Assembly (NCBI GenBank): GCA_945957375.1
Contig: CAMFKX010000001.1
Coordinates: forward strand, 1 to 64,000
Source: an uncultured Roseiarcus sp.
GTDB lineage: Bacteria > Pseudomonadota > Alphaproteobacteria > Rhizobiales > Beijerinckiaceae
Direction of reading: 5' to 3'
DNA: 64,000 nt
Positions 1-64,000 of this stretch are shown in pieces (positions within the stretch are counted from its first letter, which is position 1; the number at the start of each line of letters is the position of its first letter). Both the position numbers and the translations under genes were made by a program. The notes under the pieces were generated by a model. The model was not told the origin of the DNA and did not search any database. It saw only the letters and a list, made by a program, of their open reading frames with translations.

Positions 1-26
1 GTCTCCAAACGCTGCGTCGACGCGAC

Positions 27-128
27 TGTAGACGCGGTCGCCGACCGCGTCGGCTGCGCCGAACCCGAAGGCAAGCTGAACCGGCGCCTTCGCCCGGGAC
101 GCGGCCGTCGGGACGGATCAGCGTCTAC
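27..128. repeat. Degenerate copy of the 105-bp palindromic repeat, left boundary
   Basis: This is the same element as the tandem copies at 60171-60532. Its left arm TGTAGACGCGGTC (27-39) is followed by GCC and GACCGCGTCGG, and then by the shared interior (CCGAACCCGAAGGCA, CGCCTTCGCCCGGGACGCGG). The right arm is damaged and survives only as GCGTCTAC at 121-128. The element runs into the last codons of the neighbouring permease, so that gene's C-terminal Arg-rich tail and stop lie inside the repeat. Sequence before base 27 resembles the spacer between tandem copies, so the array may continue left of the window. Confidence 0.75.
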
Positions 129-1089
129 GCCGGCTGGCGACGGCGCTGCTCATGATCAGCACGATTCCCCATACGGCTATCGCAAGGAAGGCGTTCAAAC
201 CCAGCACATTGAACGCTGACGCGATGACTTGCAGGATCGCCAGCGCCAGCACGACCCCGGTCATCCTGCCGAATCCTCCGTACGGATCGACCCCGCCGAG
301 CACGCAGGCCAGCACAGTCACGAGCAGATAGCTTCCGCCGTAGGACGCGTTGGCCGAGTTGAAGCGGGCCATCAGGATCACGCCCGCCACGCAGGCCAAG
401 AGGCTGGAAAGCACGTAGATCTTGACCAGAACGCGACGCGTGTCGACGCCGGAGAAATGGGCGGCTCGTTCGTTCGACCCGATCATCGCCATGGATAGGC
501 CAAAGGGCGAGCGCGTCAGCAAGATGGCGACAGGGATCGCGCAGGCGAGGAAGACCAGCAGCGGCATCGGAACGCCAAAGAACGTCCCGTTGCCAAGGAA
601 CACGATCGGCTCGGGAAAACCCGACACAATGTTCCCGCGCGTGACGCCAATCGCCAGACCCTTCAGCAGGGTCATCATGCCCAATGTTGCGAGGATCGGG
701 GAAACGCCGACGAACGCAATGATATAGCCCGTGACCAGACCGATCGCCGTGGCGACGACGAAGCCGGCCCCGATCGAAGCGGCGATAGCGAGGATCCAGA
801 GCGCGCCCGTCTGGTGCGCGGGGAGAATGGTTAGCAGCGAACCTATCGTTAGCGCGCAGATATTGGCTGTCGATACAATCGACAGATTGAGGCCGCCCGA
901 AATCATCGCCACCATCATCGCGAGCGAAAGGACGCCGAGTTCGGGCATCTCGTAGCCAAATGCCGAGGCCGTGCCCAGCGATAGAAAATTCGTACCGGCC
1001 AGCGTGGTAAACACTGCGATCAGCGCGATCAGAAGCGCCAGAAGCCCGACATTGATGCTGAAGGACCGGCGGCGCCAATGCGTCCACAT
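118..1089 (-). CDS. CUT2-family ABC transporter permease (first importer)
   Basis: Integral membrane subunit of a ribose/AI-2-type ABC importer (BPD_transp_2 fold), 323 residues with about eight to ten hydrophobic segments. The family loop MISGGLNLSIVSTANI appears near residue 65, and LACVLGGVDPYGGFGRMTG marks the conserved region that contacts the ATPase. The ATG at 1089 is preferred over a TTG one codon earlier because a G-rich ribosome site lies about eight bases upstream. It is the last gene of the operon SBP-ATPase-permease-permease reading from 4561. Its final residues (SRRRR) are encoded within a degenerate repeat element. The substrate cannot be assigned; sugars, polyols or related small polar compounds are typical for the family. 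Confidence 0.9.
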   Translation of the reverse strand: MWTHWRRRSFSINVGLLALLIALIAVFTTLAGTNFLSLGTASAFGYEMPELGVLSLAMMVAMISGGLNLSIVSTANICALTIGSLLTILPAHQTGALWILAIAASIGAGFVVATAIGLVTGYIIAFVGVSPILATLGMMTLLKGLAIGVTRGNIVSGFPEPIVFLGNGTFFGVPMPLLVFLACAIPVAILLTRSPFGLSMAMIGSNERAAHFSGVDTRRVLVKIYVLSSLLACVAGVILMARFNSANASYGGSYLLVTVLACVLGGVDPYGGFGRMTGVVLALAILQVIASAFNVLGLNAFLAIAVWGIVLIMSSAVASRRRR

Positions 1090-1102
1090 CAATGCGCCCC
1101 CG

Positions 1103-2089
1103 TCACGCGAGGGCCAACCGGTTGCCGACGCCCCGGCGCGCCGTTGCGGACACGGCGATCAGAATGACAATGCCTGTGGCGAAGTCCGACCAATATGACG
1201 AAACGCCGACCAGGATGAGGCCGTTCTCCAGGATCGCGATGAGGGTCACGCCAAGAACCGTTCCGAGGACCGAGCCGACTCCGCCAGCGAGGCTTGCTCC
1301 GCCCAGCACCACCGCCGCCAGCACGTCAAGTTCGCGGCCGACCAGAACCGTGGGCGCGATGGATTGCGCGAGCTGCGCCTGAGCCAAAGAGGCGATACCG
1401 GCGCACCAGCCCATCCAGGCGTAGACGAACAGCTGTATCCGCAGGATCGGGAGACCGACGCGCTCGGCAGCCTCCGGGTTGCCGCCGAAAGCGACAATCT
1501 GTCGTCCAAGCCGCATTCGACCAAGGATGAACCAGGCAATCCCGAGAACCAGCGCCGTCGAGATCATCTGGAAATTGAGCGAATAGTAATTCTCTGATTT
1601 GTCCTGAAATTCAAAGAAATTCATTCCCGCGTCGAACCAGTCCGGCAAAGTGTAAATGTAGTTTCCACGACAGAAAAATACCAACAATCCGTAAAAAGCG
1701 TTCAGCGTGCCGAGGGTGGCGATAATGCTGCGTACGTGGAAAACATGTATAATGAGACCGTTCACCAGGCCGAGCGCGATCCCGATCACCGACGCTATGA
1801 CGAGGACGCCAACCCAGCCCACATCATGAGCGTTTGCGATCGTCATGGCGATGTACTGGGCGACCGTAGCGGTGGCCGTGAAGGAAATATCGATTCCCCC
1901 AGAAATCAGCACCAGCAGAAGACCGGCCGCCATGATCGCCGTAAAAGCGTTGGCGGTTAGCAGGTCCTGGGCGTTTCGCAGTGTGAGAAAGGCGGGGCTG
2001 ACAACGGCTAACGCAGCCGCGAGGATTACGATGACGACGAACAGCCAGGTTTCGTGCTTCTGCGAGAGCCGGAGGAGCCACCTAGGCAT
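1103..2089 (-). CDS. CUT2-family ABC transporter permease
   Basis: Second membrane subunit of the same importer, 328 residues and multi-spanning. ISGGIDISFTATATVAQY near residue 62 is the family's signature loop, and VVLGGASLAGGVGSVLGT near residue 255 is the conserved cytoplasmic region. The ATG at 2089 overlaps the end of the upstream ATPase gene by eight bases, which indicates translational coupling. Two different permeases suggest a heterodimeric channel, unlike the second importer in this window, which has a single permease gene. The substrate is unknown. Confidence 0.9.
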   Translation of the reverse strand: MPRWLLRLSQKHETWLFVVIVILAAALAVVSPAFLTLRNAQDLLTANAFTAIMAAGLLLVLISGGIDISFTATATVAQYIAMTIANAHDVGWVGVLVIASVIGIALGLVNGLIIHVFHVRSIIATLGTLNAFYGLLVFFCRGNYIYTLPDWFDAGMNFFEFQDKSENYYSLNFQMISTALVLGIAWFILGRMRLGRQIVAFGGNPEAAERVGLPILRIQLFVYAWMGWCAGIASLAQAQLAQSIAPTVLVGRELDVLAAVVLGGASLAGGVGSVLGTVLGVTLIAILENGLILVGVSSYWSDFATGIVILIAVSATARRGVGNRLALA

Positions 2090-3566
2090 TGACCACCTCG
2101 GCGAGGTCCCTCTCGCTTGTCTCGGCGGAGACGAACTGCCTGACTTCCTTGCCCTGCCGCATCACCAGGACGCGGTGGCTATGGTGCAGGGCCTCGGGAA
2201 TCTCGTCCGATATGAGAATGATCGCCACGCCCTGCGCGGCCATGGTCGCGATAACGGCGTAGATGCCATCCTTTGCGCTGATGTCGACGCCGACAGTCGG
2301 ACTGTCGAGGATGAGGAGCTTCGGCTTGCGGGCCAACCACTTCGCCAATACGACCCGTTGTTGATTGCCGCCGGAGAGAGTCCGTACCGGCGAGTTGACG
2401 TCGGAAACCTTGATTGTGAGCCGTCGGATCCAGTCGGCCACGAGTCCATCGCGCGCCCGCGCGTCAAAAAGCCCGAACCAGCGGGTCAGCTGACGGAGCA
2501 GGGTCAGGACGAGATTGCCCGCGATCGGCTGCGGCAGGACCAGTCCGAGGGACAGCCGGTCCTCGGGCACATAGGCGACGCCGTTGGCCATGGCGTCGCG
2601 ATTGGATTTGAACCGCACCGGGCGCTGGTCGATCTCGATCGCTCCGGAGTCTGGCTGGGTAATCCCGAAGAGCGACAGAGCGAGTTCGGTCCGGCCCGAG
2701 CCGAGCAATCCCGTGATCGCGAAGATCTCGCGTGGACGAACGGAGAAACTGATGTCGCGGTACTCGCCGGCGCGCGTCAGGCGCGTGACCGAGACGACAG
2801 GCGGATCCTTTGAGAAATCTGCGCGCGGCGCCTCATAGTGGAACTCGGCTCCGGTCATGAGCCGGGACAGCATCGGCTTGCTGATCTCGCTCTTGCCGAA
2901 GGTTCCCAGGCTGCGCCCGTCGCGCAGGACGGTGACGCGCTCCGCGACTTCCAGAACCTCGTCGAGCCGATGGCTGACGAAAATGATGCTCACGCCCTCG
3001 CTCTTCAGCTGGGCGACCAGCCGCATGAGCGCGTCGACTTCGTGGCGGGTGAGCGACGCCGTGGGCTCGTCCATGATCACGAGCCGCGCTTTGGAGGCCA
3101 GGGCGCGGCAGATCGCCACAAGTTGCCGCTGGGCGATCGGCAGATCGCCGACCAGGTCGTCGAGGGCGAGGGTGGCGTTCACGCGCGCCATCGCCGTTGT
3201 TGCGACGGCTCGCGCTTCCCGCGCATCGAACAGGATGCCCCCCTCCGTCATCGCTTTGGCCGCGACGTTCTCCGCGACGGTCAAGTTCGGGAATAACGAG
3301 AAGTCCTGGTATATGACCTGAACGCCGTAAGCGGCGGCGCGCGCCGGGGTCAGACGTCCGACCCCGCGCCCTTCGATCGCAATCTCGCCGCCCGGTTCGG
3401 GTTGCTCGACCCCGCTGATGATTTTCACCAAGGTCGATTTGCCCGAACCATTTTCTCCCAACAAGCAGTGCACCTCGCCGACGGCCAAGCCGAAATCCAA
3501 GTCATGGAGTGCGGCGATCCCGCCGTAGAGCTTGGAGATGCGGCGAAGTGCGAGGAATTCGGCCAC
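2082..3566 (-). CDS. CUT2-type double-domain sugar ABC ATPase
   Basis: ATP-hydrolysing subunit of the importer, 494 residues with two fused nucleotide-binding domains as in RbsA/MglA. The first domain has a canonical Walker A (GENGSGKST, about 37-45) and Walker B/switch MDEPTASL. The second has the relaxed Walker A (GLLGSGRTE) that is normal in this family and a good signature LSGGNQQRVVLAKWL. However, its Walker B reads LILDSPTVGVD, with Ser where the catalytic Glu is usual. The start is GTG at 3566, overlapping the stop of the upstream binding-protein gene by one base. The second ATPase at 28615 shows the same Glu-to-Ser change, so the two importers are probably related. Confidence 0.92.
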   Translation of the reverse strand: MAEFLALRRISKLYGGIAALHDLDFGLAVGEVHCLLGENGSGKSTLVKIISGVEQPEPGGEIAIEGRGVGRLTPARAAAYGVQVIYQDFSLFPNLTVAENVAAKAMTEGGILFDAREARAVATTAMARVNATLALDDLVGDLPIAQRQLVAICRALASKARLVIMDEPTASLTRHEVDALMRLVAQLKSEGVSIIFVSHRLDEVLEVAERVTVLRDGRSLGTFGKSEISKPMLSRLMTGAEFHYEAPRADFSKDPPVVSVTRLTRAGEYRDISFSVRPREIFAITGLLGSGRTELALSLFGITQPDSGAIEIDQRPVRFKSNRDAMANGVAYVPEDRLSLGLVLPQPIAGNLVLTLLRQLTRWFGLFDARARDGLVADWIRRLTIKVSDVNSPVRTLSGGNQQRVVLAKWLARKPKLLILDSPTVGVDISAKDGIYAVIATMAAQGVAIILISDEIPEALHHSHRVLVMRQGKEVRQFVSAETSERDLAEVVNA

Positions 3567-4561
3567 TAGATGCCCATTTTGAGAAGTTCGTCGATGGTAT
3601 CTTTGTTAACGCGCATGATCTTGTTGATCGCAATGGTCTTTGCATTCACGTCAACATGCGCTTTGCCCAACCCGGGCACTTCCATGCCATCTTCAAATTT
3701 GGCGCCGTCGGACATCAGCTTGGCCACGGCGACGATTGCGTAGCCCGTATCAAACGGGTTCCAGAGGAAGGTTTCGTGGATCGTCCCGTCGGCGATGAAG
3801 GGCTTGGCCTGGCTCGGGACCGAGGTGCCGACAATCTGGACCTTGCCCTGCCTGTGCGCCTGTCGGACCGCGTTCGCCGCGCCGATTGCGCCGTTGGAGC
3901 CATAGGCGACGATACCCTTGAGGTTCGGGTAGGCCTTCATCACATCGAGCGTCGTTTTCTGCGCCGTGTCGATCTCATCCGCGCCCGGATAGCGGTCGGC
4001 GACGAGATGCATGTCGGGATAGTGCGCTTTCTGGTACGCTATCGCCGCATCGGCCCACTGGTTGTGCAGCGGCGTGGTGAGCGTTCCGACATAGACGGCG
4101 TAGTCGCCTTTCTCCCCCATGGCCTTTGCGAGCGAAATCATCGTCTCTTCGCCAAAGCTCGTGTTGTTGACCAAGCCGACATCCCAATCCTTGCCAGGCT
4201 GGTCGGGACCTTCCTCCGTTATGACATGAATCCCTGCCGCCTTCGCCCGCTCGAGCACGGGCTGCATGACCTTCTCGTCTAGCGGCACAAGTCCGATGTA
4301 GTCGACCTTGCGCGCGATAAGGTCTTCGACGAGACGCACTTGCTGCGCGGGGTCAATGTTTGACGGACCGACCATGCTAACGTTCATGTTATACTCGGAT
4401 CCGGCCTTCTTTAGTCCTTGCTCGACAAGATTATACCATGGGATTCCGATGATCTTGACGACCATGACCATCGTCTTCTGCTGCTGAGCCTGGGCGGCCC
4501 ACGGGGTCAGGAGCATTGCGATCGCCGCTACGGCGAGCTTGAGGCTGTCGCGTCGATTCAT
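3566..4561 (-). CDS. Periplasmic sugar-type substrate-binding protein
   Basis: Peripla_BP_4 family binding protein, 331 residues, which captures the ligand in the periplasm for the importer encoded downstream. Residues 1 to about 26 form a signal peptide (MNRRDSLKLAVAAIAMLLTP, then cleavage after AQA). The mature part resembles LsrB/RbsB proteins, with IIGIPWYNLVEQGLKKAGSE and DLIARKVDYIGLVPLD at the positions expected for the hinge-bound ligand. The ATG at 4561 is chosen because GGGAGA lies six bases upstream and it gives a clean signal peptide. It is the first gene of its operon, divergent from the cupin gene, with a promoter and two operator-like sites in the gap. The ligand is unknown. 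Confidence 0.9.
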   Translation of the reverse strand: MNRRDSLKLAVAAIAMLLTPWAAQAQQQKTMVMVVKIIGIPWYNLVEQGLKKAGSEYNMNVSMVGPSNIDPAQQVRLVEDLIARKVDYIGLVPLDEKVMQPVLERAKAAGIHVITEEGPDQPGKDWDVGLVNNTSFGEETMISLAKAMGEKGDYAVYVGTLTTPLHNQWADAAIAYQKAHYPDMHLVADRYPGADEIDTAQKTTLDVMKAYPNLKGIVAYGSNGAIGAANAVRQAHRQGKVQIVGTSVPSQAKPFIADGTIHETFLWNPFDTGYAIVAVAKLMSDGAKFEDGMEVPGLGKAHVDVNAKTIAINKIMRVNKDTIDELLKMGI

Positions 4562-4606
4562 GAGCGTCTCCCTTGTCGGCGGGATTTCGGCCGCCAAATT
4601 TATTGA

Positions 4607-4651
4607 TTGTAGGACACAAATATTGTATTAGATTGTAGAACAATTTGTCAA
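4607..4651. promoter_or_regulatory. Promoter of importer operon 1 with two TTGTAGNACAN operators
   Basis: On the minus strand a -35 TTGACA (4651-4646) and a -10 TACAAT (4627-4622) are separated by 18 bp and read toward the ABC operon. One operator copy, TTGTAGAACAA (4633-4643), sits in the promoter spacer, and another, TTGTAGGACAC (4607-4617), lies just downstream, 26 bp away centre to centre. Both match the motif repeated across the block. Placement within and after the promoter fits repression. The divergent cupin operon could be controlled from the same gap. Confidence 0.65.
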
Positions 4652-4668
4652 CCAGGGAGCGATCCGCC

Positions 4669-5100
4669 GTGGCCGAGAGGAATGTGCCATCCAAGAGCGC
4701 CGGCAGCGTGTATACGATCGTTCCCGAACCCGGGACCGCGCCCCGGGTCAGCAGGTCCGACGTCTCCCTCGCCGCCGTCCCCGAGATCGAGGGGCGCGCC
4801 AATTCGGATTTTTCGTACGGGGCGGTCTTCGAGGCTCCCGGTCACGGGCTGAACATCGCCCGTGGGCATTTCGGCCCGAACGGTCTGGTGACGCCGCACA
4901 AGACGCGCAACCTGTATGTCGTGTTCGTCATCCGGGGATCGGGCGTGCTCGTCCTGTTCGGCGACGATCACAAGACGACGCAAATTGATTTCGAGGCGGG
5001 CGACGTCATCGTTCTGCCGCCGGAGACGCTCCATCAGTGGCGCAACGGCGCCGAGGCGTTCGATTTCGTCGGCGTCGAATCATCGTCGCCGAGCGGCTAG
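4669..5100 (+). CDS. Cupin-domain protein
   Basis: Small single-domain beta-barrel protein of 143 residues. The cupin motifs appear as HKTRNLYVVFVIRGSGVLVLF near residue 75 and GDVIVLPPETLHQW near residue 112, so some of the usual metal-binding His/Glu positions are present and others are not. The start is taken as GTG at 4669, ten bases after AGGGAG; an in-frame TTG at 4645 lies inside the operator region and is less likely. It leads a three-gene operon with an ADC-family enzyme and a SurE phosphatase. It could bind or isomerise a small metabolite, or act as an effector-binding protein. No specific activity can be assigned. Confidence 0.75.
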   Translation: MAERNVPSKSAGSVYTIVPEPGTAPRVSRSDVSLAAVPEIEGRANSDFSYGAVFEAPGHGLNIARGHFGPNGLVTPHKTRNLYVVFVIRGSGVLVLFGDDHKTTQIDFEAGDVIVLPPETLHQWRNGAEAFDFVGVESSSPSG

Positions 5101-5146
5101 CCAAGAATCGACCCAAAACCACATCACAACATCGGAGGAGGAAGCC

Positions 5147-5932
5147 ATGGGATTTGTCAGGACGAAGGATGAAGTTGCGCGCATTCGCGCGGTCCTGAAA
5201 CAACCGCGCTTTGTCGCGTCCGAGATGCTCATGGTCGAGTTTCTCACTCGGCCGGACATCATCAAAGCCGTGCTGCCGCCTGGTTTCGAACCCGTTGCGG
5301 AGCCCTTGGTCACGGCGATGGTGGGGCGATGGCGCTCAAACTGCGTCGGCGACTATTGCGGCGGCGCCATTTACGTGCCGGCCAAGTACCAGGGCATCGA
5401 GGCGCCCTATGTGCTCGCGATGTACATGGACGCAGACCACGCCATCATGCTGGGTCGCGATGTCTTCGGCGAGCCGAAGAAGCGAGCGACATCCAATCTC
5501 TACCACCGCGGCAACGCGATGCATGGTTATGTCGAACGCCTCGGCGTTCGTCTGATCGACATTCGGGCGGTGCTCGACAAGGACCTGGGGCCGGGAACCG
5601 CGTCCGGCGCCAACTTTAACATCAAGGCCACGCCTGCCGCCGACGGGACGAGTTGCGAGGACGACGCCGTGGTCACTCTGGCGGAATTCGACAATAACCT
5701 CACGGCGCGCCGCGAAGGCCGCGCGGAACTCACACTTGCCTCCAACCCGCACGATCCCATCGGCGACATCGAGATCGTAAAGATTCGGAGCGCCTCCTAC
5801 GTGGAAGGCGACCTGATCGCGCGCGCCCGTGCGATCGGGCGAATTCCCAAAGATGCATTCTTTCCTTATCTGCTCGGTCGAATGGACGATTGGTCGCTGC
5901 TCGACACCGAGACGGATCTCGCCATCAACTAG
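5147..5932 (+). CDS. Acetoacetate decarboxylase family protein (type 1)
   Basis: ADC-superfamily enzyme (PF06314-like), 261 residues. Family members use a lysine Schiff base to act on beta-keto or related keto acids, and some are aldolases or dehydratases instead. The sequence has GRDVFGEPKKRAT with Lys111-Lys112 at the position of the Schiff-base Lys pair of classical ADC, and GPGTASGANFNIK in the second half. ATG 5147 follows GGAGGAGGA. It is about 70% identical by eye to the 261-residue paralogue at 15500-16285, while two other ADC-like genes (7601, 31887) form a second type. It is cotranscribed with cupin and surE-like genes. Decarboxylation of acetoacetate itself is only one possibility. 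Confidence 0.85.
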   Translation: MGFVRTKDEVARIRAVLKQPRFVASEMLMVEFLTRPDIIKAVLPPGFEPVAEPLVTAMVGRWRSNCVGDYCGGAIYVPAKYQGIEAPYVLAMYMDADHAIMLGRDVFGEPKKRATSNLYHRGNAMHGYVERLGVRLIDIRAVLDKDLGPGTASGANFNIKATPAADGTSCEDDAVVTLAEFDNNLTARREGRAELTLASNPHDPIGDIEIVKIRSASYVEGDLIARARAIGRIPKDAFFPYLLGRMDDWSLLDTETDLAIN

Positions 5933-6009
5933 CCAACGCTTTGCGGCGCCTTGCGCCGGCGTGACCGTCGCGCGCCTGAGCGCCGGCAACCCCGCATCGG
6001 AGGTAAAGA

Positions 6010-6807
6010 ATGTCGGATGTCAAGACGCCGGCGAAACTGAGTGATCATCGTATTCTCATCGTCAATGACGACGGCATCGAAGCGCACGGAATCAAGCAGC
6101 TCGAAGAAATTGCGCGGGAGTTTACCGATGACGTTTGGGTCGTCGCGCCCGACGAGGAGAAGTCCGGCTTCTCGCATTCCATCTCGATGACGGTTCCGAT
6201 CCGCGTGCGGAAGGTCGACGATCGCCATTTCGCCATAAAGGGCACGCCGACCGACTGCGCCTTGCTCGCCATCTATGAATTCATGGGCGGACGACCTCCA
6301 ACCGTGCTGCTCTCCGGGATCAATCGCGGAGCCAATCTCGCCGAGGACATTACCTACTCCGGAACGGCTGCGGCGGCGATGGAGGGGGCGCTGCTGGGCA
6401 TTCGGTCGATTGCGCTCAGTCAGGTGTTCGAGATCGGCGGTCAGGTGCACTGGTCGACGGCTCGCCGTTTCGCGCCTGCAATCCTGGCGCGCCTGCTCGC
6501 CTGCGATTGGGAGGAGGGGAGCTTCGTCAACGTCAACTTCCCGGATGCTCCGCCGGAACTTGTGCGCGGCACCCGGGTCACCCGTCAGGGCCGCCGTTTG
6601 CCCGGCTCCTTTCGGCCTGTCCGCCGCGTCGACGAGCGTGACTTTCCTTACTACTGGATAAAACTGACCTACAAGACCGCGGAGCTCGACGAGGGCACCG
6701 ATCTCAGGGCGATTCAGGAGAACGAGGTGTCGGTGACGCCGATGCATCTCGACTTCACCTCGAAGGCCTTCCGCCATGCGCTCGACCGGGCCTTCACCGA
6801 GGCGTGA
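6010..6807 (+). CDS. SurE-family metal-dependent phosphatase (copy 1)
   Basis: SurE-like 5'/3'-nucleotidase or phosphomonoesterase, 265 residues. N-terminal ILIVNDDGIEAHG carries the paired Asp metal ligands. The family motif LLSGINRGANLAEDITYSGTAA near residue 100 supplies the Ser/Asn ligands. Housekeeping surE normally neighbours pcm and nlpD, but here the gene ends an operon with cupin and ADC-type genes. A second paralogue lies at 19623. The context suggests a catabolic phosphatase acting on a pathway phosphate ester, which is inference. It ends 14 bp inside the convergent phosphatase-like gene. Confidence 0.88.
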   Translation: MSDVKTPAKLSDHRILIVNDDGIEAHGIKQLEEIAREFTDDVWVVAPDEEKSGFSHSISMTVPIRVRKVDDRHFAIKGTPTDCALLAIYEFMGGRPPTVLLSGINRGANLAEDITYSGTAAAAMEGALLGIRSIALSQVFEIGGQVHWSTARRFAPAILARLLACDWEEGSFVNVNFPDAPPELVRGTRVTRQGRRLPGSFRPVRRVDERDFPYYWIKLTYKTAELDEGTDLRAIQENEVSVTPMHLDFTSKAFRHALDRAFTEA

Positions 6808-7564
6808 CGGGTTCGGTCAGCAGGTCGATCAATCGTCGCCGGTCGAATTCGGCGACGCCCAGCTCGCGCGTCAGATAGGCGTCGAAGGAGCCGTAGACGC
6901 GATCAATTTCGTCGAGCGCCGCTTCGAGATACTTCGGTTGCGCGGCGAGCAGGATCGTGACGACTTCCTCGGGTGTCTCCGGACCGAAAAGATGCGGAAC
7001 CGGGCGTCGATAGAGGTTGGTCAGGTTGTAGTCCTCGATCACGGTTTCGCGCGCGACGCCGAGCGCGAGCAGGAGCAGCGCCGCCGCGAACCCTGTCCGA
7101 TCTTTTCCGCTGGTGCAGTGAAGCAGCAGCGGATAGCTCCCGGGATCAAGGGCGACGGCGAAAGTCTGTCGATATTCGGGCGTATGATCGACGCAGAACA
7201 GCCGATATTGCGCGATGACCCGCCGTTCGAGCTCGGGCGACCGGATTGTTCCGGCCTTGACCTGCGCCAGCATTTCGAGCGTCCCGGCGGGAATGAAGCC
7301 CGCCTCCATCATCCGGATCGACGAGCCGGGCGGCAGCCGGTCGGGACTGGCTTCTCGCTCCATCGGTAGCCGAAAATCGATCAGCGCCCTCAGGCCCAGA
7401 CTTTCGAGGCGGGCAAGGTCGGCGTCGGTCAGACCGGCGAGATTGTCGGCGCGATAGACCCGTCCCCATCGGGTCCGCCGGTCGGCGCCGGCGGCGTAGC
7501 CGCCAAGGTCACGAAAATTGACGGCCCCTTCGAAGGGAATGCGTCGTCGATCGTCTGTCTGCAT
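6794..7564 (-). CDS. Tyrosine-phosphatase-like (Y_phosphatase3) protein
   Basis: Cysteine-dependent phosphatase fold, 256 residues. Near the N-terminus FEGAVNFRDLGGYAA is the family signature, and the P-loop HCTSGKDRTG (CX5R) near residue 150 carries the nucleophilic Cys and Arg. Bacterial relatives act on phosphotyrosine or on small phosphate and phosphoinositide esters. The ATG at 7564 has GGGAG eight bases upstream; a TTG five codons earlier is an alternative. It is last in the operon SDR-ADC-phosphatase. Together with two SurE genes it makes three phosphatase-type genes in one catabolic block, which is unusual. Confidence 0.85.
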   Translation of the reverse strand: MQTDDRRRIPFEGAVNFRDLGGYAAGADRRTRWGRVYRADNLAGLTDADLARLESLGLRALIDFRLPMEREASPDRLPPGSSIRMMEAGFIPAGTLEMLAQVKAGTIRSPELERRVIAQYRLFCVDHTPEYRQTFAVALDPGSYPLLLHCTSGKDRTGFAAALLLLALGVARETVIEDYNLTNLYRRPVPHLFGPETPEEVVTILLAAQPKYLEAALDEIDRVYGSFDAYLTRELGVAEFDRRRLIDLLTEPVTPR

Positions 7565-7600
7565 CCGCTTGGCTCCCAATGGGCTCTTCGCGCGTCGCGA

Positions 7601-8332
7601 TCAGAGCCGCGCGATGACCCGGCCTGCGGGCAGCATGATGTCGTATTCCATGTAGACCGCCTTGAGGATCTTTCTGACGGGGAAGCGGTCGACCGGGTCG
7701 AGAACGGAGCGGTCGGGAAACGAAATCGAGCCCGGGCCTTCCCAGGCTTCCCGGATCGTATGCTGGGTATCTGCGGCGACCAGTTCGGCGAGCGCCGGGC
7801 GCGTCTCGCCGGGCGTGGCGGAAGGAATGATCCTGAGGCCTGTCGTCGGACCGTTCGAGGAAAGCGGACCGGCCGGCTGCTCCGGCCGCATGATCGCTGT
7901 CGCAAGCCGCACGCCGCGAGGCCGCTCGAGCCAGCCGACCACCATGTCCTTGTCGCGCTCGAACCCGATGCTCGCGAGTTTCTTCGGATAGCCCCAGACC
8001 TCTCGCCCCGCGAGCATGGGCGGTTCGGTATCGACGAAAATCTGCGCAACATAGGTCAGCGGCTTGCCCTCGTGCCGCGCGTAGAGTCGAAGGATCGCCT
8101 CGTGATAGGGACCGAATGTGGTGAAGGGATACCAGTAGAACGACAGGTTCGCGGCGGCTGGCTCCATCAGTTCCAGCGGAGCTGGAAGGACGTCGAGCGC
8201 CGCCTCGGGATCGGTCTCGAACTTGATCGAGATCGCCTGCGCGTTCCGGTAATGATAGGGCGGCGCCTGGAAAGCCGGAGCGTCGGAAGGCATCGAATAG
8301 CCGAGCCTGTCGAGGGTCAGTCGCCCTTTCAT
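7601..8332 (-). CDS. Acetoacetate decarboxylase family protein (type 2)
   Basis: ADC-superfamily enzyme of 243 residues, close in motif to classical ADC. YPFTTFGPYHEAI appears around residue 75, and GREVWGYPKKLA contains Lys117-Lys118 as the expected Schiff-base pair. It differs from the type 1 copies (5147, 15500) and resembles the gene at 31887, which has its Lys pair at the same residue number. It lies 22 bp after the FabI-like SDR and before the tyrosine-phosphatase-like gene in one minus-strand operon. A beta-keto acid substrate is plausible; the true reaction is unknown. Confidence 0.85.
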   Translation of the reverse strand: MKGRLTLDRLGYSMPSDAPAFQAPPYHYRNAQAISIKFETDPEAALDVLPAPLELMEPAAANLSFYWYPFTTFGPYHEAILRLYARHEGKPLTYVAQIFVDTEPPMLAGREVWGYPKKLASIGFERDKDMVVGWLERPRGVRLATAIMRPEQPAGPLSSNGPTTGLRIIPSATPGETRPALAELVAADTQHTIREAWEGPGSISFPDRSVLDPVDRFPVRKILKAVYMEYDIMLPAGRVIARL

Positions 8333-8354
8333 CGCCGAATCCCTTTCCCGTCCG

Positions 8355-9092
8355 CTAGATGATGTACTGGCCGCCGTTGACGAAGATCACCTGTCCCTGA
8401 ATCATCGACGCTTCCGGGCTGGCGAGAAAGGCGACGAGGCCCGTGTAGTCGTCGTGAGTGATGTTGCGGCCGCTCGGATTGCCGGCGGCTTCGCTGGCGA
8501 GGAAGGCGTCCGTGTCCTCGCCGAACAGATTGCGCACCGCTTCCGTGTCGAGGGTGCCGGGCGCAATACAATTGATGCGTACCCCGAGCGGAGCCAGTTC
8601 AGGCGCCAGATAGCGCGCGAGCGCCTCGGCGAGCGCTTTGCCGGCTCCGACGGCGCCATAGGCGGGCACGATCTGGCGGCTGCCGCGGCTGGAGAGGAAG
8701 ACGATGCTGCTGCCCGGCTTCAGCAGGCGCCGCGCGGCCTGCACCAGGAACACGAGCGAAGTCCCGTTGACCGTAATCGCATCGGCGAAAGCGTCCGGAT
8801 CCGCCTCGAGGATCGGGCCGACCAGCACTTTGACCGCGCCATGCACCACCAGGTCGAGCCGATCCACGATTGCGCTGACTTTCGTGATCAGGTCGCGGGC
8901 GCCTGTGGGCGTGCCGACGTCGGCTTTGATGGTGTGCGGACGAGCGCCGAGCGCGGCGATCTCGGAGCGTGCTGCGTCAGCGGATGCGTCGTCCTGCCTG
9001 TAGGCCATGACGATGTCGACGCCGGGTTTTGCGAAGCGCCTGGCGATGGCGAGGCCGATACCCTTCGTGCCGCCCGTGATGAGAACCGCCAT
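8355..9092 (-). CDS. SDR-family oxidoreductase with FabI-type Yx6K site
   Basis: NAD(P)-dependent short-chain dehydrogenase, 245 residues. The N-terminal cofactor motif is GGTKGIGLAIA. The catalytic region reads YGAVGAGK, which is Tyr-x6-Lys as in enoyl-ACP reductases (FabI/FabL) rather than the usual Tyr-x3-Lys. A C-terminal segment IQGQVIFVNGG is typical of the fold. The ATG at 9092 is chosen over an upstream in-frame start at 9176, because the extension would run through the operator and GGGAG precedes 9092. A close paralogue sits at 48365. It may be an enoyl-thioester or ketone reductase. Confidence 0.83.
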   Translation of the reverse strand: MAVLITGGTKGIGLAIARRFAKPGVDIVMAYRQDDASADAARSEIAALGARPHTIKADVGTPTGARDLITKVSAIVDRLDLVVHGAVKVLVGPILEADPDAFADAITVNGTSLVFLVQAARRLLKPGSSIVFLSSRGSRQIVPAYGAVGAGKALAEALARYLAPELAPLGVRINCIAPGTLDTEAVRNLFGEDTDAFLASEAAGNPSGRNITHDDYTGLVAFLASPEASMIQGQVIFVNGGQYII

Positions 9093-9153
9093 CGCCGCTT
9101 CGCTCCCACTTGGACGGACCCAAAGGTCCGGACCCTTTGTCTTTCGGGCATTG

Positions 9154-9176
9154 TGTCCGACGTCTTTGTATGACAA
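9154..9176. promoter_or_regulatory. Operator pair, TTGTATGACAA class
   Basis: TTGTATGACAA at 9166-9176 is the exact reverse complement of the 11-mer at 16356-16366. A weaker copy, TGTCCGACGTC, lies at 9154-9164. The pair sits between the divergent SDR operon (start 9092) and the MDR gene (start 9223), where it could control both. A nearby imperfect palindrome around AGGTCCGGACC (9124-9134) may also be regulatory. No strong -10/-35 pair was obvious. Confidence 0.55.
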
Positions 9177-9222
9177 GAATTGCGACCGCGCCAGTCAGGG
9201 TCGTCGTATCGGCAGGAGAAAA

Positions 9223-10230
9223 ATGCGCGCCGTCGCCTATCTGAGACCGGTTCCGATCGAAGAGGAGCACGCGCTGGTCGATGTCGACGTCGATCGACCG
9301 AGACCGGCGGGCAGGGACCTTCTCGTTGCGATCAAGGCGGTGTCGGTCAATCCGGTCGACGTCAAGCGGCGCGGGCGGGATGATGCGCCAGGCCAGCCGA
9401 AGATCCTCGGCTACGACGCCGCGGGGATTGTCGTCGAGGCGGGGTCCGAAGCGAAGCTCTTCCGACCCGGAGACGCGGTGTTTTACGCCGGCGCCATTGG
9501 CCGGCCGGGAACCAACGCCGAATTTCACTTGGTCGATGAACGGATCGTCGGACGCAAGCCGGCTTCGCTGAGTTTTGCCGAAGCGGCCGCGCTGCCGCTC
9601 ACATCGCTGACGGCCTGGGAACTGATGTTCGAGCGGATCGGGGTCCGTCTCGATTGCGACCAGCGAACGCTCCTGATTGTGGGCGCAGCGGGAGGCGTGG
9701 GATCTGTCGCGATCCAGCTCGCGCGCAGACTGACCGGGCTGACCGTCATCGCGACGGCGTCAAGACCCGAATCGCGGGCGTGGTGCGAGGGACTCGGCGC
9801 CCATCATGTCATCGACCATTCCCAACCCTTGCAGCCGCAGCTGGAAGCGCTCCGCTTCCCGTTCGTCGACGTCATCCTGTCGCTGACGGCCAGCGATCGC
9901 CATCTTCCGGAACTCTGCCGGGTTCTTGCTCCCCAGGGGCATCTCGGCGTGATCGACGATCCCAAGGGCTTCGATTTCTCGGTGTTGCGCGGCAAGAGCG
10001 CGTCGGTCCATTTCGAATTCATGTTCTCGCGATCGGCCTTCGACACGCCCGACATCGCCAGACAACACGAGATCCTGGAAACGATCGCGGACCTAGTCGA
10101 CGCCGGCACGCTGCGCACGACAATGACGAACAATATCGGCCGCATCGACGCGGCCCATTTGCGCAAGGCGCATGCCCTTGTTGAAGGCGCCCGGACCCTC
10201 GGCAAGATCGTTCTCGAGGGCTTCGACTGA
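9223..10230 (+). CDS. Zinc-free MDR, quinone-oxidoreductase-type dehydrogenase
   Basis: Medium-chain dehydrogenase/reductase, 335 residues, of the NADPH:quinone reductase-like branch. The N-terminal half has VSVNPVDVKRRG and GYDAAGIVVEAG, without the Cys/His zinc ligands of alcohol dehydrogenases. The nucleotide-binding loop VGAAGGVGSVAIQLAR (AxxGxxG type) lies near residue 150. ATG 9223 has AGGAG five bases upstream. It stands alone on the plus strand, divergent from the SDR-ADC-phosphatase operon, and shares that gap's operator. It would reduce an enone or similar compound, by family analogy. Confidence 0.85.
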   Translation: MRAVAYLRPVPIEEEHALVDVDVDRPRPAGRDLLVAIKAVSVNPVDVKRRGRDDAPGQPKILGYDAAGIVVEAGSEAKLFRPGDAVFYAGAIGRPGTNAEFHLVDERIVGRKPASLSFAEAAALPLTSLTAWELMFERIGVRLDCDQRTLLIVGAAGGVGSVAIQLARRLTGLTVIATASRPESRAWCEGLGAHHVIDHSQPLQPQLEALRFPFVDVILSLTASDRHLPELCRVLAPQGHLGVIDDPKGFDFSVLRGKSASVHFEFMFSRSAFDTPDIARQHEILETIADLVDAGTLRTTMTNNIGRIDAAHLRKAHALVEGARTLGKIVLEGFD

Positions 10231-10261
10231 CCCGGACGGACGTCCTATTTCGCGCCCGCTC

Positions 10262-11308
10262 TCAACTCCCGATGCGATAGGCGGTCGCGGCCGCGCCATA
10301 GAACAACGCGTGCTTTTCCTCCGGAGAGCAGCCCGCAGCGACCCGCTTGAACGCGTTCCACAGCACCGGGTAGCTGCATGCCCCCTTGTCGATAGGGAAG
10401 TTGCTCTCGAACATGCAACGTCTCGCGCCGAAAAGCTCGGTCGCCGTTTCGATATAGGGGCGAAAGGCCGCGGCGAGGACTTCCGACGTTGGCGGCAGAG
10501 CGTGGTCGGCGAAGTCGAACCCGCTGACCCGCATCGCCAGACCGCCCATCTTCACGAAGACGTTCGGGCATGCGGCAAGCTCGCCGAGCGATGTCTTCCA
10601 CGCCGCGAACACTTCCGTCCTTCGGTCCGCATAAGGGCCGACGCCGACGGGGCCTCCGAAGTGATCGAGGATGATCCGGGTGTCGGGAAAGGCGCGCGCG
10701 AGATCGCGGACTTCCCCGATCTGCGGGTGATAGACCCAGGCGTCGAACGACAGCCCCAACGGGCCCAAGGCCGCGAAGCCCCTGCGGAAGGCGCTGTCCG
10801 CGAGCAATCCCTCCGGCGGTATCGCCGAGGTCGTGCGAACGGCAGGGCTCGCATCGCGGGCCGCCGAATGCCGGATGCCCCTGAAGCGGCCGTTGCCGGC
10901 GGCAATGTGGGCCTCGAGCACGGGCCTGGCGCCATCGCCCAGCAAAAGGTCGACATGGCTCACGATCCCGGCGCAGGCCCGCGCCGGGCCATAGAGGCCG
11001 CTGGCGCTCATCGCGGCGCAGCCGTTGACGAACTCCGTTTCGCCGATCGGACGAAATTCGACCGGGCCTTCCGCGCGATACATCGCGGAGGCCTGTACGA
11101 AAACGGTCGCCTTGACGTTGTGGCCGGAATTCACGTCGGCAAGGAATTCCGGCAGGAGATAGTGATATTGCGGTCGATCCATCAGATGATGATGGGCGTC
11201 GATGATGGGCAGGTCCGGATCGATGATCTCTTCCTGCCGCTTTGCGAGCCACGCCTCGTTGATCGGCCAGTGAATGGTCGATCCGGCGACCCCGACCGGG
11301 CTGCTCAT
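10262..11308 (-). CDS. Amidohydrolase-family (PF04909) metal hydrolase
   Basis: TIM-barrel amidohydrolase of the 2-pyrone-4,6-dicarboxylate hydrolase/ACMSD group, 348 residues. IIDAHHHLMDRP near residue 35 is the metal-binding HxH start of the barrel, ILDHFGGP near residue 210 carries a conserved His, and FESNFPIDKG near residue 300 is the family's usual C-terminal motif. Members hydrolyse lactones or decarboxylate. It is the last gene of the operon with the swivel-domain and 519-residue proteins, 78 bp after the latter, so it probably acts on the product of that system or a lactone derived from it. The substrate is unknown. Confidence 0.87.
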   Translation of the reverse strand: MSSPVGVAGSTIHWPINEAWLAKRQEEIIDPDLPIIDAHHHLMDRPQYHYLLPEFLADVNSGHNVKATVFVQASAMYRAEGPVEFRPIGETEFVNGCAAMSASGLYGPARACAGIVSHVDLLLGDGARPVLEAHIAAGNGRFRGIRHSAARDASPAVRTTSAIPPEGLLADSAFRRGFAALGPLGLSFDAWVYHPQIGEVRDLARAFPDTRIILDHFGGPVGVGPYADRRTEVFAAWKTSLGELAACPNVFVKMGGLAMRVSGFDFADHALPPTSEVLAAAFRPYIETATELFGARRCMFESNFPIDKGACSYPVLWNAFKRVAAGCSPEEKHALFYGAAATAYRIGS

Positions 11309-11386
11309 CGAAATGCCGTCCGTTCATTCCGCCGGTCTGCGCGGGAGACGCCGCCGGCTTTCAGGACATGCGCCATTATAGGCTCC

Positions 11387-12946
11387 TTATCGACCGGCGA
11401 GACCGCGCTCGATGTCGGCCCGCGTCAAGCTCGCTCCCCGCCCGGAAAGCACACGAGACTGCCGCTGGGCATGCCGATAAAGCTCCTGCGCGGCTGGCTC
11501 GGCGTGGTGATAGTTGAGCCAGTAGTCATCGAGGAACCGGTTCTCGTCGTTGCATGCCGAAGGCGTGAACGCCTGCGCCGCTTGATTGTACGCGTCCTGG
11601 TCGAGAAGCCCCTTCGAGGTGCGCCATTTGCCCGACTTCGCGCCGAGGATCGAACTGCCCGGAAAAAGCGGGCCCGAGGTCCTGGTGTAGTCGCCGGTGG
11701 CGAGGACACCGTAGGGAATCGGCGAGTAGATGCGATGCGGCCGGTTGGAATGCATCGACATCACGTAGTCGTGCGCCTGCTGGCTCGGCAGCGAAACCGG
11801 ACCGAGCATTTCGGTCAGGCAGTCGCGGCCGTATTCGTCGTTGAGCAGGGGAACGAAGCGGCGGGCGCGGTCGTCGATCTCCATCCAGTCGGACTGATCG
11901 TAGACGCCGGCGATGTGGGCCAACAAGGCCGGCGCGTTGTAGTAAACGAGGGCGCCCGCTTCGATCATTTCCGAGCGCGACCACTTCGCGAAACGCTCCC
12001 ACAATCTCGCCGTCGCATTGGCGAACAGGTCCTGCAGCTTGTTGAACGTGGCCGTGAGTTCAGCCGCGTCATTCATCGACACCGGAATATAGCCGTCGGT
12101 CAGCGGATCCGAAGTGTAGAGGCCGATGGCCACGATGCTCTCGGCGCGGAATTCCGGTTTCGACTCGAAACTTCCCCAGTCGTCGACGAGATAGAAGTGC
12201 GTGTCCTTGACGACGATGGGCATGGTCAGGTTGTTGTAGGGAATATCGTCTGCGACGCCGTCGAGCCAGGGAAAGTCGCACTGCGAGAGATCGACAAAGT
12301 CGCGAACGAGCATCTCGCGATCGCCGCCAAACTTGTAGGGACCCTCGTTGCAAATGCCCATGCGGCACTCGCAATGCGAAAGGAAGGAGAACTGCGAAAT
12401 CGTCGCCATGAACCTGACCGCCGCCGTGTGGAGCGGGTCGCCGGCGACGACCGGCAGCGCATCGGCTTCGAAAATCTGCAGCTGACGCTCCGGCTGCACC
12501 TGGCTTCGATGACCAAACTCGCGGGTCATGAGATGGCCGTCGTTGCGATGGTAAGCGAGTTGAAAGCGGCGCCAGAAATCGATGACGTACATCAAGTCCT
12601 CGACGGCGTCCTCCGGCCGAACAAGCCCCATGTTGATCAACAGCTCGCGACCATTGATGTAGTAGCCGGGCATGCACCAGCCCATATTGAGCAGCGTCGT
12701 CTTGGCGCCCATGTTGCGGGCGCGATCGCCGCATTCCTCCGCGCTCATCCGCGCTTCGATCTTCCGAAGCAAGGTCGGATAGCGGTAGTAGGCGTTGAAG
12801 AACGAGAGGAGCATATAGGCGAGCGGGAACAGCTTGGATTCCTGAGTGGTCCGCGTCACGCAGAGCCACCCGATCTCGTCCGACAGCACCTGAAGCGCGT
12901 TGTTGGTTTCAAGCAATTGACGATAGGTGACGGCGTCTGAGGTCAT
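11387..12946 (-). CDS. 519-residue protein partnered with a phosphohistidine swivel protein (copy A)
   Basis: I do not recognise the family with certainty. It is 519 residues, soluble, with no signal peptide. It is clearly homologous along its whole length to the 519-residue product of 38340-39899. Shared stretches include YRQLLETNN at the N-terminus, PYNN after DFPWLDGVADD, YLVDDWGSFESKPEF near residue 270, and LLNDEYGRD near residue 390. ATG 12946 is preferred because it matches the paralogue's start exactly and has AGGA nine bases upstream. In both loci it directly follows a gene for a stand-alone phosphohistidine domain, so it may be the substrate-binding partner of a dikinase. That role is inference. 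Confidence 0.8.
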   Translation of the reverse strand: MTSDAVTYRQLLETNNALQVLSDEIGWLCVTRTTQESKLFPLAYMLLSFFNAYYRYPTLLRKIEARMSAEECGDRARNMGAKTTLLNMGWCMPGYYINGRELLINMGLVRPEDAVEDLMYVIDFWRRFQLAYHRNDGHLMTREFGHRSQVQPERQLQIFEADALPVVAGDPLHTAAVRFMATISQFSFLSHCECRMGICNEGPYKFGGDREMLVRDFVDLSQCDFPWLDGVADDIPYNNLTMPIVVKDTHFYLVDDWGSFESKPEFRAESIVAIGLYTSDPLTDGYIPVSMNDAAELTATFNKLQDLFANATARLWERFAKWSRSEMIEAGALVYYNAPALLAHIAGVYDQSDWMEIDDRARRFVPLLNDEYGRDCLTEMLGPVSLPSQQAHDYVMSMHSNRPHRIYSPIPYGVLATGDYTRTSGPLFPGSSILGAKSGKWRTSKGLLDQDAYNQAAQAFTPSACNDENRFLDDYWLNYHHAEPAAQELYRHAQRQSRVLSGRGASLTRADIERGLAGR

Positions 12947-12957
12947 CGGGCGCATTC

Positions 12958-13662
12958 CTAAACCAACTTCCACACTTCTGCCGGTTTCTCGACGCCGCTT
13001 TGATAGTCGTGAGCGGTCTTGGCGGAGGTCGACGTGTTCAGTTCGAGGCGGTCGCCGTTCTTGATTCCGCTGACCTTCGCGTTCATCAGGCAGGGAATGC
13101 CGAACTCCCTCGTCAGGATTCCGAGGTGCGAGCGCACCGTCCCGCCCATGCAGACGACGGCCTTGAAGCTTTCGAGAATCGGCGCGGTGAGCGTGCCGCC
13201 GGAGTCGTCGATGATCGCAATCGTGTCCTCCGGGACGCCATTGATCATCAGCTGGATCACGTCGTCAGCGGTATGGACATAGCGCGCCACGCCGACGACA
13301 TTATGGGGATAGGCGACGACGTTGTCGCCCTGGCCGACCTTGAGCTTGCCGTCTACGGCCTCGCTCGCGATCTCGTATTCGTCCTGCCCGCGCAGGGGCT
13401 TGTACTTTTCAGGCGCTTCTTTTGCGGAGACGGTCGCGGAAACGTCGAACCTGTAGCCGCTGGCCAGGAGATCCGACTCGATGACCTCGAAATCCTTCTG
13501 GGTGATCAGGTCGTAGCTTGATCCGAACACGAAGCTTCCCCAGTCGGCTCCTGACTCCATGAGGCGCCGCTTGACCAGCGCTCTTACCGCGGTGTGGAAG
13601 GCGCTCGGCACCGGGGTCGTTTCGGCGTGACCGAACTTCTTGCCTTCCCAGAATGCCTTCAC
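12958..13662 (-). CDS. Stand-alone PEP-utilising (phosphohistidine swivel) domain protein, copy A
   Basis: Protein of 234 residues whose C-terminal half is the mobile phosphohistidine domain of PEP synthase/PPDK-type enzymes. GGTVRSHLGILTREFGIPC carries the candidate phospho-acceptor His179. No ATP-grasp domain and no PEP-binding barrel is attached. The N-terminal ~100 residues (FHTAVRALVKRRLMESGADWGSFVFGSSYDL) match the paralogue at 37559. The start is GTG at 13662, eight bases after GGAGGA; a longer open frame upstream overlaps the next gene and is rejected. It is the first gene of the operon with the 519-residue protein. Because no dikinase ATPase is nearby, it would have to be phosphorylated by the one at 42040. 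Confidence 0.85.
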   Translation of the reverse strand: MKAFWEGKKFGHAETTPVPSAFHTAVRALVKRRLMESGADWGSFVFGSSYDLITQKDFEVIESDLLASGYRFDVSATVSAKEAPEKYKPLRGQDEYEIASEAVDGKLKVGQGDNVVAYPHNVVGVARYVHTADDVIQLMINGVPEDTIAIIDDSGGTLTAPILESFKAVVCMGGTVRSHLGILTREFGIPCLMNAKVSGIKNGDRLELNTSTSAKTAHDYQSGVEKPAEVWKLV

Positions 13663-13810
13663 CTGAAGGTTCCTCCGTGTTCCGAACGTCGCTTCTGATG
13701 GCGTAGCTTCAGGTCGATGCCGGTCGCCTCGAAGACGGCGTTGAAGGTCGCCGCGCACTCCAGATCCACCGGAACGTTTCGAGACCGCGAGAGCCGTCTC
13801 GAATGCCATG

Positions 13811-13849
13811 ACGATATTTAATATGAACGTTTTAGTCAATTGCTTTAGT
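13811..13849. promoter_or_regulatory. Promoter with TetR-type motif B operator
   Basis: On the minus strand -35 TTGACT (13839-13834) and -10 TATCGT (13816-13811), spacing 17, read toward the swivel/519/amidohydrolase operon. Motif B, in minus orientation ACTAAAGCAATTGACTAAA, occupies 13849-13831 and overlaps the -35 box. It is one of four matching sites in the block. The rest of the 13663-13898 gap shows no gene. Confidence 0.6.
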
Positions 13850-13898
13850 TGGCGCGAGCGGTCCCGAAGCCGCGTCGCTTGCGCATGGGCTGCGGCGG

Positions 13899-14699
13899 TC
13901 AACGCGCGGAATATCCGCCGTCGATCACCAGTTCGGCGCCGGTCATGAACGACGACTCGTCGGATGCGAGGTAGACGACCGCGGCGGCGATATCGTCCGC
14001 CGTTCCCATGCGGCCGAGCGGGTGGAGCGCGGTCAGCGCAGTGCGGATCGCCTCTTCGTCGGCCTCTGCGGACGCCATCCGTTTGACCGCCGACTGGACC
14101 ATCGGCGTCCAGGTGAAGCCCGGATGGATCGAATTGATACGGACGTCGTAGCCCTTTTCGGCGCACTCGAGCGCGGTCGACTTCGTCAGAAGCCGCACGC
14201 CGCCTTTGCTTGCGCTGTAGGCGGCGGTTTCCGCCATGCCGACCAGACCCAGAATTGACGACAGGTTGACGATCGATCCCGGTCTTTGCCGCGGTCGCGA
14301 GGGCAGGGATCGCATCGCCTCGACGCCCATGCGGACGCCGAGAAAGACGCCATCGAGATTGATGCGCATCACCCCATGCCAGTCCTCGAGGCTCGTCTCG
14401 AGCAGGGGCTTGCTTGGCCCGATCCCCGCATTGTTGACGAGAACATCCAGTCTGCCGAATTCGCTCACCGTGGCGTCGATCGCCGTGCGCCACTCGCCCT
14501 CGCGGCTGACGTCATGCTTGAGGGCGATCGCGCGACGGTTCGTCCGCCGGATTTCGTCGGCGACGCTCTCCGCGCCGTCGAGATCGATGTCTGTCGCGAT
14601 GACGTGAGCGCCTTCGTGGGCAAGGGCCAGCGCGGCGGCGCGTCCGATTCCGGACGCCGCGCCGGTGACCAGAGCGATCTTGTCAGCAACCCGAGCCAT
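13899..14699 (-). CDS. SDR-family alcohol dehydrogenase
   Basis: Classical short-chain dehydrogenase, 266 residues. The cofactor motif is TGAASGIGRAAALALA (about 12-27), Asp after the second strand (ATDID) suggests NAD preference, then come NNAGIG, Ser in NLSSILG and the catalytic YSASK. It ends with TGAELVIDGGYSA. The pattern resembles cyclopentanol/cyclohexanol and 3-alpha-hydroxysteroid type dehydrogenases, so oxidation of a secondary alcohol to a ketone is plausible. It lies three bases from the next SDR upstream in the operon ADC-SDR-SDR. Confidence 0.88.
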   Translation of the reverse strand: MARVADKIALVTGAASGIGRAAALALAHEGAHVIATDIDLDGAESVADEIRRTNRRAIALKHDVSREGEWRTAIDATVSEFGRLDVLVNNAGIGPSKPLLETSLEDWHGVMRINLDGVFLGVRMGVEAMRSLPSRPRQRPGSIVNLSSILGLVGMAETAAYSASKGGVRLLTKSTALECAEKGYDVRINSIHPGFTWTPMVQSAVKRMASAEADEEAIRTALTALHPLGRMGTADDIAAAVVYLASDESSFMTGAELVIDGGYSAR

Positions 14700-14702
14700 C
14701 GA

Positions 14703-15482
14703 TCAACTCACTGTAAAGCCGCCATCGAGAACAAAGACGGCGCCATGGATGTAGCGGGCGTCCTCCGACGCCAGGAAGGCGACCAGAGCCGCCACTTCCT
14801 CCGGCTCGCCGTAGCGAAGGGCCGGAATCATCGCGCTGAACTGGGCGCGCATCTGGTCGGCGTGTCCCGGCGACAGGCCCTCTTCGAGCGAGGTCATCAT
14901 CCGGGAGGCGATCGGGCCGGGGTTGATGGAGTTCACTCGAATGCCTCGGCCGCCCCATTCGGCGGCGGCGCTGCGCGTGAGTCCGATGACGGCATGCTTG
15001 CTCGCATTGTATGCGCAGATGCCCGGCGTGCCGGTCAGTCCCGCGACGCTGGAGGTGTTGATCACCGCTCCGCCGCCGCCTGCCGCCATGACCGGGATGA
15101 CATGCTTCAGGCCTAGGAAGACGCCGACGACATTGACGTCGAGCACGCGGCGAAAATCCTCCAGGGGATATTCGGCGATGGGGCGGACCGGCCCCTCGAC
15201 CCCCGCATTGTTGAAGAAAATGTCGATGCGGCCGGTGAGTTCACGCGCGCGCGCAACGAAGCCGGCGACCGAGCCTTCATCGGTGACGTCGCCCTCGACG
15301 GTTGAGAGGTTGGGCTCCGCTGCGAACGCGTCGTGGAGCCGCCGGAGGGCCTCCCGGTCCCGATCGACCGCCACGACGCGGGCGCCGTGGGCGATCATCA
15401 GCCTGACCGTCGCCGCGCCGATCGCCCCCGCCGCGCCGGTCACGAGCGCGATCTTTCCATCGAGCCGGTTGCTGTCGAGCAT
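14703..15482 (-). CDS. SDR-family oxidoreductase
   Basis: Short-chain dehydrogenase, 259 residues, with TGAAGAIGAATVRLM at the N-terminus, VAVDRD indicating an NAD-type cofactor pocket, NNAGVEG, INTSSVAGL and catalytic YNASK. The C-terminus has IHGAVFVLDGGFTVS. It is tightly packed between the ADC gene (17 bp) and the other SDR (3 bp). Together with the neighbour it could oxidise or reduce successive hydroxyl groups of one substrate. A specific substrate cannot be assigned. Confidence 0.87.
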   Translation of the reverse strand: MLDSNRLDGKIALVTGAAGAIGAATVRLMIAHGARVVAVDRDREALRRLHDAFAAEPNLSTVEGDVTDEGSVAGFVARARELTGRIDIFFNNAGVEGPVRPIAEYPLEDFRRVLDVNVVGVFLGLKHVIPVMAAGGGGAVINTSSVAGLTGTPGICAYNASKHAVIGLTRSAAAEWGGRGIRVNSINPGPIASRMMTSLEEGLSPGHADQMRAQFSAMIPALRYGEPEEVAALVAFLASEDARYIHGAVFVLDGGFTVS

Positions 15483-15499
15483 GTCGCCAACCTCGGAGT

Positions 15500-16285
15500 T
15501 CAGCCGGCTTTCGGCAGGCTTTCGCTATCGAGCGCCGTCCAGTCGTCGAGGCGACCGTAGAGGTAGGGGACGAAAGCCTTGGCGGGTATCCGTGCAATCG
15601 TGCGCGCGCGGGCGATGAGATCGCCCTCGATGTAGCTCGCCTGGCGGAGCGTCACGACCGGAATGTCGCCGAGCGGGTCATGTACGGAAGAAGCCAGACG
15701 CAGCGACCCTGGCCCCTCCTTGCGCACCGAGAGGGCGTTGTCGAATTCCGCCAGCGTCAGAAAAGGGTCGTCCTCGCAGCCTTTGCCGTTGGACGCGGGA
15801 AAGGCCTTGATGTTGAAGTTGGCCCCGGAGGCGGTCCCCGGTCCGAGATCCTTGGACAGATCGGCGCGGATTTCGATCAGACGCACGCCGCAGCGATCGA
15901 GGTATCCGTGGATCGCGTGGCCGTTCCGCCGCAAGTCGCTGGTCGCGCGCTTCTTCGGCTCGCCGAAGAAGTCCCGCCCGAACATGATGGCATGATCGGC
16001 GTCCATGTACATGGCGAGCACGTAGGGCGCTTCGATGGCCCCGTGGCGCGCCAGCACATAGATGGCCCCGCCGGCATAATCGCCGACGCAATTCGAGCGC
16101 CAGCGGCCGACCATGGCTGTGACCAGAGGCTCGGACGCGGGTTCGAGACCGGGCGGCAGGACGGAAGCGACGAATTCGGGCGTCGTCAGGAAATCGATGG
16201 TGAGCATCTCGGAACCGACGAAGCGCGGTCGGCTCGTCACCTTTTCGATCCTGGCTATCTCCTCTGGAGTCTTTACGAATCCCAT
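15500..16285 (-). CDS. Acetoacetate decarboxylase family protein (type 1, second copy)
   Basis: ADC-like enzyme of 261 residues, the paralogue of the gene at 5147. It starts MGFVKTPEEIARIE like that gene, and carries GRDFFGEPKKRAT with Lys111-Lys112 at exactly the same residue numbers and GPGTASGANFNIKAFPA later. ATG 16285 follows GGGAGGGAG; an upstream in-frame extension would cross the operator at 16356. It leads the operon ADC-SDR-SDR. Having a near-identical enzyme in two separately controlled operons suggests that a common reaction type is needed at two pathway stages or for two substrates. Confidence 0.85.
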   Translation of the reverse strand: MGFVKTPEEIARIEKVTSRPRFVGSEMLTIDFLTTPEFVASVLPPGLEPASEPLVTAMVGRWRSNCVGDYAGGAIYVLARHGAIEAPYVLAMYMDADHAIMFGRDFFGEPKKRATSDLRRNGHAIHGYLDRCGVRLIEIRADLSKDLGPGTASGANFNIKAFPASNGKGCEDDPFLTLAEFDNALSVRKEGPGSLRLASSVHDPLGDIPVVTLRQASYIEGDLIARARTIARIPAKAFVPYLYGRLDDWTALDSESLPKAG

Positions 16286-16355
16286 GATGGGCTCCCTCCC
16301 CAGGCGGCTCTTTCGGCAGCCTGTTCTTGTGGCGCAGTCGCGTCCTGAGCCGACA

Positions 16356-16366
16356 TTGTCATACAA
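16356..16366. promoter_or_regulatory. Operator TTGTCATACAA
   Basis: TTGTCATACAA is a GntR/FadR-style palindrome with TTGT and ACAA arms. Its reverse complement is identical to the site at 9166-9176. It lies 71 bp upstream of the ADC gene start (16285, minus strand) and after the end of the AhpD-like gene, so the ADC-SDR-SDR genes probably have their own promoter. Confidence 0.6.
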
Positions 16367-16396
16367 GAATGTAAGATGCAATCGCCGCTGGCGAAC

Positions 16397-16927
16397 TCAG
16401 ATCGGGCAGGCCGTGTCTTCGAGCTGCAAGATCGCGAGCACGCGTCCAAACCCGATGTATTGCCCGGTCATCATCATCAGCTCCAAAAGCTCTCCTTTCG
16501 AGAAGTGCTGCTGGAGTTCGCGGATTATCCGATCGTCGACGGCGAAGTGATCGACGGCCATCATTTCGGCGAGACGCAACGCTGCGCGCTCCCTCGGCGA
16601 AAATTGCGCCTCTCCGGCGCGGTCGACTTCGATCGCGGCCTCGCCTTCGCTCACATGGTCCGGGTCGAGCCGCGCCGCCTTGCAAGTCTTGCAGCCGTTC
16701 AGGGTCGCGATGCGCAGACGCACCAGTTCCTTCAGCCGCGAATCCAGGAGCCCCGCGGAGGAATGAAAGGGATAGTAGAACTCGAGATAGCGTTGGAGCA
16801 GCTCCGAATTGTCGGAGAAGGCGCGCGCGACACGACGGGTCGACCAGTCATCGGGCCTCGCGCCATCGTGCAAGTTCTGGAGATATGGGGGCAGGGACGA
16901 GCTTTCGGGCAATTCGACACGAGACAT
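16397..16927 (-). CDS. Carboxymuconolactone decarboxylase/AhpD-like protein
   Basis: All-helical CMD-fold protein of 176 residues. The CxxC pair in LNGCKTCKAARL (near residue 80) is the redox motif of AhpD-type proteins, followed by ALRLAEMMA and the C-terminal LMMMTGQYIGFGRVLAIL helix. Members are alkylhydroperoxidase partners or lactone decarboxylases; the CxxC favours the thiol peroxidase branch. It is the last gene of the operon CoA ligase-crotonase-AhpD. It may handle oxidative stress linked to acyl-CoA oxidation. Confidence 0.85.
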   Translation of the reverse strand: MSRVELPESSSLPPYLQNLHDGARPDDWSTRRVARAFSDNSELLQRYLEFYYPFHSSAGLLDSRLKELVRLRIATLNGCKTCKAARLDPDHVSEGEAAIEVDRAGEAQFSPRERAALRLAEMMAVDHFAVDDRIIRELQQHFSKGELLELMMMTGQYIGFGRVLAILQLEDTACPI

Positions 16928-16961
16928 GTCTCTTCCTCCTTGGCGTGCGGCCTGATTGTCA

Positions 16962-17804
16962 TCAGACCTTGGCGTAGTGCGGTTTCCTCTTCTCGAGGAA
17001 GGCAGATAGGCCTTCGCGAAGATCGCCGTTCGCGGCGCAAAGACTCTGGTTGCGGTTTTCGAAGGCCAGCGCGATTTCCAGCGTCGGCGAGGCGAGAGCG
17101 GCCGTGAGACCCTCCTTCGTCAATCGCAATCCGAGCGGCGCGGCCCCGAGAAGCTCGCCGGCGAGGGTTTCGCCAGCCGAGCGCAGGTCCTCCGGGGCGA
17201 CGACCTGGGAGACAAGGCCGATGCGCTGCGCGCGCTCGGCATCGATGAAACGACCCGTCAGCATGAGCTCGGATGCGATCGAGCTTCCGACGAGGCGCGG
17301 CAACAGATAGCTGACCCCCACGTCGCAGGCCGAGAGGCCGACCTTGATAAATGCGGCGCTCATACGCGCGGTCGGGGTCGCAATTCGGATGTCGGAAGCG
17401 AGCGCGAGCGCAAATCCACCCCCTGCCGCGACGCCGTTGATCAGCGCCACAATCGGTTGCGGGCAGCGGCGCATGGCCAGAATGATTTCCGCCAGCCGGC
17501 GCTGGAAGTGGAAAATACGCTCGACGTCGTCGCTCGATTCGCGATCGAATTCCTTGATGTCGAGTCCTGCGCAAAATGCGCGACCGGCCCCGGTCAGCGC
17601 GACGACCCGCACCGACTCGTCGAACAACAACTCCTGAAAATAGCCGAGCAGCTCGTCGATCATCAGGGCTGTCAGGCTGTTCAGAGAGTCCGGTCGATTG
17701 AGCGTGATCGTATCGACGGGTCCGGCGCGGCTTATCCGCAGCGATCGAAACCGACGCGCTCTTGGCTTCGGAGCCGGGTCGCCCGACTTGCGTGCGGTCT
17801 TCAC
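16962..17804 (-). CDS. Enoyl-CoA hydratase/isomerase (crotonase) family protein
   Basis: Crotonase-fold enzyme, 280 residues. The oxyanion-hole motif AGRAFCAGLDIKEF is near residue 90. INGVAAGGGFALALASDIRIA shows the conserved glycines, but Phe-Ala replaces the Glu of classical hydratases (GGG-x-ELA). A second segment, AAFIKVGLSACDVGVSYLLPRLVG, also lacks the second Glu. It may therefore be an isomerase, hydrolase or dienoyl type rather than a simple hydratase. It has about 30 residues of extra N-terminal sequence. It overlaps the CoA ligase stop by four bases. Confidence 0.85.
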   Translation of the reverse strand: MKTARKSGDPAPKPRARRFRSLRISRAGPVDTITLNRPDSLNSLTALMIDELLGYFQELLFDESVRVVALTGAGRAFCAGLDIKEFDRESSDDVERIFHFQRRLAEIILAMRRCPQPIVALINGVAAGGGFALALASDIRIATPTARMSAAFIKVGLSACDVGVSYLLPRLVGSSIASELMLTGRFIDAERAQRIGLVSQVVAPEDLRSAGETLAGELLGAAPLGLRLTKEGLTAALASPTLEIALAFENRNQSLCAANGDLREGLSAFLEKRKPHYAKV

Positions 17805-19438
17805 GTCCGGGCTCTGTTCGCGATTTCACGGTCGCGCAGTTCCCGCCGCAGGATTTTGCCGGTCGCCGTCATCGGCAACGACGCGACGAACTCGATCTCC
17901 CGGGGATATTCATGGCGGGCGAGCCGGTCGCGCACCGACTCGCGAATTTCGTCGGCCAGCGCGTGCGTGGCCTCGCAGCCCGGCGCCAGCACGACAAAGG
18001 CCTTGATGATCTCGGTGCGTTCGGGATCGGGCGCCCCGATCACGGCGGCCAGCGCGACTTTGGGATGACGGACGATCGCGTCTTCGATTTCCGTGGGGCC
18101 GATCCGGTATCCGGAACTGCTGATGACGTCATCCTTGCGGCCACGAAACCACAAGTAGCCCTCGTCGTCGCTCTCCGCGAGATCGCCGGTAATCATCCAG
18201 TCGCCGACGAATTTCCCGCGGGTCGCTTCGGCGTCGCGCCAATACTCCAGCAGCATCACCGGATCCGGCCGCTTCAGCGCGAGATTGCCGACCTTGCCCG
18301 GCGAGAGCGGCGCCCCATCGTCGTCGACGATCGCGGCGACATGTCCGGGCAGCGACCGACCGAGCGAACCGTAACGGGTCGGCATGACGAGGGACGAATT
18401 GCCGATGATGCAATTCGCCTCGGTCTGCCCGAATCCTTCATTGATCGGGGCGCCGAGAGCCACCGCCATCTGCTCGTGCAGGTCCTGCCCAACCGCTTCC
18501 GAACCGCTAAGGACGACACGAAGGTCGATTGCGAAGCGGCGCTTCGCGTCTTTAACCTGACGGATCAGCTTGAGCATCGTGGGCGTCAGTAGCGTTGCGC
18601 GCACGCGGTGCTTGCCCATCATATGCAGCGCCCGCTCGGCGTCGAACGCGTTTGACCGGTACGTCAGCACCGGGAGTCCATGGAACCAGCCGGGCATCAG
18701 GATATCCATCAGGCCCGCCAGCCATGCCCAATCCGCCGGCGACCAGAGGATGTCGCCAGGCTGGGGCAGGAAGTCCATCAGGAATTCCAATCCAGGCATG
18801 TGGCCGAGCATCGAGCGGTGACCCTGCAACGCGCCTTTCGGCCAGCCGGTCGTTCCCGATGTGAAGTTGATGAAGGCGGGGGTGTCGGGAGTCAAAGACA
18901 GCGTCTCGAACGCGTCTGATGCTCGGTCAAGCGTCTCCCAGAAGGGCAGGCAACCCGGCTCCGCGCCGTCGATCAGCAGCACCTTTTCGAGGGTCGGCGC
19001 GCGTTCGCGGATTTCGGCCACTTTGGGATAGTTGGCGCGGTCGGTGATGAGCACCCGAGCTTCGGTGGTGCGGATCCGATATTCCAGGGCGTCCGCTCCG
19101 AACAACGTCGAAGTCGGGACCGAGATCATCCCCGCTTTCCAGCAGCCGACGTGGGCGACGCCGGTCGCCGGGTCTTGCCCAAGGAAAAGGACAACCCGAT
19201 CGCCGATCGCCAGGCCGCAATATTGCAGAAAGTTGGCGAACTGATTGGCCGAGCGTTGAATCTGAAGAAAGGTATAGGTCTGGACCGCCCCGTCGGCTCG
19301 CTCATGGATAAGCGCGACCCTCGTCGGGTCGCCGGCGTGTCGATCGCAAACGTCCGTTGCAATGTTGTAGCGCGCGGGCAGGCGCCATTCGAAGGCGTCG
19401 TAGACCTCCCGGTATGTGCTTCCTCGCGCGATCACCAT
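17801..19438 (-). CDS. AMP-forming acyl-CoA synthetase
   Basis: ANL-superfamily ligase, 545 residues, which activates a carboxylate with ATP and CoA. The P-loop FTSGTTGWPKGALQGH lies near residue 195, GFGQTEANCIIGN is the A5 motif, and GDLAESDDEGYLWFRGRKDDVISSSGYRIGP spans the hinge. The catalytic Lys is in MTATGKILRREL near the C-terminus. The layout resembles medium-chain/propionyl-type synthetases (AcsA-like). It is the first gene of its operon, with motif B upstream at 19465. It supplies the CoA ester for the crotonase and dehydrogenases of this region. Confidence 0.9.
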   Translation of the reverse strand: MVIARGSTYREVYDAFEWRLPARYNIATDVCDRHAGDPTRVALIHERADGAVQTYTFLQIQRSANQFANFLQYCGLAIGDRVVLFLGQDPATGVAHVGCWKAGMISVPTSTLFGADALEYRIRTTEARVLITDRANYPKVAEIRERAPTLEKVLLIDGAEPGCLPFWETLDRASDAFETLSLTPDTPAFINFTSGTTGWPKGALQGHRSMLGHMPGLEFLMDFLPQPGDILWSPADWAWLAGLMDILMPGWFHGLPVLTYRSNAFDAERALHMMGKHRVRATLLTPTMLKLIRQVKDAKRRFAIDLRVVLSGSEAVGQDLHEQMAVALGAPINEGFGQTEANCIIGNSSLVMPTRYGSLGRSLPGHVAAIVDDDGAPLSPGKVGNLALKRPDPVMLLEYWRDAEATRGKFVGDWMITGDLAESDDEGYLWFRGRKDDVISSSGYRIGPTEIEDAIVRHPKVALAAVIGAPDPERTEIIKAFVVLAPGCEATHALADEIRESVRDRLARHEYPREIEFVASLPMTATGKILRRELRDREIANRART

Positions 19439-19464
19439 GGTCGATCGAATTATCTCTTGGAGAT

Positions 19465-19502
19465 TTAAGTCAAATGTTTTAGCATATCGCCTTAAATGTC
19501 AA
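19465..19502. promoter_or_regulatory. Motif B operator between CoA ligase and SurE-TetR operons
   Basis: In minus orientation GCTAAAACATTTGACTTAA spans 19483-19465, a match to the 19-bp motif B. A minus-strand -35 TTGACA lies at 19502-19497 just upstream; the -10 is weak. The gap separates the ligase operon from the SurE-TetR-OYE operon, so the TetR gene may regulate its own transcription here. Confidence 0.6.
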
Positions 19503-19622
19503 GGCAGGATCTGGCGGATCGAATCAAGTCGAGCCTTGCGCGCCAGCAAGGATCGGCGCCCGTCGATTGCCGAGATCCGATCGCGCGAGTGATTTCGGGC
19601 GTTATTGCTAGGGAGGCGCAAC

Positions 19623-20414
19623 GTGGCTGGACCCCGCATTCTCATCACCAATGACGACGGCATCCACGCCCCCGGAATCGTGCTCCTCGAGAAAATCGCC
19701 GGGACGTTCAGCGACGATGTCTGGGTCGTCGCCCCTGAGGTCGAGAAGAGCGGCGCATCGCATTCCCTGTCGCTCGCCGACCCGATTCGCATGAGGGAGG
19801 CGGGGCCGCGACGATTCGCGATCCAGGGCACGCCAACCGATTGCGTCGTGATCGCCTGCAACCATCTGCTGAAGGAACGACAGCCCGACGTGCTGCTGTC
19901 GGGGATCAACCGTGGCCTCAACCTGGCGGAGGACATCGTCTATTCCGGAACCGTCGCCGCCGCCATGGAAGCAACGCTCCTGGGCATCAAGTCGATCGCG
20001 ATGAGCCAATGTTTTCCGCCGGGTTCGCCGGTGCCGTGGGAGACTGCGGAGCGGCACTTGCCCGGCGTCCTCCGGCATCTTGTCGACTTGCCGCTGCCCA
20101 AGGGCGTGCTGCTGAACGTCAATTTTCCTCCGGTCGCCCCGGATCAGGTCGCCGGCTTGCGAGTGACGCGGCAGGGTGTCCGCACCAAACTCGAGATTCG
20201 CGCGGACGATCGAATTGATGCGCGAGGGTTCCCGTACTTTTGGCTCAAGTTTCATCGTGAGGTCGGCGACCCCTGGTCTGACAGCGACCTCGCCGCAATC
20301 GAGGCGAACGCCGTGTCGGTAACGCCGTTGCACCTCGACCTGACCAACCATGAGACGATCCCGGCGTTGCGGAGCGCGCTCGCTGGACTCAAGCTTGACA
20401 ACGCGGGAGCCTGA
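19623..20414 (+). CDS. SurE-family metal-dependent phosphatase (copy 2)
   Basis: SurE-like phosphatase of 263 residues, paralogous to 6010-6807. ILITNDDGIHAPG carries the metal-binding Asp pair, and LLSGINRGLNLAEDIVYSGTVAAAME the Ser/Asn ligands. The start is GTG at 19623 with GGGAGG six bases upstream. It is the first gene of an operon with a TetR regulator and an OYE reductase, not with pcm or nlpD. It likely hydrolyses a phosphorylated pathway intermediate; nucleotides are an alternative substrate. Confidence 0.87.
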   Translation: MAGPRILITNDDGIHAPGIVLLEKIAGTFSDDVWVVAPEVEKSGASHSLSLADPIRMREAGPRRFAIQGTPTDCVVIACNHLLKERQPDVLLSGINRGLNLAEDIVYSGTVAAAMEATLLGIKSIAMSQCFPPGSPVPWETAERHLPGVLRHLVDLPLPKGVLLNVNFPPVAPDQVAGLRVTRQGVRTKLEIRADDRIDARGFPYFWLKFHREVGDPWSDSDLAAIEANAVSVTPLHLDLTNHETIPALRSALAGLKLDNAGA

Positions 20415-20452
20415 CCTTCGCATGGCGACCGAGAGGCATTCAGGGGACTCTA

Positions 20453-21163
20453 TTGAGGGGTGACGAAACTCGAACACGCATCAAGGTTGCGGCCCAGCGA
20501 CTGTTCGCACAACGCGGTATCGACGGGGTCACCGTGCGTGACATCGTGGCGGCGGCGGGTCAGCGCAACAACGGGTCATTGAACTACTATTTCCGGACCA
20601 AGGAAGCCCTTGTCCTCGAACTCATCGTCGAGGGCGGCCGCCTTATCGACGAGAGCCGTAACAAGCACCTCGATCAACTGGAGGCCGTGGGCGGCCCAAG
20701 GACCGTGAGGGAGGTCATCGAAGCGCTGGTGTGGCCAGCGATCGGCCTCGCTGAGGCGGATCAGGAGGAAAGCACCTACATCCGATTCATAACGATGCTG
20801 GAGATGAATCACCGGAAGCTGTTCCGCGGGCTGGTCGACAAGAAGTCGTCGAAATCCTGGAATTTGGGTTATCGGCGATGCCTCAAGCATTTGGTCCGCC
20901 TGATGCCGAACGTGCCGCTCGTCCTTTTGAACCAGCGCCTGGTGTTCCTAGGCGTGTACCTGAACGCCTCCCTGTCGGTGCGCGAGTCCGCTCTCGAGCA
21001 GGGAAAACAGCCTCACCACTTTTGGGGGGCCGATTATACCTTGCCCAATCTGATCGACACGATGCAGGCGATCATCGAGCAGCCGCCCTCCAGCCTGACC
21101 GTGACGGCCTTTGCGGCCGCCTCTCCCGCCGAAGTTGGCCAGGCGCTCGGCGTTCCGCCTTAG
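20453..21163 (+). CDS. TetR/AcrR-family transcriptional regulator
   Basis: DNA-binding repressor of 236 residues. The N-terminal helix-turn-helix spans about residues 8-55 (AAQRLFAQRGIDGVTVRDIV, then LNYYFRTKEALV). The rest is a helical ligand-binding domain. The start is TTG at 20453, with AGGGG six bases upstream; no in-frame ATG fits. It lies 38 bp after the SurE gene and is probably cotranscribed with it from a promoter carrying motif B. It is the best candidate to bind the four motif B sites; acyl-CoA esters are common ligands for TetR proteins of this kind. Confidence 0.87.
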   Translation: MRGDETRTRIKVAAQRLFAQRGIDGVTVRDIVAAAGQRNNGSLNYYFRTKEALVLELIVEGGRLIDESRNKHLDQLEAVGGPRTVREVIEALVWPAIGLAEADQEESTYIRFITMLEMNHRKLFRGLVDKKSSKSWNLGYRRCLKHLVRLMPNVPLVLLNQRLVFLGVYLNASLSVRESALEQGKQPHHFWGADYTLPNLIDTMQAIIEQPPSSLTVTAFAAASPAEVGQALGVPP

Positions 21164-21179
21164 ACCAGCGGAGATGGAC

Positions 21180-22343
21180 ATGACCGGTTCAATTCTGTTT
21201 TCGCCGCTCGCGCTCCGTGGCGTCACATTCCGCAATCGGATCATGGCGTCTCCGATGTGGCAGTATTCCGGACGCAATTTCTTTCCGACCGACTGGCACT
21301 TCATGCATCTGGGTCGGATGGCCGCGGGCGGCGTGGCGCTCGTGATGCAGGAAGGCACGGCCGTCGAGCGGCGCGGATGCGGTTCGGTGGCTGACCTCGG
21401 CATCTGGGACGACCGCTTTGTCGCGCCCTTGCGCCGGATAACCGATTTCATCCGATCGCTCGGAGCGGTTCCCGGAATTCAGCTCTTGCACTGCGGGCGC
21501 CGCGCGAAAATGGAGTTGCCATGGGGCGGCCGCAAAGCCCTCCGCATTGCGCCGGAGAACGTCGAGGATTTCGATCAGTGGGATGTCGTCGGCCCGAGCG
21601 CGGTCGCGCAGTCGGAAGAATACCACACGCCGCGCGCCCTTTCGCTCGCGGAGATCGGCGCAGTCGTCGAAGCCTGGGGAAGCGCAGCCGAACGGTCTTT
21701 GAGAGCTGGTTACGATGTCGTCGAGATTCACGCCGCGCACGGCTATCTCATCCACGAATTTCTCTCTCCTGCGGCCAATCGTCGGAACGATCGCTATGGC
21801 GGATCGCGCGAGAACCGATGCCGGCTCCTGATCGAAATCGTCGAGGCGGTGCGGGCGCGCTGGCCGGCCGACAAGCCTCTGCTCGTGCGCTTGTCGATCG
21901 AGGACGAGGCCGGGTGGACAATCGACGATTCCGTCGCTCTGGTTCGCGCTCTGCATCAAGCGGGCGTGGACGCGATCGACTGCACCGCCAGAGGCATCGC
22001 CGGTTCGCCGCTGCTCGCCAAGAACGCCGGAGACTATGGATACCAGGTTGATCTGGCCGAACGCGTCCGCGCGGAAACAGGCGTTCCGACGATCGCCGTC
22101 GGCCTGATCGTTCATGCCGACCAGGCCCAAGCGATCTTGAGAAACGGTCAGGCGGATATGGTCGCGATCGGTCGGGAGCTGCTTTACAATCCGAACTGGC
22201 CGCTCGACGCCGCGCAAAAGCTGGGCGCGGACCCAGGCTTTGCGCTGGCGCCGCTGCAGCACGGCTTCTATCTGGAACGCCGCGCAAGGTCTTTCGTGGG
22301 GAAGCCTTCGACGTATCAGGTCGGCATCGACCCGAAGCCGTAG
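21180..22343 (+). CDS. Old yellow enzyme (YqjM-like) NADH:flavin oxidoreductase
   Basis: FMN-dependent ene-reductase, 387 residues in a TIM barrel. FRNRIMASPMWQYSG near residue 20 aligns with the YqjM N-terminal motif, where a Cys normally tunes the flavin; here it is Trp. IQLLHCGRRA and the catalytic HAAHGYLIHEFLSP (HxxH pair), plus NRRNDRYGGSRENR and VAIGRELLYNP, are conserved. A start at 21180 gives six bases to GGAG; 21174 is an alternative. Third gene of the SurE-TetR-OYE operon. It would reduce an activated C=C bond of an enone or enoyl ester. Confidence 0.88.
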   Translation: MTGSILFSPLALRGVTFRNRIMASPMWQYSGRNFFPTDWHFMHLGRMAAGGVALVMQEGTAVERRGCGSVADLGIWDDRFVAPLRRITDFIRSLGAVPGIQLLHCGRRAKMELPWGGRKALRIAPENVEDFDQWDVVGPSAVAQSEEYHTPRALSLAEIGAVVEAWGSAAERSLRAGYDVVEIHAAHGYLIHEFLSPAANRRNDRYGGSRENRCRLLIEIVEAVRARWPADKPLLVRLSIEDEAGWTIDDSVALVRALHQAGVDAIDCTARGIAGSPLLAKNAGDYGYQVDLAERVRAETGVPTIAVGLIVHADQAQAILRNGQADMVAIGRELLYNPNWPLDAAQKLGADPGFALAPLQHGFYLERRARSFVGKPSTYQVGIDPKP

Positions 22344-22356
22344 CGCGAAGGGAAAT

Positions 22357-23499
22357 TCACGCGATCGCCGCCGCCGCGCGCAGTTCGGCGATCTCGGCGG
22401 GAGAGAATCCCCAGTCGCGCAAGGCGGCCTCCGTGTGCTGACCCGCTTCTGGCGGCGGACACCCGACTTCGGGTTTGGTCCGGCTGAATCGCGGGGCGGG
22501 TCCGGGCTGCCGGATGCCCGCCACGGTCACATAGTTCCCGCGGGCCACGGCATGCGGATGCTCCGGCGCTTCCTCGAGCGCCAGGACCGGAGCGAAACAG
22601 ACATCGGTGCCCTCGAGCAATTCTGACCATTCATCGCGCGTTTTGGTGAGAAAGACCTCGCGCAGCCTCGCGCGCAAGGCGGGCCATCCGCTTCGCTCGA
22701 GTTGCTGCGGCAAGTCTTCCCCATCCAGACCCAGACGCCTCAGCAGGTCTTGATAGAAGCGTCCCTCGATGGCGCCGATCGATATGTGCTTGTGGTCGCT
22801 CGTCTCGTAGACGTCGTACCACGGGGCTCCGGAATCGAGCGCGTTTTCGCCCCGTTCGTCCTTCCACAAGCCGGCGCGCATCAGGCCATAGGCAAAGGTT
22901 AGCAGGGAGGCGGCGCCGTCGACGATCGCGGCGTCGACGACCTGCCCTTTTCCCGATTTTTGCGCCTCCAGCAGCGCGCACACAATTCCGAAGGCGAGAT
23001 ACATCGCGCCGCCTCCGAAATCTCCGACGAGATTGAGCGGCGGCACCGGGCCGCCGTCCTTTCGTCCGATCGAATGCAGGGCTCCAGTCAGCGCGATATA
23101 GTTGATGTCGTGGCCGGCGGCGCGAGCGAGCGGCCCCTCTTGCCCGAATCCGGTCATCCGTCCGAACACCAGTTTGGGATTGACGGCGAGACACGCCTCG
23201 GGGCCGAGCCCGAGACGCTCCATGACCCCCGGGCGAAAACCCTCGACCAGCGCATCGGCGCTTGCGATCAGGCGTTTCACCGCGGCGACTCCCTCAGGCG
23301 TCTTGAGATTGACGCCGACCGACCGCCGCCCTCGGTTGAGCACGTTGAACCTGGGCTCCATGACGATTCCGAGCTCGACGGAGTCGTTGCGGTCGACGCG
23401 AAGCACCTCCGCCCCCATGTCGGCCAGCATCATGCAACAGAAGGGTCCCGGCCCGATTCCGGCGATCTCGATGACCTTCACGCCCTGCAAGGGACCCAT
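22357..23499 (-). CDS. CaiB/BaiF-type alpha-methylacyl-CoA racemase-like protein
   Basis: Family III CoA-transferase fold, 380 residues. The sequence fits the methylacyl-CoA racemase branch: the base pair His in AAGHDINYIALTGAL (near residue 127) and Asp in LVGDFGGGAMYL (near residue 157) are both present. FNVLNRGRRSVGVNLKTPEG binds CoA. It is a single gene on the minus strand, divergent from the SDR-ACAD operon, sharing motif B. A racemase suggests an alpha-methyl-branched acyl-CoA intermediate, which supports a branched or alicyclic substrate. Confidence 0.85.
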   Translation of the reverse strand: MGPLQGVKVIEIAGIGPGPFCCMMLADMGAEVLRVDRNDSVELGIVMEPRFNVLNRGRRSVGVNLKTPEGVAAVKRLIASADALVEGFRPGVMERLGLGPEACLAVNPKLVFGRMTGFGQEGPLARAAGHDINYIALTGALHSIGRKDGGPVPPLNLVGDFGGGAMYLAFGIVCALLEAQKSGKGQVVDAAIVDGAASLLTFAYGLMRAGLWKDERGENALDSGAPWYDVYETSDHKHISIGAIEGRFYQDLLRRLGLDGEDLPQQLERSGWPALRARLREVFLTKTRDEWSELLEGTDVCFAPVLALEEAPEHPHAVARGNYVTVAGIRQPGPAPRFSRTKPEVGCPPPEAGQHTEAALRDWGFSPAEIAELRAAAAIA

Positions 23500-23531
23500 T
23501 CGTTTCCTCGTTTCGCTGCCCGCCGACCCGG

Positions 23532-23560
23532 TTGCGTATTTAAAGCATTTGTCTTATAAC
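23532..23560. promoter_or_regulatory. Promoter with motif B, racemase/SDR divergent gap
   Basis: Plus-strand -35 TTGCGT (23532-23537) and -10 TATAAC (23555-23560), spacing 17, read toward the SDR gene at 23634. Motif B, TTTAAAGCATTTGTCTTAT (23539-23557), fills the spacer, a typical repressor position. The divergent racemase gene could be controlled by the same site. Confidence 0.6.
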
Positions 23561-23633
23561 AACGGCCTAATTGTCAAGGGCGAGCTGCGCCCGGGCCACG
23601 GCGCGCTCGCCGCAGGCCAAAAATCGAGGCGTC

Positions 23634-24368
23634 ATGCCGCTGGATTTCACCGGGAAGACGGTTCTGGTCGTGGGCGGCTCGAGCGGCATCGGCAATGCGA
23701 CTGCGCAGGCTTTCCGCAAGTGCGGCGCTGCGGTTCATGTGTGGGGGACACGCGCTCGCGCAGAGGACTACGCTGAAGAGGAAGGCTCTGACCTTGCCGG
23801 GCTGGTCTACCGGCAGGTCGACATCACCGACGTCGAGGCGATCGAAGCGAACGACCCGGCGCTCGCGAAACTCGATGTCCTCGTCCAGTCTCAAGGCATC
23901 GCGCTCTATCAACGGCGTGAATTCCGCGTGCCCGACTTCCGGCGGGTGCTGGACGTCAACCTGACCAGCCTCATCGCCTGCGCAAACCGCTTTCATGATG
24001 CCTTGGCCGCGTCGCGCGGCTCGATGATCGTCATCAGCTCGACAGCCGCCTTCCACGCGACGCGCGGCAATCCCGCCTACAACGCCTCGAAGGCTGGAGC
24101 CGTCGGACTGACGCGGACTCTGGCGGAGGCCTGGGTGCGCGACGGCATCCGAATCAACGGGATCGCGCCTGGCTTCGTGCGCACCAAGCTTACCAAGGTG
24201 ACCACGGACAATCCCGAGCGGCGCGACGTTGCGCTGAAGCGGATTCCAATCGGGCGCTTCGGCCTGCCGGAAGAAATCGCGGGCGTGGCGCTCTTCCTGG
24301 CCTCGCCGCTCGCGTCCTATGTCGTCGGGCAGACGATCCCGGTGGATGGCGGCCTGCTTCTGCCTTGA
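23634..24368 (+). CDS. SDR-family oxidoreductase
   Basis: Short-chain dehydrogenase, 244 residues. GGSSGIGNATAQAF is the cofactor motif. The usual NNAG is replaced by VQSQGIA, Ser is in VISSTAAF and the catalytic pair is YNASK. The C-terminal segment is VVGQTIPVDGGLLLP. ATG 23634 has GAGG five bases upstream. It opens the operon SDR-ACAD-APH kinase-crotonase, a set resembling the gene content used for 4-hydroxyacyl-CoA breakdown. Confidence 0.87.
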   Translation: MPLDFTGKTVLVVGGSSGIGNATAQAFRKCGAAVHVWGTRARAEDYAEEEGSDLAGLVYRQVDITDVEAIEANDPALAKLDVLVQSQGIALYQRREFRVPDFRRVLDVNLTSLIACANRFHDALAASRGSMIVISSTAAFHATRGNPAYNASKAGAVGLTRTLAEAWVRDGIRINGIAPGFVRTKLTKVTTDNPERRDVALKRIPIGRFGLPEEIAGVALFLASPLASYVVGQTIPVDGGLLLP

Positions 24369-24395
24369 TCGGGCGGGACCCTTGCGGAGACTTCT

Positions 24396-25685
24396 ATGTG
24401 GGACTTTGAGACCGATCCGGAATTCCAGACAAAACTCGATTGGGTCGACGCCTTCATTCGCGAGGAAGTCGAACCCCTCGATTTTGTTCTGGGACACCCT
24501 TGCGACGTCAAAGACGCTCGACGCAACAAGCTCGTCAAGCCGCTGCAACAGGAGGTGCGAAAGCAGAAGCTGTGGGCCTGCCATCTCGGCCCGGAACTCG
24601 GAGGGCAGGGGTACGGCCAGGTCAAGCTGGCGCTGCTCAACGAAATCCTCGGTCGCTCGAGTTTCGGCCCGACCGTGTTCGGTTGCCAGGCCCCGGACTC
24701 CGGCAACGCGGAAATCCTCGCCCATTACGGAACGGACGAACAAAAGCGGCGCTTTCTCGCTCCGCTCCTCGCCAACGACATTGTCTCCTGCTTCGCCATG
24801 ACCGAGCCTCAGGGCGGCGCCGATCCGAAGGTCTTCACCACCCGCGCCGAGCGACAGGGCGACTCCTGGGTCATCAACGGCGAAAAGTGGTTCGCGTCGC
24901 ACGCGCGCTACGCCGCCTTCTACATCGTCATGGCGGTCACCGATCCGGCGGCGAAACCCTATCAGCGCATGTCGATGTTCATCGTCCCGGCCGATACCCC
25001 TGGCGTCGAGATCGTTCGCAACGTCGGATTTCTGGCGGAGAAGCAGGCGGTGCATGCGTATTTGCGGTTCGTCGACGTTCGCGTTCCGGCTGATCACATG
25101 CTGGGCGAGCCGGGACAGGCCTTTGTCGTGGCGCAGACCCGACTCGGAGGTGGGCGGCTGCATCACGCGATGCGCACGATCGGACAGGCGCGCCGCATGC
25201 TGGACCATCTTTGCGAGCGCGCCGTCTCCCGCGAAACTCAGGGGGAAAAGCTTTCCCAGAAACAGATGGTGCAGGAAAAGATCGCGGATTCGTGGATCGA
25301 ACTGGAGCAATATCGCCTGCTCGTCCTGCGTACCGCGTGGCTCTGCGACAAGCACAAGGACTACAACAAGGTTCGAAAGGACATCTCCGCGGTGAAAGCC
25401 GCGATGCCGAAGGTCCTGCACGACATCGCGGCGCGCGCGCTGCAGGTGCACGGCTCCCTGGGCATTTCCGACGAGATGCCCTTTGCCGACCAGGTCTTGC
25501 AGAGCTTCCACATGGGCCTCGCCGACGGACCGGTCGAGGTTCACAAGGTGACCGTCGCCCGTCAGATTCTTCGCGGCTACCAGCCCGCCAATTCCCTGTT
25601 TCCCTCCTACCATCTGCTGGCGGCGCGCGAGCGCGCCCTAGAGAAGTACGGCGCCGATTTCGAAGAGCTTGAACAGGGGGCCTAG
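24396..25685 (+). CDS. Acyl-CoA dehydrogenase (ACAD11-like)
   Basis: FAD-dependent acyl-CoA dehydrogenase, 429 residues. CFAMTEPQGGADPKVFTT near residue 130 is the flavin/substrate signature and WVINGEKWFASHA follows it. The C-terminal LQVHGSLGISDEMPF and LADGPVEVHKVTVARQIL regions match the long-chain ACAD11/FadE-like branch. Directly downstream is an APH-type kinase, the same partnership as in human ACAD10/11 fusions and bacterial LvaA/LvaC. That pairing phosphorylates a 4-hydroxyacyl-CoA and eliminates phosphate. Simple alpha,beta-dehydrogenation remains possible. Confidence 0.88.
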   Translation: MWDFETDPEFQTKLDWVDAFIREEVEPLDFVLGHPCDVKDARRNKLVKPLQQEVRKQKLWACHLGPELGGQGYGQVKLALLNEILGRSSFGPTVFGCQAPDSGNAEILAHYGTDEQKRRFLAPLLANDIVSCFAMTEPQGGADPKVFTTRAERQGDSWVINGEKWFASHARYAAFYIVMAVTDPAAKPYQRMSMFIVPADTPGVEIVRNVGFLAEKQAVHAYLRFVDVRVPADHMLGEPGQAFVVAQTRLGGGRLHHAMRTIGQARRMLDHLCERAVSRETQGEKLSQKQMVQEKIADSWIELEQYRLLVLRTAWLCDKHKDYNKVRKDISAVKAAMPKVLHDIAARALQVHGSLGISDEMPFADQVLQSFHMGLADGPVEVHKVTVARQILRGYQPANSLFPSYHLLAARERALEKYGADFEELEQGA

Positions 25686-25729
25686 GCCGTGCCTCGCCGC
25701 GCGCTGGACCGCTCGAGAAGCGCCGACAA

Positions 25730-26791
25730 ATGAGCGGCGATCGCTGGCAGGCTCTGGTCGATCTCGATCGCCTTCGCGGATGGATGGACGATTGCGGCCT
25801 CGAAGCCGGACCGATCATCGAACCGAAGCCTTTGGCTGGCGGGACGCAGAACGTGCTCTTGCGCTTCCGTCGCGGCGACCGCGAGTTCGTTCTGCGCCGG
25901 CCGCCGAGCCATCCCTACATGGACGGAAGCGGGATCATGCGCCGCGAGGCGCGTGTGCTGAGGGCGCTGGCGGGGACCGAGGTGCCCCATCCCCGTCTTA
26001 TCCAGGCGTGCGACAAGGACGACGTGCTCGGCGCCGCGTTCTATCTGATGGAGCCGGTCGATGGCTTCAACGCTCATGTCGGCATGCTCGAACTTCATGC
26101 GAACTCGTCGACGATACGCCATGACATGGGCGTTTCGCTTGTCGACGGCCTGACCGCGCTGGGCCGGGTCGATCACGTCGCCGCGGGACTGGGCGATCTG
26201 GGCAAAATCGACGGATTCCTGGAAAGGCAGGCGTCGCGCTGGCGCTCGCAATTGGAGAAGTACCACGCCTATCCAGGGTGGCCGGGTCCCGGCGGCTTGC
26301 CCGGGATCGACGAGATCGAGGCCTGGCTCCGGCGAAATCAGCCGAAGGACTTCCGGCCGGGCCTCATGCACGGAGACTATCACCTCGCAAACGTGATGTT
26401 CCGCCGCGATGGGCCGGAGCTCGCGGCGATCGTCGATTGGGAGCTGACGACGATTGGCGACCCGCTCGTCGATCTGGGCTGGATGCTCGCCACCTGGCCC
26501 GACCCGACAGGCCTGACGATCGGCTCCGTGGGCGCGGTCCCCTGGGACGGATTTCCGAACTCGCTGGAGCTCGCCAGGCGCTATGCGTGGGGGTCGACCC
26601 GGGATCTCGGCGGGATCCGTTGGTATGCGGTGCTCGGATGCTACAAACTCGGCATCCTGCAGGAGGGCACTTATGCCCGGGCCTTCGCGGGCAAAGCCAC
26701 AATGGCCCAGGGCGAGAGATTGCACAAAGCGACCCTCGGCCTCCTCGAGCGGGCGCTGGACTGGATCCACTCGACGGCTCCCTTCGTCTAG
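25730..26791 (+). CDS. Aminoglycoside-phosphotransferase-fold kinase (LvaA/ACAD10-type)
   Basis: APH-family kinase, 353 residues. The N-lobe glycine loop PLAGGTQNVLLRF and the Lys-bearing FVLRRPP are followed by the catalytic loop LMHGDYHLANVMF (Asp and Asn, near residue 215) and the metal motif IVDWELTTIGDP. Bacterial members next to acyl-CoA dehydrogenases phosphorylate the hydroxyl of hydroxyacyl-CoA esters, as known for levulinate catabolism. The neighbours here are ACAD, SDR and crotonase, so this role is likely. Antibiotic resistance is not suggested by the context. Confidence 0.86.
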   Translation: MSGDRWQALVDLDRLRGWMDDCGLEAGPIIEPKPLAGGTQNVLLRFRRGDREFVLRRPPSHPYMDGSGIMRREARVLRALAGTEVPHPRLIQACDKDDVLGAAFYLMEPVDGFNAHVGMLELHANSSTIRHDMGVSLVDGLTALGRVDHVAAGLGDLGKIDGFLERQASRWRSQLEKYHAYPGWPGPGGLPGIDEIEAWLRRNQPKDFRPGLMHGDYHLANVMFRRDGPELAAIVDWELTTIGDPLVDLGWMLATWPDPTGLTIGSVGAVPWDGFPNSLELARRYAWGSTRDLGGIRWYAVLGCYKLGILQEGTYARAFAGKATMAQGERLHKATLGLLERALDWIHSTAPFV

Positions 26792-26817
26792 CTCCCTGAA
26801 CCGAAGTGGAGGATGCG

Positions 26818-27618
26818 ATGGCTGCTTCCGATGTTCTTGAACCCGGCCTCGTGCGGGTCGAATTCCCGCTTTCCGGTTGCGCGCTCGTAACGCTCAATCG
26901 GCCAACGGCCATGAACGCGCTGTCGCTCGCCATGCGAAAGCAGTTCGTCGTGACGATGGCGGGATTGCAGGATGACGACAGGGTTCGTGTCCTGATCCTG
27001 ACCGGCGCTGGCAAGGCGTTTTGCGCCGGCCTCGATCTCAAGGAACTGGGCGCCTCGGACGATCTTGCGTCGGCTCTGGAGCCGGCCGGGGATGCGGACC
27101 CTGTCGCTGCGCTGCTGCGCTTTGCCGGGCCGATCATCGGGGCGATCAATGGCGCAGCGATCACCGGCGGGTTTGAACTGGCTCTCGCTTGCGATCTGCT
27201 GATCGCCTCGGAGACCGCCCGGTTCGCCGACACGCACGCCCGCGTCGGCGTGATCCCGGGCTGGGGACTGTCGCAAAGGCTGCCGCGGTTGATCGGCGTC
27301 AGCCGCGCAAAAGAGCTCTCGTTGACCGGAAATTTTCTGTCCGCGCGGAAAGCCGAGCAGTGGGGCCTCGTCAACCGGGTGGTCGAACCCGACCGATTGC
27401 TCGATGTCGCCCTGGAGCTCGCAAGCGACATGCTCGGCGCAGCGCCCGGAATGCTGGTCGCGTTGAAGGGCCTGATCGACGAGGGCGCCGCCACCACGCT
27501 GGGTTGCGGCCTCGAAATCGAGCGCGAGCGTTCGCGCGCCTGGAGTATGCGCCTCGATCCGTCCGATATCGAGGCCAAGCGGCAGGGCGTCGTCTTGCGC
27601 GGGCGGGAAAGTCCCTAG
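26818..27618 (+). CDS. Enoyl-CoA hydratase family protein
   Basis: Crotonase-fold enzyme, 266 residues. The oxyanion motif is GAGKAFCAGLDLKEL, and INGAAITGGFELALACDLLIA retains the first catalytic Glu. The second position reads THARVGVIPGWGLSQRLPRLIG without the second Glu, as in many isomerase or hydratase variants. ATG 26818 has GGAGG five bases upstream; a GTG at 26806 is weaker. It ends the plus-strand operon, nine bases from the convergent permease gene. Confidence 0.88.
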   Translation: MAASDVLEPGLVRVEFPLSGCALVTLNRPTAMNALSLAMRKQFVVTMAGLQDDDRVRVLILTGAGKAFCAGLDLKELGASDDLASALEPAGDADPVAALLRFAGPIIGAINGAAITGGFELALACDLLIASETARFADTHARVGVIPGWGLSQRLPRLIGVSRAKELSLTGNFLSARKAEQWGLVNRVVEPDRLLDVALELASDMLGAAPGMLVALKGLIDEGAATTLGCGLEIERERSRAWSMRLDPSDIEAKRQGVVLRGRESP

Positions 27619-27626
27619 TTTCGCCG

Positions 27627-28625
27627 TCAGCGCCGTCGCATCGTCAGAAGGCCGGCGCTGAACAGCGCGATGATCAGCAGGACGCCCTGGACGATATATT
27701 GCCAATAGGTCGGGACCCCCATGATCGACAGGCCGTTGTTGATGATCCCGATCAGCATCACGCCGATGAAAGTGCCGATGATGTGAAACTTGCCCGGCCG
27801 CAAGGACGAGGCGCCGATGAAGACGGCCGCAAACGCATTGAGCAGGTAGGTGTCGCCCACGCCCTGAGGTCGGCCGGCGCCAAGAACCGACGCAGCCATC
27901 AGGCCGCCAAGCGCCGCGCAAACGGCGCAGATCGACAATGCGATCGGCGCGTATCGCTTGACCGCGATGCCGGACAAGCGCGAAGCCTCGGCGCTGCCGC
28001 CGATCGCGTACAAATGGCGGCCCAACTGGGTGTGCTCGAGCACCAGCCACAAGAGGACGCCGATCGCCAGCATGATCAGGATCGGATTCGAAACGCCAAA
28101 CACCGAGCCCTGTCCGATGATCAGGAATTCATCGGGAATGCCGGTAATGATGGTCTTCGAGTTCGAGATGCCCAACATCGCGCCGGTGATGATGGATCCG
28201 GTCGCCAGGGTGGCGATGAACGCCGAAATCCCGAGATAGCTGACGATAAGGCCGTTGAACACGCCGATGACCGCTGCGATCGCCAGCGAAATGAGAACCG
28301 CGACGGGCACGCTGATCGTGTCAGGATACTGAACGAGCAGAAACGTTGCGACATAGCCGCCGAGCGTGGCCATCGCCGCGATCGAAAGGTCGAACAGCCC
28401 CATCACGAGGCACACCGTGAGGCCGAAGGCCATCGTGCCCAGGATCGAAACCTGGTTCATGATGTTGAGCAGGTTGTCGACTGTCGGGAAGACGTCCGAA
28501 CGCGCGAACGAGAAGATAATCAGGAGGAGAGCGAGCGACGCGAGCGTGCCAAAGCGGGCGAGCCACGCCGGCAGGTCAAAGCCTGGCTTGCGCTCGGAAC
28601 CTTTCAGCTCGATACTAGCGCTCAT
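27627..28625 (-). CDS. CUT2-family ABC transporter permease (second importer)
   Basis: Membrane subunit, 332 residues, with about eight to ten hydrophobic segments. LVMGLFDLSIAAMATLGGY near residue 80 is the family loop, and LGAGRPQGVGDTYLLNAFAAVFIGAS near residue 240 is the ATPase-contacting region. ATG 28625 overlaps the ATPase gene end by 11 bases; a longer frame to 28706 is rejected. Only one permease gene accompanies this importer, implying a homodimer. Confidence 0.9.
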   Translation of the reverse strand: MSASIELKGSERKPGFDLPAWLARFGTLASLALLLIIFSFARSDVFPTVDNLLNIMNQVSILGTMAFGLTVCLVMGLFDLSIAAMATLGGYVATFLLVQYPDTISVPVAVLISLAIAAVIGVFNGLIVSYLGISAFIATLATGSIITGAMLGISNSKTIITGIPDEFLIIGQGSVFGVSNPILIMLAIGVLLWLVLEHTQLGRHLYAIGGSAEASRLSGIAVKRYAPIALSICAVCAALGGLMAASVLGAGRPQGVGDTYLLNAFAAVFIGASSLRPGKFHIIGTFIGVMLIGIINNGLSIMGVPTYWQYIVQGVLLIIALFSAGLLTMRRR

Positions 28626-30195
28626 CTTCGTCTCCGACGGCCAAATGCATGATGTTCGCCTCCGTAGCGGTTGCGCCGGATAATTCGCCGACGACAACTC
28701 CGTCACGGAAAATGATGACGCGATGGCAGACGCGCGGGAACTCCTCGACCTCCGTCGAGGTGAAGATCACGGCCGCGCCGGAAGCGGCGATCTCGCGGAT
28801 GAGATTGTAGATATCCGCCTTTGCGCCGATGTCGACTGCGGCCGTTGGCGAATTCAGCATGAAGATCTTCGCGCCGCTGGCGAGCCAGCGACCCAGAATC
28901 GCCTTTTGCTGGTTGCCGCCGCTGAGCGAGTCGATCGACGATTCGATGCCGGGCATCTTGATCGCCAATTTGGCGGCGACTCCCTGACTTTCTGCGCGCT
29001 CCCGGCCCCGGCGGATAAATCGGGCGAAAGGATCGGAGACAAAGCGGTCGAGATTGGGAAGCGAGATGTTTTCCCGCACGCTCGCTCCGGAGAGGAGACT
29101 CTCCGTGTGTCGGTTCTTTGGCACGAGCGCGATGCCCGCGGTCTTGGCGTCGCGAGGCGAGCGAAGCGTCAACGGCTTTCCATGCACCGTCAAATGGCCG
29201 CCCGCGACCGCCGAGCGGCCGAACAGAAGGTCGAGAGCCTCCTCGGCGCCGCTTCCCGGCAATCCGGCGAAGCCAAGGATCTCGCCGGAGCGCAATTCGA
29301 AGGTCAGATCCCGAACCTTTCCGCCCGCCAGGGCGGCGGCGGCGAAGACGGATTCGCCGTAGGCGATCCGACTGACGTCGGTCTCCTCGATCCACGGCTT
29401 GTCGCCGCCGACAATGGCCTTGATGATGGCCTTGCGCGACATCTCCTCGCGCGTCCAGGCGCCGGCTCTCCGGCCGTCCCTGAGCACGGTCACGCGATCG
29501 GCGATTTCGAAGACTTCCGTCAAACGATGGCTCACATAGAGGAACGAGTGGCCCTCGGTGGCCAGGCGGCGCATGTGTCCGAACAGGATCGATACTTCCG
29601 CCGGCAAGAGCGCCGAGGTCGGCTCGTCAAGAATGACGATCCGCGCGTCGCTGCCGATCGCCTTTGCGATGGCGACCATGGCGCTCTCGTCGGGTCTGAG
29701 CTTGCTGACTTCGGTCCATGGATCGATGTTGAGCCCGACGCGCTCCAGAAGCTTCTTCGCGCGCCGTCCGATGACGCTCCAATTGACGAACACCCCCATC
29801 CGACGCGGCAGCGTCTGGGACAAGAACAGGTTTTCCGCCACCGACAGCTGAGGCACCAGATTGAAGTGCTGATGCACGACCGCGATGCCGAGATCTTGAG
29901 CCTCTTGCGGCGAGTTCAGTTCTACCGGTCGCCCGTCGATAAATATCTGTCCGGCGGTCGGCCGGCTCGCGCCGCAGATCGATCGGATCAGCGTCGATTT
30001 GCCTGCGCCGTTCTCGCCGAGCAGCGCATGAATCTCCCCCTGACGGATCTCGATATCGACGCCGTCGAGGGCGCGGGTGCCCGGGTACTCCTTGACGAGC
30101 CCCTTGACCTCGAGAACCACCCCGGGGCGCTCGCGAGCGTTTGAGGTCGCCTCGTCGCGCGTTGGCGAGGCGACCCCGACCTTATTCGAAGACAC
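28615..30195 (-). CDS. CUT2-type double-domain sugar ABC ATPase (second importer)
   Basis: Two fused ATPase domains in 526 residues. Domain one is complete: GENGAGKST (about 57-65), LDEPTSALLPAEV and the expected His-loop. Domain two has GLPGSGAEEALDLLFG and LSGGNQQKAILGRWLA. Its Walker B region reads FMLNSPTAAVDIGAKA, so both the Asp and the catalytic Glu are changed to Asn and Ser. The second site probably does not hydrolyse ATP. An N-terminal extension of about 25 residues precedes the fold. Paired with the binding protein 30228 and permease 27627. Confidence 0.9.
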   Translation of the reverse strand: MSSNKVGVASPTRDEATSNARERPGVVLEVKGLVKEYPGTRALDGVDIEIRQGEIHALLGENGAGKSTLIRSICGASRPTAGQIFIDGRPVELNSPQEAQDLGIAVVHQHFNLVPQLSVAENLFLSQTLPRRMGVFVNWSVIGRRAKKLLERVGLNIDPWTEVSKLRPDESAMVAIAKAIGSDARIVILDEPTSALLPAEVSILFGHMRRLATEGHSFLYVSHRLTEVFEIADRVTVLRDGRRAGAWTREEMSRKAIIKAIVGGDKPWIEETDVSRIAYGESVFAAAALAGGKVRDLTFELRSGEILGFAGLPGSGAEEALDLLFGRSAVAGGHLTVHGKPLTLRSPRDAKTAGIALVPKNRHTESLLSGASVRENISLPNLDRFVSDPFARFIRRGRERAESQGVAAKLAIKMPGIESSIDSLSGGNQQKAILGRWLASGAKIFMLNSPTAAVDIGAKADIYNLIREIAASGAAVIFTSTEVEEFPRVCHRVIIFRDGVVVGELSGATATEANIMHLAVGDEDER

Positions 30196-30227
30196 GGTCT
30201 GATCCCGCTGTCTTCATTTTGCGGCCC

Positions 30228-31217
30228 TCACTTCTTTCCGACGTCAGCCGAATAGAGCGCGCAGGTCTTGAAGTCGGGCAACTGGCCCTTGGGCGGCACA
30301 GTGTCCTTGGTGATCATGCAGGGCTTCTTGAAAATCTGGCGCTCCGCAAAGGTCTTGCCGTCGACCGATTCCGCAACCGCCTCGACCGCCTGGACGCCCA
30401 TGCCGCGAACGTCATAGGCGATTGTCAGGATCAGCGGCGTGCCGTCCCGGATCAGATCATACGCTGCGTCATTGCCGTCCATGCTGACCACGAAGGGCTT
30501 CTGCTCGAGGTGGGACTGCTGCACGGCGCGGGCGGCGGCGACGCCGACCTCATCCCAGCCCATCCAGATCGCCTTCACGTTCTTGTGGCCGGTCAGGTAG
30601 TCGGTGATCTTGTTGAAGGAGTCGTCGACCTGACCCGGGACCTTGATTTCCATCTCGGTCACCTTGATCTTCTTGTATTCGTTCATGACGGCGTGAAAGC
30701 CGGCGTCGCGTTCCTGCAGCGCCGGGAGCACGGTCCAGTTCATCTTCAGCACTTCGCCTTCGCCGTTGATGCGCGCAGCCAGTTCCGAAGCGGAAAACAC
30801 GCCGTCGGCGACATTGTTCGAGCCGATGTCCACCGTGATGCCCGGCACCATGCCCGAGAACGTCGAGACAAACGGAATCTTGGCCTTGGCGGCGTTGGCG
30901 ATCACGCCGCCCATCTGATTGTTGTCGGAGGCGATATTGATCAGCGCGTCGAACCCGCGGGTGATGAAGGTGTTGGCCTGGTTGTTGGTCGCGACCTGAT
31001 CGCCGTTGCCGTCATAGGTCTCGACCGTCCAGCCGCGCGCTTTGGCGGCTTCGGTCGCCGATTCAATCATCGTGTGGATCGTGGGGGACGCCCCGTTCAC
31101 CGAGAAAATTGCGACCTTGAGCGGTCCCTTGGACTTGTCCGCCGCCCAGGTCGAGCCCGCGGTGAGCGCCAGCATCGACGTCGCCAACGCGAAACCGGCC
31201 ATCTTGATTGAAGTCAT
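30228..31217 (-). CDS. Periplasmic sugar-type substrate-binding protein (second importer)
   Basis: Exported binding protein, 329 residues. A signal peptide of about 25 residues ends in TWA. The mature part has FSVNGASPTIHTMIESATEAA and GFDALINIASDNNQMGGVI, features of RbsB-like proteins, and a Cys pair (KKPCMI, KTCALY) near the C-terminus. First gene of the operon SBP-ATPase-permease. A promoter and an operator-like palindrome lie in the 326-bp gap to the divergent EthD gene. The ligand differs in detail from the first importer's, since the two binding proteins are only distantly alike. Confidence 0.9.
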   Translation of the reverse strand: MTSIKMAGFALATSMLALTAGSTWAADKSKGPLKVAIFSVNGASPTIHTMIESATEAAKARGWTVETYDGNGDQVATNNQANTFITRGFDALINIASDNNQMGGVIANAAKAKIPFVSTFSGMVPGITVDIGSNNVADGVFSASELAARINGEGEVLKMNWTVLPALQERDAGFHAVMNEYKKIKVTEMEIKVPGQVDDSFNKITDYLTGHKNVKAIWMGWDEVGVAAARAVQQSHLEQKPFVVSMDGNDAAYDLIRDGTPLILTIAYDVRGMGVQAVEAVAESVDGKTFAERQIFKKPCMITKDTVPPKGQLPDFKTCALYSADVGKK

Positions 31218-31407
31218 GTTTTCCTCCCTCGATGATTGTTGGAGCGACTTTGCGACCGGAATTCACGCCCGCCTTCGCCAAGGCGAGCCCGCCGCCGCCG
31301 CCTGTATGCCAGGGACCGGTTTTCGATCGGTGTGTTGCGATCCTCGGCCCATGAACCGTTTCCTCATCCTGCCGCGCGCTTTTTAAATGCCGCGGTCCGG
31401 AGAATGC

Positions 31408-31466
31408 AGAGTAGACGGGCTCCGCGTTTTGGTCAACAATGTGGAGAACATTTTTGTCGGACAAAA
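31408..31466. promoter_or_regulatory. Promoter of importer operon 2 and palindrome TTTTGTCGGACAAAA
   Basis: On the minus strand -35 TTGACC (31436-31431) and -10 TACTCT (31413-31408), spacing 17, read toward the importer. Upstream is a perfect 7-bp inverted repeat with one central base, TTTTGTCGGACAAAA (31452-31466). Its core TTGTCGGACAA (31454-31464) matches the TTGTCNNACAA motif. The remainder of the 31218-31543 gap carries no evident gene. Confidence 0.6.
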
Positions 31467-31543
31467 TCGCGGGACCGACCGACTTGGCGGTTTGCAGCGA
31501 CGGCGCGGACGGCCGATCGTGGTCGCCGCAAGGGGAGGGGACA

Positions 31544-31861
31544 ATGATTTCGGTTGTCGTGCTGTATCCGAACAAGGTCGGTTCGAAGTTCGACCTCGAC
31601 TATTACGTACATAAGCACCTTCCGCTGGTTCGTGACCGGCTTGAGCCGATGGGAATGCGGTCGCTGACCTACAGTGTTGAGCGCGCCATGGACCCGTCGG
31701 CCCCGTTGCAAGTCTACAGATTGTCGGCCGAGCTTCGCTTCGACGACATGGACAGCGCGATGCGCGCTTTGCAGGCGCACGGTCCGGAAACGCAGGCCGA
31801 CATTCCCAACTTCACCGACGTTGCGCCGGTGATTCTGATCGGCGAGGTCCATCAAAGCTAG
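31544..31861 (+). CDS. EthD-family small protein
   Basis: Dimeric ferredoxin-like alpha/beta-barrel protein of 105 residues. VVLYPNKVGSKFDLDYYVHKHLPLV, with its YYxxKHxPL pattern, is the EthD signature, and the C-terminal APVILIGEVHQS closes the fold. EthD proteins accompany catabolic oxygenases or act as small isomerases/cyclases and stress-related proteins. ATG 31544 follows GGGGAGGGG. It is a single gene divergent from importer 2 and convergent with the ADC gene. Its exact role is unknown. Confidence 0.85.
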   Translation: MISVVVLYPNKVGSKFDLDYYVHKHLPLVRDRLEPMGMRSLTYSVERAMDPSAPLQVYRLSAELRFDDMDSAMRALQAHGPETQADIPNFTDVAPVILIGEVHQS

Positions 31862-31886
31862 TCGGCCCCTTCCGCAATTTCGTGCT

Positions 31887-32678
31887 TCAACCCGCTGGCT
31901 TGCTGGCTTCGAAAAGTCCCTCGGCGAGATAGTCTTTGACGACTTCGCCGAGCGGAAGGCTGAAGTCGGTCGTGTGGACGTGCCCCGTCAGAATCTTGAG
32001 CGGCGCGAGCCGGCTCCAGGGGTCGACCTCGCTCGGCGAGTCCATCGTCACCGACGCGCGTCCGGCCCAGAGAAGCGGGCCGAGGCCTGGCGATTCATGC
32101 AAGGCGCCGGTCGGGTCGAGCCGGACCAACTCGGCGGCGGCTGGAGGCCGCTTGGGATCCGACGGCGGGAGGTAGCGGAGCGAAAGCACCGGCAACCCTT
32201 CGACCTCATCCGCCTTGGCGATCCTGTCGCGCGTCATGGCGAAGGTCGCGATTCTCTTGCCCAGGGGCCGCTCGATGGTGAAAATGATTTGCTCGGCTTC
32301 CTCCCGCCACTGCAGGTCCGCAAGCTTCTTGGCGAAGCCCCAGATCTCGCGCCCCGCAGCAAGCGCGGGCTCGCGATTGGTGAAGATCACCGGCTGATAC
32401 CAGTAGCGGACGCCGTCGACCCGGACCCGCACCATGACGAAAGCTTCGAGATAGGGGCCAAAGGTCGTGGACGGGTAGTCGCACACCCAGAGCTGGCAGA
32501 TGGGCGGATCGCTGTCAGGATCGACGCCTGGCGGCAGCATCGATCGAACCTTGTCGCCGTCGGCTTCGTACGTGGCCCAGGCTTGGCGGGCTCCATGAAA
32601 ATGATGCGGCGGGGCGGGATAGAGCGAGCCTCCAAGGGGCATCGAAAATCCCGAACGTCCCCCCAAATCGAGCGCCAT
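31887..32678 (-). CDS. Acetoacetate decarboxylase family protein (type 2, second copy)
   Basis: ADC-like enzyme of 263 residues. CDYPSTTFGPYLEAFVMVRV and GREIWGFAKKLA, with Lys117-Lys118, match the type 2 gene at 7601, where the Lys pair has the same numbering. GEEGAGAG-rich ribosome site: GGAGGAG precedes the ATG at 32678. It follows the SDR gene by 80 bp in a two-gene minus-strand operon. A longer in-frame extension upstream lies within that SDR and is rejected. Confidence 0.84.
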   Translation of the reverse strand: MALDLGGRSGFSMPLGGSLYPAPPHHFHGARQAWATYEADGDKVRSMLPPGVDPDSDPPICQLWVCDYPSTTFGPYLEAFVMVRVRVDGVRYWYQPVIFTNREPALAAGREIWGFAKKLADLQWREEAEQIIFTIERPLGKRIATFAMTRDRIAKADEVEGLPVLSLRYLPPSDPKRPPAAAELVRLDPTGALHESPGLGPLLWAGRASVTMDSPSEVDPWSRLAPLKILTGHVHTTDFSLPLGEVVKDYLAEGLFEASKPAG

Positions 32679-32758
32679 TCTCTCCTCCTCCCGGGCGGCT
32701 GCGGTTTTCCCCGCTGGCCCGTCCCGCAACGCCAAAGCGACGCGCTCGAAATGAAACC

Positions 32759-33574
32759 TTAGAGGGCAAAATCGAATGCCGAGTCCATGCGCTCCCAGCG
32801 CCGCTTTACGTATTGTCGAGCCTCGCTGTGGGTATGGATATAGAGGCGGTTCTCTCGAATGGCCTCGACGACCAGGTCCGCCACTTGCGCGGCGCCCAAT
32901 TCTCGTCCCTGCAGGGCCGCTCGTTCTTCTTCGGTGTAGGTGCGGTTCGCGGCCGGACCTCCAAGGTCTGTCGGCCGGTTGCGGAAGCTGAAGTCGATTC
33001 GCGAGGTCACCCGCATCGGGCATAGGACGGATACGCCGATGCCGCTCGAGCGGAGGTCCTTTTGGAGGCATTCGGCCAGCGCCACGACCCCGAATTTCGT
33101 GACGCAATAGGGACCCAACTCGCGATTTGGCACCAGTCCGGCGAAGCTCGCGGTAAACAGGATGTGGCCGCCGTGCTTCTCCTCGACCATCCGCTGCGCA
33201 AACGCCTCGACGCCGTGGATCGGACCCCAGAGGTTGACGCGGATCGACCAGTCCCAATCCGAATGGGTCATGGTCTGCGTCGGTCCGAACACGGCGACGC
33301 CGGCGTTGTTGAAAAGGATGTCGACCCGACCGAATTCGCTCCACGCCTTTTCAGCGAGCGCGCTGACCGAAGCCCGGTCCCCGACGTCGGTCCGGACCCC
33401 AATCACCTTCGCGCCAGCGCTGCCGAGATCGGCCACGGCCGACGCCAGAGCATCGCTCTCGATGTCGGCCAGAACGATGCGGGCGCCCAGTTTCGCCAGG
33501 GCTTGCGCCGTGGCAAGGCCAATCCCGCTGGCGCCCCCGGTGATGACCGCAACTTTGTCGCGGAAATCTTTCAT
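32759..33574 (-). CDS. SDR-family oxidoreductase
   Basis: Short-chain dehydrogenase of 271 residues. TGGASGIGLATAQAL is the cofactor motif, LADIES suggests NAD, then come NNAGVAVFG, Ser in FTASFAGL and the catalytic YCVTK. The long region after residue 190 (RIDFSFRNRPTDLGGPAAN) is typical of SDRs acting on bulky alcohols. Motif B and a strong promoter lie directly upstream. It precedes an ADC-like gene, the same SDR-ADC pairing as at 7601-9092 and 13899-16285. Confidence 0.88.
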   Translation of the reverse strand: MKDFRDKVAVITGGASGIGLATAQALAKLGARIVLADIESDALASAVADLGSAGAKVIGVRTDVGDRASVSALAEKAWSEFGRVDILFNNAGVAVFGPTQTMTHSDWDWSIRVNLWGPIHGVEAFAQRMVEEKHGGHILFTASFAGLVPNRELGPYCVTKFGVVALAECLQKDLRSSGIGVSVLCPMRVTSRIDFSFRNRPTDLGGPAANRTYTEEERAALQGRELGAAQVADLVVEAIRENRLYIHTHSEARQYVKRRWERMDSAFDFAL

Positions 33575-33601
33575 CGGCTCTTTCCTTGCAATTAGGTCAT
33601 G

Positions 33602-33629
33602 ATACTAAAGCAAACAACTTAGATGTCAA
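33602..33629. promoter_or_regulatory. Promoter with motif B, SDR/nitroreductase gap
   Basis: Minus-strand -35 TTGACA (33629-33624) and -10 TAGTAT (33607-33602), spacing 16, read toward the SDR-ADC operon. Motif B, ACTAAAGCAAACAACTTAG (33604-33622), covers the spacer and -10 box, as expected for repression. It is the clearest promoter/operator overlap of the motif B set. Confidence 0.68.
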
Positions 33630-33784
33630 TCGGAGGCGACGACGCCTGAAGGCTCCGTCCGCCGGGAACCCGCTGTGGACAAGGCTGTTCAACACAACCT
33701 TTCGCGAAGATTGCGTTCGGCGCGGTGCGCCCTGGCGCTCGGAAGACCCGGTTGGCGCGGCGGCGCAATGGTCGAGGATATGGG

Positions 33785-34471
33785 ATGAGCAACGCGCAAA
33801 CTTCAGGTCTATCGCTCGAGCAGGCGATCCGGCGCAGGCGTTCGGTGCGCGCGTTTCTGAGCGACGAGGTCGAGGACGCCGTTCTGAGAAGCGCCCTGGA
33901 GCTCGCTCAATTCGCGCCTTCGAATTGCAACGCCCAGCCCTGGGTCCCGTATGTCGTTTCCGGCGAAGCGCTGAATCGAATGAGGGCCGAACTCATCGAC
34001 GCGGCGACGCGCGGCGACGCGTCGACCCCCGATTGGCCTCTCATCGACAGATATTCCGGCGTCTATCGCGAAAGGCAGATCGACGCCGCCGCGCAACTCT
34101 ACCGCGCCATGGGCGTCGAGCGTGGCGACCTCGTCGGGCGCAAGCGCGCGCTCCTCCGCAATTTCGCGTTCTTCGATGCGCCGCATGTGATGTTCATTTT
34201 CATGTCCGAGCCGTTTGGCGCCCGCGAGGCGTCCGACGTGGGAATGTACGCGCAGACCTTCATGCTGGCGCTTGCGGCGCAGGGCGTCGCATCCTGTGCG
34301 CAGGCCGCGCTGGCGTTATTCCCGGACTTGGTTCGCCGTCATCTCGGCGTCGCGCCCAGCGAAAGGCTGCTTTTCGGCGTCTCGTTTGGTTACGAAGACC
34401 CGTCGGCGAAAGCCAACCAATCGCGCGTGGGAAGGGCGAAGGTCGAGGACGTCGTCCGGTTTCGCCGTTGA
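33785..34471 (+). CDS. Nitroreductase-family FMN oxidoreductase
   Basis: Nitroreductase-fold protein of 228 residues. IRRRRSVRAF near residue 15 is the FMN phosphate-binding motif, followed by ALELAQFAPSNCNAQPW. The C-terminal GVSFGYEDPSAKANQSRV region is the conserved second FMN segment. Members reduce nitro groups, quinones or enones with NAD(P)H. ATG 33785 has GAGGA about six bases upstream. It is divergent from the SDR-ADC operon; a role in reducing an unsaturated intermediate is likely. Confidence 0.87.
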   Translation: MSNAQTSGLSLEQAIRRRRSVRAFLSDEVEDAVLRSALELAQFAPSNCNAQPWVPYVVSGEALNRMRAELIDAATRGDASTPDWPLIDRYSGVYRERQIDAAAQLYRAMGVERGDLVGRKRALLRNFAFFDAPHVMFIFMSEPFGAREASDVGMYAQTFMLALAAQGVASCAQAALALFPDLVRRHLGVAPSERLLFGVSFGYEDPSAKANQSRVGRAKVEDVVRFRR

Positions 34472-34607
34472 AGGAAGATCGTCGGTCGTGCGGCGACTGG
34501 AGTTCGGCCGCAGGCGGGTAATCGCAGTGCGGGGCTGACGCAGGTCGGCGGCGGCGCGAATTCCGACCTGGCGTCTTCGGGCCTTGCAAGGTCGCCTTTT
34601 CGGGAAC

Positions 34608-34629
34608 ATGCTACAAAAACGTAGGACAA
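34608..34629. promoter_or_regulatory. Operator pair upstream of thiolase-CoA ligase operon
   Basis: ATGCTACAAAA (34608-34618) and ACGTAGGACAA (34619-34629) are adjacent copies of the TTGTCNTACAA class in opposite strand sense. They lie 31 bp before the thiolase ATG at 34660. The upstream 34472-34607 stretch shows no gene. Confidence 0.5.
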
Positions 34630-34659
34630 ACCAAGACCTACCCCAGGAGGAAACTCGAC

Positions 34660-35904
34660 ATGCGGGAAACCTGCATCGTCGGCGTCGGCATGACCCGCTT
34701 CGGCCGCTTCCTCGAGCGCTCGCTCGGCGATCTCGCCGCCGAGGCGGCGCGCGACGCGCTCGCCGACGCCGGCGCAGCTCCGGGGCTTGCGCAGGCGATC
34801 GTGTTCGCCAACGCGACCCAGGGGGCGCTCGAGGGGCAGCACGGGATCCGCGGCCAGGCCGCGCTCGACGGCTGCGGATTTGGCAACGCCCCGGTGATCA
34901 ACGTCGAGAACGCTTGCGCCTCCGCGACGACCGCCCTGAACCTCGCGCATGTTCTCGTCGGCTCCGGCGCATACGACTGCGTTCTGGCGATCGGCGCGGA
35001 AAAGATGGTCATGACCGACCCTGCGAGGTCGATGGCCGCCTTCGAAGGCAGCTGGGACCTTTCACGCCGCGAGGAGACGATCGCCGGGCTTTTGGCTATG
35101 GGCCACGGCGTCGCGCCGCCGCCGAACGCCGAACCGGAAGGCCCTCATAGTGTGTTCATGGATGTCTACGCCGCCTTCTGCCGCCACCACATGGCCAGGT
35201 TCGGCACGACCCAGCGTCAGATGGCGGCGGTCAGCGCCAAGAATCACAAACAGTCGGTCGAGAACACGCGCGCCCAATACCGGCGCGCGTTCACGGTCGA
35301 CGAGGTGATGGCGGCGCGGCCGATCGTCTGGCCGCTCACGCTGCCGATGTGCAGCCCGATCAGCGACGGCGCGGCGGCGGCGCTGGTGTGCGCGCCGGAG
35401 GTCGCCCAAAGGCTCGGGAACGCCGACCGCGCCGCGCGGATCCGCGCCAGCGTCCTCATGTCCGGCGACCATCGCGATCCGGACCGGCTCGAAGACCATG
35501 TCGCGCGCAAGGCCGCGCGCCGGGCGTACGACCTCGCCGGGCTCGGGCCCGAAGACGTCGACGTCGTCGAGTGCCACGACGCGACCGCGTTCGGCGAAAT
35601 CCTGCAAAGCGAGATGCTCGGCTTCTTCGGCTTCGGCGACGGCGGTCCCGCCGCCGAACGCGGCGACACCGCTCTCGGAGGCCGGATTCCGTTCAACCCC
35701 TCGGGCGGCCTCGAATCGAAGGGTCATCCGATCGGCGCGACCGGACTCGGACAGATTTTCGAAATCGTCACGCAATTGCGCGGAGAGGCTGGCTCCAGGC
35801 AGGTCGGGGGCGCCCGCATCGGCCTTGTGGAGAATGGCGGCGGCCTGCGCGGAGTCGAGGAAGCCGCCGTCGCGATCACGATCCTGGAGCGGGCGCGCCG
35901 ATGA
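34660..35904 (+). CDS. SCP2-type thiolase-like protein
   Basis: Thiolase-superfamily enzyme of 414 residues. INVENACASATTALNLA provides the nucleophile Cys86, and GGLESKGHPIGATGLGQ the catalytic His. The final thiolase Cys motif is replaced by LVENGGG, which places it with SCP-x/lipid-transfer-type thiolases. These cleave branched or bulky beta-ketoacyl-CoA esters, as in sterol side chains. ATG 34660 follows CAGGAGGAAA. It overlaps the CoA ligase start by four bases, so the two are coupled. Confidence 0.87.
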   Translation: MRETCIVGVGMTRFGRFLERSLGDLAAEAARDALADAGAAPGLAQAIVFANATQGALEGQHGIRGQAALDGCGFGNAPVINVENACASATTALNLAHVLVGSGAYDCVLAIGAEKMVMTDPARSMAAFEGSWDLSRREETIAGLLAMGHGVAPPPNAEPEGPHSVFMDVYAAFCRHHMARFGTTQRQMAAVSAKNHKQSVENTRAQYRRAFTVDEVMAARPIVWPLTLPMCSPISDGAAAALVCAPEVAQRLGNADRAARIRASVLMSGDHRDPDRLEDHVARKAARRAYDLAGLGPEDVDVVECHDATAFGEILQSEMLGFFGFGDGGPAAERGDTALGGRIPFNPSGGLESKGHPIGATGLGQIFEIVTQLRGEAGSRQVGGARIGLVENGGGLRGVEEAAVAITILERARR

Positions 35905-37418
35905 ACCTTGCGCTCCTGCTGGACGCCGCGGCGCGAAGTTTCCCGCGCATGCCGGCGCTCTCGGTCGCCGACCGACCGATCTACGACTATGCGGCCTATG
36001 GGGCGCTCGCCGCGCGTCTGGCCGGCGGCCTCGAGGCGCTCGCCCTTGCGCCGGGCGACCGGGTCGTGCTGGCGATGACCAACAACGCCGAATATCTGGC
36101 CGCCCTGTTCGCGATCTGGCGCGCCGGGCTCGTGGCCGCGCCGGCCAACGCCAAATTGCACGCCCGCGAGATCGCCTTCATGGCCGCCGACTGCGCAGCG
36201 AAGCTGTGCCTCGCGACGCCCGATCTCGCCGAGGGGCTTGCCCGCGAACTCGCGCCGCCGACCCGTCTCGTCGTGCTGGGAGACGACGACTGGCGCCGAA
36301 TGGCGCAGGCCGAGCCGGGCCGGATCGCCGCCTCTAGAGGCGACGACCTCGCCTGGCTCTTCTACACCAGCGGCACCACCGGCCGCCCGAAGGGCGCGAT
36401 GCTCAGCCATCGCAATCTGATGACGATGGCGACGCTCTATCTTGCCGACGTCGACGCGCTCGCCCCGGGCGACACCCACCTTCACCTCGCGGCGCAATCG
36501 CACGCGACGGGCCTGTTCGGCCTTTCCCACATCGCCAAGGCGACCCATCAGGTTCTGCCCGCGAGCGGCGGCTTCTCGCCCGGCGAACTCGCCGACCTCC
36601 TCCGGCTGCATGCGCGCGCGAGCTTCTTCGTGCCGCCGACCGGCCTCAGGCGGATGCTGCGCGATCCCGCATTCCGCGACGCCCCGCTCGAAAACATCCG
36701 CACCGTGCTGCTCGGCGCGGCCCCGGTCTACGCGGCCGATCTGAAGGCGGGGTACGCGGCGCTCGGGCCGCGGCTGTGGAACGGCTACGGCCAGGGCGAA
36801 AGCCCTTGCACCATCACCGCAATGCCGAAGAGCCTGCTGGCTGCGGCGATCGCCGCCGGCGACGAGGCGCGGATGGTGAGCGTCGGGCTGGCGCGGACCG
36901 GTATCGAGGTCGCCGTCGTCGATCCCGACGACCGACCGCTGCCGCCAGGGGAAGTCGGCGAAGTGGCGGTGCGCGGCGACACCGTGATGGCGGGCTACTG
37001 GAACCTGCCGGAAGCGACGGCGACGGCGCTGCGCGGCGGCTGGCTGCACACCGGCGATCTCGGCGCGCTGGACGCCGAGGGCTTCCTGAGCCTGCTCGAC
37101 CGGTCCAAAGACCTCGTCATCTCCGGCGGCTCCAACATCTATCCGCGCGAAATCGAAGACGTGCTGCTCGAACACCCCTCGGTCGCCGAAGCGGCCGTCA
37201 TCGGCGCGCCGGATCCCGAATGGGGCGAGAGCGTCGTCGCGTTCGTCGTGCCGCTTGACGGTCGCATCGACGTCGCCGCGCTCGACGCCCTCTGCCTGCA
37301 GCGGATCGCGCGATACAAGCGACCCAAGCACTGGCGGGTGGTCGACAGTCTGCCGAAGAACGGCGCCGGCAAGGTGCTGAAGCGCGCGTTGCGGGAGCTT
37401 TACGAAACCGCAGACTGA
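35901..37418 (+). CDS. AMP-forming acyl-CoA synthetase
   Basis: ANL-family ligase of 505 residues. FYTSGTTGRPKGAMLSHRN near residue 155, GYGQGESPCTITAMP as A5, LHTGDLGALDAEGFLSLLDRSKD and the catalytic Lys in PKNGAGKVLKRAL near the C-terminus are all intact. ATG 35901 overlaps the thiolase stop (ATGA). It is the second ligase type of three in the block and resembles fatty-acid/aryl-CoA ligases. The 140-bp downstream gap contains the operator for the next operon. Confidence 0.9.
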   Translation: MNLALLLDAAARSFPRMPALSVADRPIYDYAAYGALAARLAGGLEALALAPGDRVVLAMTNNAEYLAALFAIWRAGLVAAPANAKLHAREIAFMAADCAAKLCLATPDLAEGLARELAPPTRLVVLGDDDWRRMAQAEPGRIAASRGDDLAWLFYTSGTTGRPKGAMLSHRNLMTMATLYLADVDALAPGDTHLHLAAQSHATGLFGLSHIAKATHQVLPASGGFSPGELADLLRLHARASFFVPPTGLRRMLRDPAFRDAPLENIRTVLLGAAPVYAADLKAGYAALGPRLWNGYGQGESPCTITAMPKSLLAAAIAAGDEARMVSVGLARTGIEVAVVDPDDRPLPPGEVGEVAVRGDTVMAGYWNLPEATATALRGGWLHTGDLGALDAEGFLSLLDRSKDLVISGGSNIYPREIEDVLLEHPSVAEAAVIGAPDPEWGESVVAFVVPLDGRIDVAALDALCLQRIARYKRPKHWRVVDSLPKNGAGKVLKRALRELYETAD

Positions 37419-37425
37419 CGGGCTT

Positions 37426-37460
37426 ATGTCCTACATTATTGTCCTAAGATGTTGTTGACA
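37426..37460. promoter_or_regulatory. Operator repeats upstream of the dikinase-carboxylase operon
   Basis: ATGTCCTACAT (37426-37436) and TTGTCCTAAGA (37439-37449) are direct repeats 13 bp apart, the same spacing as at 51046-51069. A TTGACA (37455-37460) follows, with only a weak -10 (CATCCT, 17 bp on). Sites just upstream of a -35 box could serve activation rather than repression. The first operon gene starts at 37559. Confidence 0.55.
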
Positions 37461-37558
37461 CCGCCGGGCGTTGCCGGCATCCTGACATCAACGAGGGGGA
37501 AATCGGCCAGGCCGCAATCCCCGTCTCAGAGCGCCTCAGTCAGGCCAGGGAGGATAAC

Positions 37559-38302
37559 GTGGCCAAGCTTCTCGTGGACAACGACAAGTACGCCGAACCG
37601 AACACGTCGGTCGTGGTGGACGCTTACCACGCGGCGATCCACGACCTGATTCGGCGCAAGCTCGATGACGTGGGCGGCGACTGGGCCAGCTTCGTGTTCG
37701 ACAAATCCTACGACCTGGTCACGGCCGCTGAATTCGCGGCGATCGAAAAGCGGCTCCTGGCGACCGGCCACCGCTTCGACTGGTCGGCGATGATCTCGGT
37801 GCGCGAGCGCCCCGAGGCCTACAAGCCCGCGACCGGCCTTGGCGAGGACATCAAGACCTTCTCCTTCGAGCACCCGGACGCCGTCGTCGCGCCGGCCGAC
37901 GAAAACGGCCGCGAACAGCGTGGAATTGGCGACAACGTCGTCAAGCTCTCGACCAATCTGGTCGGCATCGCGCGCTACATCCGATCGAGCGATCGTGTGC
38001 TCGACCTTCTGACGTCCGGCGTTCCCGCCGATACCGTCGCGGTGATCGACGACAGCGGCGGCACGCTGACCGCTCCGATCCTCGAACAATTCAAGGGCGT
38101 GATCTGCGCCGGCGGCACGGTGCGCTCGCACCTCGGCATCCTCACTCGCGAATACGGCATTCCCTGTCTGATGAATGCGAAAATCAGCGGCATCCGGGAG
38201 GGCGACCGCGTGGAAATCGAATCCACCGCCGCCGCCAAGACCGCCGAAGCCTACCAGACCGGCGTGGAGATGACCGCCAGGATTTGGCGGCTCGCCAAAT
38301 AA
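37559..38302 (+). CDS. Stand-alone PEP-utilising (phosphohistidine swivel) domain protein, copy B
   Basis: Protein of 247 residues ending in the mobile domain of PPDK/PEP-synthase enzymes. GGTVRSHLGILTREYGIPC contains candidate phospho-acceptor His191, preceded by IDDSGGTLTAPILEQFKGV. The N-terminal half (DAYHAAIHDLIRRKLDDVGG) matches copy A at 12958 but adds a short insert near residues 95-120. The start is GTG 37559 with AGGGAGGA upstream. First gene of a nine-gene operon that also encodes a PPDK-like ATPase, so this may be a phosphoryl carrier between that ATPase and the 519-residue partner. Confidence 0.86.
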   Translation: MAKLLVDNDKYAEPNTSVVVDAYHAAIHDLIRRKLDDVGGDWASFVFDKSYDLVTAAEFAAIEKRLLATGHRFDWSAMISVRERPEAYKPATGLGEDIKTFSFEHPDAVVAPADENGREQRGIGDNVVKLSTNLVGIARYIRSSDRVLDLLTSGVPADTVAVIDDSGGTLTAPILEQFKGVICAGGTVRSHLGILTREYGIPCLMNAKISGIREGDRVEIESTAAAKTAEAYQTGVEMTARIWRLAK

Positions 38303-38339
38303 ACCCGCTCAGACTCAAGCTTCCGGGGAGAATCGACCG

Positions 38340-39899
38340 ATGGGATCGAGCCGCATCAGCTATTCGCAGCTTCTCGAGACCAATAATCTCATCCAGGCCA
38401 ACGCCGATGAGACCTATTGGCTCTGCGTGACGCGCACCGTTCAGGAATCGAAACTGTTTCCCGTGCCGGCCTACATGATGCTGTCCTACATGATGGCCTA
38501 CTACCGCTATCCCTCGCTCTTGCGCAAAATCGAGCAGAGCCTGTCGGCGGAGGAGATCGGCGACCGGGCGCGCAACGCCGGCATCAAGATCCAGAATCCC
38601 TCGATGGGATGGGCGCTGCCGGGGTTCTATCTGCTCGGGCGCGAGTGGCTGATCTCGCTGGGCCTGATCCGGCCGCAGGACGCCCTCGAAGACCTGGTCT
38701 ACCTGATGGACTTCTGGAAGCGCTTCCAGCTGTCGTGGCACCGCAACAACGGCCACATCACCAACAAGGAATTCGGACATCGCGGCCAGTTCCTGCCGGA
38801 ACGGACGGTGCAGGTCTTTCACGCCGACATGTACGACTGCAAGCAGGGCGACGACCTGCACGAGGCGGCGCAGGCCTTCATGGCCGCGGCGTCGCAGTAC
38901 GGCTTCCTGATCTCCTGCGAGAGCCGCATCAGCCTGCACAATTCCGGTCCGTACAAGATCGCCGAAGATCGCGAAATGATCGTGCGCGATTTCATGGACC
39001 TCTCGGAGAGCGATTTCCCGTGGCTGGACGGCGTCGCGGCCGACGTGCCTTACAACAACATCACCGTGACGATGGCGGTGAAGGACTGCCACTTCTACCT
39101 GGTGGACGACTGGGGCAGCTTCGAGTCGAAGCCCGAGTTCACCGCGGACAAGCTCGTCGGGGTCGGCCTCTACACCTCGGACACGCTCTCGGATGGCTAC
39201 GTGCCGGTGGCGATGGGCTCGCGCGAGGAACTGACCGCCTGCTTCAAGAACCTGACCGAGAAGGTGAAGGACGCCACCAACAAGCTCTGGCGCCGGCTCG
39301 CCGGCTGGTCGCGCGACCAGATGATCGACGCCGGCGCGATCACCTACTTCTCGATCGTCAAGGACCTCGCTCATGTCGCCGGCGTCTACGACGTCGACGA
39401 CTGGATGATGGTCGACGAGCGCGCCGAGCGCTTCCGACCGCTGTTCAACGACGAGTACAGCCGCGACGCGCTGGTCGGCCTGTGCATCGGCACGCACACC
39501 TCGCATCGCCTGAGCGAATACACGATGATGCAGCACTCGAACGGACCGCAGCGCCTCTATTCGCTGATCCCCTATTCCGTCCTGCAGGGCGACAGCTACA
39601 CGACGTCGTGCGGACCGGTCTATCCGGGAACGAGCCACCTGCCTGCGAAGGTCGACCGCTACAATACCACCCGCGGAATCATCGGCCTCGAAGAGTACAA
39701 CCGGCTTGCGCGCGAGGTGCGGCCGCCTGCGCTCGACCCGAAATACCGTCACCTTTGCGAGACGTGGGTCAAATACCACGCGGGCGAACCGCTCGCGGAC
39801 GAGCTCTACAAGATCGAGCAGGCGAACTCGCGCCTTCTGCGAGGCAAGGGCTCCGGCCTTCGGCGCGCGGATGTCGAGAAGCTCCGGAACGTGCGCTGA
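38340..39899 (+). CDS. 519-residue protein partnered with swivel protein (copy B)
   Basis: I do not recognise the family with certainty. It has 519 residues, exactly as copy A, with the same start (SYSQLLETNN), DFPWLDGVAADVPYNN near residue 222, FYLVDDWGSFESKPEF near residue 255 and LFNDEYSRDAL near residue 372. No signal peptide or obvious transmembrane segment. The constant neighbour is a phosphohistidine domain, and downstream are CoA ligase, PPDK-like and biotin-carboxylase genes. I infer that it binds the substrate to be phosphorylated, as the large subunit of a phenylphosphate-synthase-like enzyme might. Confidence 0.8.
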   Translation: MGSSRISYSQLLETNNLIQANADETYWLCVTRTVQESKLFPVPAYMMLSYMMAYYRYPSLLRKIEQSLSAEEIGDRARNAGIKIQNPSMGWALPGFYLLGREWLISLGLIRPQDALEDLVYLMDFWKRFQLSWHRNNGHITNKEFGHRGQFLPERTVQVFHADMYDCKQGDDLHEAAQAFMAAASQYGFLISCESRISLHNSGPYKIAEDREMIVRDFMDLSESDFPWLDGVAADVPYNNITVTMAVKDCHFYLVDDWGSFESKPEFTADKLVGVGLYTSDTLSDGYVPVAMGSREELTACFKNLTEKVKDATNKLWRRLAGWSRDQMIDAGAITYFSIVKDLAHVAGVYDVDDWMMVDERAERFRPLFNDEYSRDALVGLCIGTHTSHRLSEYTMMQHSNGPQRLYSLIPYSVLQGDSYTTSCGPVYPGTSHLPAKVDRYNTTRGIIGLEEYNRLAREVRPPALDPKYRHLCETWVKYHAGEPLADELYKIEQANSRLLRGKGSGLRRADVEKLRNVR

Positions 39900-39917
39900 T
39901 CTCGAGGGGCGAGCGCC

Positions 39918-41429
39918 ATGCAGATCGGCAGTCTGATACGTCGCGCCGCTGTTCACTTTGGCGACGCTCCGTGTCTTGTCGAAGGGGACCGGGTCGTCTC
40001 CTTCCGCGAGTTCGACCGCTTGACTGACCGGCTTGGAAACGCGCTGCTCGAAGCGGGTTTCACGCCCGGCGATCGCATCGGCGTGCTGTTGCCCAACGGG
40101 ATCGATTGTCTCGTCGCCTATTACGCGCTGGCCAAGTCGGGCCTGGTGCGGGTCGGCATGAATACCCGGGAGACGATCGCCAACCACGCCTTCAAACTTG
40201 CCGATAGCGGCAGCCGCGGCGTGATCCATGACATGACCGATCCGATCGCCATCGCGCGGCTCGGCGTCGAGCGGGCGATCGGCGCGCAGGAGCTCGTCGC
40301 GCTCGGCGCGGCCGGATCGGAAACGCCCTGCGCGGTCGATCGGGCTCTCGATGCCCCCTATCGCCTCGGCTACACGGGCGGGACGACGGGGCGTTCAAAG
40401 GCGGTGACGCTGACCACGCGCGGCGAGCTTTCGGAGCTTTCCGCCTTTCTCACCGACCTCACGCCCGACCTGCGGCGCGGCGAGACTTTCCTGCACGCGG
40501 CGCCCATCGCTCACGCTTCGGGGGCGTTTTTCCTGCCCTCGCTGGTCCGCGGGGTCCGCTCGCTGGTTATGTCCAAGTTCGACCCGGCGGGGTTCATCGC
40601 CATCGCGTCCCGCGAGCAATGCGAGCACACGTTCCTCGTCCCCACCATGCTTGCGATGATCCTCGAAGCGGACGGAATCGACGGCGCGACCTTTGCGCTG
40701 CGGACGATCGCCTACGGCGCCTCGCCGATGGCGCCCGCCCTGTTGAATCGGGCGGAGAAGCGGTTCGGCCGCGTCTTTGCGCAGAGCTACGGCCAGGCCG
40801 AGAGTCCGATGGTGATCACCTGCCTCAAGCCGGAGGACCATGACCGCATCGGCTCGTGCGGACGCCCCTTCACCATCGTCGACGTCGCCGTCTTCGACGA
40901 GAACGACAAGCCGCTGGGGCCTGGCGAGCGCGGCGAGATCGTCTGCCGCGGCCCGCAAACGATGGCCTACTACTGGAACAATCCCGAGGCGACGGAGACA
41001 GCGTTCCGCAACGGCTGGCTGCACACCGGCGACATCGGCTACCAGGACGCCGACGGCTTCTTCTACCTGGTCGACCGCAAGAACGACATGTTGATATCGG
41101 GCGGCTACAACGTCTATCCGCGCGAGGTCGAGGACGTTCTGCTCGCCTGCGAAGGGGTCGTCGAAGCCGCTGTCGTCGGCCTGCCGGACGAGAAATGGGG
41201 CGACCGGGTGTTCGCCGTCGTCTCGGGCCGGCCGGGCCTCGACCCCGAGCGCGTCCTCGCTCATGCGCGCGAGAGACTGGCCAGCTACAAACGCCCCAAA
41301 GGCGTCGAGATCTGGCCGGAACTGCCGAAGACCTCCGCCAACAAGATCCTGCGCCGCGCCGTGAAAGATCAGCTCGTCGAGCGGGCGAGACACGAAGCCG
41401 CTGGGGCCCATGAGGAGACGCCAACGTGA
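39918..41429 (+). CDS. AMP-forming acyl-CoA synthetase
   Basis: ANL-family ligase of 503 residues. YTGGTTGRSKAVTLT is a P-loop variant with Gly-Gly-Thr-Thr, QSYGQAESPMVITCL is A5, LHTGDIGYQDADGFFYLVDRKNDMLISGGYN spans the hinge, and PKTSANKILRRAV carries the catalytic Lys. Located inside the dikinase-carboxylase operon, it likely activates the carboxylation product as a CoA ester before thiolase cleavage. It ends with a four-base overlap onto the next gene. Confidence 0.9.
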   Translation: MQIGSLIRRAAVHFGDAPCLVEGDRVVSFREFDRLTDRLGNALLEAGFTPGDRIGVLLPNGIDCLVAYYALAKSGLVRVGMNTRETIANHAFKLADSGSRGVIHDMTDPIAIARLGVERAIGAQELVALGAAGSETPCAVDRALDAPYRLGYTGGTTGRSKAVTLTTRGELSELSAFLTDLTPDLRRGETFLHAAPIAHASGAFFLPSLVRGVRSLVMSKFDPAGFIAIASREQCEHTFLVPTMLAMILEADGIDGATFALRTIAYGASPMAPALLNRAEKRFGRVFAQSYGQAESPMVITCLKPEDHDRIGSCGRPFTIVDVAVFDENDKPLGPGERGEIVCRGPQTMAYYWNNPEATETAFRNGWLHTGDIGYQDADGFFYLVDRKNDMLISGGYNVYPREVEDVLLACEGVVEAAVVGLPDEKWGDRVFAVVSGRPGLDPERVLAHARERLASYKRPKGVEIWPELPKTSANKILRRAVKDQLVERARHEAAGAHEETPT

Positions 41430-42028
41430 ACGACATGCATCTGGTCATGCACGGGCTCGCCATCAAGAAACACGCGACGCCCGAGGACATCGCGAGCGGG
41501 ATCGGACTTGACCTCGGCTCGGTGCGCGAAACGCTGGAAAAGCTCGTCGCCGCGCGCCGCGTCGTGGAAGCCAAGGGCCGGTATCTCCTTGCGCCGGCGG
41601 CCCGCATGCTGCTCGACGCCGACTATTCGCGCTATTACGAATCCGTTCGCGCAGACCCCGCGTTCCAGGCCGGCTACGCCGGCTTCGAGCGGCTCAATGC
41701 GACCCTGAAACAGCTCATCACCGATTGGCAGACCACCACCGTGCGCGGCCAGCGCGTGTCGAACGACCACAGCGACAAGGACTACGACGCCAAGATCATC
41801 GACCGCCTCGGCGACCTGCACGAGCGTTCGGAGGAGCCGCTGGGGAAACTCGCCGCCGCCCTGCCTCGCCTGGCGATCTATCGCGACAAGCTCGAGGCGG
41901 CGCTGGACAAGGTCGAGAAGGGGTCGATCGCCTGGGTCAGCGACGCCAAGATCGAGAGCTATCATACGGTCTGGTACGAATTGCACGAAGACCTTCTGCG
42001 CCTGATGCGCCGCGAACGCACCGAATAG
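41426..42028 (+). CDS. Small protein with winged-helix-like N-terminus, function unknown
   Basis: Protein of 200 residues. Residues about 5-60 (GLAIKKHATPEDIASGIGLD, then VRETLEKLVAARRVVEAKGRYLLAP) look like a winged helix-turn-helix. The remainder is helical and charged (DYDAKIIDRLGDLHERSEEP). The start is GTG 41426, overlapping the ligase stop, eight bases after GAGGAG. It lies 11 bp before the PPDK-like gene, so it is probably its partner or regulator rather than a promoter-binding regulator of the whole block. I do not recognise a named family. Confidence 0.7.
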   Translation: MNDMHLVMHGLAIKKHATPEDIASGIGLDLGSVRETLEKLVAARRVVEAKGRYLLAPAARMLLDADYSRYYESVRADPAFQAGYAGFERLNATLKQLITDWQTTTVRGQRVSNDHSDKDYDAKIIDRLGDLHERSEEPLGKLAAALPRLAIYRDKLEAALDKVEKGSIAWVSDAKIESYHTVWYELHEDLLRLMRRERTE

Positions 42029-42039
42029 CGGCGACAGAG

Positions 42040-43824
42040 ATGACCCACGCCTTCGGACAATGGACGCTCGGACTCGAAGGCGGCGAACCGCCGTCGCGCG
42101 ACTTGATCGGCGGCAAGGCCTGGTCGGTCGCGCGCATGCAAGCGCTCGGCCTGAGCGTGCCGGCGGCCTTTGTCGTGACAACCGCGGCGTGCAGGGCCTT
42201 CCTCGCCTCCGGTAACGAGCCGCCCGGCCTCGAAGCGGAAATCGACGACGGCGTTCGCTGGCTGGAGGCGAAGACCGGGCGCGCTTTCGGCCGCGGGCCG
42301 CATCCGCTGCTCGTGTCGGTGCGCTCGGGGGCGCCGGTCTCCATGCCCGGCATGATGGACACGGTGCTCAATCTCGGCACGAACGACGTGACCGAGGCGG
42401 CGCTGGCCGCCGAGTGCGGCGATCCGGCCTTCGCGCGGAACACCCACAAGCGGTTTCTCGACCTCTATTCGCATATCGTGCTGCGCGCGACGGCGCCCCT
42501 GTTCGATGAGACCAAGAGCCCTGCGGAGTGGCGCGCCGCGATCGCTGCGGATTGCGGCGTCGAGGCCCCGAGCGACGTGCGCGAGCAATTGCGCAGGGCG
42601 GTCAGGGCGGTGTTCGAGTCGTGGAACTCGCGCCGGGCCCGCCGTTATCGACAGCATCACGACATTCCGGACGACCTTGGCACCGCCGTCACCGTGCAGG
42701 CGATGGTGTTCGGCAATCTTGACGCGCGGTCTGGCACGGGCGTGCTGTTCTCGCGTAACCCGACGACCGGCGCCCGCGAGCCCTATGGAGAATATCTGCC
42801 CAGGGCGCAGGGCGAAGATGTCGTCTCCGGGAAGTTCACGCCCGAGCCCCTGTCAACGCTCGGAACGCAGATGCCGGAAGCGCTCGACGGCCTGCTGAAG
42901 GCTGCGCACATGCTCGAACAGGTCGGGCGCGACGCGCAGGACATCGAGTTCACGGTCGAGCGCGGCAAGCTCTATTTCCTTCAGTCGCGTCCGGCCAAGC
43001 TCGCGCCGCACGCGGCCGCGCACATTGCGGTCGACCTCGCGCGCGAGGGGCTGATCGACGAGAGGGCGGCGGTGATGCGCCTCTCGCCCGACCAGGTGCG
43101 AATCCTGCTCAGCCCGCATGTTCGCGAGGGCGGACTGGAGAACGCGCATCTGCTGGCTTCCGGCGAGCCTGCCTCGCCGGGCGTCGGCATAGGTTTGGTC
43201 GTGACGGATTCCGACGAGGCCGAGCGTCGGGCGCACGGCGGCGAAGCGGTCGTCCTCATGCGGCCGACCACCAGTCCGGAAGACCTTCACGGAATGATCG
43301 CGGCGCGCGCCGTCGTCACCGAACAGGGCGGCAGCACCTCGCATGCCGCCGTCGTCGGACGCGCGCTGGGGATTCCGTGCGTCGTCGGCTGCGGAAAGGG
43401 CGCGCTCGACTCGCTCGCCGGTCGCACGGTGACCGTCGACGGCGGGTCGGGCAAGATCTACTCGGGCGCGCTCGAAATCGAGGCGCCGGACGAGGCCGAC
43501 CACGAAGCCCTGGCGCAGTTGACGGTCTGGGCCGCGAGGTTTTCGCCGCTTCGCGTCGTTTCGCCGTCCGCGCCCGAGGCCGCCGCGGCGGCGGATCTGA
43601 CCGCCAACGACGACGCGGCCAACCCCGAGAAGATCGGGGAGGTGCTTCGGGATTTGAAGGGCGCGCGCGGCGCGCGCGGAGGCATTCTCGCTTCCGACGA
43701 GGGCGTGCGCGCGGCTCTTAAGGCCGGACTCGAATTCATCGTGGCCGATCCGGTTCTGCCGCCTCTGCTTGCCGCCGTCCGCGCGACTGAAGCCGGGGTC
43801 TCCATCGAGGTCGAGGACAAATGA
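42040..43824 (+). CDS. Truncated pyruvate,phosphate-dikinase-like protein lacking the PEP/pyruvate barrel
   Basis: PPDK-type enzyme of 594 residues; normal PPDK is about 870. The N-terminal ATP-grasp part is intact (LIGGKAWSVARMQALGLSVP; LLVSVRSGAPVSMPGMMDT near 90; GTGVLFSRNPTTGAREPYGE near 230). The phosphohistidine domain has EQGGSTSHAAVVGRALGIPC with His435. Then comes a tail of about 90 residues instead of the TIM barrel that binds PEP or pyruvate. It therefore probably forms a phosphohistidine from ATP and passes the phosphoryl group to another protein. ATG 42040 overlaps nothing; its end overlaps the BCCP start by four bases. Confidence 0.85.
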   Translation: MTHAFGQWTLGLEGGEPPSRDLIGGKAWSVARMQALGLSVPAAFVVTTAACRAFLASGNEPPGLEAEIDDGVRWLEAKTGRAFGRGPHPLLVSVRSGAPVSMPGMMDTVLNLGTNDVTEAALAAECGDPAFARNTHKRFLDLYSHIVLRATAPLFDETKSPAEWRAAIAADCGVEAPSDVREQLRRAVRAVFESWNSRRARRYRQHHDIPDDLGTAVTVQAMVFGNLDARSGTGVLFSRNPTTGAREPYGEYLPRAQGEDVVSGKFTPEPLSTLGTQMPEALDGLLKAAHMLEQVGRDAQDIEFTVERGKLYFLQSRPAKLAPHAAAHIAVDLAREGLIDERAAVMRLSPDQVRILLSPHVREGGLENAHLLASGEPASPGVGIGLVVTDSDEAERRAHGGEAVVLMRPTTSPEDLHGMIAARAVVTEQGGSTSHAAVVGRALGIPCVVGCGKGALDSLAGRTVTVDGGSGKIYSGALEIEAPDEADHEALAQLTVWAARFSPLRVVSPSAPEAAAAADLTANDDAANPEKIGEVLRDLKGARGARGGILASDEGVRAALKAGLEFIVADPVLPPLLAAVRATEAGVSIEVEDK

Positions 43825-44312
43825 GCGACATCAAGCCCAGAGACATCGAGGCGCTTCTGGAAACCTTCGAGGCTTCCGACTGGAGCGAAATGAAGCTCAA
43901 GATCGACGGCCTCGAGATGTTTGTGTCCAAGTCGCCCGACGGGCGCCCTGCGTCCGGTCCCGGCGACTGCGCAACCCCGGCAGCGCCGCTTGTCGCGTCG
44001 TCCGCGTCGACGCCCGCCCTGTCGCCCGCCGCGGTCGGCGTGACGCGGGCAGGCGCGCCCCCCGACCATTGGATCACGGTGCGCGCGCCAAACCTCGGCA
44101 CATTCTATCGCTCGCCGAAGCCGGGCGCTCCGCCCTACGTCAAGATTGGCCAGCACGTCGACTCGGACGACGAAGTCTGCCTGATCGAAGTGATGAAACT
44201 GTTCACCACCGTGCTCGCAGGCGCCTCGGGAGTCGTTCGTCAGGTGTTGGTCGAGGACGCCGAGCTCGTCGAATTCGATCAGGCGCTCTTTCTGTTAGAA
44301 CCCGCCGCCTGA
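43821..44312 (+). CDS. Biotin carboxyl carrier protein
   Basis: AccB-like carrier of 163 residues. The N-terminal domain (RDIEALLETFEASDWSEMKLKI) resembles AccB; a Pro/Ala-rich linker follows, then the biotinyl domain. The biotin site reads IEVMKLFTTV with Lys126, so Val replaces the Ala of the usual EAMKM/L. It overlaps the PPDK-like gene and is one base from the biotin carboxylase gene. It carries carboxybiotin to the carboxyltransferase encoded at 45684. Confidence 0.9.
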   Translation: MSDIKPRDIEALLETFEASDWSEMKLKIDGLEMFVSKSPDGRPASGPGDCATPAAPLVASSASTPALSPAAVGVTRAGAPPDHWITVRAPNLGTFYRSPKPGAPPYVKIGQHVDSDDEVCLIEVMKLFTTVLAGASGVVRQVLVEDAELVEFDQALFLLEPAA

Positions 44313-44313
44313 G

Positions 44314-45681
44314 ATGCCCCTCAGCCGAGTCCTCGTCGCCAACCGGGGCGAAATCGCCCTGCGCATCGTGCGCGCAGCAAAGAGCCTCGGCGTGGAGACG
44401 GTGCTCGCGGCGTCGGTTGCGGATCGGGAAAGTCTCGCGGCGCGGGAGGCGGACCGCGTGGTGACGCTCGGCCCCGCGCCGGCGCGCGCCTCTTATCTCG
44501 ACGCCAATCTTGTCGTGCATGCCGCGAAGGCCACAGGCTGCGACGCCCTGCATCCGGGCTATGGTTTTCTGTCCGAACGCGCTGCGCTCGCCAGGCTTTG
44601 CGAGGATCACGGCATCGCCTTCGTGGGTCCGGCCTCCGCCTCGATCGAGGCGGTCGGCGACAAGCTCGCCGCCCGCCGTCTCGCCAAGAGCGCGGGCGTG
44701 CCGATGACGCCGGGCAGCGCGAAGCTGGCAAGCGCCCAGGAAGCCGTCGCCTTCGCGTCGGAGGTCGGATTTCCGGTCGTCACCAAGGCTTCGGCCGGCG
44801 GCGGCGGGCGCGGAATGGTTGTCGCACGCGACGCGAAGTCGCTCGCCGCCGGTTTCGAGCGCGCCTCCACCGAAGCCAAGGAAGCCTTCGGCGACGGCAC
44901 GCTCTACCTCGAGCGCTACGTTGAGCGCGCGCGCCATGTCGAAGTGCAGGTGCTGGGCCTCGGCGACGGCCGCGTGCTGCATTTCGGCGAGCGCGACTGC
45001 TCGATGCAGCGCCGCTATCAGAAGATGATCGAAGAGGCGCCCGCGGCCGCGATGCCCAACGCGACGCGGGCGCGCCTGCACAAGGCGGCCGTCGAACTCC
45101 TGTCGTCGATCCGCTACCGCAACGCCGGGACGGTCGAGTTCCTGTACGACGTCGAGCGCGACGACTTCTATTTCATGGAGGTCAACGCGCGCATCCAGGT
45201 CGAGCATCCGGTCTCGGAGATGACGTCCGGCGTCGATCTGGTCAAACTTCAACTCGAAGTCGCCGGAGGCGTGTTGCCGCCGGTCACGCAGCGCGACATC
45301 GTTCCGCACGGCCACGCAATCGAGGCGCGCATCCTTGCCGAGGATCCCCGGCGCGGCTTCCTGCCGTGCCCCGGACGCGTCACCCGATGGCGGCCGCCCC
45401 ACGGCGAAGGCGTTCGGATCGACACGGCGATCGAAGAAGGCACGCTCGTTCCGCCTTACTACGACAGCATGATCGCCAAGCTGATCGTGCACGCGCCCGA
45501 TAGGCCGCACGCGGTCCGGCGTTTGCGCGATGCGCTGGACGCGTTCGAAATCGAGGGCGTGGCGACGAATATCGAGTTGCTGCGCGCCGTCGCCGCGCAT
45601 CCCGACTTTTTCGAGAACCGCCTGGACACGCGCTGGCTCGAGACCGTTTTCCTTCCGCATTACGGCCAGCAAGAGGGGTAG
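44314..45681 (+). CDS. Biotin carboxylase (AccC-type)
   Basis: ATP-grasp biotin carboxylase, 455 residues, about the usual length. VLVANRGEIALRIVRAAKSLG starts the protein; KASAGGGGRGMVV near residue 152 is the ATP-binding glycine loop; FMEVNARIQVEHPVSEMTSG near residue 290 is the catalytic EVNxRxQVEH block. It uses bicarbonate and ATP to carboxylate biotin on the neighbouring carrier. Being stand-alone and paired with BCCP and a different carboxyltransferase, it is not part of fatty-acid synthesis by context. Confidence 0.93.
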   Translation: MPLSRVLVANRGEIALRIVRAAKSLGVETVLAASVADRESLAAREADRVVTLGPAPARASYLDANLVVHAAKATGCDALHPGYGFLSERAALARLCEDHGIAFVGPASASIEAVGDKLAARRLAKSAGVPMTPGSAKLASAQEAVAFASEVGFPVVTKASAGGGGRGMVVARDAKSLAAGFERASTEAKEAFGDGTLYLERYVERARHVEVQVLGLGDGRVLHFGERDCSMQRRYQKMIEEAPAAAMPNATRARLHKAAVELLSSIRYRNAGTVEFLYDVERDDFYFMEVNARIQVEHPVSEMTSGVDLVKLQLEVAGGVLPPVTQRDIVPHGHAIEARILAEDPRRGFLPCPGRVTRWRPPHGEGVRIDTAIEEGTLVPPYYDSMIAKLIVHAPDRPHAVRRLRDALDAFEIEGVATNIELLRAVAAHPDFFENRLDTRWLETVFLPHYGQQEG

Positions 45682-45683
45682 TT

Positions 45684-47147
45684 ATGGCCCATATCGAATT
45701 TCTCGACGAGACAATGCGCGACGGCCAGCAGAGTCTCTGGGGCATGCGCATGCAGGCCGGCATGGCGCTGCCGGTGGCGCCGCTGATCGACCGCAGCGGT
45801 TTCCGCGTCATCGATCTCGCCGGCTCGTCGCTGTTCGAGGTGATGATCCGCACCTGTCGGGAAAATCCCTGGGAGGGGCTCGACCTGCTCGTTCAGGCGA
45901 TGCCGCGCACCCGCATCCGCGGCGGCATGCGCTCGAACGCGTCCGTCACATTCGGCGTGACGCCGGATTCTCTGATGGACGCGTGGATGCGCCAGCTCAA
46001 CCGACACGGCTGCCGCAGCTTCTGGATCTATGACGTCCTGTTCAACATCGACAAGATGCACCGCCTCGCCAAGGTCGCGAAGGAGTTCGGCTCGGAGGTC
46101 GCCGGCGCGATCATGTTCGCGCTGTCCCCCGTTCACACCGACGCCTACTACGCCGACAAGGCCGACAAGCTTTCGGCTTCGCCCGACATCGACACGCTGC
46201 TGCTCTACGACACCGCCGGAGTGCTGGACAAGGAAAGGCTGCAGACGCTTGTGCCGGCCATCAAGGCCAGCGCACGCGGCAAGCCGATCGAATTTCACGC
46301 CAACAACATCCTTGGCCAGTCCGCAAAGGCCTATCTCGACGCCATCGATCTCGGCGTGTCGATCCTGCATACGGCGAGCCGTCCCATGGCGAACGGCCCG
46401 TCGGTGCCTTCGACCGAGATCATGCTTCACAACGTCGAACTGCTGGGCCACACCCACAGCATCGACAAGTCGCTGCTGCCGCCGGTCGCCGAGCATTTCG
46501 AGAAGGTCGGGAAGGCTGCAGGATTTCTCGTCAACCAGCACAACGAATACGACGTGCTGTCGATCCGTCATCAGATTCCGGGAGGCATGACCGGGACGCT
46601 GAAGGCGCAGCTCGCGCAGCACAACATGACCGACAAGCTCGACGAGGTGCTGCGCGAGACCGCCGAGGTCCGTCGCGACCTCGGCTATCCCGGCATGGCG
46701 ACTCCGTTCAGCCAGCTTGTCGGTATCCAGGCCGTGCTCAACGTCGTCACCGGCGAGCGCTACAGCATCGTCCCGGACGAGGTGATCCAGTACGCCGCAG
46801 GCTTCTATGGAGAGACGGTCGCGCCGATCGATCCCAACGTGCTGGACAAGATCATGAGTTCGCCGCGGGCGAGGCCAGTGGTCGCGAACCCGCCCGAGCA
46901 GCCGACCATCGAGGAGCTGCGCAAGCGCTACGGGACAGACAACGACGACGAGCTCATCCTGCGCGCGTTGGTTCCCGAGCCGGACCTCGAGAAGATGCGA
47001 GCGGCCGGTGCGGTCAAGCGCGATTATCCGACCCTCTCGTCGCCGGAGCTCGAGCAGGTGCAGAAGCTGATGCGCGCAGCCCGGTCGCCGGTCGTGCAGC
47101 TGCGCACGGCGACGATGTCGCTGGAACTCCATCGCCAGGCCGGCTAG
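45684..47147 (+). CDS. Carboxyltransferase of the pyruvate-carboxylase/oxaloacetate-decarboxylase fold with altered metal site
   Basis: DRE-TIM carboxyltransferase of 487 residues, the acceptor-carboxylating subunit. It starts IEFLDETMRDGQQSLWGMRM with Asp13 matching the metal-binding Asp of pyruvate carboxylase. Two ligands differ: where that family has a carbamylated Lys (KDMAG), this protein has Tyr175 (LYDTAG), and where it has HxHD, this protein reads His205-Ala-Asn207-Asn208. The helical region to residue 470 matches PYC_OADA. So pyruvate is unlikely to be the acceptor. Two bases separate it from the biotin carboxylase gene, and a thiolase follows 16 bp later. Confidence 0.85.
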   Translation: MAHIEFLDETMRDGQQSLWGMRMQAGMALPVAPLIDRSGFRVIDLAGSSLFEVMIRTCRENPWEGLDLLVQAMPRTRIRGGMRSNASVTFGVTPDSLMDAWMRQLNRHGCRSFWIYDVLFNIDKMHRLAKVAKEFGSEVAGAIMFALSPVHTDAYYADKADKLSASPDIDTLLLYDTAGVLDKERLQTLVPAIKASARGKPIEFHANNILGQSAKAYLDAIDLGVSILHTASRPMANGPSVPSTEIMLHNVELLGHTHSIDKSLLPPVAEHFEKVGKAAGFLVNQHNEYDVLSIRHQIPGGMTGTLKAQLAQHNMTDKLDEVLRETAEVRRDLGYPGMATPFSQLVGIQAVLNVVTGERYSIVPDEVIQYAAGFYGETVAPIDPNVLDKIMSSPRARPVVANPPEQPTIEELRKRYGTDNDDELILRALVPEPDLEKMRAAGAVKRDYPTLSSPELEQVQKLMRAARSPVVQLRTATMSLELHRQAG

Positions 47148-47163
47148 GTCCGAGGACAACGCC

Positions 47164-48357
47164 ATGCGCAGAGCCGTCATGGTCGATGTCGTGCGGTCGC
47201 CATTCGGGCGCGGCCGGGCAGGCGGCGCGCTGTCGACATTGCACCCGGTCGACCTTTACGCCGCGGTGTTGCGAGCCCTGATCGCCCGAACCGGCGTCGA
47301 CCCGGCGTTGATCGAGGACGTGATCACCGGCTGCGTCATCCAGGTGGCCGAGCAGTCGGGCAACATTGGGCGGCAGGCCGTCCTTGCAGCCGGGCTTCCC
47401 GAGAGCGTGCCGGCCGTCACGCTCGACCGCAAGTGCGGTTCCGCGCAGCAGGCGGTCGACTTCGCGGCGCAGGGCGTCATCGCAGGCGCCTACGACTGCG
47501 TGATCGCCGGAGGCGTGGAGATGATGAGTCTCGTGCCGATGAAGATCAACCGCATGGGGAAGGACAATGAGGGCCCCCTGTTTCATCGACGCTATCCAGA
47601 CGGCATGGTGCGACAGGGAATCTCGGCCGAGTTGATCGCGGCGCGCTGGAGCGTCGGCCGAGATGAGATGGACGCCTTCGCCCTGGACTCGCACAGGCGC
47701 GCGCTCGCGGCCGAGGACGCGGGCGTCACGCAGCGCGCCCTGGCGCCTGTCGAGGCGCCGCTGCCGGATGGGGGCTTTGTGCGCGTGGAGCGCGACGAGG
47801 GTCCGCGGCGCGACACCTCGCTCGAAAGGCTCGCCTCGTTGAAGCCCGCCTTCGAGGACCCGGCGGCCGCGGCGCGCTTTCCGCAGATCCGCTGGAGCGT
47901 CACCGCGGGCAATGCGAGCCAGGTCACCGACGGCTCCTCGGCCATTCTGATCGCCGAGGAGGCCTTCGCGCTCCGGCACGGCCTGAAGCCGCGCGCGGCG
48001 ATCACCCATTTCGCAGTCGCGGGCGATGATCCGATCCTGATGCTGACCGCGGTCATTCCGGCGACGCGCAAGCTTCTTCAGCGAGCCGGGCTCGGGATCG
48101 ACCGGATCGACGCCTTCGAAGTCAACGAAGCCTTCGCTTCGGTCGTGCTCGCCTGGATGCGCGAGACCGGCGCCGATCCGGCGCGGGTCAACCCCTATGG
48201 CGGCGCCATCGCGCTCGGTCATCCCGTCGGGGCCTCGGGCGGCCGTCTGCTTGCGAATCTGCTTGCGCGGCTCGAAGAGAGCGGCGGCCGCTACGGCCTC
48301 CAGACGATGTGCGAGTCCGGCGGCATGGCGAACGCGACGCTGATCGAGCGGCTTTGA
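47164..48357 (+). CDS. Acetyl-CoA acyltransferase (thiolase)
   Basis: Complete thiolase, 397 residues. LDRKCGSAQQA carries nucleophile Cys91, GGAIALGHPVGASGGR the His, and MCESGGMANATL the second Cys near residue 380. It cleaves a beta-ketoacyl-CoA to acetyl-CoA and a shorter acyl-CoA. Being last in the carboxylase operon, it fits with cleavage of a beta-keto product made by carboxylation and CoA activation. Convergent with the SDR at 48365, with seven bases between. Confidence 0.92.
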   Translation: MRRAVMVDVVRSPFGRGRAGGALSTLHPVDLYAAVLRALIARTGVDPALIEDVITGCVIQVAEQSGNIGRQAVLAAGLPESVPAVTLDRKCGSAQQAVDFAAQGVIAGAYDCVIAGGVEMMSLVPMKINRMGKDNEGPLFHRRYPDGMVRQGISAELIAARWSVGRDEMDAFALDSHRRALAAEDAGVTQRALAPVEAPLPDGGFVRVERDEGPRRDTSLERLASLKPAFEDPAAAARFPQIRWSVTAGNASQVTDGSSAILIAEEAFALRHGLKPRAAITHFAVAGDDPILMLTAVIPATRKLLQRAGLGIDRIDAFEVNEAFASVVLAWMRETGADPARVNPYGGAIALGHPVGASGGRLLANLLARLEESGGRYGLQTMCESGGMANATLIERL

Positions 48358-48364
48358 CCGGCGG

Positions 48365-49105
48365 TCAGGCGCTCAGGTTCGCGCCGCCGTTGACGAACAT
48401 CACCTGTCCCTGAACGAACTCCGCCTCCGGCGAGGCGAGCCAGCGCATCAGGTTTGTGTAGTCGCTGTCGACGACGCCTCGACCGGAGGGATTGTGGCTT
48501 GCCGACGCGCGCACCACCTCGCCGGCGCCGGGGCCGAACAATGCGCGCACGGCGTCGGTCTCGACGATCGCGGGCGCAATGGCGTTGATCCGTATGCCTT
48601 TCGGCGCGAGCTCGACGGCGAGGTAGCGGATGAGGCTCTCCGCCAGCGCTTTCGCGACTCCGACCGCCGCGTAATTGGGAACGACAATGCGGCCGCCGCG
48701 GCTCGTCAGGTAGAACACGGTCGAGCCGCGCTGCATCAGCGGCAACGCCGCCTGGACGAGAAAGAGCAAGCTCGTGCCGTTTGTCGTCACGGCGCGCGTG
48801 AAGCGCGCGGCGTCCGCGTCGAGCGCCGTGGTCGCATAGGCGTCCACCGCACAGTGGACGAGCTGGTCGATCGTGCAGCCTTTCGCGCGCGCCGCCTCGA
48901 CCAGCGCGCCGCAGCCCTCGGGCGTTCCCGCATCGGCTTTGACCAGATGGGGCCGTCCGCCCGCCGCCGCGACCGCCTCGGCGGCGTGGGCGGCGGCGGC
49001 TTCGTCGCTGTGGTAGCCAAGAAAGACATCGCCGGAGTCGCGCGCGAACGCCTTTGCGATCGCCAGCCCGATGCCCTTGGTTCCGCCGGCGATCACAATC
49101 GTCAT
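48365..49105 (-). CDS. SDR-family oxidoreductase with FabI-type Yx6K site
   Basis: Short-chain dehydrogenase of 246 residues, paralogue of 8355-9092. AGGTKGIGLAIAKAFA is the cofactor motif, and YAAVGVAK is Tyr-x6-Lys, the arrangement of enoyl-ACP reductase. FVQGQVMFVNGGANLSA closes the protein. Three bases after the GntR gene and downstream of the Zn-ADH, it is expressed as the third gene of that operon. Probably reduces an enoyl or keto intermediate. Confidence 0.84.
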   Translation of the reverse strand: MTIVIAGGTKGIGLAIAKAFARDSGDVFLGYHSDEAAAAHAAEAVAAAGGRPHLVKADAGTPEGCGALVEAARAKGCTIDQLVHCAVDAYATTALDADAARFTRAVTTNGTSLLFLVQAALPLMQRGSTVFYLTSRGGRIVVPNYAAVGVAKALAESLIRYLAVELAPKGIRINAIAPAIVETDAVRALFGPGAGEVVRASASHNPSGRGVVDSDYTNLMRWLASPEAEFVQGQVMFVNGGANLSA

Positions 49106-49108
49106 GAG

Positions 49109-49843
49109 TTACTCCGTTGCGCGCACGGCGGGGAAGGCTTCGTCCGGCAGGCGCATCAAACTCAGGCGCGTGCGCCGGATGTGCAGCGACGCGACCTTTG
49201 CCGCCCTCAGGCCATCGCCCGACAGGATCGTGTCCGTGATCGTCTGGTATTCCTTGAACTGCGTTTCTCGATCTCGCGGCGTAATATAGGCCTGGAACTG
49301 CATCCGGAGCAGATGGATCTGCATCAACGGCAACATTCGCAGCAGTTCGTGATTGCCGCCGATCTGCAGGATCGCGTCATAGAAGCTGCGACGCTCGTCG
49401 AGAAACGCGGCGGTGCCCCCGTCGTTTCGAAACGCGAGCAGACGGCGGAAGGCGTCCCGCATTTGCTCCGCGTTATCGCCTTCGGAGATGCGCTTGGCTG
49501 CGAGCTTGGCCATCAGGCCGACCAGCACTTCCAGCACCATCAGGCTGTCGTGGACCTCCGCGCGCGACAGCGCCCGGACATAGGCCCCGCGGTGGCGCGT
49601 GAGCGCCAGGACGCCTTCGGCGGCCAACCGCTTGAGCGCCTCGCGCACCGGGCCGCGGCTCACCTGATAGTCGCGCGTGAGGTCGGCTTCGATCAAACGC
49701 TGGCCCGGCACGTAAACGCCTGCGCGAATGGCTCTGACGATCGAGTCCACTACCCGGTCGGGCGAGGTCATGCCGGCCCGCTCGGCGGCCTCAGCCTTGG
49801 CGTCTCGCCTGGCCGGCGCGCCGACGCGGGTATCCATGTCCAT
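49109..49843 (-). CDS. GntR-family (FadR/FCD subfamily) transcriptional regulator
   Basis: Regulator of 244 residues. The N-terminal winged helix spans about residues 25-90 (RLIEADLTRDYQVSRGPVREALKRLAAEGVL), followed by an all-helical FCD ligand domain containing DSLMVLEVLVGLMAKLAAKRI and the late His residues. ATG 49843 is preferred; 49837 is also possible. FCD proteins bind TTGT/ACAA-type palindromes, and eight such sites occur across this block, one of them ahead of its own operon. It is the best candidate for the master regulator. Confidence 0.88.
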   Translation of the reverse strand: MDMDTRVGAPARRDAKAEAAERAGMTSPDRVVDSIVRAIRAGVYVPGQRLIEADLTRDYQVSRGPVREALKRLAAEGVLALTRHRGAYVRALSRAEVHDSLMVLEVLVGLMAKLAAKRISEGDNAEQMRDAFRRLLAFRNDGGTAAFLDERRSFYDAILQIGGNHELLRMLPLMQIHLLRMQFQAYITPRDRETQFKEYQTITDTILSGDGLRAAKVASLHIRRTRLSLMRLPDEAFPAVRATE

Positions 49844-49937
49844 TCGACCCTGTTCCCTTTTTCCACCAGTCAATTTCTGGATGAGAAAGAATTCCCGGGC
49901 TCCATAGTCGTCTACCCCGGAGCCATCAAGCAACATT

Positions 49938-49949
49938 CGTGCCCTACAA
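49938..49949. promoter_or_regulatory. Possible weak operator half-site
   Basis: TGCCCTACAAG near 49940 resembles half of the TTGTCCTACAA motif and lies between the ADH and GntR genes (49844-49958). It is too weak to be sure; the gap otherwise shows no gene. Confidence 0.25.
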
Positions 49950-49958
49950 GCTCGTCAA

Positions 49959-50996
49959 TTAGTCGTTGGGGCGCACCATCACCTTGATCTGGGTTTCCGG
50001 CTTTCGCAGCGCTTCAAAGGCCGCGGGCAGCGCGTCGAGACCGACGATGTCCGTAATCATCGGTCTGGGATCGACTCGGCCGGATTCGAGCAGGTCGAGC
50101 ACCAGACGCCAGTCGGGCCGACCGTATCCCAGAACGTAATGAATGTTCGCCTCTTTGAAGATCGCCGACATAGGGATCGCGGTATCCTCGACCATGCAGA
50201 CGCCCACGACCACGATGCGGCCCCAGGTTCGCGAGAGGTCGATCGCCTTCTGGATCATGCCAGGAACGCCGACGCATTCGAAGATGACGTCGGGCGGGCC
50301 TCCCGCCAGGTGGGCGAAGGCTTCGCCGACCTCTTCCTTCGACGGATCGATCACGCCTGTTGCGCCCATCGCGCCTGCCGCCTCGCGCCGAGCCGGGGCA
50401 TATTCGCTGACGATCACGTCCCGGGCGCCGGCGAGCTTCGCAAAGGTGGCGGTCGCCAGTCCGATCGGGCCCCCGCCCAGGATCAGAACGCGCTCGCCCA
50501 GCGCCACCTTGCCGCGGTTTACCGCATGGAGCCCGACCGCGAGCGGTTCGACCGCCGCGCCCTCGCGGCTCTTGACGGCGGACGGCAGTCGCAAGGCTTC
50601 CGTACAGCTGAACTTCACATACTCCGCGTAGCCGCCCTGGAACGAAGGATGGAATCCCGTCAGCGTGTTCTTCGGACACATGATTCCCATGTCGTCCTTG
50701 CATTTCATCAGGCCGATCTTGCGGCAGTCGTCACAGGCGTTGTTCGGAAGCGCGGTCGCCATCTCGCCGACCTTCCAGTCCGGGGAGCCCGACTCGACGA
50801 TTTCGCCGGCGAATTCGTGGCCGAGAATGGTGCCGTCGGGGACCACGAACACGCCGGGGTGGGTCGAGTGCAGATCGGAGCCGCAAATTCCGCAATAGTG
50901 GACTTTGAGCACGATCTCGCCACGCGCCGCCTGGGGCTTGGCGACCGTCTCGATCTGCAGCGGCTTGCCCAATTCGTGAAAGACGGCGGCTCGCAT
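49959..50996 (-). CDS. Zinc-dependent alcohol dehydrogenase (MDR)
   Basis: Medium-chain dehydrogenase, 345 residues. HYCGICGSDLHSTHPG and LGHEFAGEI carry catalytic-zinc ligands; NNACDDCRKIGLMKC gives a cluster of Cys typical of the structural zinc lobe; LGGGPIGLATATFAKL is the NAD-binding loop. ATG 50996 is chosen because GGGAAGGAG precedes it; an in-frame extension starts at 51047 inside the operator. First gene of the ADH-GntR-SDR operon. Likely oxidises a secondary alcohol or diol. Confidence 0.9.
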   Translation of the reverse strand: MRAAVFHELGKPLQIETVAKPQAARGEIVLKVHYCGICGSDLHSTHPGVFVVPDGTILGHEFAGEIVESGSPDWKVGEMATALPNNACDDCRKIGLMKCKDDMGIMCPKNTLTGFHPSFQGGYAEYVKFSCTEALRLPSAVKSREGAAVEPLAVGLHAVNRGKVALGERVLILGGGPIGLATATFAKLAGARDVIVSEYAPARREAAGAMGATGVIDPSKEEVGEAFAHLAGGPPDVIFECVGVPGMIQKAIDLSRTWGRIVVVGVCMVEDTAIPMSAIFKEANIHYVLGYGRPDWRLVLDLLESGRVDPRPMITDIVGLDALPAAFEALRKPETQIKVMVRPND

Positions 50997-51041
50997 GGTT
51001 GTCTCCTTCCCTTGGCGTCTGGAACTGGCGGATTTTTCCGC

Positions 51042-51070
51042 TTCCATGTCCTACAACTTTTTCATACAAT
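51042..51070. promoter_or_regulatory. Divergent operator pair and promoter, ADH/SDR gap
   Basis: Direct copies ATGTCCTACAA (51046-51056) and TTTTCATACAA (51059-51069) lie 13 bp apart. A plus-strand -35 TTCCAT (51042-51047) and -10 TACAAT (51065-51070), spacing 17, read toward the SDR at 51129; both copies sit inside the promoter. The GntR operon diverges from the same gap, which suggests autoregulation. Confidence 0.65.
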
Positions 51071-51128
51071 AACGTCAGGCGACAAGAATGTCCAGACACG
51101 GACACACTGTCGACCCAGGGAGGAACCA

Positions 51129-51911
51129 ATGGACCGGGTGAAAGGCAAGATTGCGCTCATCACAGGTGCGGGAACCGGCGTCGGTCGGGCGTGCATGAAA
51201 TTGTTTGCGCAGGAAGGCGCAAAGGTCGTCGGCGTCTCGCGCACGCAGAGCAATCTCGACGAAACGCTCGCCCAGGTGAAGGCGGCCGGCGGCGAGGGCG
51301 CGGTCGTCGCGGCGGATCTTGCAACCTCCGCCGGCGCGGAAAAGGCGGTCGCTGCGGCGCTCGCGGCGTACGGCCGGATCGACATTCTCGTCAATTGCGC
51401 CGGCGTCGGCTATTCCTGGCTGGACAAGAGCCCGGGTTCGATGGGGCCGGTCGACGACACGACCCCCGAGAAGTGGGCCGAGGTGATGGCGATCAATCTC
51501 GACTCGCTCTTTCACATGTGCCGGCTGACGATCCCGCAGATGAAGAAGCAGGGCGGCGGCGCGATCGTCAACGTGACCAGCATTTCCGGCATCCAGGGCC
51601 TCCCCGTCGCCCACACCTACACCGCGGCCAAGGGCGGCGCGATCAATCTCACCCGCTCGATCGCGATCACCTATTGCGACGACAACATCCGTTGCAATTG
51701 CATCGCGCCCGGCTTCATCGCCACGCCGATGGTCGCCTCCGTGCTCGGCATGTTCGACGACCCGCAGATGGCCGATCGCCTGACGCCGATGAAGCGGCCG
51801 GGCACGCCGGAAGAGATGGCCTACGCCTGCCTCTATCTCGGCTCGGACGAGTCGACCTATTGCCAGGGCGCGGTTCTGGTCGTGGACGGCGGCACGACGG
51901 CGCGGCAGTAG
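51129..51911 (+). CDS. SDR-family oxidoreductase
   Basis: Short-chain dehydrogenase of 260 residues with TGAGTGVGRACMKLFA, VNCAGVGYSW in place of NNAG, VTSISGIQG and catalytic YTAAK. The C-terminal QGAVLVVDGG is typical. ATG 51129 has GGGAGGAACCA upstream. First gene of the SDR-HAD operon; the pair may oxidise a hydroxy group to a ketone during beta-oxidation. Confidence 0.88.
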   Translation: MDRVKGKIALITGAGTGVGRACMKLFAQEGAKVVGVSRTQSNLDETLAQVKAAGGEGAVVAADLATSAGAEKAVAAALAAYGRIDILVNCAGVGYSWLDKSPGSMGPVDDTTPEKWAEVMAINLDSLFHMCRLTIPQMKKQGGGAIVNVTSISGIQGLPVAHTYTAAKGGAINLTRSIAITYCDDNIRCNCIAPGFIATPMVASVLGMFDDPQMADRLTPMKRPGTPEEMAYACLYLGSDESTYCQGAVLVVDGGTTARQ

Positions 51912-51944
51912 CGTTCGTTCGCGGATCGAAGGGACCACAACGCC

Positions 51945-52820
51945 ATGAGCGCATTTCAAAACATCGGAGTCGTCGGCGCCGGCATGATGGGCTCCGAAAT
52001 CGCGCTCGTCTTCGCGCTGGGCGGCCATCCGACGCTGATCTCCGACCAGAGCCGGGACGCCGCGGAGCGCGCCGTCGAGCGCCTCCATGGCGTGCTCGAC
52101 CGCGGCCTGCCGCGCGGCTTCTGGACGGCGGAAGCGGCGGAAGGCGCCCGGCGCAACCTGACCGTCGTCGACGGGCTGGACGCCTATGGCGACCGGGATC
52201 TCGTGATCGAGGCGGTGTTCGAGGACGAGGCCATGAAGCGCGGGGTGTTCCAGCGCCTGGACGCGATTCTCGCCCCTCGAGCCGGGATCGCCTCGAACAC
52301 GTCGTCAATCTCGATCACGACGCTCAGCGCCGCGGTTTCCGAGACGCGCCGCCAGCGCTTCGTCGGCACGCATTTCTTCTCGCCGGTGTCGCGCATGCGC
52401 CTCGTCGAGGTCATTCCTGCGGCGGACAGCGACCCCGGTTTTGTCCAGGCGGTCTCGGATGCGCTGATCGCGATCGGCAAGGGGCCCATCCGGGTGAAGG
52501 ATGTCGTCGGATTTGCCGTCAATCGCCTGCTGCACGCGCTGGTGATCGAGTCGATCCGGCTGGTCGAGGAAGGCGTCTGCTCACCCGCCGACATCGACCA
52601 GGCATGCAAACTCGGCCTCGGGCACCCCATTGGCCCGTTCGAACTGATGGACAACACGCAAAACTCGCTGTCGCTCAGCGTCCACGAGATCCTGCATCGG
52701 GCCTACGGGGAGCGCTTCCTGCCGCAGCCGCTGCTGCGCCAGATGGTGGCGGCCGGCTACAACGGCCGCAAGGCCGGGCGCGGCTGGCATCGCTACGGCG
52801 AGAACGGCAAACGCATCTGA
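51945..52820 (+). CDS. 3-hydroxyacyl-CoA dehydrogenase
   Basis: NAD-dependent HAD enzyme, 291 residues. VGAGMMGSEIALVFALGG is the dinucleotide motif; VGTHFFSPVSRMRLVEVI has catalytic His143; VGFAVNRLLHALVIE has Asn193. Both catalytic residues are intact, unlike the fused HAD domain at 56921. ATG 51945 lies 33 bp after the SDR. It likely supplies the true dehydrogenase step. Followed by a hairpin terminator. Confidence 0.92.
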   Translation: MSAFQNIGVVGAGMMGSEIALVFALGGHPTLISDQSRDAAERAVERLHGVLDRGLPRGFWTAEAAEGARRNLTVVDGLDAYGDRDLVIEAVFEDEAMKRGVFQRLDAILAPRAGIASNTSSISITTLSAAVSETRRQRFVGTHFFSPVSRMRLVEVIPAADSDPGFVQAVSDALIAIGKGPIRVKDVVGFAVNRLLHALVIESIRLVEEGVCSPADIDQACKLGLGHPIGPFELMDNTQNSLSLSVHEILHRAYGERFLPQPLLRQMVAAGYNGRKAGRGWHRYGENGKRI

Positions 52821-52821
52821 A

Positions 52822-52858
52822 GCGAGGGCGCCCTTCGCGCCCTCGCCGGCGGGGTTTT
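52822..52858 (+). terminator. Rho-independent terminator
   Basis: A perfect 10-bp stem GCGAGGGCGC / GCGCCCTCGC (52822-52831 and 52837-52846) with a CCTTC loop is followed by CGGCGGGG and a four-T run at 52855-52858. It ends the SDR-HAD operon immediately before the convergent NTF2-like gene. The short T run suggests moderate strength. Confidence 0.75.
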
Positions 52859-53346
52859 CAGGGGAGGAGGGTGTGATGCGTATCGCCGAACGACATCACG
52901 TCGATCTTCCATTTGCCGTCCTGCTTGTTGAGGACGAAGGTCCAGTCGGCGGACACGCTTTGCGGCTTGCCCCCGAGCATGAACGGGAACGAGGCGGGGA
53001 TGATCGCCTCCGCCCGCGTGTCGGTGGCGAACAGATAGCGCGGCGTCTGGCGCTGGAAACGCCAGTCGGTGATCTTGTACTGCGTCAGAACCGCCTGCAG
53101 GTCATGCGCATAGGTGGCGACCGCGGACTTGCCGCTCCAGGCGAAGGGCGCGAAATCGTCGACGATCGCGGCCGGCGACTCCGTGAACACCGCCTGCAAA
53201 TCCGCCGCCGAGCTGGAATTGATGGCGGCGATCGCAGCGTCGATGGTCGCAAGGATCGCGGGGTCGGCGTCCGCGGCCAGGGCGGGCGCGGCGGCGATCG
53301 TGATCGCAACAGCCATCGACCCGAAGACTCGGTTGAGCAGGCTCAT
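52858..53346 (-). CDS. Exported NTF2/SnoaL-fold protein
   Basis: Small periplasmic protein of 162 residues. A signal peptide (MSLLNRVFGSMAVAITIAAA, cleaved after ALA) precedes an NTF2-like domain: AIAAINSSSAADLQAVFTES, FAWSGKSAVATYAHDL, and the C-terminal WTFVLNKQDGKWKIDVMSFGD. Members bind or transform small ligands. ATG 53346 has GGGAGGAA upstream. It is on its own promoter with the strongest operator copy at 53442. Function unknown; a ligand-binding partner for transport is possible. Confidence 0.8.
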   Translation of the reverse strand: MSLLNRVFGSMAVAITIAAAPALAADADPAILATIDAAIAAINSSSAADLQAVFTESPAAIVDDFAPFAWSGKSAVATYAHDLQAVLTQYKITDWRFQRQTPRYLFATDTRAEAIIPASFPFMLGGKPQSVSADWTFVLNKQDGKWKIDVMSFGDTHHTLLP

Positions 53347-53441
53347 CGTGTGTTCCTCCCTTATTGCCGCCTTGTCTGCCTTCCCCGTCTTTGGCGGCGT
53401 CGAAACGGGTGGACCGGAAATCGGTGGCTTTCGGGCGATTT

Positions 53442-53490
53442 TCGTCCTACAATTTTGAAGGACGATATCGCGGCGAGATTTCTCTGTCAA
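53442..53490. promoter_or_regulatory. Near-perfect inverted operator and minus-strand promoter
   Basis: Arms TCGTCCTACAA (53442-53452) and TTGAAGGACGA (53455-53465) form an inverted repeat with 10 of 11 pairs matching across a two-base centre. A minus-strand -35 TTGACA (53490-53485) and -10 TATCGT (53467-53462), spacing 17, read to the NTF2-like gene, and the operator covers the -10. The ACAD operon (53545) diverges from the same gap. Confidence 0.7.
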
Positions 53491-53544
53491 TGACGCAGGG
53501 TCGCCCGGCGAGTCCTCGTCCGGCGCCGCAACCAGGAGATTCAG

Positions 53545-54849
53545 GTGGACATCACGCAGAGCGCCCGCAGCCTGGAGCTTGCCTCGCGCATCGAAAGCTT
53601 CATGGCGGAGCACATCTATCCGAACGAACGGCGCTACTATCAGGAGGCCGAGCGGCTCGGACCCTGGAAGACGCACCCGATCGTCGAGGCGCTGAAGCCG
53701 ATCGCGCGCGCAGCCGGTCTCTGGAATCTCTTTCTGCCGGCACACGCTGAAGGCCTGACCAATCTCGAATATGCGCCGCTATGCGAGATCATGGGCCGTT
53801 CCCATCTCGCCCCCGAAGTCTTCAATTGCAGCGCTCCCGACACCGGCAACATGGAGACCATCCTGCGCTACGGGACGGAGGCGCAGAAGGAACAATGGCT
53901 GAGGCCCTTGCTTGCCGGCGAGATCCGTTCCGCCTTCGCGATGACGGAACCGGACGTGGCGTCCTCCGACGCCACCAACGTCGAAAGCTCGATCACGCGC
54001 GACGGCGACGACTACGTCATCAACGGCCGCAAGTGGTACACGACGGGCGCGACCGATCCGCGCTGCAAGATCATCATCTTCATGGGCCAGACGGACCCGG
54101 CCAATCCCGACCGCCATCGGCGCCAGTCGATGATTCTGGTGCCCAAAGACACCCCGGGCGTCCGCGTCGTCCGATCGCTGCCGGTTCTCGGCTTCTATGG
54201 CGTGCCGGACCGCGCCTCCGAGGTCAGCTTCACCAATGTCCGCGTGCCCGCCGACAACATCCTGCTCGGCGAGGGGCGCGGTTTCGAGATCGCGCAAGGC
54301 CGGCTCGGGCCAGGCCGGATCCACCATTGCATGCGCCTCATCGGCCTGAGCGAGCGCACGCTCGAGCGGATGTGCCGGCGGGCGGAGAACCGCGTCGCTT
54401 TCGGCAAGCCGATATCCGAGCAGACGGTGACGCTGGAGCGCATCGCCGAGGCGCGCATCATGATCGAGCAGGCGCGCCTGCTCACGCTCAAGGCGGCCTA
54501 CATGATGGACACCGTCGGCAACAAGGCGGCCCGGCAGGAAATCGCGATGATCAAGGTGATCGCGCCGAGCATGGCGCAGAAGATCGTCGACTGGGCGATC
54601 CAGGTCTTCGGCGGCGGCGGCACCAACAACGACCACTTCCTGGCGGCCGCGTTTGCGACCACGCGGCTCTTGCGCCTGGCCGACGGTCCCGATGAGGTGC
54701 ATCGCAACCAGATCGGTCGCCTGGAGCTTCGTCGCTATCGCAACACCGATCCTTCGCGGTCGGGCGGAAGCGGCGCGCCCCTGCCGCTCGACGAGTCCGC
54801 CGCATGGGCCGAGGGCGGTCTCTGGCCGCGTCCGGCCGACTTCGCTTGA
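53545..54849 (+). CDS. Acyl-CoA dehydrogenase
   Basis: FAD-dependent acyl-CoA dehydrogenase, 434 residues. [20 protein letters not shown] near residue 135 and [19 protein letters not shown] carry flavin/substrate contacts; [37 protein letters not shown] is the C-terminal catalytic region. It resembles the ACAD10/11-like branch but has no adjacent APH kinase. GTG 53545 follows AGGAGA. First of two adjacent acyl-CoA dehydrogenases in one operon. Confidence 0.9.
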
Positions 54850-55000
54850 CGAACGGGCGCCGTGACGGCCAGTTCGCAGTCCAGCGCCGAGGGCGGCGGC
54901 GCCGGTCGACGGCCATGCCGTCTAGCCGTTCCGACTCTCGCGCGTCGCCTCGCGACCGGGGCCTGCCGGACGATCTCGTCAACGGCCGTGAGGAAATCCT

Positions 55001-56794
55001 ATGGACTTGATCGCACGAGAGGATATCGAGTTTCTTCTGTTCGATTGGCTCGATGTGACGGGTCTTGCCCGGTTGGACCGTTTCTCGGGACAGACCGCGG
55101 AGGACTATCGCGCCATTCTCGATCTCGGCGAGCGGATCGCTCGCGAGGCGTTCTTGCCGGCATACAAGATCGGCGATCGCGAGGAACCGCGCCTGGCCGA
55201 GGACGGGCGCGTGGTCGTCCAGCCCCAGATCGCGAGCGCGGTCCGCGCCTTCCTCGACGCCGGGCTGCAACTCGCGACGGTCGATGCGGAGCACGGCGGT
55301 CTCCAGCTGCCCGTGACCATCGCGACCGCGGTCACTGCAAATGTCATGGCCGCCAATATCGCCGCCTCCGGCTTCGCCATGCTCTCGACCGGCAACGCGC
55401 GCGTCCTGACGAGTTTCGGTACGCCGGCGCAGATCGAAGCTTTCGCCGCACCGCAATTCGCGGGCAGGGCGCTGGGGACCATGTGCCTGTCCGAGCCTGA
55501 CGCCGGCTCGTCGCTCGGCGACATCGTCACCCGCGCGGAGCCGGACGGCGAGGACGCGCTGGGACGCCGCTATCGGCTCAAAGGCCGGAAGATGTGGATA
55601 TCCGGCGGCGGACAGGACGTCGTCGGCAATACGATCCATCTCGTACTGGCGAAGGTTCCCGGCCCCGATGGTCGGCTTCCCTCCGGCGCCAAGGCCAACT
55701 CGCTCTTCGTGGTTCCGGCCGTGTTGCCCGAAACGATCGGCGGCGCGCGCAATGACGTCGTCGTGGCGGGCCTCAACCACAAGATGGGCTACCGCGGCAT
55801 CCCCAACTGTCTCCTGAATTTTGGCGAGGGAGGAGAAGGCGCGCTCGGCTGGCTGATCGGCGAGGCGGGCGACGGCATGCGGATCATGTTCCAGATGATG
55901 AACGAGGCCCGCATCAACGTGGGGCTCGGCGCCGCCGCGCTGGCCTACCGCGGCTACCGCCAGTCGCGCGCCTACGCCGCCGAGCGCCGGCAGGGCCGGC
56001 CGCTCGGCCGCAAGACCGAGGGCCCGCCCGTCGCGATTTTCCAGCATCCCGACGTGCGGCGGATGGTGCTCGCGCAAAAGGCGATTGCGGAGGGGGCTCT
56101 GGCGTTGTGCCTCTACTCGGCGAAACTCGTCGACCTTGCCGAGCAGGGCGCCAAGGATGTGACCCGAACCCGAGCGAAGGCGCTCCTCGACCTCCTGACC
56201 CCCGTGACGAAGACCTGGCCGTCGGAAATGGGGCTCGCCGCCAACCACTTGGCGATCCAGGTTCACGGCGGCTACGGATACACCCGCGACTTCGACGTCG
56301 AGCAGATCTATCGCGACAGCCGCCTCAACCCTATCCACGAGGGCACGACCGGCATCCAGGCGCTCGACCTGCTCGGGCGCAAGATGCTGTTCGACAATTT
56401 CCGTTCGTTCGATGTGTTCATGGAGGAACTGCGCGGGACGGCGGCGGAGGCGGCGAAAGTCGCGGGCCTCGAACCGTTCGCCGCCATCCTTCTCGCCCAG
56501 GCCGAGCGCATCGAAGCCCTGGCGCGGGCGGAGGCTGGGTCGGGGGACCCGGTGCGGGCGCTCGGCAACGCCACGCCCTTCCTGTTCGCCTTCGGGCATC
56601 TGACAGTCGGCTGGCTCTGGCTCGACATGGCCCGCGCGGCCGCCTCGTCCGAAGGCGATGATCCGGTCCGTCGAGGCAAACGCATCGCCTGCCGATACTT
56701 CTACGAATACGAGATGCCGATGATCGAGGCCTGGCTTGCGCCGCTCGGCAGCCGCAGCGACCTCACGGCGTCAGTCGACGAGAGCCTGCTTTGA
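55001..56794 (+). CDS. Acyl-CoA dehydrogenase, long AcdA/AidB-like type
   Basis: Acyl-CoA dehydrogenase of 597 residues, about 150 longer than its neighbour. An N-terminal extension (REDIEFLLFDWLDVTGLARL) precedes the main fold; TMCLSEPDAGSSLGDI near residue 165 and VHGGYGYTRDFDVEQIYRDSRLNPIHEGTTGIQALD near residue 420 are the family's flavin and catalytic regions. A C-terminal helical domain of about 120 residues follows. Such long forms act on bulky or 3-(methylthio)propanoyl-type CoA esters. The 151-bp gap before it shows no gene. Confidence 0.9.
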   Translation: MDLIAREDIEFLLFDWLDVTGLARLDRFSGQTAEDYRAILDLGERIAREAFLPAYKIGDREEPRLAEDGRVVVQPQIASAVRAFLDAGLQLATVDAEHGGLQLPVTIATAVTANVMAANIAASGFAMLSTGNARVLTSFGTPAQIEAFAAPQFAGRALGTMCLSEPDAGSSLGDIVTRAEPDGEDALGRRYRLKGRKMWISGGGQDVVGNTIHLVLAKVPGPDGRLPSGAKANSLFVVPAVLPETIGGARNDVVVAGLNHKMGYRGIPNCLLNFGEGGEGALGWLIGEAGDGMRIMFQMMNEARINVGLGAAALAYRGYRQSRAYAAERRQGRPLGRKTEGPPVAIFQHPDVRRMVLAQKAIAEGALALCLYSAKLVDLAEQGAKDVTRTRAKALLDLLTPVTKTWPSEMGLAANHLAIQVHGGYGYTRDFDVEQIYRDSRLNPIHEGTTGIQALDLLGRKMLFDNFRSFDVFMEELRGTAAEAAKVAGLEPFAAILLAQAERIEALARAEAGSGDPVRALGNATPFLFAFGHLTVGWLWLDMARAAASSEGDDPVRRGKRIACRYFYEYEMPMIEAWLAPLGSRSDLTASVDESLL

Positions 56795-56920
56795 GCTGCG
56801 CACGCCCACTGCGGAGCGTGGCGCGCTTGTTGACGCTTGAGTCCGCCGCCGACCTTCAAACCGAACGGATCTCATCGTTCGCGGCCGGATGCTGGACACC
56901 ACGGACGGGGAGAGACGAGT

Positions 56921-58852
56921 ATGCCGAAGCGGGCCGAGCTGATCCGGGAAGGAGACCTCGGCGTCCTGAGGATCGACAATCCTCCGGTCAACGCGCTGTC
57001 CCCTGAGACGGTGGTCGACATCGCCGCCGCGTTCGAGGCCTTCGAGGCAGACCAGAGCCTCGTCGGACTCGTGATCGAATGCGCTGGCCGCACATTCGTC
57101 GCGGGCGGCGATATCGCGTCGTTCGACCAGCCGTCCTTCTCGACCGCGCCATTCAACACCCTGCTGGCGCGAATCGAGGCGGCCGGGCGGCCGGTCGCGG
57201 CGGCGCTGTTCGGCACTGTGCTGGGCGGAGGGGTGGAGCTGGCTCTCGCCTGCCACATCCGGATCGCGCTCCCGGGCGCCCGGTTCGGTATGCCCGAGAT
57301 AACTCTGGGATTGCTCCCAGGCTCGCTGGGCACGCAACGCCTTCCGCGTCTGATCGGCGTCGAGGCCGCCGCCGTCATGATCTCCGGCGGGAAATCGATC
57401 GCCTCGGACGAGGCGCATGCGCTCGGGCTCGTCGACGCCCTCGCGGACAATCCGGGCGCAGCGGCGCGCGAGGCCGTTCGCCACGCCGCGGAATCCGGCG
57501 CGCCCCTGCGCCGGCTGAGCGCGCTTTCGCCTCCGGACGCGGCGGCGGCCGAGGCGCGTCTCGCTCAGATGAAGGCCGATGCGGCGCGACGCCCGCACCT
57601 GCCGGCCCTGGCGGCGATCGCCGCCAGTCTCGACGCCGCCGTGCACAGGCCGTTCGCCGAGGGCGAGGCGGTCGAAGCCTCGGCGTTTCGAGCCCTACTG
57701 GCGAGTCCCGCGTCTCGAGCCCTGCGTCATGTCTTCTTCGCCGAACGCGCGGCGCGGCGCATCCCGGGCCTGCCTGAGGGCGCGCGCCCCCGCGGCGTTC
57801 TCCAGGTGGGCGTCCTCGGCGCCGGAGAGATGGGTACGGAAATGTCCATCGCCTTCGCCAACGCGAACATCTCGGTGACGATGGTCGACGCGGCGGACGC
57901 CGCCTTGGCGCGCGCGCGCGCCGCGATCGACGAGACCCTTGCGACAGAGGTTTCGCGCGGACGGCTGAGCGAAGCGGAGGCGGCGCTGCGCTCCGGCCTG
58001 GTCAGGGGGACGAAACACGTCTCGGAGCTGGCCGACGCGGACATCGTGTTCGAAGCCGTGTCCGAGGACATGCCGCTCAAGCTCGACGTCGCGTGCAAGC
58101 TCGGCGTCGTTTGCAAGGCCGGCGCCATCATCGCGACCAGCGCCTCGACGCTCGACGTCAATCGGATCGCCGCGGCGACCGGACGGCCGCGGGACTGTCT
58201 CGGCGTAAACGCCTCCAGTCCGACCCACGGCCTTCTGGAAGTGGTGCGCGGCGCGGAGACCGCCGCCGACGCCCTGCAGACCGTCGTGCATCTCGCGTCG
58301 CGCATCGGCAAGACCGCTGTCGTCTCCGGGGTTTGCCACGGCTTCATCGGCGCCCGGATGGCCGAGGTCTACGCGCGGGAGAACGACGCGCTCCAGCTCG
58401 ACGGCGCGACGCCCGAGCAGATCGACGGCGTCGCGGAGAACCCGCAGTGGATCGGCATGAAGATGGGTCCGAGCGGGATGCTGACGGCGGCCCGAACCGC
58501 GCTCGCAATCGAACTCGCAGGGCGGCATGGCGTGGCCCGTCGGGCCTCGATCCCCGACCGCGAGATCTTCGAGCGTCTGCTCTATCCGATGATCAACGAG
58601 GCGGCGGAGATCCTTGCGGAAGGAATCGCCTGGCGTCCGGGCGACATCGATGTCGTCTGGACGGCGGGCTACGGCTTCCCGGCGTGGCGCGGCGGCCCGG
58701 TGTTCATGGCCGACGAGATCGGACTTCGGGAGGTCGTCGCGCGCCTCGACCATTACGCTCGCCTGCGGAACGACTGGCGGGTGTCGCCGCTCATGCGCCG
58801 GCTGGCGGAGCGCGGCGAACGACTGAGCGACTGGCGACGGGACAAGATTTGA
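56921..58852 (+). CDS. Enoyl-CoA hydratase/3-hydroxyacyl-CoA dehydrogenase fusion with a degenerate dehydrogenase domain
   Basis: FadB/FadJ-like fusion of 643 residues. The N-terminal crotonase domain keeps both Glu residues (GGGVELALACHIRIA; FGMPEITLGLLPGSLGTQRL). The HAD domain starts at VGVLGAGEMGTEMSIAFA near residue 300, but the catalytic His of GxHFFxP is Asn430 (LGVNASSPTH), and the conserved Asn of GFxxNR is Ala478 (HGFIGARM). Dehydrogenase activity is therefore doubtful, while hydratase activity looks intact. ATG 56921 has GGGGAGAG upstream. The separate HAD at 51945 could replace the lost step. Confidence 0.88.
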   Translation: MPKRAELIREGDLGVLRIDNPPVNALSPETVVDIAAAFEAFEADQSLVGLVIECAGRTFVAGGDIASFDQPSFSTAPFNTLLARIEAAGRPVAAALFGTVLGGGVELALACHIRIALPGARFGMPEITLGLLPGSLGTQRLPRLIGVEAAAVMISGGKSIASDEAHALGLVDALADNPGAAAREAVRHAAESGAPLRRLSALSPPDAAAAEARLAQMKADAARRPHLPALAAIAASLDAAVHRPFAEGEAVEASAFRALLASPASRALRHVFFAERAARRIPGLPEGARPRGVLQVGVLGAGEMGTEMSIAFANANISVTMVDAADAALARARAAIDETLATEVSRGRLSEAEAALRSGLVRGTKHVSELADADIVFEAVSEDMPLKLDVACKLGVVCKAGAIIATSASTLDVNRIAAATGRPRDCLGVNASSPTHGLLEVVRGAETAADALQTVVHLASRIGKTAVVSGVCHGFIGARMAEVYARENDALQLDGATPEQIDGVAENPQWIGMKMGPSGMLTAARTALAIELAGRHGVARRASIPDREIFERLLYPMINEAAEILAEGIAWRPGDIDVVWTAGYGFPAWRGGPVFMADEIGLREVVARLDHYARLRNDWRVSPLMRRLAERGERLSDWRRDKI

Positions 58853-58865
58853 CAAGGAGTTTCGC

Positions 58866-60053
58866 ATGAGAGAAGCGGTCATCGTCAGCACGGCGCGAAC
58901 CGGAATAGCCAAGGCCCACCGGGGAGCGCTGAACGCGATCCGATCGCCGACGCTGACGGCGCACGTCCTCGGTCACGCCATCCAGCGCTCGGGAGTCGAC
59001 CCGGGCGAGATCGAGGACTTCGTCCTGGGAACGGTGCTGGGCGCGGGCACGGCGGGAATGAACCTCGCCCGAACCTCCCTGTTCGCGGCGGGCGCGCCGC
59101 TCTCGATCGCCGGACAGACCGTGGACCGGCAATGCGCTTCGGGCCTCATGGCGGTCGCGACGGCCGCCAAACAGATCATCGCCGACGGCATGGACGTCGT
59201 CGCGGCCGGGGGGCAGGAGAACATCTCCGCAGTGCAGGACCGCTACTTCGCCTGGGTCGGCGAAGACGCCGATCCCAACGTCGCCGCCAGGGTCCCGCAT
59301 GGCTACATGCCGATGCTCCGCACCGCGGAGTTCGTGGCGAGCAAATACGCCATCGGTCGCGACGCGCAGGACGCCTACGCCCTGCAGTCGCAACAGCAGA
59401 CCGCGGTCGCCCAGAAGGCGGGGCGTTTCGACGCCGAGATCGTCCCGATCGAAGCGGTGATGCGCATCAAGGACAAGGCGACCGGCGCGGTGTCCGAAAA
59501 GCCGGTAACGCTCGACCGCGACGAGTGCTCCCGTCCCTCCACGACGCTGGACGATCTCATGAAGCTCAATCCGGTCCTCGAGGGCGGCACGGTTACCGCC
59601 GGCAACGCCAGCCAGCTGTCCGACGGCGCTTCGGCCTGCGTCCTGATGGAGGCCAAGCTCGCAGAAAAGCGCGGCCTCGAGCCGCTCGGCGTCTATCGCG
59701 GCCTTGCGGTGGCGGGTTGCCCGCCCGAAGAAATGGGGATCGGTCCGATCTACGCGATCCCGAAACTCCTCGCCCGCCACGGACTGACAGTCGGAGACGT
59801 CGGGCTCTGGGAGCTCAACGAGGCTTTCGCGGTTCAGGCGCTCTATTGCCGCGACCACCTCGGCATCGATCCCGATCGCTACAATGTCGACGGCGGCGGC
59901 ATTTCCGTCGGCCATCCCTACGGGATGACCGGCGCGCGCCTGGTCGGGCACGCCCTGCTCGAGGGCCGCCGCCGCGGCGTCCGCTACGTGGTGGTCACCA
60001 TGTGCGTCGGCGGCGGAATGGGCGCCGCGGGTCTGTTCGAGGTGAACCCTTGA
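58866..60053 (+). CDS. Acetyl-CoA acyltransferase (thiolase)
   Basis: Thiolase of 395 residues. VDRQCASGLMAVA gives nucleophile Cys90, GGGISVGHPYGMTGARLVG the His and MCVGGGMGAAGLFEV the final Cys. ATG 58866 has AAGGAG about six bases upstream and 13 bp separates it from the fusion gene, so it ends the beta-oxidation operon. It likely catalyses the terminal cleavage. Beyond it begins the repeat array. Confidence 0.92.
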   Translation: MREAVIVSTARTGIAKAHRGALNAIRSPTLTAHVLGHAIQRSGVDPGEIEDFVLGTVLGAGTAGMNLARTSLFAAGAPLSIAGQTVDRQCASGLMAVATAAKQIIADGMDVVAAGGQENISAVQDRYFAWVGEDADPNVAARVPHGYMPMLRTAEFVASKYAIGRDAQDAYALQSQQQTAVAQKAGRFDAEIVPIEAVMRIKDKATGAVSEKPVTLDRDECSRPSTTLDDLMKLNPVLEGGTVTAGNASQLSDGASACVLMEAKLAEKRGLEPLGVYRGLAVAGCPPEEMGIGPIYAIPKLLARHGLTVGDVGLWELNEAFAVQALYCRDHLGIDPDRYNVDGGGISVGHPYGMTGARLVGHALLEGRRRGVRYVVVTMCVGGGMGAAGLFEVNP

Positions 60054-60115
60054 TCCAAGCGGCGTACAGGCCGGGTCATCGTGTGTTGGTCGACGGCGTC
60101 CCGGCAAGCGCGCCC

Positions 60116-60146
60116 CTGTAGACGCGGTCGCCGACCGCGTCTACAG
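60116..60146. repeat. Perfect 14-bp hairpin, short form of the repeat
   Basis: CTGTAGACGCGGTC (60116-60129), three-base loop GCC, and GACCGCGTCTACAG (60133-60146) form a perfect inverted repeat. It looks like the two outer arms of the 105-bp element joined directly, without the interior. It may terminate transcription from the thiolase operon, though it lacks a T run. Confidence 0.8.
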
Positions 60147-60170
60147 CCGCGGGTATGGCGTCGGCGCGAC

Positions 60171-60532
60171 TGTAGACGCGGTCGCTGACCGCGTCGGCCG
60201 CGCCGCACCCGAAGGCACGAACCGGCCGCCTTCGCCGCCCCTTTCGCCCGGGACGCGGTCATCGACCGCGTCTACACACGCGGATGGCGTCGACGCGACT
60301 GTAGACGCGGTCGCTGACCGCGTCGCCCGCGCCGCACCTGAGGGCAAGAACCGGCGCTTTCGCCGCCCCTTCGCCCGGGACGCGGTCGCCGACCGCGTCT
60401 ACACACGCCGATGGCGTCGACGCGACTGTAGACGCGGTCGCCGACCGCGTCGGCCGCGCCGCACTCGAAGGCACGAACCGGCCGCCTTCGCCGCCTCCTT
60501 AGCGCGGGACGCGGTCGTCGACCGCGTCTACA
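60171..60532. repeat. Three tandem 105-bp palindromic elements
   Basis: Copies at 60171-60276, 60300-60403 and 60427-60532 repeat every 127-129 bp. Each starts TGTAGACGCGGTC and ends GACCGCGTCTACA, which are exact reverse complements, and each contains two inner palindromes of the form GACGCGGTC-N3-GACCGCGTC. Interiors share GCCGCAC, CGAACCGG and CCTTCGCC segments. Open frames through here are translations of the repeat. A degenerate copy bounds the left side of the catabolic block at 27-128. Confidence 0.85.
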
Positions 60533-60589
60533 CGCGCCCCGGGCGCGGTCCCGTGCTATGAGGCTCCCGCGACACCGGAGTCTTCCTTC

Positions 60590-61003
60590 GTGCAAATCGG
60601 CGCCCTGTTCATCGACGAAAGCGAAATCGTCGAAACTTTCGTCCGCGCCTCCGGGCCGGGCGGGCAGAACGTCAACAAGGTCGCGACCGCGGTCGAGCTG
60701 CGCTTCGACGCGCGCCGCAGCCCGGGCCTGCCCGACGACGTGCGGGCGCGTCTCCTCAAGCTCGCCGGCGCCCGCGCCACGCTCGACGGCGTGATCGTCA
60801 TCTTCGCCCAGCGTTTCTCGAGCCAGCCGCGTAACCGCGAGGACGCGCGCGAACGGCTCGCGGCGCTGATCCTGAAGGCGCAGGAGCGCCAGAAGCCGCG
60901 CCGTCCGACCAAGCCGACCCGGGGCTCGCAGCTCCGCCGCCTCGACGAAAAGAGCCGGCGCGGCGAGATCAAGGCGATGCGCGGAAAGGGCGGGCCGGAC
61001 TAG
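60590..61003 (+). CDS. arfB: Alternative ribosome-rescue factor (peptide chain release factor-like, GGQ)
   Basis: ArfB/YaeJ-type peptidyl-tRNA hydrolase of 137 residues. VRASGPGGQNVNKVATAVELRF near residue 20 carries the catalytic GGQ motif, and the C-terminal tail is basic (RPTKPTRGSQLRRLDEKSRRGEIKAMRGKG), as needed to enter the empty mRNA channel of stalled ribosomes. The length matches the family and there is no codon-recognition domain. GTG at 60590 is used. This is a housekeeping gene outside the catabolic block. Confidence 0.92.
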   Translation: MQIGALFIDESEIVETFVRASGPGGQNVNKVATAVELRFDARRSPGLPDDVRARLLKLAGARATLDGVIVIFAQRFSSQPRNREDARERLAALILKAQERQKPRRPTKPTRGSQLRRLDEKSRRGEIKAMRGKGGPD

Positions 61004-61351
61004 CGCTTGGGCGAAAAGTGTTGCGGAAAAACAGAAACGAGGATACGCTTCCTGCATGGGGACGCCGGGCGAACATGGAGCGTCCGGAGTCGCCGTCGCG
61101 ATGCGAGGGGATGTCGATGCTAGATCCGGAACGATCCGTGGGACGGCCGAGGGCGGGCTTGCCGCAAGGGCGCCGGCGATGACCGAAAAAAGCCACGGGG
61201 CGTGCGCGTAACCCCTTGAAAAGGCCCGTTTCGGACGAGAGAATCCAAGACTTTCCAAGACCCTTCCGACGCCTCGGACCGCCCTTTCGCGGAGCCCGGG
61301 CGCCGTCCTGCGGAAGGACAAGAGAATCCAAATCCCGAAGAGCGAGCAACC
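61004..61351. other. Intergenic stretch without a convincing gene
   Basis: This 348-bp gap separates arfB and thiM. A direct repeat GAGAATCCAA occurs at about 61241 and 61322. Antisense open frames exist, but their translations look like non-coding composition. No CTGAGA-type TPP riboswitch core was seen before thiM. Confidence 0.5.
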
Positions 61352-62182
61352 ATGACCGTTTCCCCCACCCTCGACGCCGTCGTCGCCGCCCATGCGGCGC
61401 TGCGCGCGAAACATCCGCTCGTGCAGGCGCTGACCAACAGCGTCTCGGTCAATTTCGTCGCCAACGTGCTGCTGTCCGCGGGCGCCGCGCCGGCCATGGT
61501 CGACAACCCGGAGGAGGCGGCGCTGTTCGCCGGGATCGCCGACGCGGTGCTGATCAACCTCGGCACGCCGACCGCCGCGCAGGTCGAATCGATGCGCCTC
61601 GCCGCCGCCGCGGCGCAGAAGGCCGGCAAGCCCTGGGTGCTCGACCCGATCGCGGCCGGCGCGTTGCCGTGGCGCGGCGCGGTCGCGGCGGAGCTCCTGC
61701 AGTTCAAGCCGGCGATCGTGCGCGGCAACGCTTCCGAGATCATCGGTCTCGCCGGGCTCGGCGGCGGCGGTCGCGGCGTCGATTCGTCGGCCGATCCCGC
61801 CGCCGCCGTCCCGGCCGCGGTCGATCTGCTCGCCCATGCCGCCGCGGTCTCGGCGTCCGGGCCGGTCGATCATGCGGTCGGGCGGGTCGCCGGCGCGGTC
61901 GTTCTGGTGAAGATCGGCGGCGGCGACGTGCTGCTGACCCGGGTCACCGCGACCGGCTGCGCGCTCGGCGCGCTCGCTGCAGCCTACGCTTCGGTCGCGC
62001 CGGACCCGCTGACCGGCCTCGTCGCGGCGCACGTCCATTTCGCCGTCGCCGCCGAGATCGCCGCGTCCAAGGCCCGCGGTCCGGGCAGCTTCGCGGTGGC
62101 TTTCGTCGACGCGCTCGACGCCGTCGACGAAGCGGCGTTGCGGGAGCGCGCCAAGATCGAGCCGGCGGTCCCGGTCGGCTGA
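61352..62182 (+). CDS. thiM: Hydroxyethylthiazole kinase
   Basis: Ribokinase-fold thiazole kinase of 276 residues, which phosphorylates 4-methyl-5-(2-hydroxyethyl)thiazole for thiamine salvage. HPLVQALTNSVSVNFVANVLLSAGAAPAMVDNPEE is the ThiM signature, WVLDPIAAGALP follows, and RVTATGCALGALAAAY carries the catalytic Cys/anion hole. No thiD or thiE is adjacent. It is unrelated to the catabolic block. Confidence 0.92.
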   Translation: MTVSPTLDAVVAAHAALRAKHPLVQALTNSVSVNFVANVLLSAGAAPAMVDNPEEAALFAGIADAVLINLGTPTAAQVESMRLAAAAAQKAGKPWVLDPIAAGALPWRGAVAAELLQFKPAIVRGNASEIIGLAGLGGGGRGVDSSADPAAAVPAAVDLLAHAAAVSASGPVDHAVGRVAGAVVLVKIGGGDVLLTRVTATGCALGALAAAYASVAPDPLTGLVAAHVHFAVAAEIAASKARGPGSFAVAFVDALDAVDEAALRERAKIEPAVPVG

Positions 62183-62186
62183 TCCG

Positions 62187-63005
62187 TCAGCCGCGGCAGG
62201 CCGCGAACTCGACCGGGTCGTGCGACGAGATCAGCCGGATCTCGTCGCCGCGCTCGCGGTTCAGCGTCTTCAACCGCAGCTGGTTGGCGAGCCGCGCCGC
62301 CCTGTCGACGTTGACCAGGGATTCGAACACACGGATTCCCCCCGGCGCCCGGCCGCCCGCGGGCGCGACTTCGGCGCGGTGAAAATAGGCGTCGCCGCAA
62401 TGGAGGAGCCAGCCGGCTTCGGTCCGCACCGCCACCCCGCAATGGCCGCGCGAATGGCCGGGAAGGGGGACGAGGAGCACGTCGTCGCGCCCGCCCGGCA
62501 ATGCGCGCACGGACTCGAAGCCGAACCAGCGGTCGCCGCCGACCGTGATCGGGTCCCACTTGGCGACCCGCGACAGCTGGGCGTGGCGATAGCGCTCGCG
62601 CTCGCGAAAGGTCGGCTCCTTGGCGGCGCGCAATTCGACCGCGTGAACGTGCACGGTCGCGGCGGGAAAATCGGCGAGCCCGCCGGCGTGATCCATGTCG
62701 AGGTGGGTCGGCACGATGTGGCGGACGTCGTCGATGCGGAAGCCGAGGTCGGCGATCTGGCGCAGCGCCGTCTCGCCGATCTGCAGCCGCGGCCGGGTCA
62801 GCGCGGTGAACAGGAACCCGAGGCGGCTCGGATCGGCGACGTCGTCGACGCCGATGCCGCTGTCGACCAGGACGAGCCCGTCGTCGCTTTCGATCAGCAG
62901 GCAGTGGCAGCACATCGGCGCCGTCGCCCATGGGCCGCCCTTGCCGCCGAACCATGCCCCGCCGCGCGGGCACATGGTGCCGCAATTGAGATGATGGATG
63001 CGCAT
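62187..63005 (-). CDS. MBL-fold metallo-hydrolase
   Basis: Metallo-beta-lactamase-fold hydrolase of 272 residues. VPTHLDMDHAGGL near residue 100 is the zinc-binding block, here HLDMDH instead of HxHxDH, which fits N-acyl-homoserine-lactonase-like members. PLPGHSRGHCGVAV and LLHCGDAYFHRAE give further ligands, and LISSHDPVEF the last His. It is convergent with thiM with a four-base gap. A lactonase role is possible; glyoxalase II or other esterase activity cannot be excluded. Confidence 0.87.
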   Translation of the reverse strand: MRIHHLNCGTMCPRGGAWFGGKGGPWATAPMCCHCLLIESDDGLVLVDSGIGVDDVADPSRLGFLFTALTRPRLQIGETALRQIADLGFRIDDVRHIVPTHLDMDHAGGLADFPAATVHVHAVELRAAKEPTFRERERYRHAQLSRVAKWDPITVGGDRWFGFESVRALPGGRDDVLLVPLPGHSRGHCGVAVRTEAGWLLHCGDAYFHRAEVAPAGGRAPGGIRVFESLVNVDRAARLANQLRLKTLNRERGDEIRLISSHDPVEFAACRG

Positions 63006-63177
63006 AGCCGCGGTCTTAGCCCAGCGCCGCCGCCGGGCCTAGCGCCGCGCGGGCTTTCGCCGGAGCGGCGCTGTCTTGAGACCGGCTCCTGGACTCGCTC
63101 CTTCATCCCGGAGCAGCCGGCTTGCGGCGCCGGCGCTCGACGCGACGTCCATGGATGGAACAGGCCAAACCCGTTGG

Positions 63178-64000
63178 TCAGCTCCGGAAATAGTAGGGGT
63201 TGTCGAGGTCGGCGATCAGACCCGGCCCGGTCGGCGCCCAGCCGAGCCGCTCGCGGGTCAGCGCGCTCGACGCGGGCATGTCCATGCCGGCGAACATCGC
63301 GATCCAGCCGAAATGGTCGGCGGCCTTCTCGGGCGCGACGCTCACGACCGGCAGCCCGAGCCGTCGGCCGATCACCGCGGCGATATCCCGCATCGGCACG
63401 CCGTCTTCGGCGACCGCGTGGTATTGCGCGCCCGTCGTCCCGTTCTCGATCGCCAGCCGGTAGAGGCGCGCGGCGTCGCGTCGATGAACCGCGGGCCAGC
63501 GGTTGAGGCCGTCGCCGACGTAGGCTGCGGCCCCCTTCGCGCGGGCGATCGCGACCAGCTGCGGGACGAAACCGTGATCGCCGTCGCCATGAACCGTCGG
63601 CGCGAGCCGGACCGCCATGGCGCGCACGCCGCTCGGCGCAAGGGCCAGAGCCGCCTGTTCCGACACGCGGGGAAAGGAGCCTCCGGTCTCGCGCACGATC
63701 TCCTCGGTCGCGACCGCGCCTGGCCGCAGCAGCGCGACGCCCGAAGTGGCGATCAGCGGCCGGCCCGAGCCCTTGAGCGTCGCGCCCATGACCTCGATGG
63801 CGCGCCGATCGACGGCACTGTTCTCCGCCATTCTGGAAAAGTCGTGAATGAAGGCGCAATGGATGACGCCGTCGGCGCCGGCGGCGCCGCTTTCCAACGA
63901 CTCGAGATCCTCGAGCGCGCCGCGATGGACCTCTGCGCCCAGAGCCGAGAGTGTCTCTGCGTTGGCCTCCGAGCGGGCGAGGCCGACGACGGAGTGTCCG
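63178..64000 (-). CDS. NAD(P)-dependent epimerase/SDR-like protein, partial (start beyond window)
   Basis: The reading frame runs off the right edge with no stop, so the N-terminus, including the Rossmann glycine loop, is missing. The visible 273 residues include GHSVVGLARSE, IHCAFIHDFSRMAENSAVD, MAVRLAPTVHGDGDHGF and AVHRRDAARLYRLAIENG, typical of extended SDR nucleoside-sugar or atypical SDRs. Function unassigned. Confidence 0.82.
   Translation of the reverse strand, partial: GHSVVGLARSEANAETLSALGAEVHRGALEDLESLESGAAGADGVIHCAFIHDFSRMAENSAVDRRAIEVMGATLKGSGRPLIATSGVALLRPGAVATEEIVRETGGSFPRVSEQAALALAPSGVRAMAVRLAPTVHGDGDHGFVPQLVAIARAKGAAAYVGDGLNRWPAVHRRDAARLYRLAIENGTTGAQYHAVAEDGVPMRDIAAVIGRRLGLPVVSVAPEKAADHFGWIAMFAGMDMPASSALTRERLGWAPTGPGLIADLDNPYYFRS

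Follow-up and report, generated by a model that had tools for sequence, protein, structure and literature searches.

A swivel and large-protein pair as the putative acceptor half of a split small-molecule dikinase in an uncultured Roseiarcus sp.

Described dikinases and the Roseiarcus locus

The breakdown of several aromatic compounds begins with a small-molecule dikinase. HpeHI, CreHI and PpsAB are two-component phenolic dikinases (PMC12167813, PMC9618137). In the Hpe pathway a phenolic ketone is first phosphorylated, a proven step, and then carboxylated, dephosphorylated and cleaved (PMC9618137); HpeH alone transfers phosphate from 4-phosphoacetophenone to acetovanillone (PMC12167813). VadK (Rv1127c) of Mycobacterium tuberculosis is a truncated pyruvate phosphate dikinase (PPDK) that autophosphorylates on His422; its described role is regulatory, as a kinase of the methylcitrate cycle, and no partner domain is encoded (PMC13400623).

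The window analysed here, a stretch of 64,000 nucleotides from an uncultured Roseiarcus sp., holds two pairs of genes, A and B, each encoding a swivel protein (SW) and a large protein (BIG), together with a single PPDK-like gene at 42040 (Table 1). As in HpeHI, CreHI and PpsAB, the ATP-grasp and swivel-bearing components are separate and the swivel, with its essential His, is homologous; the operon of pair A likewise has biotin-dependent carboxylase, phosphatase and CoA ligase neighbours. By analogy with the Hpe pathway, this set of kinase, biotin carboxylase, phosphatase, CoA ligase and thiolase suggests a ketone or phenol-like substrate. The architecture differs in several respects. HpeH is a single chain in which the substrate domain is followed by a C-terminal swivel, whereas here there are two genes, and the HpeH substrate domain has no similarity in BIG. 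The ATP half of HpeHI is a PEP-synthase-type ATP-grasp of ~340 aa, whereas here it is of PPDK type with its own swivel. The HpeH-type motif is T/SxxGGxxxH, whereas that of SW is GGxxxxH, with the Gly pair one residue further from the His; an HpeH-like protein encoded on contig C2 of the same genome shows the canonical HpeH form.

The 42040 product is a PPDK homologue. It scores 706.6 bits with NCBIfam NF004531, for which the cut-off is 456, and aligns to PPDK residues ~1-544 of 874, a span that takes in the ATP-grasp and carrier domains. The PEP/pyruvate domain is absent, so the protein cannot make PEP by itself. By described architecture it resembles VadK, a PPDK ATP-grasp and His domain with no pyruvate/PEP domain, but unlike VadK it is encoded together with a swivel/acceptor pair in a catabolic operon. 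Rifampin phosphotransferase (RPH) offers the closest solved swivel fold and the same three parts, ATP-grasp, acceptor domain and swivel; however, RPH is a single chain, whereas here there are three genes, and BIG is unmatched to RPH structures. What sets this system apart among small-molecule dikinases is its spread over three genes, a BIG fold without a match, and kinases and pairs that differ in number. Within the literature collection searched, no published description of the gene set was found, nor a paper on the cluster for Rhodococcus oxybenzonivorans or R. pyridinivorans P23.

Table 1. Genes of pairs A and B and their neighbours, by position in the window
Feature	Position	Strand	Remarks
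SurE phosphatase	6010-6807	+	in block 6010..7579
Tyrosine-phosphatase-family gene	6794-7579	-	in block 6010..7579
Amidohydrolase 2 family protein	10262..11308	-	directly downstream of BIG-B; Pfam PF04909
BIG-B, large protein of pair B	11387..12946	-	519 aa; would bind the substrate; 55% identity with the 38340 product
SW-B, swivel of pair B	12958..13662	-	234 aa; phospho-acceptor His179; Pfam PEP-utilizers, AF2, PDB fold
SDR, SDR, acetoacetate-decarboxylase-like (ADC), CMD, enoyl-CoA hydratase, acyl-CoA ligase	13899..19438	-	upstream of pair B; Pfam
SurE-type phosphatase	19605..20414	+	divergent from pair B gene run; Pfam PF01975
SW-A, swivel of pair A	37559..38302	+	247 aa; His191
BIG-A, large protein of pair A	38340..39899	+	519 aa
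W, 200-aa protein	41426..42028	+	accompanies PPDK-like gene in 43/44 loci; no confident family
PPDK-like kinase	42040..43824	+	594 aa; ATP-grasp and own swivel; candidate ATPase for both pairs
Biotin carrier, biotin carboxylase, PYC/OadA-type carboxyltransferase of A operon	43821..47147	+	kept with pair in at least 41/44 loci

Anatomy and surroundings of pair B

The preliminary description had read pair B as a repeat of pair A, and the alignments bear this out. Both pair B frames lie on the minus strand where it had placed them, and the order, swivel then large protein, is identical in the two pairs. SW-A and SW-B are 52% identical over 243 residues, and the alignment it had proposed, of BIG-A with BIG-B, gave 55% identity over 516 residues with gaps. 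This likeness is far beyond chance and, judged by sequence, pair B is a real paralogue of pair A. The description had also pointed to exactly 519 residues in both large proteins. The lengths are right, but their equality is a coincidence and was dropped as evidence: because the alignment is gapped, the ATG start of BIG-B at 12946 has in-frame alternatives at 12955 (522 aa) and 12973 (528 aa), and length is a family trait that spans 511-531 aa, the match is uninformative. SW-B starts at GTG 13662, preceded by an AGGAGG-like site.

SW-B consists of an N-terminal helical region of ~100 aa and a C-terminal swivel domain that matches the PEP-utilizers mobile domain of Pfam. The best PDB fold match of its AF2 model (pLDDT 87.5) was rifampin phosphotransferase (5FBT, E 5.9e-6), followed by the carrier domains of pyruvate kinase and PPDK, and in a profile comparison (hhalign) SW matched the swivel of an HpeH/PpsA-like protein set with a probability of 96.5% (E 9.9e-10). 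SW-B is thus a genuine phospho-carrier domain, nearest in fold to the rifampin phosphotransferase swivel. Its His179 lies within GGTVRSHLGIL, and the motif GG[ST]xRSHL(G/A)IL is retained in every full-length SW examined. The PPDK-like partners in turn retain GGxxSHA wherever the region is covered and recognised; in the 42040 product this is His435, in an intact GGSTSHAAV. Since the two motifs are both retained, two kinds of phospho-His coexist, unlike in HpeHI, and the His domain of the kinase itself, which the preliminary description had overlooked, means that the scheme may need a His-to-His step.

BIG belongs to no Pfam or NCBIfam family and has no sequence relative in the PDB. The AF2 model of BIG-B is confident (pLDDT 89.5, pTM 0.91) and yielded no PDB fold match (best E 1.0), RPH being absent from the fold matches listed; the profile comparison with the HpeH-like substrate domain gave a probability of 0.9%. 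A relationship of BIG to the rifampin-binding or HpeH substrate domain is therefore unsupported by sequence, fold or profile, and BIG is an undescribed family whose model, though confident, resembles no fold in the PDB. We presume that it is the substrate subunit because it constantly accompanies SW and any other acceptor domain is lacking.

As the preliminary description had claimed, pair B forms a phospho-carrier/acceptor module that lacks an ATPase. There was no ATP-grasp gene among the pair B neighbours scanned, and the sole PPDK homologue in the window, which has no acceptor domain of its own, is the 42040 gene ~28 kb away. The two halves are complementary: the 42040 product ends before the PEP domain and so needs an external acceptor, and pair B needs an external ATPase.

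The genes upstream of pair B are likely to form the same catabolic unit with it; homologues of ADC and CMD are also found close to pairs in loci L047 and L049-L051. Pair B had been called fused to an amidohydrolase operon, which is correct as to adjacency, the gap being 78 bp, but there is no gene fusion. This neighbour is peculiar to the present locus, with an amidohydrolase beside the pair in 0/44 other well-covered loci. The two pairs had further been assigned to different regulatory motifs. A promoter-like site (13839-13811) does lie upstream of SW-B, and a TTGTC stretch at 37439 upstream of pair A, but neither is clearly enriched over shuffled sequence, and shared regulatory motifs were rejected on that ground.

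A conserved gene set and the ancestry of pair B

An alignment-based scan of bacterial genomes found 136 BIG relatives, in Alpha-, Beta- and Gammaproteobacteria, Actinomycetota and one Bacillus; the genome-contig scan with BIG-B alone as query returned 0 relatives. Locus counts were taken over the 44 loci with a full-length BIG and at least 8 kb on both sides. SW was present in 44/44, the PPDK-like kinase and W in 43/44 each, acyl-CoA ligase in 42/44, carboxylase subunits in 41-43/44, and a SurE or tyrosine-phosphatase-type (Y_phosphatase3) gene in 35/44. The series SW-BIG-LIG-W-PPDK-BCCP-BC-CT is a conserved gene set. Among 385 genomes of the class, BIG occurs in 5 and a close PPDK-like kinase in 6, the kinase being present in 5/5 BIG genomes. 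W also occurs beside kinase-less pairs (L131, L132). On Rhodococcus plasmids (L012 8314-16575 and L013 8908-16575) three swivel/BIG pairs lie upstream of one PPDK-like gene, and one of these pairs is a fused chain with the swivel N-terminal.

Pair B does not stem from a recent duplication of pair A. In the BIG tree, BIG-B forms a clade with homologues from Rhodocyclaceae (L074) and Sterolibacteriaceae (L082) with support of 100/99, while BIG-A groups with Roseiarcus fermentans; the swivel tree places SW-B in the same way with support of 0.986. Such a duplication was ruled out because both B proteins group with L074 and L082 with strong support. Both of these relatives carry their own PPDK-like gene, and the 42040 product falls in the A lineage, so that a fit between 42040 and SW-B is not ensured by co-inheritance. 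In L074, the closest relative of pair B's operon, three carboxyltransferase genes lie in tandem (16037-20436).

Among the ten other Roseiarcus genomes examined, pair B was absent and an A-type BIG was found in three. The stretch that holds pair B (~9.2-27.6 kb, ~18 kb) has no counterpart in the 40 kb region of R. fermentans compared, save for the match of B to A. It is flanked by blocks that the two genomes have in common (6026-9096, 27622-31139 and 34579-56858 of the window), the first of which is moved and inverted relative to R. fermentans; the phosphatase block 6010..7579 is contiguous with the A operon there. A simple inversion that brought B beside A was ruled out, as block 27622-31139 has the same orientation as in R. 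fermentans. Given its absence from the other Roseiarcus genomes and the unmatched stretch between shared blocks, pair B was probably acquired, or retained in this lineage only, within a region shared with pair A.

If pair B came in this way, it might be a decaying remnant that has lost its kinase and its function. BIG-B is on a long branch of the tree and departs from the family at eight conserved positions, of which several are aromatic (including Y26G, Y49F, F95Y, K340A and D341L), and there is no kinase, carboxylase or W gene near the pair. However, both frames are intact and keep 93-94% of near-invariant positions (116/124 in BIG-B, 48/51 in SW-B), and the two genes are still together with promoter-like sequence upstream. 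We regard decay as improbable; an altered pocket is one possible reason for the substitutions.

Possible sources of the phosphoryl group

With high confidence we regard pair B as the acceptor half of a split dikinase for small molecules. Computation establishes the homology, the domain anatomy, the intact motifs, the lineage and the natural parallels in copy number; from there on we infer a phosphotransfer, its donor, the role of BIG as substrate subunit and the class of substrate, as follows. SW-B would act as a free-standing phosphohistidine carrier, and BIG-B would bind and present the substrate, which is probably a catabolite of the hydroxylated-ketone or phenol-like kind. The half that uses ATP would act in trans; its most likely source is the VadK-like PPDK half encoded at 42040, which would normally serve pair A. 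With ATP and Pi, the 42040 product would phosphorylate its own His435, or would reach the carrier directly; the phosphoryl group would then pass to His179 of SW-B and from there to the substrate on BIG-B, and a SurE or tyrosine-phosphatase-type enzyme would later strip it off. The 42040 product is the candidate donor that we favour for pair B, with modest confidence, and the explanation as a whole, acceptor half and trans-acting 42040 kinase together, we place just on the probable side.

The proposal of the preliminary description that one kinase may serve two acceptor systems is plausible and has natural parallels. In each of two proteobacterial MAGs, G062 (Ga0077536) and G065 (Umea MAG), a single PPDK-like kinase stands against two full-length BIG genes, the second pairs being accompanied by W, phosphatase and SDR genes with no kinase there; as these are MAGs, the missing second kinase could reflect incomplete sampling. 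In Panacagrimonas perspica (G079) the only pair (C3:105 kb) and the only such kinase (C3:462 kb) lie 357 kb apart, the kinase sitting with ligase, W and carboxylase genes. Each of four actinobacterial isolates (G094-G097) has three pairs and one kinase homologue, with the pairs clustered such that they could form one complex, and in MAG G092 there are two pairs and no kinase was found. Independent support for a shared kinase thus comes from genomes in which pairs outnumber kinases or lie far from them, so that one kinase serving several pairs is plausible and better supported.

The genome offers other candidate donors. On contig C239 a third, divergent set (L015, 3501-8528) comprises a HAD phosphatase, a short swivel, a 469-aa BIG-like protein, a 208-aa W-like protein and its own short PPDK, which reaches the contig end. 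Contig C177 has a canonical full-length PPDK frame, and contig C2 (L136, 1492-4386) encodes an HpeHI/PpsAB-like two-component dikinase, made up of a 605-aa protein with GGTMSH and a 354-aa PEP-synthase-type ATP-grasp. With these three in the same genome, 42040 is not the only conceivable donor, and pair B could be fed by the C239 short PPDK or by the C2 ATP-grasp subunit, whose genes are both present in the cell and, in the latter case, belong to a type with swivels homologous to SW. Each of them, however, adjoins a partner of its own, a divergent pair for the C239 kinase, which shares only ~48-50% identity with 42040 where the two align, and an HpeH-like protein for the C2 subunit. The 42040 gene, in contrast, is on the same contig and in the same catabolic region as pair B, and its subfamily is the only one seen to co-occur with full-length BIG. 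We consider either of these two unlikely as the donor, though this is the best of the alternatives.

Somewhat less credible is that pairs A and B together make up one mixed enzyme, to which the B proteins contribute additional subunits, and that B is not a second substrate system. The actinobacterial clusters, with three SW/BIG pairs beside one kinase, would be compatible with such an enzyme. In Roseiarcus, however, pair B belongs to a gene run of its own that includes an amidohydrolase and lies 25 kb away on the opposite strand, and pair A works without B, as other Roseiarcus genomes carry A only. We give least credence to pair B as an ATPase-free transphosphorylase that moves phosphate from the phospho-metabolite of pair A to a second metabolite via His179: HpeH alone does move phosphate between ketones (PMC12167813), so a swivel and acceptor without ATP-grasp can be catalytic, but in that known case the transfer is a side reaction of an enzyme that works reversibly, and the operons of close relatives of pair B retain a PPDK-like gene.

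A wider and more doubtful possibility is that truncated PPDKs of the VadK type act as shared hubs for phosphoryl groups, a single ATP half charging several free-standing swivels His-to-His, each with its own acceptor subunit of new fold. If true, this would amount to a PTS-like plug-in phosphorelay in which one kinase activates different carbon sources. For orphan PPDK halves of the VadK type, the target proposed here is a separate swivel protein. Because the three functions are on separate proteins and the numbers of kinases and acceptors are unequal, a common kinase is directly testable.

Further along the window, tandem and inverted repeats of ~127 bp occupy 60097-60541, and a related copy is found at the window start (14-110).
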